Shown: piece after piece, positions 1-64,000 of the stretch
Position numbering within the stretch: the stretch's first letter is position 1
Layout of the letters: the number at the start of each line of letters is the position of its first letter
Assembly (NCBI GenBank): GCA_963969395.1
Contig: OZ017797.1
Location: 32,488,001-32,552,000 of the forward strand
DNA: 64,000 nt
Direction: 5' to 3'
Source of the DNA: Pseudoscleropodium purum
Lineage: Eukaryota > Streptophyta > Bryopsida > Hypnales > Brachytheciaceae
The notes under the pieces: model-generated
Databases searched by the model: none
What the model was told of the DNA's origin: nothing
The model's input: the letters and a program-made list of their open reading frames with translations, nothing else
Translations under genes and position numbers: made by a program

Positions 1-1040
1 TTTTCATCTATTCAATTTTTAATCCATTCATTCTTAGTATTACAATCTAATGACATCCCAATAGATTTACAATAAAAAAGTGTGAATGAATGAAACTTTT
101 TAGGTGTAACATTTTAACATTGTCTATACTAGTTATGATAATATATCCAAATTAACTTCAAATTTAGGTTCTAAAGTAGAGATTGCATACATTTTATGAT
201 ATCATCAATTTACTATAGGAAAGACTAAATATTGTGTATATGGAATCACATACGACATCCGTGCAATGATCAATGTATGCTTGCTATTCTAAAAAGTGAT
301 ATAATAAGTACAAAACATATGGTCTTCCACACAATATATTTTCTGATTTTGCTAAAGCCTATACACTTTAGAATAAATGCTACAAACAAAAAATATGAAG
401 AAAAAACACTCTTCTATAAAACTCACTTTTCCTATATGCATTCAAACAAGAGATCTTCCACAATCAAATGTAAATAAATGGCCCACATTGAACCTCCATT
501 GAAACACATAGCTCTTCAATAGACCTTGTAAATCAACTAATACTAAAAGATGTGACTAGGAAAATTTGTTACTTCAATAATAGACGTTTAGGCAAAATTT
601 GCAATCACTTTCACTTACCTTACATAAGTATATGATACTAAATTCTTCTTATGATTGCTCATAGTGTTTTTATAAAGACATTTGCTCTTAATTTCTACAT
701 GATCAAACTAATAATTACTTATTGTATGAAAAATAAAATATTGGCGTAGTTTTTAGGCAAGTTCATCAAACACTTTTCAAATAATTATCTAATTCAACAC
801 ACAAAATATTTCCTAGAATCTCATAATTTAGAAATTCTAAAAATCAAATTCAACAATTTCCACCATAATTTTTTTTTAAATTCAACAATTTCAAGATCAA
901 TTTTATTTGCGCCAAACTACTTGAGCCTTTCAATGCCAACAACAATATCATTCATTAGAACGACGGATGAATTCTATCCCCAATTACGTCAAGCAGCAGC
1001 AGGCTGCGCTCGTCATTGCATTTCTTTGGCTGAGTGTTGC
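1..1040. other. AT-rich 5' flank without a recognised gene
   Basis: I see no coding region here. The stretch is AT-rich with short open frames only. The last part must hold the promoter and 5' UTR of the dioxygenase gene that follows; an open frame in phase with that gene extends back to about 921 but has no upstream ATG before 1041. Confidence 0.6.
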
Positions 1041-1055
1041 ATGTCGATTGTGGCT

Positions 1056-4022
1056 ATGGCGGAAATGGAAGGCAGCAGGCGACAAGGCGATCGCTACGTC
1101 GTCTCTGAGGAGGAGATTAACAAATACAAAAACGATGGATATGTGCATCTCAAGGTAAGTAAACAATCTGAATTTCGTTGCGATCAATCTACACGCCTGG
1201 ATTTGTCTCTGTCCTGTGTGTGACGACGACCATAAAATCTTGATTTCTGATTCGATGTATAATGCAGTCCGCCATGGCTAGTTTCTCTTTGAGTGTCGTG
1301 ATGTGATTTGAACTTCGGCGAGGGTTTGGGAAATTGGCATCTCGGAGTATGTTGGATTCGGAATTCAACATTGCGAAGGTTGTTAATGCAGGTTCCCGAA
1401 ATCGACACCGAGCAGAGTTTCTATTGCTAGACTGTTCAATTTTTATTTTTTTCTTGTTGGAAAATGAACTAGAACTCCAATGCACCAAAGAGTGCGTCAT
1501 TTGGATAATGTATGCAAAAGTTATGAAGGTTCAAAATTTTACCCGTGGATGACCTAAAACTGATACTTGAATAGATGTTTTGGAGGTCGACATCCTCCTA
1601 ATCACTGCGTAGCCATTTTCTAAAATTTTAGATGGAAATTTTGGGGTCAAGGGCTATGTTGTGTGTCTACCTTGTTATCTGGCGGATGTCGAAAGCCTTG
1701 TTACTGGAGGACTTTCTCTCTCGCCAACATGGGATTCGACATTAGAATCTACTCGCTTCTGTACTTGTACTATGTAATTCAATTTGAATTTTGGAGGAGA
1801 GTAATGCATCTCATACTTACTAGTCACGACGTGACGACGTGGGTACTATTACCTGGAATTTTCCTCCAAAATTGAATTGTTTAGCATAATCCCAAACAAC
1901 TTATGAGCTTATCCCAATTGTTTTTTTCCCTAGTTCTACACCTCCTATTCTAAAACTTTTCTTTAAACAGGTACTGTGAGACTCCTGCCTACCAAGTTCT
2001 TGAGGAAGGCAAATTTTATGAAAGTGACAGTAGAGGTTATGAGTCATAACTGGGCTTTTGTTCGTAGCGAATCGGAAACTGCAATCTATGCAAAGCATAT
2101 CAGGTTGGAGTTATAAATGGAGCAATTGTAGGTAAGGGTTTTATTATGCTGTTTGTAGAATCCCTTATCATGAATCTGTACTGCTGGCAGGGAGTGTTAT
2201 CAGAAGAGGAGATGCGAAAGCTGGAAGAAGAGTTCATGGCGTTCGTGAGGCGAGAAGTGCGTGTGGAGGGTCGTGACTTCTGCGACATGTCAGGGGACTA
2301 CTCCAAGCCCATCGACAGCTTCTCCATCATCAACATCATGCTGCCGTCCAAGTATTTATTGCATGCTCTTGTTGTTAAATGAAAGTGGGTTCCGATATAC
2401 CAAAGAATGTGGCATTTGGAACCGTATGCAAAATTTATGAAGGATGAATGTTTCATTGGTAGATATTCTGAAACCGCCGCATGTCCAGATGTTCATGTGA
2501 GGGTGTGTTCATCCTCTTAATCACTGTGTTCATATTGTCGAAGATTTTAGGATGGTGTTTTTGGGTTAGTGACAAGTTTGGGTGTCCCTACCGTAGTGCT
2601 AAATCATTTCATTGAAGCTTGATCATTTTATTCAGGAACTATTTAGTTGATCAAAGGATTCGCATCAATTAGAGAGGAGCAAACCTTCTTCTGACCAGTG
2701 AACAAGAGAGTGACATGATTGCCTTTAAACTTGGACTTGGCATTGTGTGTGGCTACTATGTGCATTGGTATTCATTAAGGTTTTCATTCTTGCAGGTATA
2801 ATCCCTGTCTAAAAGGGAACATATACGAGAAACGAGCTGCTTCTATTACTGAGCAATTACTGGGCTCTGACATGGTCGTGGACTATGATCAATTGCTTGC
2901 CAAGCCACCCAACAAACCGGATGCAGAGTTCAAATGGTTAGATACTTCTCCCATCGTCGTTAAATGTGTATTATCTTCATCCTTGTTGCCACAGATAGAC
3001 AACTCTGTAAGGTATGGTAGAGGATACTCTATCCGTCTCTTAAAGCATGTTAACCAATCAATGTAAGTGTGCCTTCATTGGTGGAGCACTCAATAGAGCT
3101 CACAGGAGAGATCATTTTGGTAACTACAAGAGCCGAACTCTTCTTAGATCAACTTGTTTTCTTACTCAATGTATTGGTTGATTTTTTGTGCAATCATTCA
3201 GACACTGGGAGGTTATGTAGACCACTATTGAAGGGACAGTAGAGTACTCCATTTCCGTTCCAAGGTCGGTGGCCATAGACATTTAGCGAATTCATTCTTA
3301 CATCCACCTTGCTAGTTGAAGGCCGACCAATTGTATTGAAAGAGATGGTAGCAGGAATCAGTCAATACGAGACAGGATGAAGTCCGTAACGCTTTAGTAT
3401 CCTATCAGATGGGTTACTGTCAGCATCATATTTATTAAAATCTCAAAGATTGGCAATTTCGAGGCGCTGACTGGAACAGCAATTCCTTTACTGTTTTTTT
3501 TAGCTCTGAGAACGAGAATGTCACAATCTTTGCACTCTGAATCGCAGTCTTGGCCAGTTTTACAAATTTGAGCATTTTTGTAGGCACCAAGACTTGGCAT
3601 ATTGGCCTGTGACGAAGGACACACGAACGGCTTCCTTCTGGCTTGCGATAGACAACTCTCGACTAGAGAATGGATGCGTGCAATTTGTGCCAGGCTCACA
3701 TCTGGAGAAGAGTTTGCGGCACCATGGGCCACTGCATGGGGACCGGGACAAGTCGCACACGTTGGCGGCGACATTGTCAGAGGGTGATAAAGCCAAGCCC
3801 GCCGAGATTGACAGAGGCGATGTAACCGTGCACCATGAGCGGATCTTACACGGCTCCGGAGGGAACTTCTCCTCCAGCAGCTGGCGGCGAGCATGGGTTG
3901 TGGCGTTTCGATCGAAGGAAACTGTGCAGACTGAGAGGCAGATGGGCTTCACGCACTCCCATAACGACAATCTGAAGGTGTTGAATGAAGTGGGTAAGGA
4001 AACAACTGTAGAGTTCCAGTAG
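1056..4022 (+). CDS. Phytanoyl-CoA dioxygenase (PhyH) family protein, four exons
   Basis: Exons 1056-1154, 2191-2351, 2796-2936 and 3584-4022 join in phase through GT-AG introns to a 279-residue protein. The family are non-haem Fe(II)/2-oxoglutarate oxygenases; the founding enzyme hydroxylates phytanoyl-CoA in peroxisomes, but plant members may have other substrates. Visible features: a short N-terminal segment with EEEMRKLEEEF, the metal-binding HQD (H135, D137) at the start of exon 4, then YWP, a conserved NGC-F-PGSH stretch, and the distal His in LHGSGGN (H223) followed by a WRRAW block that should hold the 2-oxoglutarate-binding Arg. I chose ATG 1056 (ATGGCGG, good plant context, length close to plant homologues of about 280 residues); ATG 1041 is in frame upstream. 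I see no obvious peroxisomal tripeptide: the C-terminus is EFQ. Introns 1 and 2 carry copies of a dispersed repeat. Confidence 0.9.
1425..1552 (+). repeat. Dispersed intronic repeat (family R2), copy in PhyH intron 1
   Basis: This segment resembles 2376-2445 (+), 8050-8190 (-) and 32390-32500 (-). The shared core runs TTCTTGTTGG, a variable part, then CATTTGGAT and TATGCAAAAGTTAT. Similarity is imperfect (my reading, roughly 70 percent over about 100 bases), so these are old copies. Confidence 0.55.
2376..2445 (+). repeat. Dispersed repeat R2, partial copy in PhyH intron 2
   Basis: It contains the core TGTGGCATTTGG followed by TATGCAAAATTTATGAAGG, matching the other R2 copies. It lies just downstream of the exon 2 donor at 2352. 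Confidence 0.5.
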
Positions 4023-5301
4023 TAAGGTGGGTGTCTTTCTGAGCTCTGATCCGAGTTTTCAAAGAGGTTGCACATTTCAAAACATTTTACAGTCATTTGT
4101 CTTTGAAAGATAAGTAGAAACTGTGTCTAACCTACTTTGATTCATAGTTTTGAGACTCTTTTTGAATTAGTTACGAAGTTCTGAAGTTGGAAAGAAGGAG
4201 CTCTAAAAACGTCCCTACACTGAAATGTCAACCGGTCATAAGACATTGTGTTAGACGACGCTTCTGGAGGAGGGCAATTTTAGGGCACCCCGCCCAACAC
4301 ACAGACATCAATATCGGCTCCCTTTCTGTTTTGTTTGGAGCCAAACGAATGGGAATTTTCATTGCGGAGGATTAGTTCCAAACAATAAGCCCACAGCTGG
4401 AGTAATGCGCAGCGAAGGGAAATTTCTGCTGGGTATTTGCATATGGATTTTTAATTCTCCGAATGCCGGTTCACTATCGGCAAGTTGTATATACGAATTT
4501 TGTAAATAAAGCTCCGGATACGATTCTGTCAAACCCCTTAGCATTCTGGATTTGGAGTGCCAAATTGTCAGTCTACTATAGAAATCTCTTAAACATAGGA
4601 TTCGTAGAGAATTAGCATTTAAGGCCTTGAAAATTGCCAATATAATGAATATCTGCTAACATGATGAAATGGAAATTTGTTCGATGAGTGCACATATCTG
4701 CTATGACAGCCGTGTCTGAGAATGGTATTTAATATTAAAACCAGGTACTCCAGCTTGCAAGAAGTATCAAACCAGCTGTACAGGTGAATTACTATCAAGG
4801 CTTCCTCTCCAATATTCTTGAATTCAAGATGTACTGTACAAGCATGTGTTTGTCAAAAGGATTGGAGTATCTTAGATATCTTGATTCATCTGAACATGGG
4901 CCCAAGATGTTAGAAACTCCTTCCAAGAATGGTCCACTTCACCTCTGAAATTCCAGCAACCTGGTTGAAAGGGAAAATCCTACGGATGATGTTGAGACGT
5001 GTCCAACGGGTAGGGTAATAGTCACAATCTTTTCCTTTTCTTAGTCCAGGAGGGTAGGGAGACATAATCCTCATCCTAAAGAACACACAATTGAGGTTTG
5101 CAACTCCCGATATACCATTTCGAACACAGATGGACAGTGTATTGCACTGCATCATTACCAGTAGTAATCGGGAAACCACCTTGTAGGTGGAAACTGTGAT
5201 CAGTAATAACACTTTTCAAATAAAGAATAGGTGACCTATATTGGTCTAAGAATTTCTATGCCCACTACTATTTTCGAAGGCCGCAATGTAAAACGCAGCA
5301 G
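4023..5301. other. Intergenic region between convergent genes
   Basis: The PhyH gene (+) and the tRNA-binding gene (-) converge here. I see no ORF with family resemblance, no RNA gene and no clear repeat. It should contain both 3' UTRs. Confidence 0.6.
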
Positions 5302-8300
5302 TCAGTGAATAGCAGCTCCATCAGGCAGTCCGGGCACTTGGATTCTGCCAGTGGATGTCACGAGGGGCCTGCTATCGAACACTGCTAAGCCGCCTGCAAT
5401 AAAGTTAGCACCACATTATTTAGCTAGTGCAGGCAGTGTGCTTTCATCTTTCACTAAGTGTCAACACGTTTGAAACGACTATATCTAGTGCCACAACTAA
5501 CCAAGAAGGTACGATGAACACTGCTAGAAATTAACGAAACCACGTATTGTATGTGGAGAGTTGTGGTTTTGTAAACTAAGATACTCAGGTAGAAAATCAG
5601 TCAACACGATCAGGTAGGCCATGGTCAGGACATATCGTGTAAGGCATAGAAGAACTAGATTTGGACGTCTAAAACAAGGCCCAATAAACAGAGTCTACGA
5701 AACAACCACTATGTCACCTTGGATATCAGTCTGAAAACGCATTCAACGTGTTTAGCGACATACAAAATATATAGAATGATTAAGGCAAAATCAAGAAATG
5801 AACGTGTACCTTCAACTTTTAGAAGAGGCACGATTTTCTCCCATACTTTTGAGCTTAGCTGCTTAGCTGGGCTGGCACTAGGAGCTCCACCCTGCAGAGA
5901 AAGATATAGAGGAATCATGCTGGATCCCTTTCAACCACACTAATTTGTTCTAATAGTATATGACACTAATTTACCAAAGTCACACTATTTTGAATTAGTG
6001 GAAGTTGAATATTACTATATTGTACCAATAAGCAAAATAAAAAAAAATCCTGTGGTGACACTAATTTTCTAGGTGACACCAATTGCCCCCTCCCCACCCC
6101 CCACCCCTCACTAATAGGACAAATCAGTGTACCCTTAAATAATATAATAATATAAAAATAAAAAATCTCAATGGATCTTAGGTTGTCTATCTAATTAATT
6201 GCTTACAAAACGAAATAGGCGACAAAAACCAGGATAAAAGAAAAGGGACTATCTAAAAGCAAACAACCATGCGTAAAGAAGTAACCCAAAATCAAAACTA
6301 GCTTAAAATTCAAGTTCAAAGTTTGGAGCTTCAGATGTCAACTCCAAGCTTAAAATTGAAAGCTTTGGAAGCTAATAGATGACTATAGTAAATTCCATAA
6401 AAAATTCTATCATTCTAAAACGTAGAGCATGAAGTCTTCCATACATATTCATATATTTGACACCTACCTTGAAAATTTGTAAAATATTTTTTTAAACTTC
6501 TTTAGATATAGAAGTGACATTTTCTGGCAACGTGTGGGGGCGGGGGGGTGATATCAAAGAACTACAATAAGTTAGAACTACTTGGAGACAACCTCGACAA
6601 TTTTCCGCCGTATATCAGGACACATGCAAATATGGCCGCTCACCTCTTGAAAGATACGGTCCCCCGGAGCGGCTTCTGACGGAGGTTCAAGTACCTGCAC
6701 GAGAATGAGCAGAACAAAGCTCAATTTACGCAATTCTATACCAAACCATCGTCTAGAAATAATATACGTCAAATGTCAAGCAACAGATCGGTGGTCAAGC
6801 TACTCAACCCTCAATTGTTGATACCAAAATGTTTGGAAACAAGGCTCAAAATGCCTGCTAAATTTTATAAAAGACCAGAAATCAAAATTGTAACCCACAA
6901 AATGCCAACTGCAGTGATTTTTGACCAAAGTTTAAAAAAAAATTGGACAGGGATAGATAATGTGAATTTAACAAACTAGTCTAGAATTCGTTAACTTTGA
7001 GTTACAATTTCCGTGCAAAGAGGAGTCTCGACTCATGATAAGAGGAAATCTTTATACAAACTCGCATATCCCAACCCATAAAATTAAGAAGCCTACCTTA
7101 ACAATCTCACTTCCTTCCTCAGTAGCCACTGAACCCGCCAATATCATGGCTTCACTAACTTGTCCCGCAAGCTTGGCAGTCTTCAAATTCAAAATTACAC
7201 AAACTTTTTTACCTTGCAGCTCCTCCACCGTCACAAATTTCTTCAAACCTGCCACAACCTGCAAACTCTGGATCCTAAGAGAACGATGTGCGTTGCGACT
7301 ACTGTTATTGTTGAGGTGGATTCCATGTGCCAAGAAAAAGTTAACAGAACCCTATATGCTCGTTGAACCACCAAGATTCTTAGACTCCAAAAAATCCTAG
7401 TCATCCATTGACGATAGAAAACGGCTTTAAAACAATCTGACTGTACTTGATGGAACAGAATGTAGAAGCACATGAAAATCGTAATAATAAATCATTTTCA
7501 AATTATATTTTTTATGTCTTGTGAAGAATAAATGTGATCTCATACAGTATAGATTGTGGTATGGACAAGTTCTAGGGACATGTGAAGCAAAAGGACAAGC
7601 AGTTCACAAAAAAATTTGCACCTGTTTAATATTGCCGCCGCCCGCATCTATTTTACAGACATACAACTTCTCGGAGTTTGGATGATTTTCCACGGATTGC
7701 ACCACGGCCACCTGATCCACACGATACGCATAAATTAGAGTCAAAATTGTATACACACAAAAATTGGACTGCAGGGTATTGTCAGGGAAGAAAATGACTC
7801 AGAGATGACACCAAAATTTCAAGAATACCTGAATAAGAGCTTTGTCGAAATTGTCATTCTGCTCATTTCCACTGGCAACTGGAGTATTATTCGCAGCTTT
7901 AGCTCCCGGAAGCTTCACTGGCATGCACAGACGAAAACTTCAGAATAAAAAACAACGGTGACGAGTAAGTAGAGCTACCCAATTGCAGCACAATACTTAA
8001 ATGAACCCCAAAATATTGCACAATGAGTCCACACCACCTTAACATCAAAACTCGCGTCTGTTGAAGTTATCGACAATAAAAACTCTGAACCTCATAAAAC
8101 TTTTGCAAATTATACCCAAATAATGCATTCTAGGGTACACTGGAATCCTCTTTGATTCGCTAACAAGAATGTTTAGGAATCTGGTTATCCTAATAACTAT
8201 GCTGAGGACTTCGTTGATATTCGGTGTGGTTACCTTATTACATAACAAAGGTTGCTATCGCAACCTTGAATATCACCTCATACTGGCATCTACATGTAAT

Positions 8301-8760
8301 GGTACCAAATAATAAAATTAAAAGCATGCAGGGGAGGCAACGTCTAGGGTCCAAGAACAATGGAGGTAAAGCACTTACAGTTGCGTCCTTTCAGGACGTC
8401 CGGAATGGGCTTCTCACCACTCTTCTTGTCACTTAGCTTGGGTTTAACGTCTACAACTTCCTCCTGGAAAATTTAACACGACTTCCTCAAAACTCACTTA
8501 GGTCTAATAACAAATATTTTCACTGATAAAAATTCTGAAGAAAAAGATTATAGAAAAAACGAAATTTCGCCAATTCTTGATCAAGCTCAAGAAAACCATT
8601 TCCTTACCGCTCTTTGAATCGGTTCACCAGACACTACTGCAGGTTTGGTGACAGGCACGGGGGCCGCAGGAGCTGCGGCAGGCTCCGAATTCGAGAGACG
8701 CGCAAGGATGGAATCCAAGTGCGCAATGGCATCATCAATGGCGCTCACGGACTGTGCCAT
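5302..8760 (-). CDS. EMAPII/AIMP1-like tRNA-binding OB-fold protein, eight exons
   Basis: Exons in transcription order: 8760-8608, 8463-8379, 7917-7829, 7711-7622, 7258-7097, 6694-6644, 5891-5810 and 5393-5302. All junctions are GT-AG and the phases fit, giving 804 bases and 267 residues. Residues 1-108 are an acidic/Ala-Pro-rich N-terminal part with a short helix (IDDAIAHLDSILARL). From about residue 110 (VAVVQSVENHPNSEKLYV) to the C-terminus lies the tRNA-binding domain of the Trbp111/Arc1p/MetRS C-terminal type, with VVAGLKKFV, VILNLKTAKLAG and SEAMILAGS, continued by the EMAPII-like extension PPSEAAPGDR and LVTSTGRI. Such proteins bind the tRNA elbow and assist aminoacyl-tRNA synthetases in the cytosol. 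The last two exons are small and far away, so automated annotation may miss them. Intron 2 holds an R2 repeat and intron 6 an AT-rich stretch with C-rich and G-rich runs. Confidence 0.88.
8050..8190 (-). repeat. Dispersed repeat R2, copy in intron 2 of the tRNA-binding gene
   Basis: Read on the minus strand it matches the R2 core: TTCTTGTTAGC, then ATTATTTGGGTATAATTTGC and AAAAGTTTTATGAGGTTC. Confidence 0.5.
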
Positions 8761-8960
8761 CTCTCCACGTCAGAAAAGAACTCGCTTTTCACGATTCTCG
8801 CACTTTATGGGACACGAACGGGATGGTATCCGTCACCACCACGGGCACTACAGAATGGCGACAGGCACAGTTCAATGGAAAACTGCAGCAAGATTTGGAG
8901 AAGAATCAGTGTCGGAGAGAGAGGAATGAGCAGTCGCGTGTTGACAGGGTTACAGGGCAG

Positions 8961-8973
8961 GGTTTAGGGTTTT
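8961..8973 (-). promoter_or_regulatory. Telo-box upstream of the tRNA-binding gene
   Basis: On the minus strand this reads AAAACCCTAAACC, a plant telo-box, about 200 bases upstream of the ATG at 8760. Telo-boxes are known in promoters of translation and cell-cycle genes in plants, which fits this gene. Confidence 0.55.
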
Positions 8974-9306
8974 GGCTTGGAGCTTTCTTGAAACTTGGAT
9001 GAATGATTCTGGATGAATGAGCTCATCCTACTGTTGTCGGCGGCCGCTCGCTCGCCCGGAGGTCCGTAGTTTTCAAAATCTGGACGACGAACAGATAGAA
9101 ATTCAGTTTCTTTCTTGTTACTGCTTGGATGAAAGTCATCTAATTTGTGGAGATTCTTTATCAAGTTGTTGACCTATCCAATGGTTGGATTTGGTGTTGC
9201 TAGAGTTCATATTTTTCTAAAATTATAAATGTGGAAGTGTGTCAAGCCAAAAATCGCATTGATTTTAGTTCAAAATTGGATATGCAAAAATGAGGTTATA
9301 GATTAA

Positions 9307-9529
9307 CCTTGTAAGGTCGCCGCGGAGACTAAGTGTCCAATGGATGATGAAGAATTCCTCTATATAGTACAAAAGTGCAACTATTCATCCTCCATGTTTT
9401 GTTGTGAAAAGGGAACTTCTTTTATAGTAGTTTGACTTCCAATGAATATCTTTTCATTTTTTTAAGCAATTGATTCCCACGGTATTAAAAAATGACGATT
9501 TCAATAGAGCCTGGCCCGTCCTTACAGGG
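9307..9529. mobile_element. TTAA-flanked MITE, family M1
   Basis: A 223-bp segment flanked on both sides by TTAA (9303-9306 and 9530-9533). Its ends are inverted repeats: CCTTGTAAGGTCG on the left and CCCTGTAAGGACG on the right read in reverse. The inside matches the reverse complement of 39591-39807. TTAA target sites are typical of piggyBac-type elements; a 3-base TTA/TAA site (PIF/Harbinger) cannot be excluded. Confidence 0.65.
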
Positions 9530-10148
9530 TTAAAAAAACACAAAAATTTCAAAAAATCACTACATCAAGAGAACCTTGTTTCAAATCCATTCCAACAAAT
9601 TTTACTCAAAAAATGATAATATTTTACTTGTAATTGAATTTAGAAGGAATTTAAAAATTTCTCTTTCAAAATTTATAAAAAAAATATTGATGATAGCAAT
9701 AGTAAATCTAACCGCATGGATGGAATCTACAACTCAAATCTACTACTCAAAATCTACAACTTCTATTTGTATGTCAATTCTAAAATATTCTTCCAAATAG
9801 CACTTATAATGATTTTCTCCAAATCATCAATTTGGGAAAAGGATCTAGATGTTTAGGGGATAACTTTACTACTATAGTGTGCCCTATGTTGTTGCCACAG
9901 TCAAAACAAAAAGTAAAAGTAATTTTCTAATTTTCTAATTCATAAAAAATTTAAAATTCAATATCTTTCACATTATAGATTCAAACACCACAAAATAATC
10001 CTTGTGCATTTCTCCTTGAAGAGAGTTTTTTGATGGTACTGCAAGAATATAAATAGGGGATATCTAAACAGTTTCAGAGATCTCACTATAACAAATAAAA
10101 TAAACAAACAAACTCATTTAAAGTATAGATCTAAGTTCATATCATTAA

Positions 10149-11331
10149 CCCCTAAGTTCCTTGATTGTATTTTTACCAAAAGAGCTCCAAAATTGCCATT
10201 TCTTGGACAAGTACCAAAAACATTTTAAAAATATTTTTGTATACATTCAATCATAGGATCTTGTATTATGATAATTTGAGAAGATGTGGAAAAATTTTCA
10301 GAATTTCCATGGTGTAGATTGCAAAATATTAGCATTTCAATTGACAAAAAGCCTTTTTTTGGCCCTTCAAAAAATCGGGCAGCTACACTTCACAAGGTCA
10401 CATTTGTATGAAAAATGTCCAAAATGATTGCAACTGTTTGGATTCATTCTTCGAGGCAAGTTGGCTACATGCTTGAAAAAATTTAGATGATTTGGAATTG
10501 TACAACATACAAGAAAAAAATAGTAAGTAGAAAGAAGTAGAAAAGGAATCAAAATACTAAATTGTTAATAATTTAGTTATAAAATTGAAAAATGCCAATC
10601 CCAATGATTGTAATGTTGTAATAAACAATCTTCACCTAATATTTTTTTTTTTTTTTTTTTTTTATCAAAAATACTAAAATTGAGTTCAATAAAGAACTTC
10701 AAAGTTTATTTTGGAGTAGAGAATCCATAACTGCCCACAAACTAAAACATCTCATAACTTTTGATTCATTGATCATAATGGAATGATTCAAAGCTTTCTA
10801 CATTAGAAGAGTTTGGGGGGGTCTAGAAGCCAGTTTTGGGCCTGTTTTCCCACAGTTGTTCTTTGCAGTGAGGGGAACGACCCGCTGTCAGAATTTTCTT
10901 TTTCATAAAATAAAAAATAAAAAAATAAAAAAATAAATTGGTCAATGACGTGGCAGAGTCTTGGCCACGTCAGACCGTTGCACCAAACATGTTCCCTATG
11001 TTCGTAGACTATGATAACTCATAGGCATCCAGAGGCGCCAAAAATATTCTAATGTGTATATATAGATTTAGAAAATTAATTTCAAATTTTAATTTTGAAA
11101 AAAGTGATTTTTTCAGATCTACCTGGACTGCCCAAGTTGAGATATAAACTACATATAAGGACATAACTTTTGACTCATATTTCTAAATGTCTTAAAATTT
11201 AGTGCACATGAAAGATATTCTTCATCCACACCTTTAATTAAAATTTGGGCTGAAAATATGGAAATCTCCACTCACATGCACCTACCCAAAAAAGTTATGT
11301 TGCCAAAAAAGGCACCCTGGTCCTTTAGGGG
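10149..11331. repeat. R1 dispersed repeat, TTAA-flanked copy 1
   Basis: Noncoding 1183-bp copy flanked by TTAA. Ends are inverted: CCCCTAAGTTCC on the left and, read in reverse, CCCCTAAAGGACC on the right. The left 650 bases match 44160-44820, 61637-62281 and, in part, 54415-54615. Shared blocks include GGATCTTGTATTATGATAA, TTTGTATGAAAAATGTCCAA and TGAAAAATGCCAATCC. Probably a nonautonomous DNA transposon. Confidence 0.7.
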
Positions 11332-12824
11332 TTAAATAGCCTAACCTATCCCACCTTAGAGATTGGAATAATCCCTCCCAAAATCCTTGGGAGTGAATTT
11401 AATTTAATTTACAAAGAGTCATTGGCTAGCCATAGATAAATATAAATTGCATGAAGATAGAAATTGGAGATAGTTAGTGGACTCAGAAGTTACAACACCC
11501 GAGGATTTTTTGCTTTGAGGGGGAGCAAAAGAACCCTCCCAACATTTAATAATAATGTTATGTTTGCAAAAGTTGATACAAGGTAATTGCACCTATTTGC
11601 ACGATTCCTTTATAAAACCATCCCTTACAAATTTGTGCCCCAAATATACAACCTCTATTCATGAGAGTCTAGGTAGGGTCTTTTTTGGATACACCAATTT
11701 TCATCACAAACTTTGAAAATTCATAGTTTATTCTTATATATAATATCCAAAAAATGCATAAAAAAATAATCAAGACTTTCTTTGGACTTCTTAGAAGACT
11801 TCAATCACAACATCCAACAAAAAATAGGCAATTTAATAGGAAGAGCAATACTCAATTGCTTATTTACTTAGGTGCATTTAGATGTAGCTAGTTTCTTTAA
11901 ATTGAATTCACCAAGGTAGTATAGTAAATCATTTAGGGCATTGCAATGCATGCCTTAAACCTAGGTTTGGTACCACTATTGACTTGGCATAGGAGCAAGC
12001 CTATAAAACTCATGTTTGGCATGCAAAAATTACTAAGGCAATGTAATATTTTATAAGGATTAAACACTAATAAAAGTACACTTTTACTTTAATTCTAATA
12101 GTTGTAAGCATTAGAAAATGACAAATTCAGAGAGTTGCATTCATAGATGCAGTCATCATTACATATGTAAAAAAATCTTGTGCTTGTAGCACTTATTTAT
12201 AAATCAAATATATTGTTTGCAAGTGCCAATCAAGAAAGAAGCAATATAGAGGCCATGATTGAACTTTCAAGATAGAGTAACAAATGCATTAAGGCCCCCT
12301 TTTAAATTGACTTTTCAAAACCCAATTAAATATTGTTGCTAGTATACCTTAGTAATGGATGCAAATATTGTAAATGCCCTAGAAAAATGTAATTGAAGGA
12401 TTGATATGTACAAGGTAAATAACAAAATCATATTCAACATTACAATAATTTCTTTAGAAATGGTCCCTCTTAAATCAAACAATTCAAAATATTATAAAAA
12501 AATTATGCTAATTCAAAAATAAATTAGGAAATATAAATGTAAAATTCATAGACTATTGATAAAAAAAAAATGTTAAGGTAATTACACTTGATTGCTATAC
12601 TTGCAACATTGAATATAATGTCTTTTATTAGATAGTCACTTTTCTAAATATTCTTCTTAGTTAGTGAAAGATGACTCAAGTCCATCAAAGAATATATTAT
12701 ATTGATGATATATACAATTGGAACTTGTAAGAATTTAAAGTTTTAATGATAAATGAACCAAAACTAGCTTAAAATCAATTGTTGAACATTCTCAAAATCA
12801 ATATGATTGTAATAATTTATTATA

Positions 12825-12997
12825 CCCCCTCTATTCTAGAATGATCTTCCGTTCGCTCAAAAATGATTACAAATTTTTAGCACTTTAATGATTAAAAAAA
12901 ATGAAAATGTTATAATAATGATTATACCATTATATTTTGCCTTTAATTTGAACACTTTTATTCATCCAATCGGAAGATCATTTTGAAAGAAAGAGAA
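12825..12997. mobile_element. Stowaway-like (Tc1/mariner) MITE
   Basis: About 173 bp flanked by TA on both sides (12823-12824 and 12998-12999). The 27-base terminal inverted repeats match at 19 positions, including the inner AATGATCTTCCG exactly. The left end CCCCCTCTATTC resembles the CTCCCTC start of plant Stowaway elements. Confidence 0.6.
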
Positions 12998-15250
12998 TAC
13001 AAGATTTTGGAAATTTTGCATTTAGATAGGTGATACATTTAGGTTAATTACCATATATCCTTCAAAAAGTCACTTTAGTTGGAAAAACTATGATCCATTT
13101 CTAAAAATTGAAAATTGAAAATTGCTTTTGATAAATTAAATATTCTTGAGTAATATCAATTATTGAAGGAATAATGCCTTGCAAGTGGTGACGATTGACA
13201 AATAGACTACTAGAATCAAACAAATAGACAATAGCTATGATGGAATGTTAAGATTCTTAAACATGATAGTATTCATTGATTTGAAGACTCTTTGGTACCC
13301 ACTAGGGTGCCCTATTTTGTCCCAAAAGATCCCTTCATATTTACTTTTTGATTTAGTTATGGTTTAAAAAAATCTACCTACACATTCCCTTCCATTTGTA
13401 AGTTTTATTACTTCAACAATTATATAATTCAATACTACTATATTTAGAAATTTAAACCTAGCAAGAATTGTCCTAAAAGAGTGTTTATTATGTGCTCCAA
13501 CTTTCAATTGGCTCTTTTGAAAATAAGGTACCCTATACCTTCAAGTTTTATTTTTGGAAAGGCCCTCAAGGATGTACTTTGCTTGATATGTTTTTTAGCT
13601 ATTTTAATTCTTTTACCATCTTCTCCCATTTTCTCCATCAGTCTATTAACCTTGAAACATTGGACTTATAACCATGTGGTCAATCATCAAATCCTTCTAA
13701 CTTAGATCCTTCATTTTGCCATTGAAAATGAATGGAATTTTTATTTTTTATTTTTCATAGATAAAGTCACACATCGTCATTACACCATATCAATTTCAAA
13801 TTTTTGTGAAAATTTGAAATTATTATGATTTTTTGAAGAAAAAATGAGAAATATTCAAATCAAATATAAAGTAAGTTTAAAAAATCTGAAAATTTCTCCA
13901 TTGGTTTACAATATTGTGTTGAAAATCCCAGTATAAATCAAAATTCCATATCATTCTATAATTAGAAACTTAGTGGAACATGATAACATGTCTAAGGTTC
14001 AAATGGCTATTGCAAAAATACAAAATATAAAGAATTTATAAAATTTCAAATTGGAGTAGAAATTAGACTTAATGAACTTTATTTTATCAAAGCTCAATTT
14101 CAAAAAAGATACTTTAAAGGCTAAAATTTAGATCAAGAACAAGAAAAGTTATCAAATACACTAAAAAGGCATCTTTCAATGTAATTTGTGGATTTTGCAT
14201 CTTCTTCTCTAAAAAATTATGCAGTTTGTCAATGTGGAACTTTCTACCACCAAATGAAATTTACACACTTAAAAAACCTTCCAAAATAATTGGATGAAAA
14301 TCATCCATTTTTAGTTAGATCAAAGCCCACTTAACCATCCATCGGCATTTTAGGGAATACTCCCCTTTCAAAGTGAACTTCTATGTTGTGTCAAAATAAA
14401 AAATGAAATTATGAGCTTTCTAGAATTGAAGTTGCCTTTGTTGAGTTTTGTGATGCTTTCACTTGTACAAGTATAGAATGAAACTATATTTTAAAAGTAG
14501 CATTGCTTTTTTGTTGCACTAAAAACAATTCAGAAATTCAAGTACAATGTTACAAATAGATTTCAAAAGTAACAAACACCCCCCATTTCCATGAGACTCC
14601 CCCAAATTCTGATTCTCCTCTTGCAATTATTACACACTTCCATGTCAGATTTTTAAAAAAAATTGGGTATTTTTTGCAAGCTTTGGACGATTCTACCGAC
14701 ATGTCTCCAAGTCCGCCCTAAAAAGTCTACCCATGATTTCTTCCTAAGGGTCTGCCAACTGCTTCAAGACTGCGATGATGGCTTACCTCGTAGCTCGTCA
14801 TGTGCACTGTGAAGTATGAAATTGATGAAGTTAGATTCGGATCGCGAAGTAGGTTGACAAGGCTGACGAGAAATTGCGAGTGTTTCTTTTTAGGGTTTTG
14901 GTATTCGTAGGGTTTCAATTTCGTGGCATCGATGAATCTCCGCCCGAGTTTGACGTTCTTCAAAGCAATGTTGCAGTTGCCAAGGCTCTCGCGTTTCTGC
15001 TCCTTCACTCACTTGTCATTTATGGCGCTGACACCATCTGTACTCCTCTTTTCTCGCTCTCGCCCATCCAAATTTCGCCCTTCCTCGGTGATAATTGGGC
15101 AAAACCGCTTGCTCCAGCAACCCGCACTCACGTCGCGCTGCAATTTCCACGAGACCGATCAGTGCTCGCGTCTGATGGTGTGTGCACAATGTAGATCAGG
15201 CCCGCCCCCGAATTTGCACTCTGTTTCCATCTCTCTTCCACCCTAAGGGC

Positions 15251-15269
15251 CTAAACCCTAAACCCTAAA
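15251..15269 (+). promoter_or_regulatory. Double telo-box just upstream of the JmjC gene
   Basis: Two consecutive AAACCCTA motifs lie seven bases before the ATG at 15276, so they are in the 5' UTR or core promoter. Confidence 0.55.
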
Positions 15270-15275
15270 TTTTCT

Positions 15276-18200
15276 ATGGAGTCCTCGCATTCGTCGTCTT
15301 CCTCATCGTCATCGTCTTCTTCTGCTTCTACGCCTCCTCGCTGCAGAAAACGTAAACGGAACACGAACTGCGTCAATGATATCGTGGCAGCACTCCACCA
15401 GGCTCTTGTGCAATCCTCCGATTGTGAAGTCCTGAAGCATCTGCGGAGCCTGGTATCCTTCTTGCGATCTCCTGATGCTTCTTCACCCGCCCTGGCTGTC
15501 TGCGCTAATAGCCTCGTGGAGATTTTGCCACCGCTCCTGTCACATTCGTAAGTCTCTCCGTAAACCCTAATCCTTTAACTCTGAAACCCTGATTTCGTGC
15601 TTTCATAGAATTCGTTCCTCCCGCAACAGCATACTGTCGTTTTTCTGAGGTACCTTGATGTAAGTCTGAAATATCTCGAATCAGCATTGAAGCAGTGTTG
15701 AGTTCACGTATGTGGATTTCAATATTGTTGATACTAAATTGACACACATGTAGTATTGAAACGATACTGAAATCGAACTTCAAAAGAGATGTATTTTCAT
15801 TATTACTATGTCACATTTCTCTGAGCCATTGGAATTTCGATAACTACGAATTCTATATTAAATCGAGGAATGTAGGTATCATCTTGATTACTGATGAGAT
15901 CCATATTGAATTTTGATTGAAGTTCATATATATCAGTTCAATATTGATATAAGTACTTAGGATTTTTCTGACGAGCGGTGAGTGAGTTAGCTGCCTCCTA
16001 CAGATGTTCCAAAGTTGGCAAGAACAGTGCGGAAGCAGTGGGTTTGTTGGCCATTGCTTCATACGAAGTCAGTTGCCGCTTGGCAGAGAGTCAGGAGGTC
16101 TTGGGCGCGTTAGCTCAGCTGCTGCAAAGAGCAAATTCCGATGCTCTTCTGAGTGTGTCCATTCGTTCGATTCTGAATGTGGCGACTAGCGACGTTGGTT
16201 GCGCTGCCCTGCGAGAAGTAGCCGGCTTGCTGCAGCAGCTCTTGTGAGTACCAGTGTTATAGTTTGTGTCATTCCCGCAGCATTGAAAATCCTCAACTGG
16301 ATGTTTTAGAGGCTCGTTTGGTCAATTGCTATGCGTTTAATTCCCATGGAAAGTAGTAATGACGACATGATTCGACTGTTGCCTAGCCATTGTTTACACA
16401 TGAATGTCCATTTTGCTTTTAGGTTCGTGTGCATTTTCATTTTCTTAAACTCTTTTCGTGTTTACGGTTGACAGGTGGTTAGTGTCATTCCTGGCTCATA
16501 CACTGACTGAAATGGTGAAGGCTGGAGATACGGAGACATTTGGCATGTCGCATAAGGACGTAGGCGCTGAAGGGTATTGCACAACGGAATGTGCATTGCC
16601 AGATGTAAATGCAGGTGTAGGGCATCAGAAAGGGGACCTTGATTTTCTGCTGAGCCTTCCTCTGGATGAAATAACCGAACTCTTCGATCTCGTTCTAGCT
16701 GCAGTGAACACTATAATCCAAGATTTTGGTCCAGTTCGCTTCATTACAAGGCCTGATGTGCTTGTCCACTTACAAAGCCTCTGGCAAACTACTATTCTAC
16801 TGAAATCTCAGTGTGATGGAGTGCTCTTGGATGTGGCAGTGGCCGAGAGATTGCAGTTACCCAGCAGAAGAGCCCAGCTCGCAAAACTGATAATGAGGCT
16901 GGCCATGCAGATTAGTGTAGACGTAAAAGATAAGCAGTCGAGGACCGCGAGATCTGACACGGTTATCGGACAAAACCCTCTCCAGACTAAATCAGATATT
17001 GGAGATGTACGGCTCTCCAAGAGTATAGATGAGGATGTGAGTTGTGACTCTGGATCATATCCCTCTTTTTCAACTGCAATGAAACTCGAGACGATGAAAG
17101 TGAAAGGAGAGCGTTATGGTGATGCAAACACTGGCAACGCGAGAATGCTCTTTGGAAATGTGGATCATTTTTTTCAGAAGCATTGGGAACTATCTCCGGC
17201 ACGGATGACCACAGTGTTTGGACTGTCCAGCTTTTTGGAGAGATTTGCAGGAAGAGGCCCCGCTAGAATGGTGGAGTTTCTGGTAGATGCTATGGTGGCC
17301 TGTCCTCCTACTGTTGCAGACGAGCTTGACCCATTAATCCTTTTGAAGGACATGGAGCAGGAGCTTGGGCTCTTGCCGGTGCTCAACCAGGATATCCGGC
17401 TGTTGAAATGCGAGTCTGGAGTGGAAATTCCTTACCCTCTTGAGACATCAAAAGTGAGCTCCAGTGATTGTGTAAGAGCCTATGCCTCTGGAAACACTGT
17501 AGTTATACGAGGATTGCAGTTTCGTTGGCCTGAAATTGCTGCAATTTGCAATGGCCTTGCGGCGGAGCTGGGACAGGTGACAGTGGGAGCCAACCTCTAT
17601 TTGACCCCACCAGGATCACAGGGCCTTGGTATGCATTTTGATGACCACTGTGTGTTTGTTTGTCAATTGAGGGGTTGCAAAAGATGGAGTGTGTATCCCC
17701 CTCTTGAGTTGCTTCCTCGCCTCTACTCCTTCAAAACGCTCTCCATAGAAATGAAGAAAGAGTGTGCTACTCACTTTAATCTTCAAGAAGAGGACTTGCT
17801 GTACATTCCACGAGGATTCTTGCATGAGGCTCGGACTGTGAGTCCTGAAGATGTGGATGCTCCCGCAGAAGGATGTGCTGCCGACAATCTTGCTTCATGC
17901 CGCGAGTGTTGTTATGATGAATCACGGACATCCTTTACAGATCTTCATCATTCTGGAAGCAGCATCCCAGAGTGGCATGGAGCTTCCCTTCATCTCTCAT
18001 TCGGCGTGGAAGTTGAGCCTGCATTTGAGTAAGTGAAAAGTTCATTTCTGCTTCAGTGTTATTTTTTGAGAAAATATAAAGCTGCATGTAAATTAAATTT
18101 GCACCTTGTTTTGAATGTTGATCTCAATTTGATCAAGTGAGCTTTCAAGGAAACAAGCCATAGTCTTCACATGTCAGAGACTTAATTTTACTTGACTTGC

Positions 18201-19102
18201 TATGATTTGGCATTACTTTATTCTAATTTACTATTATTTGGCCCGGTTCTCGACCGGTCCTATGCCACTAATACTCAAGAATGTTATGGAGGCCAACGGA
18301 AGAAGAGCCCCCCGTACCCGATATTACCAATGATCATCACAAAGCACTGTCACTAGATTTGTAGGCCTTTTCTCTTCTTTAGCAAGAATTGCACTCAACA
18401 TTCTGACCCATGAGTGAGCCCTGCAGGTGGGAAGGCTTGTTGCACATTGCGCTTCGCTTATGGTCTCACAGGAGTCTCCAACAACATGCAACAAACACCA
18501 GACCTAACAACTTATACGAAACTCTTCTCCATGTAGCCATCAGGAATGTAGGCAGCAGTTCTCAGCTTTTTCGCAAAGCATGTGTTCTTAGCAACACTTG
18601 CACGGAAAGAACTCCAATGACAGGTCAGATCCAACACATTAATATCAAAATTCAGTTTCCATATCACGTTTTTAGAGCTTACAACCAATCAATGTGTTTC
18701 TGTCTGGGGAATAAAACAATAAATTTTATGCCGAATCTGAACTGTGGTGAGGGTAACAATGCAGACGATGACGAGCACTTTTTCCGTTTCATGCTCGAGG
18801 AGGTTCGTGAATCAGCTGATTGCCTACGTGCAGTGGAATGTTTCCGGGAGGAGGGGGCGGCGTGGTTGGACTGGTTGCGGCATTTGCCAGAGGGTGATTT
18901 TAATGCAGATTTGGGGGTGTCTACTGAAGTGGCAAAGAAGGCCTTCGTGACAATGCGAGACAGGTTTTGTGAAGAAGCGTCGTTCCTGGAGTCCGTTGCA
19001 GCTCAAGATGCGTTACTTTGGAAGTTCAGAAGTTGTCGACAGAAGGTCATGAATGGTCTCTTGGCTTTGCATAGTGGACATCAATACGGGGATTTGGTTT
19101 AG
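15276..19102 (+). CDS. JmjC/cupin hydroxylase of the NO66/MINA53 type, four exons
   Basis: Exons 15276-15547, 16004-16243, 16475-18028 and 18427-19102 join through GT-AG introns in phase to 913 residues. The known family members are Fe(II)/2-oxoglutarate oxygenases of the nucleus and nucleolus that hydroxylate ribosomal proteins; histone demethylation has also been reported. The iron-binding HxD is H558-F-D560 in MHFDDHCVF, followed by the GCKRWSVYPP strand typical of NO66; the second His is H621 in YIPRGFLHEA. The N-terminus has a serine run (residues 5-17), a basic patch RKRKRN, and helical, Arm-like stretches through exons 1 and 2 that animal NO66 does not have. The acidic/winged C-terminal part is in exon 4. 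A further intron inside exon 4 is possible (the segment around 18,626-18,740 looks less conserved), but the frame stays open. Confidence 0.88.
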
Positions 19103-19311
19103 GCTTTCAAAGTGCTGGTTAGGATGAAAAATGAAGGTTCTGCTTTGTTGCCGTTGCCCTAGAAGTTTCCATGGCAACGAATGTGCGGCGAAGGACTGGC
19201 CGCCTCCCCGCCGCTCGTATGTAGCCATCGAATGGATGAATGGTTGGGACCACCCTAGAATGTGCAACTACTGCCCCCCTATTTGAAACAGTATTGCTTC
19301 AAAGGTTTAAT

Positions 19312-19450
19312 AGTATAGTATTGAAAATGTATTGTTCCAGTACAGAAGCAGTACTGCAACAATGTAGTTTCGGTGGGAACAACACCCACCGAAACTACAT
19401 TGTTGCAGTACTGCTTCTGTACTGGAACAATACATTTTCAATACTATACT
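19312..19450. repeat. Perfect 66-bp inverted repeat with 7-base loop
   Basis: Arms 19312-19377 and 19385-19450 are exact reverse complements by my reading; the loop is AACAACA. A 15-base direct repeat, TTGAAACAGTATTGC, flanks the structure at 19283-19297 and 19460-19474. It lies between the stop of the JmjC gene and the kinase pseudogene. A transcript would fold into a long perfect duplex suited to Dicer processing; it could equally be a young foldback transposable element. Confidence 0.85.
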
Positions 19451-19678
19451 GTGAAATCATTGAAACAGTATTGCAACAGCACTAAGACAGTGTATTTTCA
19501 GATATTCAATATCAGCCCCTGTACCAGATAAGGCTAGGTTCCATACAAAAGGTTATGAAGTTTTATAAGCTTGTTACCTACACCCCTTGAGGAACATGAA
19601 CATGATGTTGGTTCAAATTCTAAATACGATTTCTCAAACTTGTTGCTTCAACCTGAGTAATCTATAATGGCCGTAAGC

Positions 19679-20716
19679 TTAGAAGGTTGGAAGGGCAGGA
19701 GCTATTGCTTCTAGAACTGCACTGTTTTCCGCATGTGGAATTACTGTACAGGCTTGCAACCTCTTCCTCCAGGTGGACTCAAGTTTACCTTGAACAATTG
19801 CACGTGCACGTTGTAGAACAGCATCGTCCCTCCGCCTAAACCAAGTGGCAGGATTCAAGAATTTGGAAGAAGAGGTATCCGGAGATTTGCTCAGCTTCAG
19901 GTCTAGAGCTGAACGCAAAGCCTCCTGATCAGCATATTGGCGAAGAACATCTGCTTCTAAACTGTCGTCTTCAGTCGCATCCAAACGACTCGTAAAATCG
20001 GAGAATACAAACCTACACCTCTCCTCGCACCATTCCCAACCGTCAAGGCTGCGTAATTCCCCTTCAATTACACAACAAAGACATTCCACGATCCAGGCGA
20101 GCTCACGAATCGCTAAGCAAATTTTGAAAAAGTTGATACACAAGGTGGTACTGAAGTCAAGGAAAAAGCAGCCTGGTTGTAGAATCTTTCACCACACGAA
20201 AGTAGCAATGCCTCCCCTTGCAACATAGAAGATAACAACAAAGAGCTTAAAACCCTGTTCAAAGAGATTGGATAATGACACTGCTGACGTACATGGATCG
20301 GAACCCTAGAAACCATAAACAAGGATTCCAAATCCCTTTCGGAAAAGTCCCCGAATTCTAGTCCCACTCGATTCACTCGACCCACTGCTTCCTGGTATTT
20401 CTTCATTAAATGTTTAAATTGGTTGTGCCATATCCTCGCTCTTTTCTCCAGATCCCCGATAGTCCGCAAGAGGTTATCCATCAGGAACCAAGAATTATCA
20501 TCGTGTCTGCCCGAGTCGTTATGACCAATTGTCTGGGGATCCGTCCTTGAGTCACTCAGCAGAGGAAGAGTTGACCAAATCTCCGAGAATAATGCCATAT
20601 CCCTTGGGAACGAGAGTGCACTTCGCACCAATATACTCCAAAATAAGTTGGGATTCGGTGTTATTCACTAGCAGAGTACATCACCACCCCTCACCCATCT
20701 CTACGCTCAAGGGCAT
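19679..20716 (-). pseudogene. Truncated kinase-family pseudogene (copy A)
   Basis: This is a damaged copy of the kinase genes at 28800-30848 and 40927-42933. Compared with them it has a nonsense codon about ten codons after the ATG at 20716 (GEGW then TGA), an internal deletion after VPKGYGI that removes some 45 residues, another stop soon after, a frameshift near 20113-20143 (after TFSKFA), and a complete loss of the kinase domain: similarity ends near 19,740 after WRKRLQ. The 5' flank (20717-20960) still matches the flanks of the intact copies, so the duplicated unit included the promoter. Confidence 0.85.
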
Positions 20717-20997
20717 TCACAATCTGGAAAATCACATGCAGCGTACGTCACTCGTTATCCGAAGGCATCTCGTGAGAATGATTTCCTCGCGTGCACTGCA
20801 GCGTTCTAGGGTTATTGCATCAAGATTTCCCAACCCCAGTTTGACAAGTAATTCCATACTCGCCAATTCTTCCAACATGAAGAAGCAGCTTACCACGATC
20901 ACGTCGACGACACTCTCTTTACAGATAGCCCGACCTCTTCACAGGTTGCAGGATGCGCAAATCTCAACAGATGTCACTGGAAACTTTATACGAGATT

Positions 20998-22746
20998 CTA
21001 CATATCGGATACAGACCAGAGATAAGCCTCCATCTCAGTTGCTTGTTTGTCAGCCTTGGCTTTGAACATCTGATTTTCAAATCCTGTACTTCGGTCCACA
21101 CCATCCCAATGACGTCCAGGCTTGATTCCATACCGGTTCATTGGAGCTCCAACACCTCGTTTCAGCCAACTGTGCTGCGGGATACCCTGAGGTATTACAA
21201 AACCAGATTCCTTCATTTCCTCCGATGCCCCTAAATCCACCAATTCAGCTGCCGGATCTTTCCTTTTGACAAGATGTGCCATGGGATCACCCCAACGTAC
21301 CCGCTCTTTATACATCTTGTCAAGTTCGGGATCATCACGAGTGCGTGCAAATGGTTTGGCTTTCTCAGCCTCAAACTCTGCACGCTGTTCTTCCACTTCT
21401 CGTTTCTGTGCTAATCCTTTCCCCCATTCAAGGGGTTTCGCTTCAGGTTTGACTTCACCCTGTTGCTGCCTTAATAGCTCCTCTAAACCCTCCAAACGCT
21501 TCCCACGTTTATCACGATAGACTGTTTCAGCGGCTCGCCCTCCGCCCTCCATATCTTTCAATCTTCTGGCGTCCTCCTGCTTCTTCTTCAAAAGCTCAGC
21601 GGCACGCTCTTCTTTGTCCGTGATGAGCCCCGCTTGCCTGCCATCAGTCATCTTCCTGTCAATGGGATCTGCCCGAGATGATTTCCTCCTTGGAGGTGAC
21701 ATATCAAGAGAATCAGTTCGTGGCTTCCTCTTTCTCGGAGGAGAAGTATCTTCCAGAGGTGTCCTTCCAGAAGGAAAAGCATCGGGGGCGTTCCTCCTAG
21801 GGGGGGAGATGTCGGGATCGTTTCTCCTCCTAGGGGGGGAGATATCGGGAGCGTTTCTCCTCCTAGGGGGGGAGATATCGGGAGCGTTTCTCCTCCTAGG
21901 GGGGGAGATATCGAGAGCGTTTCTCCTCCTAGGGGGCGAGATGTCGGGAGCATTTCTCCTCCTAGGGGGGGAGATATCGGGAGCATTTCTCTTCCTAGGG
22001 GGGGAGATGTCGGGAGCGTTCCTCCTCCTAGGTGGAGAGATATCTGGAGACTTCCCCCTTCTGGAGAGAGAAAAGTCAGAAGCGTTCCTCCTCCTTGGGG
22101 GGGAGATATCGGGATCGTTCCTCCTCCTTGGGGGGGAGATATCGGGATCGTTCCTCCTCCTTGGGGGGGACATGTCGGGATCGTTCCTCCTCCTAGGGGG
22201 GGAGATGTCGGGAGCATTTCTCCTCCTAGGTGGAGAGATGTCGGGAGCGTTCCTCCTCCTAGGTGGAGAGATATCAGGAGACTTCCCTCTTCTGGAGAGA
22301 GAAAAATCAGAGGCGTTCCTCCTCCATGGAGGAGAGATATCCTGCAACGGTGACGTTGGGTCTCTTCTCGAAGGAGAAACACCAGGGGAGCCTGCACGCA
22401 ATGTGACACTCGTCTGCTGAGCATCCTTAGACTTTCTGTCTACAGTGCTCCATCCACTACCATCATCCCCAATGGACATGTATGGTCGGTGTTGCTTTAC
22501 TCTCTCCATTTGATGCATGCGCTTCACTTCAACGTCTTCAATCACTTGAGGTCCGTCACCCTCCACCTCCGGCTCATCCGAATCCTCGTCTATGTTCTTC
22601 TGCCAAGCTGCATCGTTATCTACTATGATCAACCCTGCGGGAACCTTCGCTACTACTTTACGTTTCTTCTTTGACTTCTTTGGTTGCTTGTCCTCGTCCC
22701 CAGTCGACTGATATTTTTTCAGATAGTCTTTCAACGACGTCGCCAT
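20998..22746 (-). CDS. BUD13: BUD13 homologue, RES splicing complex subunit, intronless
   Basis: One open frame of 582 residues from ATG 22746 (MATSLKDYLKKYQS). BUD13 is part of the retention-and-splicing (RES) complex with Snu17/RBMX2 and Pml1/SNIP1, which binds the activated spliceosome. Visible: the family N-terminus SLKDYLKKY, a Lys-rich stretch, VPAGLIIVDND, a central repeat region (residues 136-321, units of DISPPRRRNAP), and the conserved C-terminal half with KREVEEQRAEFEAEKAKPFART, DPELDKMYKE, WGDPMAHL and the terminal NRYGIKPGRHWDGVDRSTGFE block that binds the partner. The Arg-Ser-Pro repeat resembles SR-type phosphorylation substrates. No intron is needed; a retroposed origin is possible but the N-to-C integrity argues for a working gene. 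The next gene (YebC, +) diverges from it with 1.26 kb between. Confidence 0.93.
   Translation of the reverse strand: MATSLKDYLKKYQSTGDEDKQPKKSKKKRKVVAKVPAGLIIVDNDAAWQKNIDEDSDEPEVEGDGPQVIEDVEVKRMHQMERVKQHRPYMSIGDDGSGWSTVDRKSKDAQQTSVTLRAGSPGVSPSRRDPTSPLQDISPPWRRNASDFSLSRRGKSPDISPPRRRNAPDISPPRRRNAPDISPPRRRNDPDMSPPRRRNDPDISPPRRRNDPDISPPRRRNASDFSLSRRGKSPDISPPRRRNAPDISPPRKRNAPDISPPRRRNAPDISPPRRRNALDISPPRRRNAPDISPPRRRNAPDISPPRRRNDPDISPPRRNAPDAFPSGRTPLEDTSPPRKRKPRTDSLDMSPPRRKSSRADPIDRKMTDGRQAGLITDKEERAAELLKKKQEDARRLKDMEGGGRAAETVYRDKRGKRLEGLEELLRQQQGEVKPEAKPLEWGKGLAQKREVEEQRAEFEAEKAKPFARTRDDPELDKMYKERVRWGDPMAHLVKRKDPAAELVDLGASEEMKESGFVIPQGIPQHSWLKRGVGAPMNRYGIKPGRHWDGVDRSTGFENQMFKAKADKQATEMEAYLWSVSDM
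21784..22341 (-). repeat. 33-bp coding tandem repeat in BUD13
   Basis: Seventeen units of 11 residues (33 bases), consensus DISPPRRRNAP, one unit with ten residues. Two units have the variant DFSLSRRGKSP, each preceded by an RRNAS unit and followed by DISPPRRRNAP, showing a block of seven units was duplicated. The repeat period is a multiple of three, so long open frames also appear on both strands here. Confidence 0.9.
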
Positions 22747-23462
22747 GACTGCTAACAAACTGGTACCCCAGCTGCGAAAGTTCCGGACCGCTCTGTTAAC
22801 CTAGATTGCGGCAAGACCTAAACTACGCACTCTGTACATGCGAACAAAATTAGCTCAATAAAGAGAAACTGAACCTCTCACGCCTTCCCTTCTCTCTGCA
22901 AGAAAATAAGGTTGCCTTCACGGGGCCTATGCGATACACTCTCCTCAATCTCGCTCCAGTTCAGACTCCGCAGAAACGAAATTTCATCGAAAACAACAAA
23001 AGAGACGCAAGAAGGAAGGAAAGCCTGGGACGCACCTCAGGAAATAAACTCGGCAGAGGATCACACGTGATCGATCCTAGGGGCGCGCCTGCGCGGGAGC
23101 TCCACGGGAGCACGCATAGCACGACGACGGTCAGGAGCTAGGGTTTCACGAAAACGAAGTTGTCTGCTCAGAAATCTTTCTCCGGACGTATGTTAAGTCA
23201 GTGACGCATGGCGTGCCGGTGAAGCTGATGACATTGCGTGCGAGATAAGCCTACTCAACTCTTTGTCTCTCGCTCTCATCGCCACCAAGGCTACTCGATC
23301 CTTCGCCTTCTTCAGCACATTTCAGTAGTCACATACAATTCAAAATTCCCTTCTCCTTCTGCGACTCGTCCTCTCCAAGCGTCTTGCGCATCGTTTCATT
23401 CTTCACGCACAATTCGAAATCCCTTCCCCATCCGCGGCATGTTGTCGACAAGCTCCTCGCGC

Positions 23463-23474
23463 CTAAACCCTAAA
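23463..23474 (+). promoter_or_regulatory. Telo-box upstream of the YebC gene
   Basis: CTAAACCCTAAA about 540 bases before the likely ATG at 24010, in the divergent BUD13/YebC interval. A reverse-orientation AGGGTTT also occurs near 23,140, nearer BUD13. Confidence 0.4.
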
Positions 23475-23540
23475 TAGATAGCTCTTGTGCATACGTATAG
23501 TCCTGTAGTGCGTCTGCTTATGAATGAACATAACCATCTG

Positions 23541-23720
23541 TACATCCATTTTTCTAATCTCCCCCATTCATCCTAAATTTACAATTTCATCCATTCACCT
23601 ATCCAAATTCTGTTCTGATTTCATCCGCCCATCTATCCAATTCCGTTCTGTTTTTATTCATCCATTCTGATTTTCTTATTTCATCCATTTATCCAATTTA
23701 TCTGATTTTCTCCATCCAGC
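23541..23720. repeat. Degenerate minisatellite of TTCATCCATTCATCCAATTCTG type
   Basis: Five to six imperfect copies of a unit of about 30 bases containing CATCCATT/CATCCAATT and TTCTGTTCTGATTT. It lies in the intergenic region upstream of the YebC gene; I cannot assign a role. Confidence 0.5.
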
Positions 23721-24009
23721 GGCTTGTTTCCGAGCACCATGTGAAGATTCACACGTTCTCACAGCGCATCTAGTTGCCATCTTTCGATGTCCGAGAGTGG
23801 ACTCGGAGTTTGAATTTTGCCGAATTCTGGCGAATTCTGTAGATTCTGAGGTTTTGCGATGTCATTCTGGGATTAGGTCATTACTCGGAAGGTTAATGAG
23901 TATCCACATAGTAAAGGAGAGGCAAATGGGAGAGGGAGGGGGGATTTAGGGTTCTAGGATTGGGAGGTGACATTGGGATTTTGGGTTGAAGGTTTTGTCG
24001 CAATCCAGG

Positions 24010-27000
24010 ATGACAAGCACTGGAGTTTTTCGAGCGCTGGTGTACATTCCTCTCCCACGCATTCTGACGAGAGCTTGCCCTGGCTATGGTTATGGCTGTG
24101 GCTCTAGAAATGCAAGCTTATGTAGAAGTGTTCGAAGGATTAGCTGTAATGCGACCTCGCCTCAGAAGAATGGTCTAAATTCTCACCTTCTCCATACTTG
24201 CGCTCTGTTTGCTCAAATAATGGAGGTGTTGTTTAAGTCTCCGAGAATAGTGGTCCAATTCTAGTTTAAATTGTGTGTTTTTCCTTTGAACTCTGAGTGT
24301 ATTTGATAATTTTGAAACATTGCTGAAGAAAGATTCAAGGGAGGTTCCCTGGAATGATCAGAGCGGGCAGACTCCTTTGTACAGTAGGGAGACAATGTAC
24401 ATTGTGTAGTAGACTGTGGACCACGGGATTGTGAGAGGCAAGACGCAATGTTTATCGAAGAAAGTGCTTTTCAGAGATTTATGATATTAGGGTTGCAAGA
24501 GGTAGAATTATTCTCAAAGGGGTGAGTGGGTGGGGGTGCTGTAGCTGACAAGAACTTCAGTCACACAACTTCTGACGTGCAATTCCTGGGCAGTCGGAGA
24601 GAAGGCAACTGCAGTCAATGGCTGAATGTAGGTAGGCTTAGCTCACGCCACCTCTGGATTTTGCCGCCAGCGCAGATGGGCCGGCGCTCATCCAAGATTG
24701 CAACGAAGAAGGTACTTGGTGCTCGTAGTGCATAATAGGCCTACACAATGGTGTTATTTCGTTCACTAAATTGAATACAGGGTGTAGAATCTCGCAATCA
24801 ATTTCGGTCTGTTTGTTTATTTGGTGGAACCTTTCTCTGTTTAACGTTTTCTATTACTTGGAGAAGGATCTTTACTGTAGAAGACTCAAAAAGTCAGATA
24901 TTTACTATCTAGAGCATGCATGGCGATTAGTGAGTGGCTAGAGCCTGTCTTCCTCTTGTCGCTCTTTCTACCTCTTCCTTGACACCGTGCACAAAATGAA
25001 TCTGGATTCTTTTCCAAGGGTATTGAGGGAGCTGCTCAAGAATGTTATGTAGTGATACCTCACATCTAGAATAACGTGCTTCTTGTTTAGTAAGTGAGGA
25101 TCCTACTTAGTTTGTGAGTTGCAAGCTCACTTGTGTAATTATTGCAAGTACGGACGAAAATGCACCAGTTGATAGTGTCTGAAGGCGAGCTATTATTGAT
25201 ACTGTTTTGTGCTCATACATTCAGGGAGCACAGGATAAGAAGAAGGCTAAACTCTATGGCAAGATGGGAAAGCAGATCATTACAGTGTATGTTTTTTGAC
25301 TCCTCATCTTCTATTTTAGTGCCGGCCAGACCACATTGGGCCCCGTTTATATCCCGTTGTACTACCATTTGCACTGGCATTAGGGTAATTACTATGGCTC
25401 AGCATTATATGTGTGAATTAATGTAATCATTTTTAGCCACCTGCTGTGGTAGAGCCAACCTGATCGTTTCTTGAATGGAACTGTCTGGTCCTTCTTGAGT
25501 CTTTGAAATAAAATTTGAAGGGTGGCCCGATGTGCAGTGTCAAAGAAGGAGGACCTAATCCCGCCGCAAATGCCGCACTTGCACAGCTACTACAGCAAGC
25601 TAAAGACACCGATGTTCCTAAGGAAATAATCGACCGAAATATCAAGAAGGCAACAGACAAAGGGCAGCAAGATTTTGTTGAATTAACATATGAGGTAATT
25701 AGTCTTCATTTATCAAACTCAATGAATCTGGAAGGTTCCATTTTGAAATATTTTCGTAATAATCTAGAGTAATTGAAACTACTCACCCTTCTCAACTTCT
25801 CCTCTTTAGCGCATTATCAGATTACTGTAGAGTTAAATTGAAGAAATCTTTCAACCGCTATGTAGACTTGGTTCATGGAGCTAGGGAAATTCGAAACAGT
25901 TGGGACTATGCAAGGGCTCTCATGAGTTTAAAATTGTGTCCTACAGGAATTGAGATTCTTTTCCATAACAGTTATAATGGTGTTCAGGGCGCTCTCAAGA
26001 ATGTTTTGCGCAATTAACATTCTTTAGTAGTTGTGAGAATTCACCTATTCTTATTTTAGATGGTAACCAAAAATGAAGACTCAAAGACTAATGTTCACTA
26101 TAGAGAGCATGCATGGGATCCAGTGAATGGACCACTCCCGTCTTTTTGTAACTTCTGGTACCTGCCACCTGCCATGAGCTCAAGAGAGTGCATAGAAAGA
26201 ACCTGCGTTCTTTTTTCAAGGATTTGTGGCAGCTGAAGTTCCTAAGCGGATTTTTTGTGTATATCCAGAATTGGTGGTTTAGTGTTCATTTAATTCACAG
26301 CCTAGAGTGTGTTTGCTGGTCCTATCTTCATCTCCGAGATGTTTGGCTATCAGGTTTATGGCTACGGAGGGGTGGGACTGGTTCTGGAAGTTCTCACAGA
26401 TAATCATAATCGAGCAGCCGCTACTATTCGTGATGTCGTCAAGAAGAGTGGAGCTAAAATGGCAGACTCGGGGTCTGTGCTTTTTAACTTTAAACGTGCG
26501 GGAGTTATCTATGTAAAATCTGATAAAGTTGAAGCAGATGACTTGCTACTGGCAGCAATGGACGCCGGTGCAGAGGATGTCATAGAACCTTCACCACCTG
26601 ACGAAGAGGACGATGAAGAAGATGAAGAGAAGTAAGTCTTCTTTACGATTCAGACTTGGAAAGAGTCATTCCTTAAACATCGGCTTGTTCATCATGTTGT
26701 TCAGATTCGACAATGAAGACCCTCTGTATGCAAAGCTGTCTGTAGTAGGATGACACTCCGTTTACAAACCTAACTAAGCCTTTGTGCTGCTTTGCGCACG
26801 ATGAGAAAATAGTTTAAAGAAAGTCTAATGAGATAATAGTTTAAAGAACGTCTAAAATCGTGTTATATTTTCCTGGTAATTGTTTGAATTTGTGTTCTTA
26901 ATTTTTACTATAGTAAGGAAGATTTTTCTTGAAACCTGTATAGAAGGATGTGGAAGAATATTTTGGTCCAGTGTTCAATAATCTAGATAAATCAATCCCA

Positions 27001-27966
27001 ATAATTTGTCGATGGAATTTGGTCATAGGTTAAGTTCTCAATTGGTAGGATATGCGTCTCCCAATAATAATCTACGAATCCTTGGACTGCAGAACTCCTT
27101 CAGGTGGGAATCCCTTATGTGGATGCCTGGTGTTGTGCTTTTGAGTAGTGAGTGACTAACATGGAACGTCTTTTTGCCCACGGCGCAAACAAATATGAGA
27201 GAGCACTCTACGTGTAAAAATGACCAGAAGACAAGCCGCAGCTTTCACTTTCCCTCGTTCCCATATCTTAATGAATGGGAATGCGGCTTCCCCAAAGTCC
27301 TCCAATTAGCACTTTGGCTAACTAGCTAACACCTATTTCATTTAGCTTTGAAAATGAAGAAATCTGTATGAGAGTTCGCCACCCTCCATTTTTTGTGCCA
27401 AGAGAACAGGGAGGACATGTAGAACTCAATTATTTCATTGAAATCTTCTGTGACTCGCCCTAACGATGGTTTGACTTCTGAAAGGATGTATCGTATGCTG
27501 CAGATACAGTAAGGTGATATCCCCAATGGATCAGTTTGCATCTGTGCGTGCTGGTCTTCAGGAGGCTGGCATTCCATTGGATGCTGACATTTCTGGCTTG
27601 GAGCTGATACCAGTTTCCGAAATCGAGGTTTCTCTCTTTCCTTGGCTTATGAAACTTCCCGTCTGTTGAATCTGTTTTCGTCCCAGATGGCGTGGACCAC
27701 TTTCTAACTTGAATCTTTTGGCACTTCCGGGCTTATCCAGAGGATTACTGTACTTAATGGTCCAATGCCTTTTGGTTACTCCAAGCTCGGGCAATCACTG
27801 AAGTTGCATGTTTTTTTTGCTGATACTGTTCTCGAAATCTGAGATCATGTCAAATTTGTGTGATACTGTGCAGGCCGATGACGAAGCTGTGGATTTGAAT
27901 AAGGCATTGATGGACAAGTTACTTGAGCTTGATGATGTAGACGCGGTTTTTTCAAACCAGAAATAA
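24010..27966 (+). CDS. YebC/TACO1-family organelle translation regulator, multi-exon
   Basis: Confident exons: the one ending at 24711 (ATG-GRRSSKIATKK, from 24676 or earlier), 25225-25286, 25538-25694, 26354-26631, 27504-27627 and 27874-27966 (stop TAA). All these junctions keep phase. YebC family proteins are DNA/RNA-binding regulators; TACO1 activates mitochondrial translation, and bacterial relatives assist ribosomes at proline runs. Seen: KAKLYGKMGKQI, KEGGPNPAANAALAQLLQQAK, VPKEIIDRNIKKA, the YGYGGVGLVLEVLTDNHNR signature, KMADSGSVLFNFKRAG, DAGAEDVIE, an acidic EED run, and the C-terminal DLNKALMDKLLELDDVDAVF. A likely organelle targeting exon starts at ATG 24010 (MTSTGVFRALVYIPLPRI, Arg-rich); how it joins the MGRRSSK exon I could not settle, so the N-terminus is uncertain. 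The acceptor at 27503 was chosen because it keeps the family's length exactly. Confidence 0.88.
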
Positions 27967-30900
27967 ATGTTTAAACTATTCTGCTAATTTAACACTGTCC
28001 GTGTGGTGGCTCCCATTCTTTCAAAAATCCAGCAACTGGTGCGACCAAGTTTATCCTGTCTTTTGCTGTTTTTTGAAAACCAATAATTATTATGGAAACC
28101 ATGTTAAACAAACGCAAATAAATAGCTGAAAATAAGAAGCTTTATCATAGTACCTAAAGCACTAATTTACTGTTTCAAGTAAGGTTCTCCTAAAACTTCC
28201 TGACATGGTACTTTTGTCAATAAAAAGCCTGCACCCCCTCCGATTACAATTCAAGAAAAATCAAAACTCCTAAACAAATTTTGAGGCCAACTTGAGATTG
28301 GAAATGTCGTGCAACTCCTAGTCACAAAGTTGGTCTTCAACCACAAAGAAGTCCGAAGTCTATATCATGCATGATGGACAAACTGCGTTTGAGAGACGTT
28401 TCGTTCAAATAACTCCACATTCAACCAAAACAATGCTTGAACCTTCTAAAAATAACCTTCTATTATGACAAATTTGTTAAAACTGATTTAAATAACATGT
28501 TTAAACTATGATTGAAGCTAAAATATGCAAAAAAAAAAAAAAAAATTGAATTGTGGCGTTACAGAGTTTAACTTTCAAACGTTGCAATGTACACAAAAGT
28601 GTTTGATGAATGACTTTCAAGGATCTTGTACAAATGAGGAGTGCATATATTCACCCTGTCCAAGAACAATTTTAAGGCACACGATCACTGTGATGGTCCA
28701 GTCGTTACCGGATTAACCTCCTCTGTAAACCCAAAAAATGCCTTGTGGTTTGGAGCATCTACTGGTGACCACAGGTAACTATTCATTAGGCCCATGAAAC
28801 TAGGAATTCTTTTTAAGAAAAAAGCTCTGTGACCCATAAAGTACTTTCAACCGCCACAAAGCTTTCCGTATGTCTTTAAAACACGGTCGGTCAGAAGGAT
28901 CCTGAGCCCAACACTTGACAATCAGCGCCTCCAATTCCAATGGACACCAAGAAGGAAACAAAATCTCTCCACGCAAGACCTTCTGAATGTTCGCAAATGT
29001 CCTTGTCATCCCATCCTCGAAAGGAAGTCTTCCCGTGAAGATCTCGAAGCAGGTCAGCCCAAAGCTGTAAACATCTGCGGACCACGAGTAGCTGTCCTCC
29101 GACTCCCAAACCTCGGGAGCCATGTAAATGGGAGTTCCTTGCTTCCTGGTGTGAAAATGGGAACCCTGATCTCCGCTCTTGGATGATCCAAAATCGATTA
29201 ACTTGATGGTGTACTGAATTGGCTGAGTCCCGAAACAGCGTGAAATCGGATACTTATGACTGGCAAGAATATTACTCGGTTTGAGATCCCGGTGTATTAC
29301 TCGACACCTGTGCAAGTGAATCATGGCTTCTACGATCTGCAAGGCAATGTCAACTGCTACGAAAAATTGAAAAGGAGATCGAGTCTTGATAATTGTTCCA
29401 TCATCTCCTGTCAGGCGTTCGGTAATCAAATCATGGAGGTCACACTCCATGTGCTCAGTCACAAGAAAAAACTCCCGGTAGCAAGTCAGATCTCGTAGGT
29501 CCTCCTTGAATGCATACCCCTTCCACTCTACGACATTTGGATGCTGCACTCTTGCTAAGAAGCCTGTCTCTGCTTGTGCATAAACTTTAGATACATTCGA
29601 CATTGTAGACAGTGCCACAGTCTCTCCCAACCACTTGCACTTCTGGACGCTTTTAAAAGTTCCGTTTCGGCATCTGGAACCTGAAACCTGAACAAAACTG
29701 GTATCCGGATTGTCAATGACGAAAGCATCGAGAGCATCGAGAGGTAAAAACGACCCACGAGCGCAGGAGCTCACTTGCAACCTCTTCCTCCAGATGGACT
29801 GAAGTTCGCCTTGAACTAGTGCAACCTCCCTCCACCCAAACCAAGTGGCAGGATTCAAGAATCGGGAAGAAGAGGTACCCGGAGATTTGCTCAGCTCCAG
29901 GTCTAGAGCTGAACGCAAAGCTTCCCGATCAGCATTTTGGCGACGAACATCGGCTTCTAAACTGTCGTCTTCAGTCCCATCCAAACGATTCGTAAAATCG
30001 GTGATTACGAGCCTACACCTCTCCTCGCACCATTCCCAACTGTCAAGGCTCAATTGTTTCCCTTCAATTACGCAGCAAAAAGATTCCACAATCCAGGCGA
30101 GCTCACGAATCGCTAATGCAAATTTTGAAAAAGTCGGTACGCAAGGTGGTAGTGCAGTCAAGGCAAACGCAGCCTGGTTGTAAAATCTTTCACCACACGA
30201 ACGTAGCAATGCCTCGCCTTCCAACATAGAAGATTTCAACGTGCCGCCAAGAGGCCAGTTCAAAGAGACTTGGATATGATAATGACTTACACCGGTCGGA
30301 TCCTGAGAAGCCATAAACAAGGATTCCAAATCCCTTTCGGAAAAGTCCCCAAATTCTAGTCCCACTCGTTTCACTCGCTCCACTGCTTCCTGATATTTCT
30401 TCATTAAATGTTTACATTGGTTGTGCCATATCCTCACTTTTTTCTCCAGCTCCCTCATAGTCCGCAAGAGATTAATATCCACCGAAAACGAAAAAGTAAT
30501 ATCAAGTCTGCACGAGTCGTCGTTATGACAAATTGTCTGGGGAGACGTCCTTGGAGTCATTCGGCAGGAGGAAGAGGAAGAGGACAGATTTCCGAAAATA
30601 ACGATCCGTTTGTTCACATATAAGTCCTGGCTGGAAAAAACAGGGTACAGTTCCATATCCCCAATCGAAAACTTTAAAAGAGGAAGCGCCGTGTCCATAC
30701 GATCGACATCGTTCCAGCGAATAACATCATATCCCTTGGGAACGAGAGTGTACTTATCACCAATGTACTCCACATTAAGTTCAGCATCGGCGTTATTCAC
30801 TATCACAGTATATCGCCACCCCTCATCCATCTCTACATTCGAGGCCATTCACAATCTGGAAGACTAACATGCAGCGTACGTCACTTGTTGATATCCAAAA

Positions 30901-31880
30901 GAATGATTCCCTCGCATGCACTGCAGCGTTCTCGGGTTATTGCATCAAGATTTCCCAAACCCAGTTTGACAAGTAATTCCATACTCGCCAATTCTTCCAA
31001 CATGAAGAAGCAGCTTAGCACCATTCGATCACGTCCACGACATTCGCTTTACAGATCGTCCTACCAAAATGCAAAATGACTCGCTGCTTGGAACTGAAAA
31101 AGAATGAACCAAGAAATGCAAAGCCTCAGAAATGAAGCTTCGGCTAAACAGATGTAGCTCTGACCGACAGAGCAGTCCCGACTCCCGACTCTTCGCTCCT
31201 GCACCTGCTGATTTAGGGTTCCATGCAAGGCTGCAGAGGAAGGCCTAGGCGCACAAACCGTATGCTCCGCCCGTGAAGTCGGGCCTTACACTCAGTCCAT
31301 ACCTCTGACCTGCCCACACAAATGCATGAGAATCGCGTGCCACTTGCAGAGTACGGACGGCAAAGATCAACGCATAAACAAAAGCAGCGCGAAGCCTGAG
31401 GATTCAAGCTTCATCTAAATTAGGAGATAGAAACCTTTACCGACAAGGCAGTTCGTCCCGCATCGTCGCTGGGCATTAAGGATTTGCCTCAAGGTTGCAG
31501 AGGAGGGCGGAGGTGCAAGAACCGAATTCTAAGCACGTCAAGCTGGACCTTGCACCCAATCCAAATCTCCGAGAAACGAGCAACACAAACGCTTGACCGA
31601 GAAAGACACCGACGGTGGAATTCGACGGAACCCAACGAACCCAACAAAGCACTTCGCCAACTAAAGCTTCGGCCCCTGTCGAACATCCAGACTGCAAACC
31701 ATATGATTCACGCAGCTGTGAAATCCTTGGCAAAGATGCGGTTCGACCAGGCAGACTAGTCGCGCATACAACTAAATTGGGAATCGCACTGCTGCGACTT
31801 AGCTTGGGAGTGCGTCGCCAGAGACGATCCCCTTCGTCCTGTCACATTCGGAAATAGTTCAGCACAATTTTGAAGCTTGT
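27800..31880. repeat. Segmental duplication, copy B (YebC last exon through kinase and its upstream flank)
   Basis: This block matches 38460-43840 along most of its length: the end of the last YebC intron, the last YebC exon, its 3' flank, the whole kinase gene and about 1 kb upstream of it. A shorter part of the same unit (kinase N-terminus plus upstream flank) occurs at 19740-20960. Confidence 0.8.
28800..30848 (-). CDS. Two-part protein kinase lacking the beta-3 lysine (copy B)
   Basis: Intact single-exon frame of 682 residues from ATG 30848. Residues 1-370 are a family-specific region of unknown function (EMDEGWRYTVIV, ELEKKVRIWHNQCKHLMKKYQEAV, FGDFSERDLESLF, GERFYNQAAF, LAIRELAWIVE), probably the plant DUF1221-type region that precedes such kinase domains; I am not certain of that name. 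Residues about 385-675 form a kinase domain: HRDLKPSN with D521, DFG at D552, APEVW, and DVYSFG. The usual VAIK lysine is Ser (VALS, S414), while a lysine (K399) sits in the glycine-loop strand as GTFKSVQK, the position used by WNK kinases. Substrates are unknown. Upstream flank is shared with copies A and C, so expression may be similar. Confidence 0.88.
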   Translation of the reverse strand: MASNVEMDEGWRYTVIVNNADAELNVEYIGDKYTLVPKGYDVIRWNDVDRMDTALPLLKFSIGDMELYPVFSSQDLYVNKRIVIFGNLSSSSSSCRMTPRTSPQTICHNDDSCRLDITFSFSVDINLLRTMRELEKKVRIWHNQCKHLMKKYQEAVERVKRVGLEFGDFSERDLESLFMASQDPTGVSHYHIQVSLNWPLGGTLKSSMLEGEALLRSCGERFYNQAAFALTALPPCVPTFSKFALAIRELAWIVESFCCVIEGKQLSLDSWEWCEERCRLVITDFTNRLDGTEDDSLEADVRRQNADREALRSALDLELSKSPGTSSSRFLNPATWFGWREVALVQGELQSIWRKRLQVSSCARGSFLPLDALDAFVIDNPDTSFVQVSGSRCRNGTFKSVQKCKWLGETVALSTMSNVSKVYAQAETGFLARVQHPNVVEWKGYAFKEDLRDLTCYREFFLVTEHMECDLHDLITERLTGDDGTIIKTRSPFQFFVAVDIALQIVEAMIHLHRCRVIHRDLKPSNILASHKYPISRCFGTQPIQYTIKLIDFGSSKSGDQGSHFHTRKQGTPIYMAPEVWESEDSYSWSADVYSFGLTCFEIFTGRLPFEDGMTRTFANIQKVLRGEILFPSWCPLELEALIVKCWAQDPSDRPCFKDIRKALWRLKVLYGSQSFFLKKNS

Positions 31881-32281
31881 CTTGTCCAAATTTTTGTAAG
31901 CTTTTGTAAATTTGCAGACTATCATCCCGAAAAATTTGAAAGCCATAGAATTACTTCATTTCGAAGTCTACAAAATTGAAATTGGGAATTCTGCGAAGAA
32001 TTTGAAATTTTTCAAATGACATTTCGTGCACCCAGTCTAAATTCCAAAAGTATGTTGGTGAATGAAATTCCCAAAAGTATGCTCGGGTGGCATGGTTCAA
32101 AAACCACCAAGCTTGATGGTCTCTATCCCGACAACGACGGAACCTTCCTCCAGAGGTTCGACAACATCTGGTTGCAGACAGTTTAATTGGTGTGAGAACC
32201 CACATTACTTTTTCCTACCACGTGGCTTACCCGAAGATGGGTTCATTCAACTAAGGAAGAAGCACCCAATTGTAACATTAG
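31880..32281. other. Intergenic, no gene seen
   Basis: Sequence past the end of the segmental duplication. I see no coding or repeat signal apart from the element that begins at 32282. Confidence 0.5.
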
Positions 32282-32566
32282 TGACTAAGGTAGGTACACA
32301 CAAATGTGCCACTGACCTTAAATTGCCATCTACACTCTGTGTACATCTCCAAAGTCAGTTTTGTACCTCTGTGGAAGAAACACTTTGAGAATCAAACATT
32401 GTTTTTTAATAACTTTTGCATATAGAATCCAAATGCCACATTCTCTGGTGTGTTGGAACCTCCTTTCACTTGCCAACAAGAATATATGAAAATTTGACCA
32501 ATCTATTAATAAAAAAACAGGCTCAATAGCAAAAGGTGGCAATTTTGGGAGTACCTACCTTAGTCA
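32282..32566. mobile_element. Inverted-repeat element (MITE) of 285 bp containing an R2 copy
   Basis: Ends are a perfect 16-base inverted repeat, TGACTAAGGTAGGTAC, with weaker inverted similarity for another 14 bases. Flanks show TTAG on both sides with slight offset, so the target duplication is not clear. Its interior, on the minus strand at 32390-32500, is the R2 repeat seen in introns of the PhyH and tRNA-binding genes, suggesting those are internal remnants of the same element. Confidence 0.65.
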
Positions 32567-33349
32567 TTTAGTGACACTAAGAAAAGAGCCTAAGTCCAAA
32601 TGCAAGTGGACCCAAAGAAGACATGTGAGGTTCTAAGAAGTTGTCACTCTTCCAAGAAGTGGCCAATCACCTACATGGAACCCAAGGTTAGAATGTGTCG
32701 CTTTTAAATGTTTCTGTGTTAATTTTGGTCTTAGACCGGTGTCTACAATAGGTGTGTCTATATTATTGTTTTAAAAAATTCATATTGTATTCATATAAGC
32801 TTGAAAAAATACGAAACTAATTTTGTGGGTTTCCTAAGCCATTTCCTAATAAACTCACGTCATTTTATTTTGTAGCTACCCTCAAGATCTGCAAATTCAA
32901 AATAAGTGTCACATTTAGGTACTTCTACCTTAGAGTTAGTGCGAATTAGATGTTCCCAAGCTCCTCAATTTCTCAAGTGTTTTTGTTGCCTTGATAAGCT
33001 CTTCATTGCTTACTCTAACTTCGTATCAAAGCTTTTATTTTTGGCAAAATTTCACTAGATTGTAAGAAATCTGACCTATGTGGCTTCATCCCTCCCAAAA
33101 ATGGCTTGTGGAGTGATGCCAATAGGGGGGATACAAGTCCAAAAAAAAGCCCTACTTCCTATATGGCTTTTGTTAGCTTTCTAGGTTTGTTTGTTTGCTT
33201 TGACTCTTAGTTTGTACATATACAAAATTAGAACATAGTCTCAAAATCTTAAATATACCCCGCCAAGGATTATTTCTTTGGTTTTGTGTACCGTTTCCTC
33301 TTTCCTTTGGAAACTATCCATGTATTTCACAAAATTCACAAAATTAAAA

Positions 33350-36300
33350 CCTAACCTCTTAGGCTCAAAATTGACTTCAAATCAATGAATTCTTTTTTAT
33401 TCTTGTTTACTTGGTGGAAGTACAACACCCACAAAAGTGAAAATTGGTCAAATTAACCCCTATTCTAATGGACCAAGTGTCTATTCAACATAAGCAAAAA
33501 ATCTTAGGTACTAGGTTCCTTCAAATTCAATTTTGGTTGGATGTTCATGAAATCTTTTGACACTAGGTATGAATATGTACCCCCTCTTTGGAAATCTAAT
33601 TTTTTTTTACAATCAAGTGTTTGGATCACAAGTTATACTTCCTTAAATTTTTTTAGTAGCCTAGGCAACTTCTTAAAGCATGTGCAAAACTCCTCCTATA
33701 ATTTTGAAATTTAGTAGGTTTGTAACTTACAAGATATAAGATGTAAATGTAAAACAAAGTCATGTATAGTGTCAAAATCCCACTCTAAGTGAAGTTTAAG
33801 TTTGTTGCTCCTATCAAGCAAGGTTAAAAAAAATTCTTCTAACTTCAAACATTATGATCTTTCAATTTGTGCAATCAAAGTTTTTGAATTTTTTTTTGTA
33901 CATTTTAATAGATGTTTAAAACAATTGTACCAATTTGTACAGTTGAATTTTGAAAAAAATATATTTAAAAACAAATCTTCAACAATTTTTGCCCAAAATG
34001 TACCCCAATCCATTTGAGTTAATCATCCAATTTCAATAATCCATCCTTCACTCATCTACAATGCAATCTGAAAATGATAAAATTCATTTGTATTTCTTAG
34101 AGATGCTTTTGACTATTTCATCCACTCTTTTTCCCTTAAATATAAAATTGTTAATACAAAAATAATCAAGTAAAATTTTGGTGATAATTTGCCAAGAAAT
34201 TTTTTATTGTTACCCCTTCATTGATTGCTCTTTGGAGGTGTGAACAATGAATTGTAGAATTGCATAAACCTTGATTTGCTCAAACTCTAAACTCATAGCT
34301 TGTTCTCATCTTTATATTAATCTATTTCCACATTATTCAAGTTTTCAATTTCTACACATCATTGCTTAGTTATATCTTTGTATAAATATGTCTTTTACCT
34401 CAGTTCTATCAAATTTGTCATATATAAAGGTTATCTTTCCAAGTTTTGAGTAATATATGGAATGAATGAAAAGCTACATAAATATTGCGTAGGAGCATTT
34501 TTTCATTTTTCATCTTCTCAGATACAAAATTTACAATATTCTAGAGTAGACCCCTATAAGGATAGACATCCAATACGTGTATGATGAATGTTTTGAAGAG
34601 CTTCTTATAGGAGCTATGTCAAACAAATGATGTGCATCCTAGTGTCTTGAAAAAACAATTTATGTTTTACTTTTTTAGTGCATTGCTTAGCTAGCAAGGT
34701 AACATTAGGAAACATTTTAGCCCTTGGGAAGTTAGCAAGTTTTGAACCCCCTTAGTGCAATTAAAGAGGAAATAAAATTATTTAATATTATTATTTAAAT
34801 TTAGCATATGATGTGGCACTACTAGTTCCATGTCAGAGCCACACTAGATTTTACTATTTTTTTTAATTTAATTTTTTTTTAAATACATTTAAAAAAAATT
34901 CTATACTTGCACCAGAAGGAGTCGAAAAATAAATGTTTAATGACCCTTCCAAGGTTCTTAATGCATATTTTGAATGATTTTAGTTTAGAGTTCTAAATAA
35001 GTTCATGTCTAAATGAAAAATAAGAACAATTTGTGAAACAAAGGTCTTTTGTTTGAATTATTGTCATGAAATATTTTGTTTTGTCTCAAATGCTCCCAAT
35101 CTACACTAATTTTCTTCTTTTTTGACTTGCTCAGGGCATGGTTGTCATAACGGGCGAGTTAGGGGCATCGGACGGGATGGACGGACAGACAAATTAGACC
35201 GGACGAATGGATGGTCCGGACGGCTTTAATTTTGTAACTTTCATTCCAAAAAAGAATCTCGTCCGTGCCCTAATGATCTTGTCCGCGCCCACCATGTTCC
35301 TTAATCCACATGGTATCCACATGGCCTATTTTTCCGTTATCAGAAAGTCAACTATGTGTTGACTATATCAAACGGGCGAATCGGACAGACGGGCGAACTG
35401 GACGTCCATCCACTATAACAACCATGGCTTAGGGTTATGTCCAACTTACGCTTTGTAATGAACTTGTTGAATTGATTTCATTTACTAGTTTCTTTCTAAG
35501 ATTCTTATATTGGATTTCTAATTTTTGTATAACATGAATTTTGTTACCACTTAGTATTTAAAAATTTTCATTATGCACTAGAGAATCAAGAGAGCATAGG
35601 AGCCTTATCAAATTTGAGACAAATGATCCTTGGTGTTAATAGTACGTAGCAAATTCAAATAGAAAAAACATGATAGAAAAAATGTTTCCTACTAATATGT
35701 CCTAATTAAAAAAATATATCATAATTATAATTGCAATTACAGAAATTTGCAAACCTCCTAATTTGGAAATGCCATGATTTCATAATTTTAAACTATATAA
35801 ATTTAAATGAATGTGGATATTGATAGTAGTATGAAGAACATTGAAGTCTTTGTGTTGAAATATTACTAACTCTTTTGTCCATGCAATTCATGTAGAAATT
35901 GTTGTTTTTGTCATCTTTCTTAAGTAAGAGAAACTTATATGCTCTTGCTCAACTCAAAAACGTTGGCTACTACTATCTTTTTGTCTATGTATCTCTATCA
36001 GCTTTTGTTGTGATTTCAATCCCTAAAACTCTAAGAGTCCCTTGGAAGAAGGAAAATTCAAGTTTTGAGAGTTTTGGACACAATAAAAAATTGCATTTAT
36101 AAAACCTAAACTTCAAATCTTCATTTTTCTAAGTTTTCATTTTCTTCCCATCCCTACATGAACTCATTCACAACCTTGCACAATATCCATAAAGCATTGA
36201 GGGACCAATTGCATTGTTGAAGAATAGGAAATTTTTTCTTTATGAACATACTTGGATTTACTTCATCAAATCGTGTACCTCCCAAAATAAGCTCTTGAAA

Positions 36301-37200
36301 ACATTCAAAATCCACCCACTAGATGTAAGCTTTCTTAGAGGATAATCTAGGTTGGTACACAAGACACTAAATCATGCTCACAAAGTGGGCCCAACAGGAT
36401 AATTAGGAAGTTCATTGGGGGTTAAAGTAAGAAAAAGCCCCCTATTTTGAGTCGTATCTAGGGTATGTTCTAGACCTCTATCTCCTAGCTCATTTAAAGT
36501 CAGTGATAGTAAATATGAATTCAACATTTGCAAAAGGGAATTTGTGTGAAAAATAAAAAATTCTTGCATTTTCTCCCAAGGTAAATCCAACCTCCTGGGC
36601 CCATTTCATGGGCATGATTTAACATCTTGCGGTTGGTATAATTGCGAGCTTCTTTCAAAGTGCGTACCCAATTTTCCAATTATTATGAGAACTGATCCAT
36701 TTCTGATCACCTCCCCATTTCCAACCTATAGACTAATTTCTTTTTATGAAGTTGTGGTGTAATTCCCAAAGTAGTGGCACATTATCATTAGTTGTTAGGC
36801 TTTTAATATTGCAATGAGCTCATGGTTGGAAATAGAAAAGTTTATATGACCAATATAGGTAGTACAGTACAATTCAACCAAAAAATTTATGACAATTATA
36901 TTTTGAGTTAAATTTCTTTGGAAAATTATATAATTCTTCCAAACTCTATTTGTACATTAGAAAAAATTTCTACACTCAAGAAATCTGCACTCCACATGCC
37001 CATAATTGTAGCTGAGTGTATAGAAATCTATTGAGGTTGTATCACTCACTTGTGACAAATCACAAAATCGCCAAAGAGAAACCAAATGACAAACCAACGA
37101 CACAAATGAAGGAACAATGACGCCACCAAAATTCATCAAAATAGAAGACCAGCGTCTGTGTTAACAATCATACAGTGAACCGACTCTTTCCAAAATCACT
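33350..37200. repeat. R3 large noncoding dispersed repeat, copy 1
   Basis: Large blocks match 45900-48090 in the same order, for example CATTTTTCATCTTCTCAG (34,508 region), GAATGTTTTGAAGAGCTT (34,585), GTCTTGAAAAAACAATTTATG (34,653) and the CCACCAAAATTCATCAAAATAG region near 37,125. No coding remnant was recognised, so class is unknown. A 290-bp hAT-type MITE is inserted at 35137-35426. Confidence 0.6.
35137..35426. mobile_element. hAT-type MITE with CGGACG motifs
   Basis: 290 bp. Terminal inverted repeats CATGGTTGTCATAACGG (left) and CATGGTTGTTATAGTGG (right, reversed). Eight-base flanks GCTCAGGG (35129-35136) and GCTTAGGG (35427-35434) differ by one C/T. The inside is rich in CGGACG, GGGCGA and GTCCG. 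The other R3 copy near 46,600 lacks the insertion, giving a paralogous empty site. The end sequence resembles that of the 11.76 kb element at 49393. Confidence 0.85.
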
Positions 37201-38460
37201 GAATCCATACAAGATGCTGACACACAGATACATGAAATTTGCCAATACATAAATTCTGTTTGCTCAAATGAGTTTGCAAAGCTTTGGAATTCCAGTTGCC
37301 TAACTATATGAAAAAGTGAAATTAGGTTGCCCCATACTAATTTCTCAACATCCTACACTATATGAATCCTACACTATCTGAATATGTATTGTTATTGTAG
37401 AAGGATGCAGTAAAGGAGGAACCATATCTGTTGCATGGGCTGGTGCAATGGTTCATTGCCTAGGGTAAGAGAGTGGTATGCACCTCCATGTAATGAGTCA
37501 CGAGTTAACTTTTTTAGATAAGGTAGCCCAATTTTATAGTGAAAACACCCGAAATTGTCAATATAAGCAATTTAACATAGTTGGAGACACCTTTACCTAA
37601 AAATAATTTTTTTTGTAGTATTAGCTAGTGAAAATTATGAATATTATTAAAAAAAAAATTCTTGGATGTGGTATGTTGTTTCTATGATTTTTCAAAGTGC
37701 TAGCTCCCTAGACCATTGAAATTGTCACATAAGTGGCCCCTAAACTGAAATCTGCAAAAATCAATAGTCATCAAATGAGAATTAAGTATGTATCCTTCAA
37801 ATGTGCGAGTTAGTGAATTAGTATAAAACATTTGTTGAACACAATAATGGAAGGCTAGTAATAGATTTTGTAACAACCTAGGGTACAAAAATGGAGGTAG
37901 GGATGCTTCTTGGTATTTCTACCTTAAAGGCAACCCAATTTCACTATTTAGTGTAAAAACTTAGCTTATTAAACCAAATTAAGGTTGAAGGCTTGAAAAT
38001 TGTTCATCTAAGGGAAAAGATGCATCTATGGTAAAATTTGGTGATTCTAAAAATTTTCACAATAATTTCGTAAGAAGACAAGTGAAGAACAATCCAATTC
38101 AGATTTTCTTTGTAACTATTGGAGTCAAGATGAATTTAATATGAATTTTAGAAGTGGTAGGTGCTTAGGACACTATACAAGCTCTCAAGCTATTGTAGTA
38201 ATGAAATGAGATGGGTCTTCCAGTAGGGCAAGTGAGTGCAAAAAATGAGAAATAAGATGCTCTCAACATCTATGTCAATGTTGAAAGCATTCACTTAATG
38301 ACCAAATCACAACATGGGGATGTCTCATGTGCCTACTATTGACAAACACTAATCATTACTTTGTTTGATTAACTACAATTAAGTTTTAGCTTTTGGTCAT
38401 GAAGTACTCAAATATAAGGAAAAATATCTGATAAATATCACTTGTCTTTTGTAGCCATGT
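37200..38460. other. Intergenic, AT-rich, no gene seen
   Basis: No coding sequence recognised between the end of R3 and the start of the duplicated YebC/kinase block. The piece 37,885-37,970 (TATTTCTACCTTAAAGG, TTTCACTATTTAGTG) resembles the right end of the element at 32282-32566. Confidence 0.5.
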
Positions 38461-38505
38461 TGAATTCTTGATATATATTATACTGTTCTCGAAATTTGAG
38501 ATTAT

Positions 38506-38867
38506 GGTAGAAGTACCTATTTTGGACAACCCCTACAATGACCTATTTATGAACAATAGTTGAATGCACTATTCATTGAAAAAGATTCATTGTTTGTACC
38601 TTCTTGTCCACTTATCTCTCTTCCTTCTTGGCTTAGGGAGAAGTGTCAAAGCTAACCATAATAAGTGAGTCTATGAGACTGGAATGGGTCTAGATGAAAA
38701 ATTCACATTTATATTGAATAATATATTTGTTCTTTTGAAAAAAAATTCTTTTTCTTTTGCATTCTTCCTCATTCTTATTTTTGCACACATTGAACTCAAT
38801 TTCTCCGCGACTCTCCCATATCATACAGGTTGAAATCCTTAAATTATCCGAAATAGGTACTTCTACC
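38506..38867. mobile_element. Inverted-repeat element inserted in duplicated YebC intron
   Basis: 362 bp with perfect 17-base terminal inverted repeats GGTAGAAGTACCTATTT. The parental YebC intron (27,835-27,865: GAGATCATGTCAAATTTG) has no insertion, so the empty site is known; flanking TTAT and CTAT suggest a target duplication of 3-4 bases. A single related end occurs at 32916-32929. Confidence 0.75.
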
Positions 38868-38894
38868 CTATGTCAAATTTGTGTGATACTGTGA

Positions 38895-38963
38895 AGGTTG
38901 ATGATGAAGCTACCTGTGGATTTGAATAAGGCATTGATGGACGCGGTTTTTTCTCACCAAAAA
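38895..38963 (+). pseudogene. Orphan copy of the YebC last exon
   Basis: It matches 27874-27966 but has an inserted CTAC that shifts the frame and lacks the 24 bases coding KLLELDDV. The acceptor AG is still there. No other YebC exon lies upstream, so it cannot be expressed as a YebC protein. Confidence 0.85.
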
Positions 38964-39159
38964 TGAATATATTTCAAATTATTTTGCCGATTTGTCACTC
39001 TGTCTGTGTTTGGCGACTCCCATTCTTTCAAAGCTCCAGCAACTGGTGCCACCAAGTTGATTCTGTCTTTTTTGCTGTTATTTTTTCAATTGATCAGCAC
39101 AAAACGGGGTATGTGAGACTTGTGTTTGACACTTACAAGTCATCCAAAGTAATGCTTAA

Positions 39160-39382
39160 CCCTTAAACACCGAAGGGGTGACCCTCAAAAATAATTATTT
39201 TCTATTATCGTGTGAATCACTAGCCTCCAAAATTGCAAAAGTAGTCATTACAAGTCAAACTATTGTAGAAGATTTTCCCTTTCCAAAACAAATTTTGAAG
39301 ATGAAGAGTTGCATTTCTGTCCTATATAGTTTGATTCCGTGTCATCCATTGGACACAAAACATCCACCTCGGTGTTCGAGGG
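39160..39382. mobile_element. M1 MITE, copy 2
   Basis: 223 bp, the same length as 9307-9529. Left flank TTAA; ends CCCTTAAACACCGAAGG and, reversed, CCCTCGAACACCGAGG. The right TTAA appears mutated (ATAA). Confidence 0.65.
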
Positions 39383-39590
39383 ATAATTATGAAGTTGAAA
39401 TTGACCAATTCACCAGTTGAAGACTACAAATGGGATTCTATTTGGATCTCCAAGTTACAACACTTCATAATGATTCTTAGAAATAGCACAAAGGCACCAA
39501 AGGCACAAGACCATGCACTTGTCCAACTAAAGATACTAATGATAAGTGTAACGGTAACATCAAACATATTTTCACATATTCAATCCTTAA

Positions 39591-39807
39591 TGGATTAGCT
39601 GGTGATTGTGGAAATCATCCCCTTTGTTGCGATGTAAATCTCTAGCTTAAAAAAATGCAAAAGCACTCGTTGGAAATCAAACTATTGTAGAAGACCTCCC
39701 CTTTTCACAACAAATTCTTGAAGATGAATAGTTGCACTTCTGTCCTATATACAAAAGGATTCTTTGTCATTCATCGAATGAAAAATGGCCATAGTGGCCT
39801 TAAAGGG
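39591..39807. mobile_element. M1 MITE, copy 3
   Basis: 217 bp between TTAA at 39587-39590 and TTAA at 39808-39811, same orientation as copy 2. Shared interior includes CAAACTATTGTAGAAGA and GTTGCACTTCTGTCCTATAT. Confidence 0.6.
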
Positions 39808-40926
39808 TTAAGACTTTTGAAAGGTACTTACTATTAGTATCATTTGAAGAATGCTTGGTCAATCCTACTATGTATGACTCAAGAAGTGATCCTTACAAAC
39901 AAGGTATTTTTTTTATTGTCTTTGTCATCTAGACAAAGACTATGGCAATAGCTCAAATGGTATCGTTAAGGAGACAAAAAGCATCTATACAACTAAAATA
40001 ACAATAAAGAATTGATTTTGTATATCTAGAACTTACAAATTCTAACTTAGTTTTTGAAAAAAATGGATTTTAATCCATTAAACTTTCAATTGTAGTAATG
40101 CATAGAACTTTCATTTATAAATAGTAGAGTAGAACTTGAAGTTTGTTTAGTTTCAAGTAACATATGTCCACAAGCCCCAAGTAAAATATATATTGAAAAA
40201 TAAAACTTGCCTAAAAAAGAATAAGAAAGAATTTCACTAACAAAGAAAAAACAATGAAATCTCTTAAAAACCAATAATTAAAAAAAAAAGATAGACAAAA
40301 ATAAATAAATATCCAATAACAATCTTCATGCATCATACTTTCTAATGCAATGACTCACTTTTCAAGCAAATGTTTTCCTAAAACTTGTACACATGTTGCT
40401 TTTGTCGATAAAAAGCATCTTACTTTCCTATTGCAAGTCAAGAAAAATCAAAACTCCTATACAATATAAGAAACTAATTTGAGATTGGAAATGATGTGCA
40501 AAGCTCGAATCAAGAGTTGGGAATTCAACCGCCAAGAAGTCCAAAGTCTATGATGGACAATGAAAGTGCTTTTGAGAGATGTTTTGTTCAAATGACTTCA
40601 CATTCATTCCAAGCAACACTTTAACCTTCTAAAAACAACCTTACATTATGACAAAGTTTTTAAGACTGAAGTAAACATCATAATTATAAACAATGATAGA
40701 AGCTAAAATATGCTAAATCTCAAAAAATGACTTGTGGAGTTTCAGAGTTAAAAAATCTAACTTTCTCAGCCCAAAGTGTTTGATGAATGACTTTCAAGGA
40801 TGGCACACAATCACTACGATGACGCAGTAGTTACAGAACTAACCTCTGCAAATCCAAGAAATGCATCATGGTTGCCGCATCTAGCGATGTCCAGTACTGT
40901 ACTAAATTTTCATCAGGCCCAGAAAA

Positions 40927-42933
40927 CTAGGGGAAATTAAAAAAGAAGAAGCTATGAGACCCATAAAGTACTTTCAACCGCCACAAAGCTTTCCGAATAT
41001 CTTCAAAACATGGTCGGTCAGAAGGATCCTGAGCACAACACTTTACAATCAGCGCCTCCAATTCCGCTGGACACCAACGAGGAAACAAAATCTCTCCACG
41101 CAAAACCTTCTGCATGTTAGCAAATGTCCACGGCATCCCATCCTCGAAAGGAAGCCTTCCGGTGAAGATCTCGAAGCAGGTCAGCCCAAAGCTGTAAACA
41201 TCTGCGGACCACGAGTAGCTGTCCTCCGACTCCCAAACCTCGGGAGCCATGTAAATGGGAGTTCCTTGCTTCCTGGTGTGAAAATGAGAACCCTCATCTC
41301 CGCTCTTGGATGATCCAAAGTCGATTACCTTAATAGTGTACTGGATCGGCACCCATTTACAACGTGATCTTGAGTATTTTGGGCTCGCAAGGATATTTCT
41401 CGGTTTGAGATCTCGGTGTATTACTCGACACCTGTGCAAGTGAATCATGGCTTCCACGATCTGCAAGGCAATGTCAACTGCTACGAAAAATTGAAAAGGA
41501 GATCGAGTCTTGGAAATTGTTCCATCATCTCCTGTCAGGCGTTCGGTAATCAAATCATGGAGGTCACACTCCATGTGCTCAGTCACAAGAAAACACTCCC
41601 GGTAACTATCCGGAAACCGTAGATCCTCCTTGAATGCATACCCCATCCACTCCACGACATTTGGATGCTGCACTCTTGCTAAGAAGCCTGTCTCTGCTTG
41701 TGCATAAACTTTAGATACATTCGACATTGTAGACAGTGCCACAGTCTCTCCCAACCACTTGCACTTCTGGACGCTTTTAAAAGTTCCGTTTCGGGATCTG
41801 GAACCTGGAACCTGAACAAAACTGGCATCTGGATTGTCAATGACGAAAGCATCGAGAGGTGAATACGACGCAGGAGAGCAGGAGCTGACTTGCAACCTCT
41901 TCCTCCAGATGGACTCAAGTTTGCCTTGAACATGTCCGCCTTGAACAAGGGCAGGATTCAAGAATTGGGAAGAAGAGGTACTCGGAGATTTGCTCAGCTT
42001 TAGGTCTAGAGATGAACGCAAAGCTTCCCGATCAGCATTTTGGCGACAAAAATCGGCTTCTAAATTGTGGTCTTCAGTCGCATCCAAACGATTCGTAGAA
42101 TCGGAGTTTACGAGCCTACACCTCTCCTCACACCATTCCCAATTGTCAAGGCTATGTAGCCCAAGTTGTTTCCCTTCGATTACACAACAAAGAAAATCCA
42201 CGTTCCAGCCGAGTTCACGAATCGCTAAAGCAAATTTCGAAAAAGTTGGTACAGACGGTGGTACTGAAGTCAAAGCAAACGCAGCCTGGTTGTAAAAAAT
42301 TTCCCCACAAGAACGTAGCAAAGCCTCCCCTTCCAACATAGAATTTATCAATGTCAGGTTTACAGCCATGTCCCAAGAGTCTTGGATACGACGAAGACGT
42401 ACACGGGTCGGATCCTGAGAATCCATGAACAAGGATTCCAAATCCATTTCGGAAAAGTCCCCAAATTCTAGTCCCACTCGTTCCACTCGATCCACTGCTT
42501 CCTGGTATTTCCTCAGTAAATGTTTACATTGGTTGTGCCATATCCTCACTTTTTTCTCCAGCTCGCCCATAGTCCGCTGGAGATCATCCACCGAAAACCA
42601 AAAACTATCATCGGGTCTGCCCGTGTATTTATAACCAAGAGTCTTGGGATCCGTCCTTGGAGTCATTAGGCAAAAGGAAGAGTTGACCAAATCTCCGAAA
42701 ATAATGATCCGTTTCTTCTCATATAAGTCGTGGCTGGAAAAAACAGGGGACAGCTCCATAACCCCAGTCGAAAACTTTAAAAGAGGAAGCACTCCGTCCA
42801 TATGATCGACATCGTGCCAGCGCATAATACCATATCCCTTGGGAACGAGAGTGTACTGAGCACCAATGTACTCCACGTTAAGTTCAGTATCGGCGTTATT
42901 CACTATCAGAGTATATCGCCACCCCTCATCCAT
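40927..42933 (-). CDS. Two-part protein kinase lacking the beta-3 lysine (copy C)
   Basis: Intact frame of 668 residues, paralogue of the gene at 28800-30848 with the same order: unknown N-terminal region, then kinase domain with GTFKSVQK, VALS in place of VAIK, HRDLKPRN, DFG, APEVW and DVYSFG. The first ATG of copy B corresponds to ATA here, so translation would start at the next Met, six codons later (MDEGWRY), losing nothing conserved. Small differences from copy B include loss of the WFGWREVALVQ segment and a Phe-rich tail (FFFFNFP). Both copies keep the reading frame over 2 kb, while copy A does not, which suggests selection on B and C. The function is unknown. Confidence 0.86.
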   Translation of the reverse strand: MDEGWRYTLIVNNADTELNVEYIGAQYTLVPKGYGIMRWHDVDHMDGVLPLLKFSTGVMELSPVFSSHDLYEKKRIIIFGDLVNSSFCLMTPRTDPKTLGYKYTGRPDDSFWFSVDDLQRTMGELEKKVRIWHNQCKHLLRKYQEAVDRVERVGLEFGDFSEMDLESLFMDSQDPTRVRLRRIQDSWDMAVNLTLINSMLEGEALLRSCGEIFYNQAAFALTSVPPSVPTFSKFALAIRELGWNVDFLCCVIEGKQLGLHSLDNWEWCEERCRLVNSDSTNRLDATEDHNLEADFCRQNADREALRSSLDLKLSKSPSTSSSQFLNPALVQGGHVQGKLESIWRKRLQVSSCSPASYSPLDAFVIDNPDASFVQVPGSRSRNGTFKSVQKCKWLGETVALSTMSNVSKVYAQAETGFLARVQHPNVVEWMGYAFKEDLRFPDSYRECFLVTEHMECDLHDLITERLTGDDGTISKTRSPFQFFVAVDIALQIVEAMIHLHRCRVIHRDLKPRNILASPKYSRSRCKWVPIQYTIKVIDFGSSKSGDEGSHFHTRKQGTPIYMAPEVWESEDSYSWSADVYSFGLTCFEIFTGRLPFEDGMPWTFANMQKVLRGEILFPRWCPAELEALIVKCCAQDPSDRPCFEDIRKALWRLKVLYGSHSFFFFNFP

Positions 42934-44159
42934 CTCTACACTCGAGGGTATTCACAATCTGGAAAATCACATGCCGCGTACGTAACTCTTTATCCAAAAG
43001 CCATCTCGTGAGAAAGATTCCCTCGCATGCACTGCAGCGCTCTAGGGTTGTTGCGTCAAGGTTTCCCAACCCCAGTTTGACGAGCAGTTATAGACTTGCC
43101 AATTCTTCCACCATGAAGAAGTAGCTTATCACCATTTGATCAAGTCCACGACACTCTCTTTACAGATCGTCCAACCAAATGACTCACTCCGTCGAACTGA
43201 ATCAAGAAATGCAAAGTCTAAGGAATAAAGCTTTGGGTAAACAGATTGACCAATTACCGACAAAGCAATCCCGACGCCCGAATCGTCGCTGCTGCACCTG
43301 CTGATTTCGAGTTTCAATCAAGGCTGCACTAATCGTAGGTTCTGCCTGTGAAGTCGATCCTTACACTCAGCTTCATGTAAATTAGAGGATAGAATCCTTT
43401 ACCGACAAGGCAGTTCGTCCCGCATCGTTGCTGCTGATCCTGGGCATGATGGACTTGCTTCAAGGTTGCAAAGGAGAACGGAGGTGCAATAACCGAATTC
43501 CAAGCACGTCAAGACGGACCTTGCACGGAATCCAAATCTACGAGAACTGAGCAAAGTAACGCTAGTCGAGAACGGAGCGTCACACCGACAGTGGAGATCG
43601 ACGGAACCCTAGGAACGCAACCAAAGTCAGTGTCACGAAAACTTTGAATTCGGAGCTTGAAATCCAGAATTGCACATCGCCAACTAAAGCTTCGGCGTCA
43701 GGCGAGCATCCAGTCTCCCAACCATCTTCTTCACACAGCAGTGAAAACTCTGCCAAAGATGCGTCAGGAGCAAGACGAGTGGTCGTCTTGGGAGCGCGTC
43801 AGTTTCGGAAATAGTTAAACCAAATTTCGAACTGAAACGGCATGTCTACATTTCTGTAAATTTATGCAGACCATAATCCGAAAAGAAAAAAAAGAGAATT
43901 TTATTTGAAAGTCTTTAGTTCCTTTTGATATCTAGAAATGATATTATAGAATTGAAAATTTTGTGAATAACTTGAAAATGAAAAAAAATGATAGTTTGTA
44001 GTTTGAATTCCAAAGTTAACCCTTGAGTTCTAAGGACGTGGCTGTCTATGACCAAGGTAGTCATCAAAATACTTTGATTATTAGACTAATTGGTGTATTC
44101 TTTGTTTCTATAGTAGTCAAGTCATCCATCAAACATTTTTTTAGCCTCAATGTGTTTAA

Positions 44160-45071
44160 CCCCTAAATTATTTTGACTATGTTTTCACCAAAATCTCTCT
44201 AAAACTGCCATTTTTAATACAAATACCAAATTTGAGGAAAAATAATATTTTTGGACACATAAAACCGTAGGATCTTGTAGTATGATGGATTGAAAACATT
44301 TACAAAAAGCTTCATAAATTTCCACTGTGTAGAAGGCAAGATATTAGCATTTGAAGTGATAAAACTCCTTTTGGGGGCCCTTACAAAAAATCAGGTAGCT
44401 GCACTTCATAAAGCTACATTTGTATGAAAAAATGTCCAAAATAGTGGTTATTCTTTGAATTCATTCTTTAAGCCAAATTGGCTACATATTTGAAAAGTTT
44501 TGGATCATTTGGTTTTGTACAACATGTAGGAATAAAATAATGAGTGGAAAGATGTAGAGGATGATTCAAAATACGAAACTATTAACAATTTATTTATGGA
44601 ATTGAAAAATGCCAATTCCAATGGTTGTAATGTTGTAATAAATAATCTACACCTAAAGTTTTTATTTTTTTTTCCAAAAATATTGAAAATGGAGTTAAAT
44701 AAAGGACTTCAAAGTTTGTCTCAAAGTAGAAATTTAACAACTAACTGTGAACTCCCACAAACTAAAACTCCTCATAAATTTTAACACATTGATCAAAATG
44801 GAATGATTCAAAGCTTTCCAAGTACATATATATAAGATTTTTTTTGTTGCCTATGTTGCTTGTGTTGCCTGCCAAGCAATGGACAATACATATCATACAA
44901 TAAATTTTTAACCACGTAGTCAAAAGTTATATAAAAAAATTATTGGGCCTTAAAGACATTCCCTAGGTACATGTATCAAAATTTCAAGGAAAAATAAATA
45001 AAAACTTCATTTGTAGTAAGCTACCTAAAATTGCTATGTTTCCAAAAAAACATAGTTTGGGCATTTAGGGG
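44160..45071. repeat. R1 dispersed repeat, TTAA-flanked copy 2
   Basis: 912 bp between TTAA at 44156-44159 and 45072-45075. Ends CCCCTAAATTATT and, reversed, CCCCTAAATGCCC. The interior aligns with R1 copy 1 and copy 3. The right TTAA is shared with the next MITE. Confidence 0.7.
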
Positions 45072-45075
45072 TTAA

Positions 45076-45217
45076 CCCATAAATGATGCAACGGGAAGAT
45101 CATCTATACTAAGGTTAATTTGATTTCCAATGAGTGCTTTGCATTTTCTTTTAAGCCAATAACTCACACGTTACCAAAATAGATGATTTCTATGGTGACC
45201 TACTTGTCTTATAAAGA
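45076..45217. mobile_element. M1 MITE, decayed copy 4
   Basis: 142 bp directly adjoining R1 copy 2, flanked by TTAA (45072-45075 and 45218-45221). It matches 9440-9529 (GATTTCCAATGAGTGCTTT, TTTTAAGCCAATAACTC) but lacks part of the interior. Confidence 0.5.
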
Positions 45218-45899
45218 TTAAGGATTAATTCTCAAAGGATGCAGCCCCCATGACCAAATTAATCACCTAAATGCTTGGATTATTGGACCAATCAGTGCAT
45301 TTTTTTATTTTTACAATGAATAGTCAAATCATCCATCAACCACTTTTAGCCTTAGAATCCTTCAAGAGTTAATGAATTAATTTCATAAAATTAGTCCAAC
45401 TTAATTTGCATAACATTGTTAACCACCCTAAACCATCTTCCCTTGGTGATTGAGATAGTTTCTGCCTTAATCTATAGGTGTGAATTTAATTTAATATGTA
45501 GAGAATCATTAGTTGACCGGGATTCCAAAAAATTGTAAATGTCAGTGTCATTGACTGATGCCACATTTAGTTACTTTTGGACTTTTGAAAGTCCAAAAGT
45601 AATAATGGTCATTAGGAGAAAAACAATGATCATTAAGAAATAATGTAAAACATTGGAAAATCTATACAAAACATTAGGAGATCAATACAAAGTATCAAGA
45701 GATCTATACAAATATCATGGGATCCAAAGATCTTATAATCCAAAGATTCCACAATCTTTTGTCCAAAATTTACTAAATAGTCCAAAAGTAGTTAAATGTA
45801 GCATACTGAATAGGAAGTTGCAAAGATTGTTTTGCTAGTTGAAAAGTTACAATATTGGGTTCCTCCTTTGTAGAAGAGCAAAAGAAACCTCCCTACCTT

Positions 45900-48090
45900 A
45901 ATTAATAATATTATGTGTTAGGCTCAAAATTGACCACCAATAAAGGAATTCTTTTTGTTTTCTTCGTGAAAGCAAAATACCTTTCAGAGTGCAAATAGGT
46001 CAAATTAATCATCCTATTTCGATCATTCATCCATCACTAATCTACAAATATTATTTAAAAATAATAAATTTTTTAAATAAATGTTGAAAATTTTCATATT
46101 TCTCAAAGATGCTCTTAGTGACTATTTCATACATTCTTTTAATATATACCTCAATTCTATCAAATTTTTCACATAGAAATGTTATCTTTTGAAGTTTCAA
46201 ATATTATTTGAAATGATTGAGAAGCTATTTGAACAAAACATTGCCTAGGAGTGTTTCTTCATTTTTCATCTTCCTAAATATAGAATTTGTAGTATTCTAA
46301 AGTGAACTCCTAAAAGGATTTGCATCCAATATATGGATGATGAATATTTTGAAGAGTTTACTATTAGAACTATTTCAAATAGATGATGTGTATTTTGGTG
46401 TCTTGAAAAAACAATTCATGATCTTCATCACTGCAATGTTACTTTATGCTTATTGATTTTAGTGGAAAGTTCTAAATAAGTTTATGTTTAGATAGAATGA
46501 GAAGGAAAATTTGCAAAAATGAAGGTCTTTTGTTTGATTTCTTGTCATAAATATAGTTAATTTTGCCTCAAGTGCTATGGCCCTACATTCTTCTTCTTTC
46601 TTAACTAGCTTAAGAATTAAGTCCTAGGGTTTCCAACAAACATTGTCCAATTTCATTCATTAGTTTCTTTCTAAGATTCTTAGGTTAAAGTCCTAATGTT
46701 TATATGATATGAATTTCAAAACCCCTTAGTATTTTGAAATATTTGTCATGCACGTGAGAACCAAGAGAGCATAATTAGGAGCCTAACCAAAGTTGAAATG
46801 GGTGATCTTGTTATATTGCTTAGCTCAGTCAACTATCAAAAATTTGTTGGGAAAAAAAAATATTAAAATATTAAAATATAAATATTTATAGCTTGCAATT
46901 TTGGAACTAAGTTGCAATTTTACTCATTAGGAAATTTTATGATTCCATAATATAAAAACATGTGCATTTAATTAGATATCATTGATAGTTAGTGAATAGT
47001 GTAAAACACATTCATTCAAACCTTTGTATTGAAATATCAATAATTCATTTGTACATTCAATTCATGTAGGAATAAAGTGTTTCTGTAGTGTTTTAAATCT
47101 CTTGATAAACTTTTATGCCTCTTGTACATTTTGAAATTCCAACTACTAGTTTCATTTTGTCTTTGGGTCACTACCTTTTGTTGTGTCTTTAATCCCTAAG
47201 ACACTAAGAGTCTGATGGAAAAGGTAGATGGAGCCATTTTGAAAGTCTTGGACAAAATAAATTACTATATTAATTTGTGAAATCTAGACTTCAAATCTTC
47301 ATTCTACAAGTTTTCATTTTCTTCTTAATCTTGCATGGCTGCATGAAATCATTTGCAATCTTGCACAATATCCATGATGAAGTATTGAGGGACAAATTGC
47401 ATTGAAGAATAGACAAAATTTTCTTTATTAGCATATTTGGATGTCAAGTGCTTCATCCATGTTTTGTAGCTCTGGAAATAAGCTCTTCAAAACATCCAAA
47501 ATCCACTTGGTGGATGTGAGATTTTTTAGAGGTTAAACTCCTCTAATAAAACAATCCTTCCAATGTGTACTAATAGGGATTTGCAATTACTAAATGAGTT
47601 TTGTTGCAAGTCTCACCATGACTATCAATCAATCAAGAATTATGTGATCCTCAATGACCTTAAACTACCCGAAGTGATGAATAGGTGGTTGGGACTTCCA
47701 ATGGAATCCATGAAGTTCCAAGTTCAACTCCCTATGATGATGTTGCTTGTGGGGGGACTCTTCGTATTGGGGCACAAAGAGGGGTTTTGTCCCTCTACTT
47801 CTTCTTGATAGGGAGGTTCATGGATTGTCATGGTAGTGTCTGTCCTAGGTGAGTAGGTGCAATCCTTAAAGGTTGTATGTTTCAAATAATAACATCATGA
47901 ATTATATAGCTTAGGATAAAAACCCTATTTAGGTTGTCATTTACTTGTTACACATCTCAAAAGCACCAAAAACAAATTGAATGACAAATTAACAACGCCA
48001 ATTGTCGTGGTCAAGGAACAATGATGCCACCAAATTCATCCAAATAGAAGATAGTACCATTTGAGTGTATTAATAAGTATATATAGTGAA
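45900..48090. repeat. R3 large noncoding dispersed repeat, copy 2
   Basis: Matches 33350-37200 in order but is shorter. It supplies the empty site for the MITE at 35137. No coding remnant was recognised; the short open frame at 47563-47808 has no family resemblance. Confidence 0.55.
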
Positions 48091-48099
48091 CGCTTTTTA

Positions 48100-49384
48100 A
48101 ACCATTGGCCAATATGAAGCTCAGCTCAAACTAGATTAAGGTGGGTACACCCAAAAGTGTCACAAATTGGTCTATGGGTTATCAAAAAGCTAAGCACTTA
48201 TAGAAACAAGACAAGAAAGAGATGTGTATTAAATGAAGAAACGCACAATCTGTTTTTTAATTTTGGCAAATTAAAAATCACAATAGGCTTGCAAAGTTTT
48301 TAGAGTAGAATGATCAAAATAGCTCATAACTAGCTTTAAAACAAGTGGCCACATTCAGAAGTTCCCCTTCCTATATCAAAAGTAAACAAAAAAGACTAGC
48401 TAGAAGTCGTATTATTAATATTTTTCAAAACACGTAAGCTTAAAAATTAGAGTTTGTAAGCATTATGTTATGTGAGCTTCAAAGCTTGGCACATGTGCCA
48501 AAAGCAACAATGCTTCTTTGAAGCTACCATATTTCCTTCATAGACAATTTTCAAGAAGTTTTGAAACCATTTTGGGGCCTCTTCTAGATAGGAGTTTAAG
48601 GCACAATGCAATTATGGGGGTATTCACTGTACATGAATTTCAAAGATGTTGAATCCAAGTCACAAGCTGACTTTAGATAAGCATCTCAAGGGAAGCACAT
48701 CTATATATACAAAATAGGAAATCATAAGATGATGTGGGTTATATTAGTGGCATAAGCCTAAGTGCTCCTCTTCACAAAATCATAATTTATTAGACTGAAT
48801 TGTAAAGTGTGTGCAATGCAAGATCAAGAGTTGGAATTCGATTCAAAAAGTATAAGACAACTTGTTAGAGCAACCAAATTGAAGTGCGATAGAGTTTGAT
48901 GCCATGTTTCTTTTGGACTCCATATTATTCTTAGTTAAACCTTCCTCTAACACCTGATTACAAATACCAACAAGATGAACTTTACAATTAACTCTTGTAC
49001 TATGAAAGTTCTAAATAATACTCTTAGATATCACTTGTCTTTCGATAGTTAAGATAGCACCAACAACCATATTGAATCTTGGCTCAAAGATTTAGGCAAC
49101 TCCCTTAGATCACATTTGTACACATATCATGCTCAAATGTTACTTCATGGGGTGTTTTTTAAAATGAAAGATGTTGGTACAAATGTTTCTTATATATCTA
49201 TGCAATCAAATTAAAAAATTTCATCACCTCTATTTTTCAATCAATTATCAAGTAAAATCATGAATATGAAATGAAAAAATTCATCTAAAATTGTCTTGTG
49301 AAATAGCAAGAAAGTGAAATTTCGTATGCTTGATTCATTTGGAATTGCGTAAAAATTGAATGTTGACTATAAAAGACAAAATAT
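48100..49384. other. Intergenic, AT-rich
   Basis: Nothing recognised apart from TTAAGGTGGGTACACCCAAAAGTG near 48,137, which resembles the left end of the 32282-32566 element. Confidence 0.5.
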
Positions 49385-49392
49385 GTCAATTG
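49385..49392. repeat. Target-site duplication, left (GTCAATTG)
   Basis: Eight bases identical to 61156-61163, directly outside the left end of the large element. Confidence 0.88.
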
Positions 49393-49560
49393 CAGGGTTG
49401 ACACGACGTCCGGATGTCTGGACGCGGACGCTGTGTCCGCAGCGTCCGCTGACATTCGCAGTCCCGGCGGACGCAGTGTCCGCCGGGACCGCCCCGCCTA
49501 TCTGCCCCGTCCGCCTAGACGGCCCTATTTCCCCCGACCGCCCTACCCAAACTGCCCCAC
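49393..49560. repeat. Left terminal CGGACG/CGTCCG-rich island
   Basis: GC-rich subterminal block in an otherwise AT-rich area, with GTCCGG, GGACGCGGACGC, TGTCCGC and GCGGACGC. Comparable repeats next to hAT ends are transposase-binding sites in Ac/Ds. Confidence 0.7.
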
Positions 49561-49968
49561 GCTCACTCCCTTAATCTTTAAACAATTAAATGTTAAATGA
49601 AGTGCAATGGTTCGCGATTTGTTATTAAAACAATGTCTCTCATAAGTTGAAAGATTATAAAGTTTGACCACGAGTCCATGATAGTCTTGAAAGTATGAAA
49701 AAATTCCAATTCATTTTCAAAAGGCAAATTAAAAAAATTTGTGATTTCAAATATATATATATACTATTTAAAAAATCAAGATCAACACAAATACAAACAT
49801 AATCAATATGGGCAAAATGTATTCAATTTAATGTAGAATACCATACATTGTGCACATTTGGCTAATTGCACATATAATTTTTTTCATTCCAACTCTATAT
49901 TTTTAAACTAATTTTTAATGCCTATATAACCTATTCAAGTATTCAACTACTACTTCTGCACTACCAAT

Positions 49969-51459
49969 CTAATATAAATGGCGGAAATGTTCATCTAGCA
50001 TCGGCCAACGATATGTATTAGAAAATCGCGTAATCACATGGGCCAAACTAGTATTTTCATCGTCAGTCTTCGAAGAAATGCGCTTCAAGTAAGCATAAAA
50101 CACTTTTGCAAAGTCATGAAAGGCAAATTGTGTTGCACTAGGTGTTTTAAGTAGCACGTTGAAATACGCCTCTGACATGTTTCCACTCATCCGCCGAGCA
50201 ATTTTTCGGACGGCATACTCTTCCGACTTATGTGAATACATCGGAATGACTTCCACATCTGCACCTGCTTTATGCAAATATGCAATACGTGGATCCACCC
50301 ACCATCTCCTCTGCAAAGTTTGTTTCATCTCATTTGCTGATGTGAATGTGTACAAAGACTTCATTGGCTGAGAAGCTAAGGTGGTCATGCCCCAATTGCA
50401 AACTCCAATATACACACGTGACTCATCCTCTGGAAAATGCAACAAGATGTTGTCCGGAGAAAGATCATTGTGCAAATGTCCAGTAAGATGCACTGCATAC
50501 ATTATATGCATAAACGCCCATGTCAACTTCGTGCGCTTCTTCCGATATCGTCCTAAACGGTGAGCTTTTACAACCTCCTCTTCGATTGCATTTGTATACA
50601 TCAAACGGATTTGAATGTTGTCTGGATAGTCCTTATCCATATTCAACATTTGTCGAAGAATTCCACCATTCCACCAATACGCATAACCTTCACACGTCGT
50701 TCCGTGCACCGCAGCAAACCGTATCACACCCGCGTGTGGAATTTGAACAGCCATTGATTCGTTTTGATGTTCTAACTTTGCAAGATCGGGTCGAGTTTGG
50801 TGGTGAATGGATTTCTTTGCCGCAAACTCCCAGTAAGGAAGTATTCCTGGACATCCTTCAATACGAATCTTTCGAATCGTTGCATATCCACCTCTCATCG
50901 TTCTATCATCAACAGCAATCACGCGTGTTGTATCTGGAAGTGCTATGAGGTGCCGTTTGGTCCTTTCCGCTTCAGCAACTCCATCATTGCTTTTCTACCA
51001 ACCAATTGAACCAACTCGATTGTGCTTTTTGGCGAATGGAGCACATCGCCCCCTAAACAAGTCCGCTTTCAGAATCACTTCTTCAAACTGGGCGTCATTG
51101 GGTCGATATTCCTTGCCATATTTAACCAAAATGACTTTGGAATTCCACAAAGCGTCATGAACCTTGTTCTCCAAACATTTGGTGAAGTACGTTTTATGCA
51201 TTTCGTCATGCCACTTCGCCACATTCATTGCATTCAACAACATCTGTGTCATGTCTACCTTGAATTTAGACACGCACTCCTCTTGATATCTGATGTACTT
51301 ATTGTCTAAAGACAATGTTGTTTCCGATTCATAAAATTGAACGATGCGCTCCATCATGAATTTCTTGCATTCTTCTGAAGGACTTTGGTGAGCTACTTCC
51401 AAGTTCGATGGTCTCTCTCCATGTTTAAGCTTCGCAACCTTCTTCTTCCCGTTCGGCAT
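49969..51459 (-). pseudogene. Cargo ORF alpha: kinase-like protein with one in-frame TAG
   Basis: From ATG 51459 (MPNGKKKVAKLKHGE) the frame runs to 49969 with one interruption, TAG at 50995-50997 (codon 155), about 496 codons in all. The second half is kinase-like: a glycine-loop-like RGGYATIRKI, EFAAKKS as the VAIK equivalent, HNDLSPDN as the catalytic loop (D332), and CNWG where DFG is expected (N355), so the metal-binding Asp is replaced and activity is doubtful. The N-terminal 150 residues are not recognised. The closest CpG-rich island (51660-51952) lies just upstream and may be its promoter. The stop could come from CAG by C to T change. I infer capture or co-option by the transposon. 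Confidence 0.75.
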
Positions 51460-51659
51460 CGTGACAAATGAAATTGATATAGATCAAATTTTTTAATTTG
51501 AAATTGAATTCACGCGCAAGTGTTAAAAAAATTGGTAACAAGGGGGCCCCAATAAACCACTCTTGTGTTGCCTCGGAAAGGAGCTAATGGAGGATGAACC
51601 ACCAAGCTCTCCGCTCCACCTTGCATTCACAAGGGGCAAAGCAAAAGTGACAATGCGGA

Positions 51660-51952
51660 CGGCCCGTCCGCCCATCTTATTGGGGCGTGGACGGCCCCAA
51701 ATCGTCCGCCCGATCGGACGGCCACGGGCGGATAAATCTGCCGTCCGCCCGATCCGACGGGTAGCGGCGGATGGCCCCAAACCGTCTGCTTGATCGGACG
51801 GGCCGCGGTTGGCGGACGCATCAGCCGTCCACCTCCCCGAAACCCTATAGCCGTGTCTGCTCGATCGGACGGCCACGGGCGGACAAATCTGGCGTCCGCC
51901 CGATCGGACGGGCACGGGCGGACAAATCAAGCGTCCGCCCGATCCGATTTAT
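51660..51952. repeat. Tandem 39-bp CpG-rich repeats upstream of ORF alpha
   Basis: Six imperfect units begin at 51703, 51742, 51783, 51852, 51893 and 51932. Each has the form CGTCCGCCCGATCGGACGG followed by CACGGGCGGACAAATC, with a palindromic CCGATCGG core. They lie about 200 bases upstream of the alpha ATG. Confidence 0.8.
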
Positions 51953-52542
51953 TTTTCATATTTGAAAATAGAATCTAAAGAAGAACCACTAATTGTCTAA
52001 TTTGGGCATTTCTTCATACCAATAAGAAATCATTTTAGTTTTTAGCAATCGTTGAATGAAAAATAAAAAAATTTCAAATATTCAAATAATTTAATCTTTC
52101 ATAAATTAATTAGAAATACATTTATATCATTTACGAGTTTCTAAATGTAATAAACACACAACAATAATTTCAAAATACACACCATGCTAGTACATATTTA
52201 ACCTCGAATGCTAAATTCAAAAATAAACATAATATGGCTCTTACAAAATTACATTTCTTCTTCATATTTTTATTATTTATCAAAGTCACTTATAGCCGTA
52301 TACATCAACGCTATTATAAAATAATACAATGATGTCTTCAACAATATGCTTGCCTACATACATACTTGGTGTACACTATTACACAACACTTTTTGAAAAA
52401 GTGAACAAAATTGTTGTTCAAAATTGTTCTATTCATTTAAAATTTTGTACTACTTCTACCAATCTAGTGCTCTATACTTGTCGTGAGAGTAAAAATGAGA
52501 AAATCGAGCAAACACATGCTCACTATATACTTGCATGTTTTT

Positions 52543-53805
52543 TTATTCGGAATCTGAATCGGACTCAAATTGTTGACCGCTACCTCTTCTTTGTACTCCA
52601 ATGAATGGACCACCTCCGTAGTTTCCGTGATATCCACTCGGTGCACCTCCTTGTTCATAATTTGAATCTCCAAAAATGGGAGGAGGAACCGGAGTAGTAG
52701 GCTCTGATCCTCTTTCATTTAAAGCTCCATAATAAGAGGCCCCATGATGCCCGTATGAATCACTTCTAGTTGATTCCGGATAGTATTGGGTGCTTCCGTG
52801 AAGAGAGCAACTATATTGCGGGATTACATGGCTTCCTCCACTACATTCGGAGCCCACTTGAGTGGGCATCGTATAATATGAACCAGATTCAGTAGACCTA
52901 CCATAGTGCGTGTTGCCATAGCTACCTGTCCCACCTAGAGAGTCAATTTCAAGAGGAGTGCCATAACGAGAACCAACTGCACTTGAACCACCATAATGCG
53001 TGGATCCATAGCTCCCTCTTCCACCTTCATATCTATTTTGAGGATCGTAACCAAAGTATGAACCACCTCTTCCATGTTCAAATTCTCGCGTTCCATGTTC
53101 ATGTCCGTAGGACCCACCATGCCTATCTTGCCGTCCACGATCTTGAAGGCTTCTGCGTGTTGCCTCTTGCATTTGTTGCTCGAATTCAATTCATTCTCGT
53201 TCTTCTACCTGCTCGTGTCTAACTCCAAATGTGACAGGCGCTTGCATATCATCGTCATCATCGTCATCTGTCCACGCATCTTCAGCATCTCGTAAAACAA
53301 CTGAAGGTTGTTGTAGATAACCTCGATTAGACCACTCTGGCATGCAATTACTTGCGCCCCTCCACTGTGTATCTATAACGGCATCCGTGCGCGTATAGTT
53401 CTCTACATTGCAACCTGTAGCAGTACGCCAGTCCACGTCCTTGTGGAGTACAATCTCTACCCAAACCATTGCCATAACATTATAATTCATTATATTTGGT
53501 TTGGCGCTTTTAATGCCAAGAACTCGATGCACTTGTGTGTATCGTTGTTTAAAGTGCTCACTTTGGCACGTAGACATTTGTCCTTCCCAACGTGGCGCTT
53601 GGTGCTCTAGACGTTCACGTCGCCAAAGTTTTTGAATGTGAGTCATTTTTACATACTTCTTGCACATTGAGCAATCCCACACTCTTGTTGGTTCTTTTTC
53701 CCATTCCGGTTCACCCACGCACAATGGATCGGCCCAAGCATCCCAATCGAACAATTGGGGTCTTCCCTTTCAACTACTTTTTTTGGGTGTTCTATCTTTC
53801 GGCAT
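52543..53805 (-). pseudogene. Cargo ORF beta: unknown-domain protein with Gly/Ser/Tyr-rich tail, two in-frame TGA
   Basis: From ATG 53805 (MPKDRTPKKSS) one frame runs to TAA at 52543, 421 codons, interrupted by TGA at 53770-53772 and 53191-53193. Residues about 40-130 hold the motif MCKKYVKMTHIQKLW and later VDWRTATG; the same order occurs in ORF gamma. Then come an Asp run (DDDDDDD) and, after the second stop, a low-complexity tail rich in Gly, Ser, Tyr and Arg that ends SDSDSE. Such tails are common in RNA-binding or condensate-forming proteins, but I see no RNA-binding domain. Both stops can come from CGA by C to T. Function unknown. Confidence 0.7.
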
Positions 53806-54039
53806 GATGAAGTTGAAGCAAAGAGAATGAAACAATTAGAAAGCTTAAGAACCAAAATTTTGATTTAATTAATTAATTAAAATTTTACAAGCGTGAACTT
53901 TGTGAAAATTTGTAACAATGCCACAACAATCGTTCACTCAAAGCGGAAGGGGCGCGCAGAGCTTCCAATGCACTGGTCCGCCCACTTCAAAAGAGAACGA
54001 TTGTTCGGAATGAGCCGTCCGCCTCCCCATATATATATG

Positions 54040-54352
54040 CGGACGCCCCGAGGCGGACGTCCAGATCATGCGGACCACATCAGTCCGCGTGTCAATCGGA
54101 CGGCCATAACCGGGCGGACAGGGCGGACGGGTATCGGGGCGGACGAGGCGGACGGGGCGGTCGAGGCGGAAGCAGGATCGGGCGGACTGGGCGGACGGAG
54201 GATGGGGCGGTCGGGCCGGACAGGGCGGACTCCGGATCGGGCGAACAGGGCGGACGAAGGACGGGCGGATGGGGTGGACAGGGCGGATGGGTATCGGGGC
54301 GGACGGAGTGGACAAGGCGGACGCCGGATCGAGTGGACAGGGCGGACGGCTC
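54040..54352. repeat. CGGACG-rich island upstream of ORF beta
   Basis: Irregular tandem array of GGGCGGAC(A/G)GGGCGGACG with GTATCGGGGCGGACG spacers. It lies about 240 bases upstream of the beta ATG and ends in CTTGAACCCTA, which resembles the element's terminal GTCAACCCTG. Confidence 0.75.
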
Positions 54353-54414
54353 ATCTTGAACCCTAAACCTAATGAAGGAAATTGTTCTTTTTTCAAAATC
54401 TCACGATAGAGATG

Positions 54415-54615
54415 TTTAACCCGTAAAGTTCTTTTCACTAAAAACACTTCAAAACTCCCAATAGTAGTGCAAATATCAAGTCTTAGAAGAAAAATACTTT
54501 GGGGCATATGTAACCGTAGGATCTTGTAGTAAATTAGTTGGAAAAAATGTGGAAAAAATTTTAGACAAATCCACCATTTGGATTGTAAGATATTAGATAT
54601 TGAATGTTTCATTTA
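54415..54615. repeat. R1 dispersed repeat, partial copy 4, inside the hAT-like element
   Basis: Matches the left 200 bases of R1: TTAACCCGTAAAGTTC start, GTAGGATCTTGTAGTA, and the GATTGTAAGATATTAG block. It shows that another repeat inserted into, or was carried by, the transposon. Confidence 0.6.
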
Positions 54616-54619
54616 AGGA

Positions 54620-56753
54620 GGCTACTCAATTATGTCTATTAATGAACAATTGGTAGGCTAACAAACCTAACTTAGCATGTATTTTAATATTTGTTGCACT
54701 TGTTTTAGGAATATTATAACATAACACTATTATAATATTCTTATAAATGATATAATACTAAATCATTTCAAAATCAACAACATTCGAACACAATTTGTCA
54801 ATCTTGTCTTTCATACTCCTTTAATGATATATATATATATATATACATAAAATATATTAGATAAATCAACATGAACAAATCAATGATTATATATTTCATA
54901 GATCTATTCTTCATCAATCAAATAAGAGTGCATGTGCAAATATAGACAAAGATGGTTTCTCCATTTGTTGCCAAAAAATAGATAAACAAATAGAGAAAGA
55001 TATGAAGTGAATGTTACTTAGAGAATTGAAAAGAAAGAAATTGAAGTACTCAATTGCATTTTATTAAATTGGAAAATTGCATGTGGATGACATGAATTAA
55101 TCTTCATAGATGCTAAACTTATACGAGTTGCATTTCAACATTTATGATTTATGCAATTGATTGAATTGAAAGCTCTTGTAATTAAAGTTTCAAATTTTCG
55201 ATTCAATCATTCAAATTTGCAAGAGTGATTTATGATAGATTTATAACTTTAAATGTGAAAGCATTCAATGCTTTTATGCATTTGTTCATCAATATATTAA
55301 TTTTAGATAAATAATATATATTTTTTATAACATATGCATAAACCATTACATTAAAAAAAACAAAAAACTAAGAGCCAAGCCAAATAGGCTGGTCAAATGA
55401 AGAGAACAAGATAATAAGAGCCCTACGAGACAGAAAACAAAGGAAAAAAAGAAAATAGCAAAAGGATTCAAAGGAAGAAACAAGATGCATTCTTGCAAGA
55501 CCGTAGAATACATAATGATTTCAAAATCCAAACACAAATATATTTTCTATTTCAATGAGAGCCAAAAATGAACTACCTTGCTCTCAAAGATTGTATAATG
55601 TACACGTTATACAAAACGAACATATAACAGAAAGAGTAGAAGACATCGTTTATCATGATTGAAAACTGAAATAATTTTTTTTTCTATGTAGAATATTTTA
55701 TGAAATGTAACCATGTATTTAATTATCATAATAATTGGTAGAAATCTTTGTGCAATACATAGAAACATTTCATTCATGTGGAATTTTTTCATTTATTTAG
55801 GATTAAAATGGAAATATTATACTCTACAAAGTACAAACCAAAAACAATACCATATACCTAAGTTCAAAAGTTTGCAATTGTTTCGTGAATTCATTTTGAA
55901 AACTCAAACAAAGAAATATTTTATAATCAATATCTTGTTCATTTGAATCATTTCAAAAATCGAATTCCGAATTCAATTCCTATTTATAATAGAAATTATA
56001 TTTGTCAATTTTTTAGATCTCTAAACAATGAACCCTCTTTTTTAAAATTAATATTTAAAAACATTTGAAATAAGAATATTGGAATTACCCTTCAAAATAA
56101 ATATAGCACATGTATAATGTATTCTACTCCACCAACTCAAGTAACGAATTTTTCTATGTTTTTAAGAAAAAATATAGCCATACATGATTTGAAAGTTAAA
56201 ACATTGATTCTTTTTCTTTGTTTTCAAATCTAATCAAAATTTCATTAAGAAATATGAAAGACTCGATGTTCATTTGAAGATCGTGATGCACTTTTAATGA
56301 GAAATCACAACCTTTCATTAAATATCATGAGGTTGAAATCCATTAAACTATTTTTCTAATTATGTATTGGGGCCTTTTTTTAAAATTTCATTTGCTTACA
56401 ATGAAAATGGAATTGATTATTTTTGCAAAACATTTGATTTCCTAATGAACTTTAAAAAAATCCCCACCATCTTCAGATCTTCTCAAAACCTATTTAGAGG
56501 AATAATATCAGTAAATAATTCAAACATATTCAACTTAACCACATTCCCCTCATTCGTAAAACAATTTAGGGGAGAAAAGAAAAGGTTTAGGGTAATTAGG
56601 GTATAAGGTTTAGGGTTTACATTTTTTTTTTTTAAAATGACAAACTAATTACATTGATCCTCATTTAGTAGTGATTATTAGGCTGTTTTATTTTTGAAAT
56701 GTTACCGCTCTTTTTGAATAATAATGGCCTCATAGGATGCATCAATTGACAGC
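54620..56753. other. AT-rich centre of the hAT-like element, no gene seen
   Basis: No ORF with family resemblance. There is an (AT)n run at about 54,829-54,844 and a telomere-like stretch at 56584-56618 (GGTTTAGGG repeated with spacers) followed by a T run. Confidence 0.55.
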
Positions 56754-57058
56754 TGGGCGGACGCCGTCGGCGGTCAGTGTTTAATTGGGGCGGTCGGCGT
56801 GTCCAAAGTGCGGACGGCGTCGGAAGGCGGACAATGCGGACAGTCCGAGCGGACGCGCCGGTCGGACAGGCGGTCGGACGGGGTGGTCGGATGGGGCGGT
56901 CAGTCAGGGCGGTCGGACGGGGCGACGGGCAGATGGCACGTCCGCTGCCGAAGCGGACTTCGTCGGTCCGCACAGCGAACGCGAGGTTCGGGGCCGCTTC
57001 GCGCGGTCCGGGGTAGGTCCGGTGGCAAATGGCCTCTAGGTCCGGCGGCGGACGGCTA
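56754..57058. repeat. CGGACG/CGGTCGG-rich island upstream of ORF gamma
   Basis: GC-rich array of GGGCGGTCGG, GCGGACG and TCGGACGGGG. It ends about 220 bases before the ATG of ORF gamma, the same arrangement as for alpha and beta, so a promoter role is plausible. Confidence 0.75.
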
Positions 57059-57275
57059 TAAGGGTGGAGTGACTTTTCATTTCTTCTCACTTCAATTCTC
57101 CTTCGGTGCCAAGTTGGATGTGCTACTATTGCTTTATGTGCTAGTTGCTCCTACGGGGTGGAGAGTTGAGGTCCTCTATCTTGTGTTACTGTGCTGCGGT
57201 TGATGCCATCACTTTTGACTATCACATGAGATTTTTTTATTCACTTCAATTGGTTATTGATTCCAATTGACAATC

Positions 57276-60200
57276 ATGAATGGCGAAGGTGATCAAAATA
57301 TGGATGGGGTGACTCCGGGAAGCGAAGTGAAGAAAAAAAGCAAAGTGAAGGGGGCTACGCACGACCTTCGGCTTGACATTTTAAATGACCCTACAATTAA
57401 AGCAGAGAGCGGGTGGGAAGATGAAGATGCGGAGTATTGGACATCAAAAATGTGCAGGACCTATGTTAAAATGTACCACATTAATAAGTTGTGGCCTCAG
57501 GAGTCGCACAAGAGTCATATACGGGATTTTTGTTGTAAACCATGGACTTGCAACAACAAACATTTTGTCCATCGATCTGAAGAGGTGTGGTGTGTTCTAT
57601 TTGGAAACAAGTGCAGAAGTAAAGGCTATATTAATTATAGCGTGGCGTGTATGGTTTATGCGGAACTTATATTAGAGTGCAAGATCGATTGGAGCACGTT
57701 TTTGATGACAACAGCTTGCCCACTTCTACTTGAAGCCAATCAAAAGGACATTCCCGATTTGTACAATTCAGAGGGAGAAACAGAAAAAGTATTAAAAAAT
57801 ACTATTGAGGTGAAAACGGATGGTGTGGAGAAAGCCTCAAATGTTGAAGAATTATGGTCTGTACAATCTCCAACAAAAACAATCAATGAAAGCTCTTCGA
57901 AAAATGTAGGGAAAGATGTAGAGGCGCAGGAGGGTGAAGTCTTTTCCATAGCTCCAACGTGTTTGACCTTTATACCAAATGTTGCGGCACAAACGCAAAC
58001 GGAGTTTGTAAACAAAGGCAAGGTTTGCACGGAACCCGGGGAAACTTCAAAAAGTAAAGTAGACGAAGTCTTGGCGGAGAAAGTGGAAAAGGCTAATGCT
58101 ACGATTGATAATCTGATAGCCAATAATTGTTTTGATAGTTTGGTCTACAAATCTCCACCTGTGCATTAAGGCGTTGAATCTAGTTCAGCGTTAAATTTAG
58201 AAGACAAAGTACATACGCCTCGTGGACAAGGCGTGACGATTGATAATATATCGTCATTATGGAGTTCCGAGCGTAAAAGGCGGGCGGAGGAGTTTCCAAT
58301 TACAGCGGCATTGCCAAGTCCTCTACATCGAACCTTGCAAAACATGTCCAATCCAAAACAATTGGAAAATCTTTTGAAGCTCTCGATTCAGTTTGCTAAC
58401 CTTCATGAAAAAATAGGCGGATCGTCGAACCCCGATGATGGTGCTACTACTGTTCCAGTGAGTCCACTTGCAAATCCAAAGGATGTTGTACATATACTTG
58501 ATACAGCTTTCAAGATAATGATGTCAGCTGAATTTTTAGCGCAAGCTGCTCCGACTTTTATGAATTTGGCCAAGGAGTTTTCTTTAATAGCACCAGAGAT
58601 GTTGAAAGGTGCTATAGCATTTCAGAATCTCACGAAGACTTTCGGACCACTTTTCGAAGAAAGAGATGTTCACATACTACAATTGGTGGAATATAAGAAG
58701 AAAATTGCTGACCTTGAAGGAGTGGAAGCAAGGTGCAAAGTGTTGGAGTTGAAATTAAAGACTTCGGAGAGTAAGGTTGAACATTTAAATCAACAATCAT
58801 CGAGGCAAATGGAAGAGTTGATGAAGATGCGTAAACAGATTGAAGATTTGCAAGGGACCTCCAAAAATCCAAGTGAGATTGCAATCTCACCAGTGATTGT
58901 ACTCGGAGACAGTTAAGAGACTCAAGAGAATGAAGATAAGCTCTCTCTTCCTTTTGATAAGGCCGAAGCAAGCGACAATCCTGCCATTGTGAATGTACAA
59001 GAAAGTCACGACATGAGCATGTTAAAAGCGACACAACAACCATCAATGGAAAAGCTTTCATCCGTTTACGTGAATGCGGAGACGCAAACGGAGAGTTGTG
59101 ACTTTGAAGAGTTGAAGCATAAATTGGAGGAGGCAATTGAAGCAAAAGGAATCATTGAATCCAAGTTGAATCAATTGCAATTGTGCTTGGATTTGAAGAA
59201 GTTTATGCCATCTAGCGGCTTGGAGTCTCGATGGTTAGTATGGGTACAAAGACTCCAAGACAGACCCTCTGTAGTATCTCGAGCAATGGCAGGTCTTCAA
59301 ACATTGGCAATGGAGTCGAATGAAAATTGCGATGCCATTCAAAGCTCTTTGAATTGGTTCAAGACTATGTTTGACCAACATCCTTCAAAGGGATATACGG
59401 AGATCACATGTTGGGGAGACATGGATGCCATGTTTGAGCATTTAAATCACACAAAGAAGGACCAAGCTCCACCCATCAATTGGGCCTTGGAAGTAGAGGA
59501 AGGATGGGTCCCTTACAACACACTTTCAGCACACATCAATGTGAAAGACAAGCGAGTGGTGCATGCTTGTGATCCAGCCTCTCCAATCTTGGATGGTTGT
59601 TGTAGCCTTTGCCAAGGCCTCTTCGGACCGGAAGGTGCGGTAACCATGGGCCAATGTCGCCACACTTTCCATGTCACTTGCATTGTAAAAGCATCACTCA
59701 TTCATTCGGTGTGTGCCGAGTGTCGTAGTCCATTGAGTGCTAGGTTCTACGAAATGTTTGGTATCTTGGAAGCTATGCCTCCAGGCTACGAGTACAATCG
59801 TTGGAATCTTCCTCTTGATCAAGCGCCGTACAAATTTCAAAATTATCAACATTGGGGGAAGCCAATCCGGTGGAATGCAAATGAACAGAGGCATGATTTG
59901 TACGAGGAATCTCAGCAACCATTGGATTTGGATGTGTGGATGACTCACAATAGAGAGGTGGAATTGCGGGCTCGAGGAATCGTAGATGACGCGGCCCTTG
60001 AAATGTTTTGTCGCAACATGGGGGGACATTGGAGCTTGCAACACGAAAAGTTCTTTCGTTTTCTAGATAAAAAAGTGGAGAGAGGACCAGAAGACAGTTG
60101 GGTGGAGGTGAACCATGGAAAAGAGTTCGATGAGCAGTATAAGGCATATGACCGCACCCTCGTAGGTAGGGCCCTTCTATTGTCGAAGTTAGAAGAGGCT

Positions 60201-60662
60201 GCAAAAGTTCGTGCTGTCTACAATACAAATGGACTAACAAGCACAGGACATTCATCTGTAGATGTGGCAGCAGCATTTGATAGGCGCATTGGCGATATTA
60301 TAGGGCATTGGAAGGCTTTCCTATTGGATGGAGACTGCCTCACAGTATGGCAAGGGAAAGGAGATGATGAAGTTGTTCAAGCAATGGTAGATCGTGTGGA
60401 GAGCAACTTGAGAACCTTGAAGGTAGACGAAGTTGATTTATCACCGAAAAGAAAACAAAAAAGGAAGCATGAAGAGGACGATGACTTCTCTCCGGAAACC
60501 AAGAAACAATTTCATAAGGTGGACATCGAAGTTCAATCTGGAGGGCGAATAGTCCATCCAAGTCAACAACGGTCAACTCGTCAATCATCTGCTAAACTCC
60601 TCGGTACAGCAGATTTTCCTTTTGTTTTGGGAGAAGGTAGTGGTCCATCCGGTGGAAAGTAG
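57276..60662 (+). pseudogene. Cargo ORF gamma: unknown domain, coiled coil and RING-H2 protein, two in-frame TAA
   Basis: From ATG 57276 a single frame of 1129 codons runs to TAG at 60660-60662, interrupted only by TAA at 58167-58169 and 58914-58916. Residues about 47-147 match ORF beta (MCRTYVKMYHINKLW, then YINYSVACMVYAELILECKIDW). Residues about 445-550 form a coiled coil. A second helical stretch follows near 605-640. Residues 775-818 are a RING-H2-like finger: CSLC, CRHTFHVTC, CAEC. Near 1055 is a nuclear-localisation-like SPKRKQKRKHEE. Two TQTE motifs occur (near residues 240 and 600). RING proteins usually recruit ubiquitin-conjugating enzymes; that is the likely role if intact. Both stops can come from CAA by C to T, and there are no frameshifts in 3.4 kb, so decay is recent or the stops are bypassed. 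Confidence 0.78.
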
Positions 60663-60964
60663 GATTTGAGGAGAATTTTGTTTTTTAAAAATAATGGTCC
60701 TTTCATTGTTTAAAAACAAAAAAGAATGTGAAAGATTTAGATCTTAAAAAGATCGTATAGGATTCAATAGTGATATTGGAACTATGTTTTCATGTATTTT
60801 GTTTATATATATATATTTATATATAAAGATGCTATATTTTCATTTGCGTATAAAAATATTTTTATATGTACATCTTATTTTACGTGGATGCATTCATTTG
60901 TGATTGTGTAACATTCAAATTACATAACAATATAAAATTTTCTAATGACTAATGGCAATGCGAA
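60663..60964. other. 3' flank of ORF gamma
   Basis: AT-rich with a TATATATATA run; likely 3' UTR and polyadenylation region of gamma. Confidence 0.5.
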
Positions 60965-61137
60965 GTCCGCCCCGTCCACCCTGTCCGTCTGCCCCGTCTG
61001 CTCTGTATGCCCGACCGCCCCGCCCGTCCGCCTCCCGTCCGCCCCACCCCGCGCGTCCGCCTTCCGACGGCGGGAGGGACGTTGCGTTCGCTAGCGTCCG
61101 GACGTCCGGAAAACGGACGCTATTTTGGGGCGGACAT
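60965..61137. repeat. Right terminal CGTCCG-rich island
   Basis: Block of GTCCGCCCCGTCC-type repeats with TCCGGACGTCCGGA near 61,098, facing the left island in inverted orientation, 18 bases inside the right terminus. Confidence 0.7.
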
Positions 61138-61155
61138 TGAGATTCGTCAACCCTG

Positions 61156-61163
61156 GTCAATTG
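61156..61163. repeat. Target-site duplication, right (GTCAATTG)
   Basis: Identical to 49385-49392. Confidence 0.88.
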
Positions 61164-61636
61164 TATTCTATATCATAAAAAAATCATTGAATCATGCACA
61201 ATAGTCAATTTGTAAGATTGTTGGATCCTACCATAGAATAGCAATGAATATTTATATAGTGTAGAATGTCAAGAAATTAGTGAGGAGTAACCTATATTCA
61301 CTATTTTGTGTTTTTTCTTAGATCCAAGTTCCTCGCTCTCCTCAACTTATGAAATTTCCCATGTATGGAGCTTGCTCTCCCAAATGGCATGGATCACATT
61401 CTAATGTCTTTTGACACCTCCCTATTAAGAGGTTTAAGGTAACTACACCTAAAATGGACCACTCCTCAAAGTTGACCCTTATTTTTTAATAGAAAATAAA
61501 CAAGGAGGATTTCCAAAATGATGTGCATGACAAGGACAAATGTTAGGTGAATCTTGAGTATTGTGCAACTTTATTAATAGAAAAGTGGAGGTGAAAACTT
61601 TATAAATGGTCAATTTTAGGTATGCTTTTTGTTGTT
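61164..61636. other. Intergenic, no gene seen
   Basis: AT-rich flank between the hAT-like element and R1 copy 3; nothing recognised. Confidence 0.5.
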
Positions 61637-62281
61637 TTAACCTCTACAGTTACTTGTCTATGTTTTCACTAAAAATGCTCCTAAACTACCATTTTTAGGA
61701 CATATACCAAAAAAAATTTAAGAACATTTTTGGACATAACCAACCTTAGAATCTTGTATTATGACAATTTGAAAAGATGTGGAGAAAATTTCAGAAATTT
61801 CCACCATGTAGATTGCAAGATATTAGTGTTTCAATTGACAAAAAGCCTTTTTTTGGCCCTTCAAAAAACCAAGCAACAGCACTTCACAAGGTCACATTTG
61901 TATGAAAAATATCCAAAATAGTTGCAACTCTTTGGTTTCATTCTTCAAAGCAAGTTAGCTACATGCTTGAAAATTTTCAAATCTTTAGAATTGTACAATA
62001 TATAGGAAAAAAATAGTAAGTAGAAAGAAGTAGAGAATGAATCAAAATACTAAATTATTAATAATTTAGTTGTGGAATTGAAAAATGCCAATCCGAATGG
62101 TTGCAATGTTGTAATAAACAATCTTCACGTAATGTTTTTATTTGATTCCAAAAATATTGAAAATTGAGTTCAATAAAAGACTTCAAAGTTTATTTTTGAG
62201 TACAGAATCCATAACTACCCGCAAACTAAAACACCTCATAACTTTTGACTCATTGATCAAAATGGAATGATTCAAAGCTTT
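61637..62281. repeat. R1 dispersed repeat, copy 3, cut by the Copia LTR
   Basis: Starts TTAACCTCTACAG and follows R1 copy 1 until GAATGATTCAAAGCTTT, where the Copia LTR begins. The right part of R1 must lie beyond the retrotransposon. Confidence 0.75.
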
Positions 62282-62488
62282 TTGTTAAGATAATAGTTAA
62301 CCTAAGTTTACTTTAGTTCACATACTAAATATAGTGGAGTTAACTCTTAGTGCGTATTTAAATTACTCTCATGTACTTACTATATATACACATATATTTT
62401 CCATGAGAGCTCTCTCTTTTTGCTCTCTCTTTCACTCCATATATATATTTCTATATATTTTGTGCAAGGCTTGATTTCCACTTTAACA
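62282..62488 (+). repeat. 5' LTR of a Copia-type retrotransposon
   Basis: 207 bp starting TGTTAAG and ending TTTAACA, so it has TG...CA ends inside a short inverted repeat. TATATATA at 62381-62388 is the likely TATA box. The left border is fixed by interruption of R1. The 3' LTR is outside the window. Confidence 0.7.
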
Positions 62489-62490
62489 CG

Positions 62491-62505
62491 TTATCAGCAC
62501 GAAGC
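62491..62505 (+). promoter_or_regulatory. Putative primer-binding site
   Basis: TTATCAGCACGAAGC starts two bases after the LTR. The position is right for a tRNA primer site; I cannot name the tRNA from memory with certainty. Confidence 0.45.
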
Positions 62506-62551
62506 TCTTTTGCCTTGCCTTGCACTCATTCATTTGCCTTGTACTCCTTGC

Positions 62552-62569
62552 ACTTATATTTATTTTATT

Positions 62570-62600
<31 letters not shown>

Positions 62601-62607
62601 TTTTTTA
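62552..62607 (+). repeat. (TTTA)n microsatellite in the retrotransposon leader
   Basis: Some ten tandem TTTA/TTATT units between the primer site and gag ATG, followed by a long pyrimidine-rich leader. Confidence 0.8.
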
Positions 62608-62786
62608 CTTTCTTTGTCTTCTTCATCTTTCCTCCTTCATTTCTTCTCAAATTAATTTTTTCCTCTAAAAATTAATTTTCCCCTTTGCCAAATTTTTTTT
62701 TCCTTTATTCCTCCTACCAATGTTTTTTACTTTTTCTTTCTTTACTTTTCCTTTTTTCACCCTCCTTTCTTCCTCTTTCAATCAAT

Positions 62787-64000
62787 ATGGCACAAGTCCA
62801 ACACTCAAGGGTGCAACCCCTTCTCTTTGATGCTTTAGCCGCCGATGGAGCAAATTATTCCGATTGGAGCGACGATGTGAAGATCCACCTATTTGCCGAG
62901 AAATTAGACCATGTTTTGATGATTGACGCAGCTCACCTAGCAGTTATAGAAAATGATATAAAATCGAAGGTCCTTTTGCTATTGAGGAAGCATCTCGATC
63001 CAACGCTACGACAACAATATACAAGAATTCACAATCCACAACAACTATGGAAGAAATTGGAGGACCGCTTTGCACACGATCAAACAATCTTACTCCCTCA
63101 AGCTAAGAGCGAATGGAACAATCTGAGAGTGGCAGACTTCCCCACCTTTGCTGCTTTCAACTCCGCTCTCCACCGAATTGCTTCTCAGTTGTATCAATGG
63201 GGACAAGAAGTCTCAGAGACCGAGTTCATAGAAAAGACACTCTCCACCTTCCCTACTGCTTCTTCTATAATTTCTTGGCAGTACAGAAATATGAATTTTC
63301 AAACTCATTCCAAGTTAATGTCCCAATTACTATTAGCTGAGAAAAACCAAAATTTGTTGCTTCGAAACAATGAATCTAGGCCTCGACCTGAGGCTCACAC
63401 TAATGCACTTGCAATTAGACAACCAAAGGGAGGCCATGCCAAAGGGAAGTAGCAACAGTGGAGGAACCAACAACCGTGGAGAAATCAAACCAGCCAGTAG
63501 CAAGGCCCATAGCACTCTGGCCATGGCCCCCGTGGCCCACCACAGCAACGCAACGCCCCTTATCCCATACCTGGCCGAGGCCAGATCCCTGCCCGCGGCC
63601 CGAGATGGACATCGCAGTAGTATCCCACGTCATCCAGGCCCTATTCTGGCTAGAGGCCACCTCAGAGAGCTAAGTTCCCTCCCCAAAACTCCTCGAATAC
63701 AACTTGTTTTCGATGCAGTAAACCTGGTCACAAGGCAAATGCATGTAATACTGATGCATATTGTGTGAGACTTTATCAAGACTTTCAAGCATTGAAAGCA
63801 AGGCAACCTGAGGCTTATTCCGTAGATGCCCCATCATATGATGAGGTAGAACCTGAGAATTATATGGTTGGATTTTCACCTTCTCAGGCAAATATTCAGT
63901 CCATGGCACAAGATGATGTAGCCCTTTTGGACAGTGCCTCTACCCATATGATTTTGAGAGATAAAAAGTTTTTTACTAGCCTGTCCTCTGTTGAGAGTGG
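62787..64000 (+). pseudogene. Copia gag-pol reading frame with five in-frame TAG, cut by window end
   Basis: From ATG 62787 a gag of the UBN2/Copia type runs 221 residues (features include SDWSDDVKIHLF, LWKKLEDRF, FNSALHRIASQL). The same frame then continues to the window end, but TAG codons occur at 63450, 63498, 63510, 63618 and 63651, all in a Gln/Arg/Pro-rich linker. After it the frame encodes a CCHC zinc knuckle (C at codon 307; C-x2-C-x4-H-x4-C) and the start of the aspartic protease with LLDSASTHM (D382). Protease, integrase and reverse transcriptase lie outside the window. No frameshift is present. The element is inserted in R1 copy 3. Confidence 0.85.

Follow-up and report, generated by a model that had tools for sequence, protein, structure and literature searches.

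A large hAT-type element without a transposase is probably the helper member of a hAT family with several genes

The locus raises the question of what moves a large hAT-type element that holds three genes and no visible transposase, and whether those genes are captured cargo or belong to the family. In the window (the whole 64,000-nucleotide stretch of DNA that we analyzed), the element covers positions 49393-61155 and is 11,763 bp long. It ends in exact 10-bp terminal inverted repeats (TIRs), CAGGGTTGAC at 49393-49402 and GTCAACCCTG at 61146-61155, with a second inverted block, GACGTCCGGA, close to both ends, and it is flanked by an exact 8-bp duplication; two 8-mers drawn at random from the window are identical at a rate of 4e-5. 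These borders, the length, and the presence of three outward-reading genes (kinase-like, middle, and RING) had all been claimed in a preliminary description of this DNA, and we verified them in the window. The features of the element are as follows, where a form junction is a junction with the transposase-bearing form described below.

49385..49392, no strand: left copy of the target-site duplication, GTCAATTG, an exact match to the right copy
49393..49560, + strand: left terminus: the TIR CAGGGTTGAC plus a GC-rich subterminal island holding 6 GCGGAC/GTCCGC motifs, a count not reached in any of 500 shuffles
49969..51459, - strand: kinase-like gene of 496 codons with a single in-frame stop at 50995-50997; some other copies are uninterrupted
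51640..51960, no strand: island 1, on the 5' side of the kinase gene; the GCGGAC/GTCCGC motif occurs 9 times; form junction at ~51666
52543..53805, - strand: middle gene, ~420 codons, two in-frame stops; start placed by comparison with copy A
54030..54370, no strand: island 2, on the 5' side of the middle gene; the motif occurs 15 times; form junction at its edge, ~54368
54371..56740, no strand: AT-rich central spacer, 26% GC; also in the transposase form
56750..57060, no strand: island 3, on the 5' side of the RING gene; the motif occurs 9 times; form junction at ~56867
57276..60662, + strand: RING-finger gene, ~1,128 codons, two in-frame stops; the copy A frame is uninterrupted, 1,132 aa
60965..61155, - strand: right terminus: a GC-rich subterminal island holding 5 motifs, plus the TIR GTCAACCCTG; form junction at ~61011
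61156..61163, no strand: right copy of the target-site duplication, GTCAATTG, an exact match to the left copy

A Pfam scan of seven ORFs of the element gave no transposase domain at E <= 1. Its three genes contain five in-frame stops in total; the window copy is a decaying insertion.

The family to which it belongs is very abundant, with 6,720 CAGGGTTGAC sites in the genome and 264 sites for the reversed pattern. Copies with the same borders and different duplications, a check proposed at the outset, were found: copy B (L041+L042) aligns to the window element from end to end at 93.6% and has its own duplication, CATGTGTA, and a 9.57-kb element, L065, has the same ends with GTTGAAGA on each side as a perfect duplication. 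The 8-bp duplication is exact in these three elements and in L027, a 3,385-bp internal-deletion derivative; for copy A, no target duplication was found. Among 30 RING loci, a set that takes in the window copy, copy A, and copy B, the RING arm aligns through to the element's final or penultimate base in 28; in the other two it aligns to element position 11589 and the end motif is also present. The right-end motif was recognized in 26 of the 30.

A copy with the same ends and a transposase was also sought, and L065 is that copy. It carries the same kinase gene (a 505-aa frame without stops), and a hAT transposase replaces the RING and middle genes. The transposase matches DUF659 (E 2.1e-21) and Dimer_Tnp_hAT (PF05699, E 4.5e-9) and has two in-frame stops; at its N-terminus, zf-BED scores under the cut-off (E 0.031). 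It has 64 close matches among those listed (best 64 of 1,107 candidates), some of which have open frames of 1,152-1,155 aa with no stops. When the flanks of L065 are joined, a single integrase frame with one stop runs across the join. The joined flanks gave 18 matches: 10 run across the join at 87-96% identity and are empty sites, two are the element's own two flanks, and six are relatives at 70-78%. The genome-wide counts, copy B, and these empty sites rule out chance or an assembly artefact.

The 8-bp duplication, the CAGGG-type TIRs, and a hAT dimerization domain in a same-ended relative are all present, and the earlier claim of a large element of hAT type that lacks a transposase is supported. 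We refer to the window type as the R-form (kinase, middle, and RING, 11.8 kb) and to the L065 type as the T-form (kinase and hAT transposase, 9.6 kb), of which one complete element was read (n=1). The two forms share their ends, the kinase arm, and the AT-rich center, which is 94% identical over 54368-56867. The kinase arm has diverged equally within the R-form (3.96-4.27%) and between R- and T-form (3.82-4.41%; three R-form copies and one T-form). The window element is not a simple internal deletion of the T-form, since it has two genes absent from the T-form that was read. Our preferred reading, which we consider likely, is that it is a helper R-form of a multi-gene hAT family, mobilized in trans by the T-form.

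The places where the two forms diverge point to the islands. Islands 1-3 and both termini have a GC content of 0.65-0.71 and a CpG observed/expected ratio of 1.13-1.38, bearing out their earlier description as CpG-rich; the spacers and genes of the element lie at GC 0.22-0.45. GCGGAC, the motif of the termini, is repeated in the inner islands, and in none of 500 shuffles was the array matched in any of the five islands. The blocks common to both forms have five inner edges and, with island limits drawn by eye, four of these fall in or at islands, which agrees with the suggestion of a repeated gene-plus-island module. We also looked for a CpG footprint of demethylated termini, and there was no protection from decay at the right terminus in 25 of the 30 RING loci (L019, with the same flank as L013, and four loci without a recognized right end were left out). 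CpG transitions per cell were 8.7% at the right terminus and 5.1% in the gene; A/T sites also differ more at the right terminus (1.7% vs 0.26%), so the CpG figure there is inflated by alignment noise.

The kinase-like protein scores under the Pfam cut-off, and its assignment comes from modeling and alignment. An AF2 model (mean pLDDT 82, pTM 0.64) gave 50 listed Foldseek matches, all kinases by title (one of them phosphotransferase only), with a best E of 5.5e-8 and target TM of 0.37-0.64 among the matches listed; the superposition on known kinases is loose, with an rmsd of 9-12. Across 33 aligned sequences (the query and 32 of the 55 relatives found), K215, E234, D332, N337, and D355 are invariant; we take these to be the catalytic Lys, the Glu, the HxD Asp, the Asn, and the DxG Asp. 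The D and W of the DWG motif are invariant in the alignment, and the window copy itself reads NWG, having lost the DxG Asp. The kinase-like proteins are predicted to have a protein kinase fold, together with the catalytic residues. Relatives that keep these residues come from Ceratodon purpureus and metagenomes, with 126 members in one Ceratodon cluster; judged by sequence, this is a wide family. From the Ceratodon names among these relatives, the genome appears to be that of a moss. No relatives were confirmed in the viral and bacterial/archaeal contigs in which they were sought. The longest ENA contig for kinase P0051 and for hAT transposase P0083 is 27,639 bases in each case, which suggests that the two genes may lie on one contig.

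The middle and RING proteins share an N-terminal domain (29% identity over 188 aa in copy A, E 8e-21 in a single comparison), in line with the original view of two related genes of unknown domain. The C-terminus of the middle protein is Gly/Tyr-rich. The RING protein has Pfam matches slightly under the cut-off (zf-RING_11, E 1.2e-5; zf-RING_2, E 1.3e-4), and its C-terminal half has no confident fold (mean pLDDT 48). In a distant hAT family of the same genome, a RING homolog adjoins the transposase, so the RING gene is an old partner of hAT elements.

All three genes recur at ~90-95% identity, with 86 matches listed for the kinase gene (best 86 of 1,547 candidates), 150 for the middle gene (best 150 of 1,211), and 79 for the RING gene (best 79 of 851). 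The 86 listed kinase copies divide into 33 with a divergent transposase, eight with a divergent RING gene, and 45 with neither; none has both. The middle gene was found with none of the 33 kinase-transposase copies and with six of the eight kinase-RING copies among the matches listed, and a listed middle gene accompanies 35 of the 79 RING copies. A hAT-domain match lies within 25 kb of five of these 79; no such pair was read in the arrangement of the R-form or T-form. In the listed copies, then, the gene sets are largely separate between forms, and the family's genes seem to be divided among more than one type of element. Four-gene elements could be missed in these counts because the best 79 of 851, 64 of 1,107, 86 of 1,547, and 150 of 1,211 candidates were scored. 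At two listed C46 loci, the middle gene and a transposase read away from each other at distances of 4.4 and 4.6 kb, so there may be more than two forms.

Variation between RING copies gives a measure of constraint. In an alignment of 24 rows including the window copy (six of the 30 loci, L012, L013, L019, L027, L033, and L038, were left out owing to an interrupted or poorly aligned upstream part), the observed/expected nonsynonymous:synonymous ratio is 0.92 for singletons and 0.88 for variants found in at least two copies. This variation looks nearly neutral, and the 24 copies do not demonstrate that the RING gene was under selection during the burst. Stops among shared variants number eight, with 16.2 expected, in a list that favors little-changed copies.

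How these genes came to be in the element can be explained in several ways. The preliminary description spoke of cargo with host-like or novel ORFs. In one account, the element would be an ordinary Pack-type hAT in which a host kinase and RING gene were captured, the transposase was lost, and amplification was a matter of chance. The absence of a transposase from the window element fits this account, as does the near-neutral variation; both protein kinases and RING fingers are also widespread among host proteins. Against it stand the wide kinase family, with catalytic residues that are invariant in the 33 aligned sequences, a sister form with the same kinase beside a transposase, and the distant transposase paired with a RING homolog; recurrence of the kinase, middle, and RING genes in at least 86, 150, and 79 matches also speaks against cargo. 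No host parent gene of the kinase was seen among the best 86 of 1,547 candidates. We regard this account, already weakened, as improbable. What is supported of the earlier interpretation is the large transposase-less hAT and the gene-island module, not the host-like cargo.

An older four-gene element might instead have given rise to both forms as independent deletion or replacement derivatives, reducing the R-form to a passive parasite with genes that are no longer of consequence. L027 shows that internal deletions with a perfect duplication exist, the other hAT family keeps transposase and RING gene together, the two C46 loci join middle gene and transposase, and the window copy has its five stops; yet R-form copies with uninterrupted frames are still present, and the majority base at every column of the 24-row RING alignment gives no stop. 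We hold this account to be possible, if on the unlikely side. A strictly bipartite system, in which T-form jumping needs the RING or middle protein of the R-form and two complementing elements are maintained, would accord with the lack of any kinase copy bearing both arms among the best 86 of 1,547, with the numerous first-look candidates for each gene, and with the equal divergence of the kinase arm within and between forms. Both forms carry the kinase, however, and the two middle-gene/transposase loci blur the split; we hold strict dependence, too, to be possible, if on the unlikely side.

Under the preferred reading of a helper R-form moved by the T-form, we infer that the T-form transposase would move R-form, T-form, and short derivatives through predicted binding to the terminal GCGGAC arrays. 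The arrays 5' of each gene would mark putative promoter regions controlled by the transposase or the helpers, and might also provide homology for swapping whole gene modules. A less secure proposal is that the proteins encoded by the kinase, middle, and RING (E3-ligase-like) genes act as helpers that aid transposition or counter host silencing. We put forward only tentatively the fuller proposal of a multipartite hAT, in which transposase and helpers (the RING ligase-like and middle proteins) sit on separate, same-ended elements that co-amplify, complement one another, and swap modules via arrays of a putative transposase-binding motif.

The textbook hAT element has a single transposase gene. 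The family resembles the hAT superfamily (Ac/Ds type) and its MITEs in its 8-bp duplications and CAGGG ends, in the DUF659 and Dimer_Tnp_hAT domains of the sister-form transposase, in its abundance of short end pairs, and in having an internal-deletion derivative; unlike the one-gene element, it has three further genes, and its gene sets are divided between same-ended forms. Searches of open-licence PMC papers listed none that, by title or abstract start, describes hAT elements partnered by a kinase or RING gene. According to PMC5735166 and PMC13317346, VANDAL MULEs carry VANC anti-silencing genes, and VANC target motifs often come in tandem within noncoding stretches of the element. The likeness lies in an accessory gene on a DNA transposon and in such motif repeats, but VANDAL is a MULE and the sister-form transposase here is a hAT, and CpG decay at the right terminus lends no support to a demethylating accessory protein. 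Pack-TYPE elements (PMC8903248) are likewise non-autonomous with coding DNA inside, whereas the genes here recur in fixed order, one of them paired with a distant hAT transposase. ToxhAT (14 kb, carrying ToxA; PMC12506042) is also a large hAT-named element that moves a gene, but its cargo is an effector gene, whereas the genes here recur with hAT transposases.

The recurrent kinase, RING, and third protein suggest that hAT transposition, or escape from silencing, can be multi-protein, and the many natural copies of the family are material for testing this. The division of genes between same-ended forms makes possible a direct test of whether the T-form needs a helper form, and the islands offer a sequence handle on putative transposase binding, promoter control, and module exchange together.

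Short elements with these ends are also present. On ~2.8 Mb of one contig, 27 of 34 end pairs are short. At five of the eight loci L001-L008, no duplication pair was seen within the 3 kb examined; the other three show one and the same short element, in which seven of the eight duplication bases are alike.

The window element is probably the helper form of a hAT family that carries several genes. Its inverted ends are exact, with CAGGGTTGAC at 49393-49402 and the reverse complement at 61146-61155, and GTCAATTG flanks it left and right as an exact duplication, bearing out the borders claimed in the preliminary description; exact 8-mers are shared between random position pairs of the window at a rate of 4e-5. 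Genome-wide (313 Mb, 52 contigs), CAGGGTTGAC occurs at 6,720 sites compared to 264 for the reversed pattern. We paired neighboring plus and minus sites among the first 100 listed, all on a single contig, and obtained 34 pairs no more than 15 kb apart. Most of these (27) are spaced 224-384 bp and represent short MITE-like elements; the other seven are spaced 1,028, 1,937, 3,663, 8,781, 9,545, 9,568, and 11,649 bp. One 384-bp short element has both termini in diverged form together with 10 GCGGAC/GTCCGC motifs.

Further copies with target duplications of their own, which the preliminary description had proposed to look for, are present in the genome: copy B aligns with the window element from end to end at 93.6% and carries its own duplication, CATGTGTA. 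Copy A matches over its full length as two blocks (93.7-93.9%); no duplication was found in its flanks, and it adjoins part of a transposase-form element. When we fetched 30 RING loci, counting in the window copy and copies A and B, the alignment ran to the last or next-to-last element base in 28 and to element position 11589 in 2. The right-end motif was recognized in 26, and the flanks of these loci differ except in L013 and L019, which have the same flank. Another locus, L027, is an internal-deletion derivative of 3,385 bp with a perfect duplication. In L037 (oriented, 3640-4647), the right end of the RING form directly abuts an inverted left arm (element positions 1000 to 1); this junction is an aberrant product or an adjacent fragment.

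We searched the genome with each of the three genes; the counts take in the query copies where these are listed. The RING protein (549-aa part) gave 79 matches, all at 92% or more (the best 79 of 851 candidates), the kinase 86 matches at 92-100% (the best 86 of 1,547), and the middle gene 150 matches at 90-100% (the best 150 of 1,211). The earlier view of these genes as host-like cargo is not supported, given recurrence at 90% or more in at least 79, 86, and 150 places, respectively; they appear to be the transposon family's own. The predicted fold of the transposon kinase is that of a protein kinase, superposing loosely on solved kinases, and the catalytic residues are invariant across 33 aligned sequences (the query plus 32 of the 55 found). 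Its relatives include two Ceratodon purpureus proteins, at 47% and 42% identity, the latter representing 126 sequences, and many metagenome proteins with identity up to 72%. Two relatives of the kinase and transposase, P0016 and P0135, are NCBI entries under a 'Bacilli bacterium' MAG, a label that probably reflects plant contamination.

Two hAT matches sit between CAGGGTTGAC ends spaced 9.55 kb on contig C1. One of these elements, L065, is 9,568 bp long, has ends as in the window element, and is flanked on both sides by GTTGAAGA; it is a same-ended copy with a hAT transposase, as the preliminary description had hoped to find. L065 contains a stop-free kinase gene and the same AT-rich center as the window element, and its transposase (DUF659 and Dimer_Tnp_hAT), with two in-frame stops in that copy, occupies the place of the RING gene. 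Joining the L065 flanks yields a single integrase frame across the join. Because 10 of the 18 genome matches to the joined flanks run continuously through the join (87-96%), L065 inserted with duplication, a result that holds for the sister element and not for the window copy; the remaining matches are L065's own flanks (2) and distant relatives at 70-78% (6). At G000:C1 2658498-2690152, two oppositely oriented transposase-form elements are separated by about 12.5 kb. Their listed kinase and transposase matches are 100% identical, and the pair looks like a recent inverted duplication.

Among the 86 kinase copies listed, a transposase or hAT-domain match lies upstream in divergent orientation in 33 (4.7-7.3 kb away), and a RING gene does so in 8 (5.6-10.9 kb away; 7.3-7.6 kb in 6 of the 8); none has both arms and 45 have neither. 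The chance expectation, computed for the 150 hAT and 79 RING matches listed, is about 1.1 kinase copies with a hAT-domain match within 13 kb and 0.7 with a RING match within 16 kb. The listed middle gene accompanies 35 of the 79 listed RING copies, 34 of them at 5.0-5.4 kb, and among the matches listed it is found with 6 of 8 kinase-RING copies but 0 of 33 kinase-transposase copies. Among the matches listed, the gene sets of the RING and transposase forms are largely separate. For two of the 150 listed middle genes, a transposase lies upstream in divergent orientation, at distances of 4.4 and 4.6 kb (5' end to 5' end):

G000:C46 404754-412006, middle gene divergent from transposase
G000:C46 480762-487870, middle gene divergent from transposase

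These loci may represent a third gene combination that counts against a clean split. A hAT-domain match lies within 25 kb of 5 of the 79 listed RING copies, and the transposase list holds two RING-transposase pairs no more than 20 kb apart among the matches listed: in one (L033), another family member has apparently inserted within the RING gene, and in the second the two genes share a strand.

The window element and L065 share three main blocks, 49644-51666 (96%), 54368-56867 (94%), and 61011-61155 (88%), plus a match of 91 bases (84%) inside island 1, the GC-rich stretch 5' of the kinase gene; their left termini are only 71% alike. The main blocks have five inner edges. With island limits drawn by eye, four fall in or at GC-rich islands: 51666 (island 1), 54368 (island 2), 56867 (island 3), and 61011 (right terminus). 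The fifth, 49644, misses the left terminal island by 84 bp on its inner side. A partial second transposase form beside copy A has its matching edge at about 56846, likewise in island 3. The five islands contain 6, 9, 15, 9, and 5 GCGGAC/GTCCGC motifs, where shuffle means are 0.3-0.8 and the observed count was reached in none of 500 shuffles of each island. In a sample of three RING-form copies and one transposase-form copy, kinase-arm divergence is similar within the RING form (3.96-4.27%) and between forms (3.82-4.41%), whereas the center diverges more between forms (4.4-5.0%) than within the RING form (2.4-3.3%).

In a second hAT family (L063, L064), a transposase frame of 1,172-1,174 aa is divergent from a frame of 699 aa (in L064 the sequence ends before the frame does, leaving 670 aa). 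In a single comparison, this partner frame and the RING protein align as two collinear blocks, one at 28% over 261 aa (E 2e-22) and the other at 30% over 125 aa (E 1e-13). The transposases of both families share 38% identity over 333 aa within the 701-aa part that was compared. Judged from these sequence matches, the RING gene appears to be an old hAT partner. In the large elements of this second family (L063 and L064), the transposase and the RING homologue are divergent on either side of tandem repeats; no ends were found for it. At other hAT-domain loci (L043, L045-L049, L051-L055, L062), ends starting CAGGGTTCA (e.g. CAGGGTTCAAGAACTTGTGCACCT) lie near the transposase domain.

The window's gene copies are decaying, with one in-frame stop in the kinase gene and two each in the middle and RING genes; uninterrupted copies of the element's genes were found. 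Across an alignment of 24 RING copies, C-to-T and G-to-A account for 410 of 557 singleton changes, and the nonsynonymous to synonymous ratio is 0.92 of expectation for singletons and 0.88 for variants in at least two copies, a pattern that has the look of post-insertion decay. Transitions per cell in the RING gene reach 5.1% at CG, 6.6% at CHG, and 2.0% at CHH, with A/T-site change at 0.26%. In RING copies L009-L038, otherwise little different, C-to-T type changes exceed A/T-site changes about 8-25x in CG, CHG, and CHH contexts; this excess is methylation-type decay.

Given the identical ends, the sister-form transposase would be what moves the window element, and the position and motif content of the islands suggest that they may act as promoters and transposase-binding arrays. 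One possibility among others for the helper proteins is that they counter silencing, as VANC does for VANDAL MULEs (PMC5735166). The right-terminus CpGs of RING copies show no protection from change; A/T sites there vary more too, probably reflecting alignment noise. The RING and transposase forms may depend on each other.

The window contains these other features:

16512-18032, plus strand, JmjC_2-domain protein of 506 aa (E 2e-21)
20113-20598, minus strand, fragment related to the two kinase ORFs below
20998-22746, minus strand, Bud13-domain gene (E 2.9e-39) in which near-identical 'RRRNAPDISPP' repeats form a long run
28800-30848, minus strand, intronless protein kinase ORF (Pkinase E ~1e-40)
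40927-42933, minus strand, intronless protein kinase ORF (Pkinase E ~1e-40)
62787-63452, plus strand, fragment of a Copia-type gag to the right of the element (Retrotran_gag_2 E 2.6e-4, short of the Pfam cut-off)

The two kinase ORFs and the fragment are a small local gene family. The ORFs are similar (668-682 aa), have a long N-terminal part in common, and at a glance are unlike the transposon kinase.
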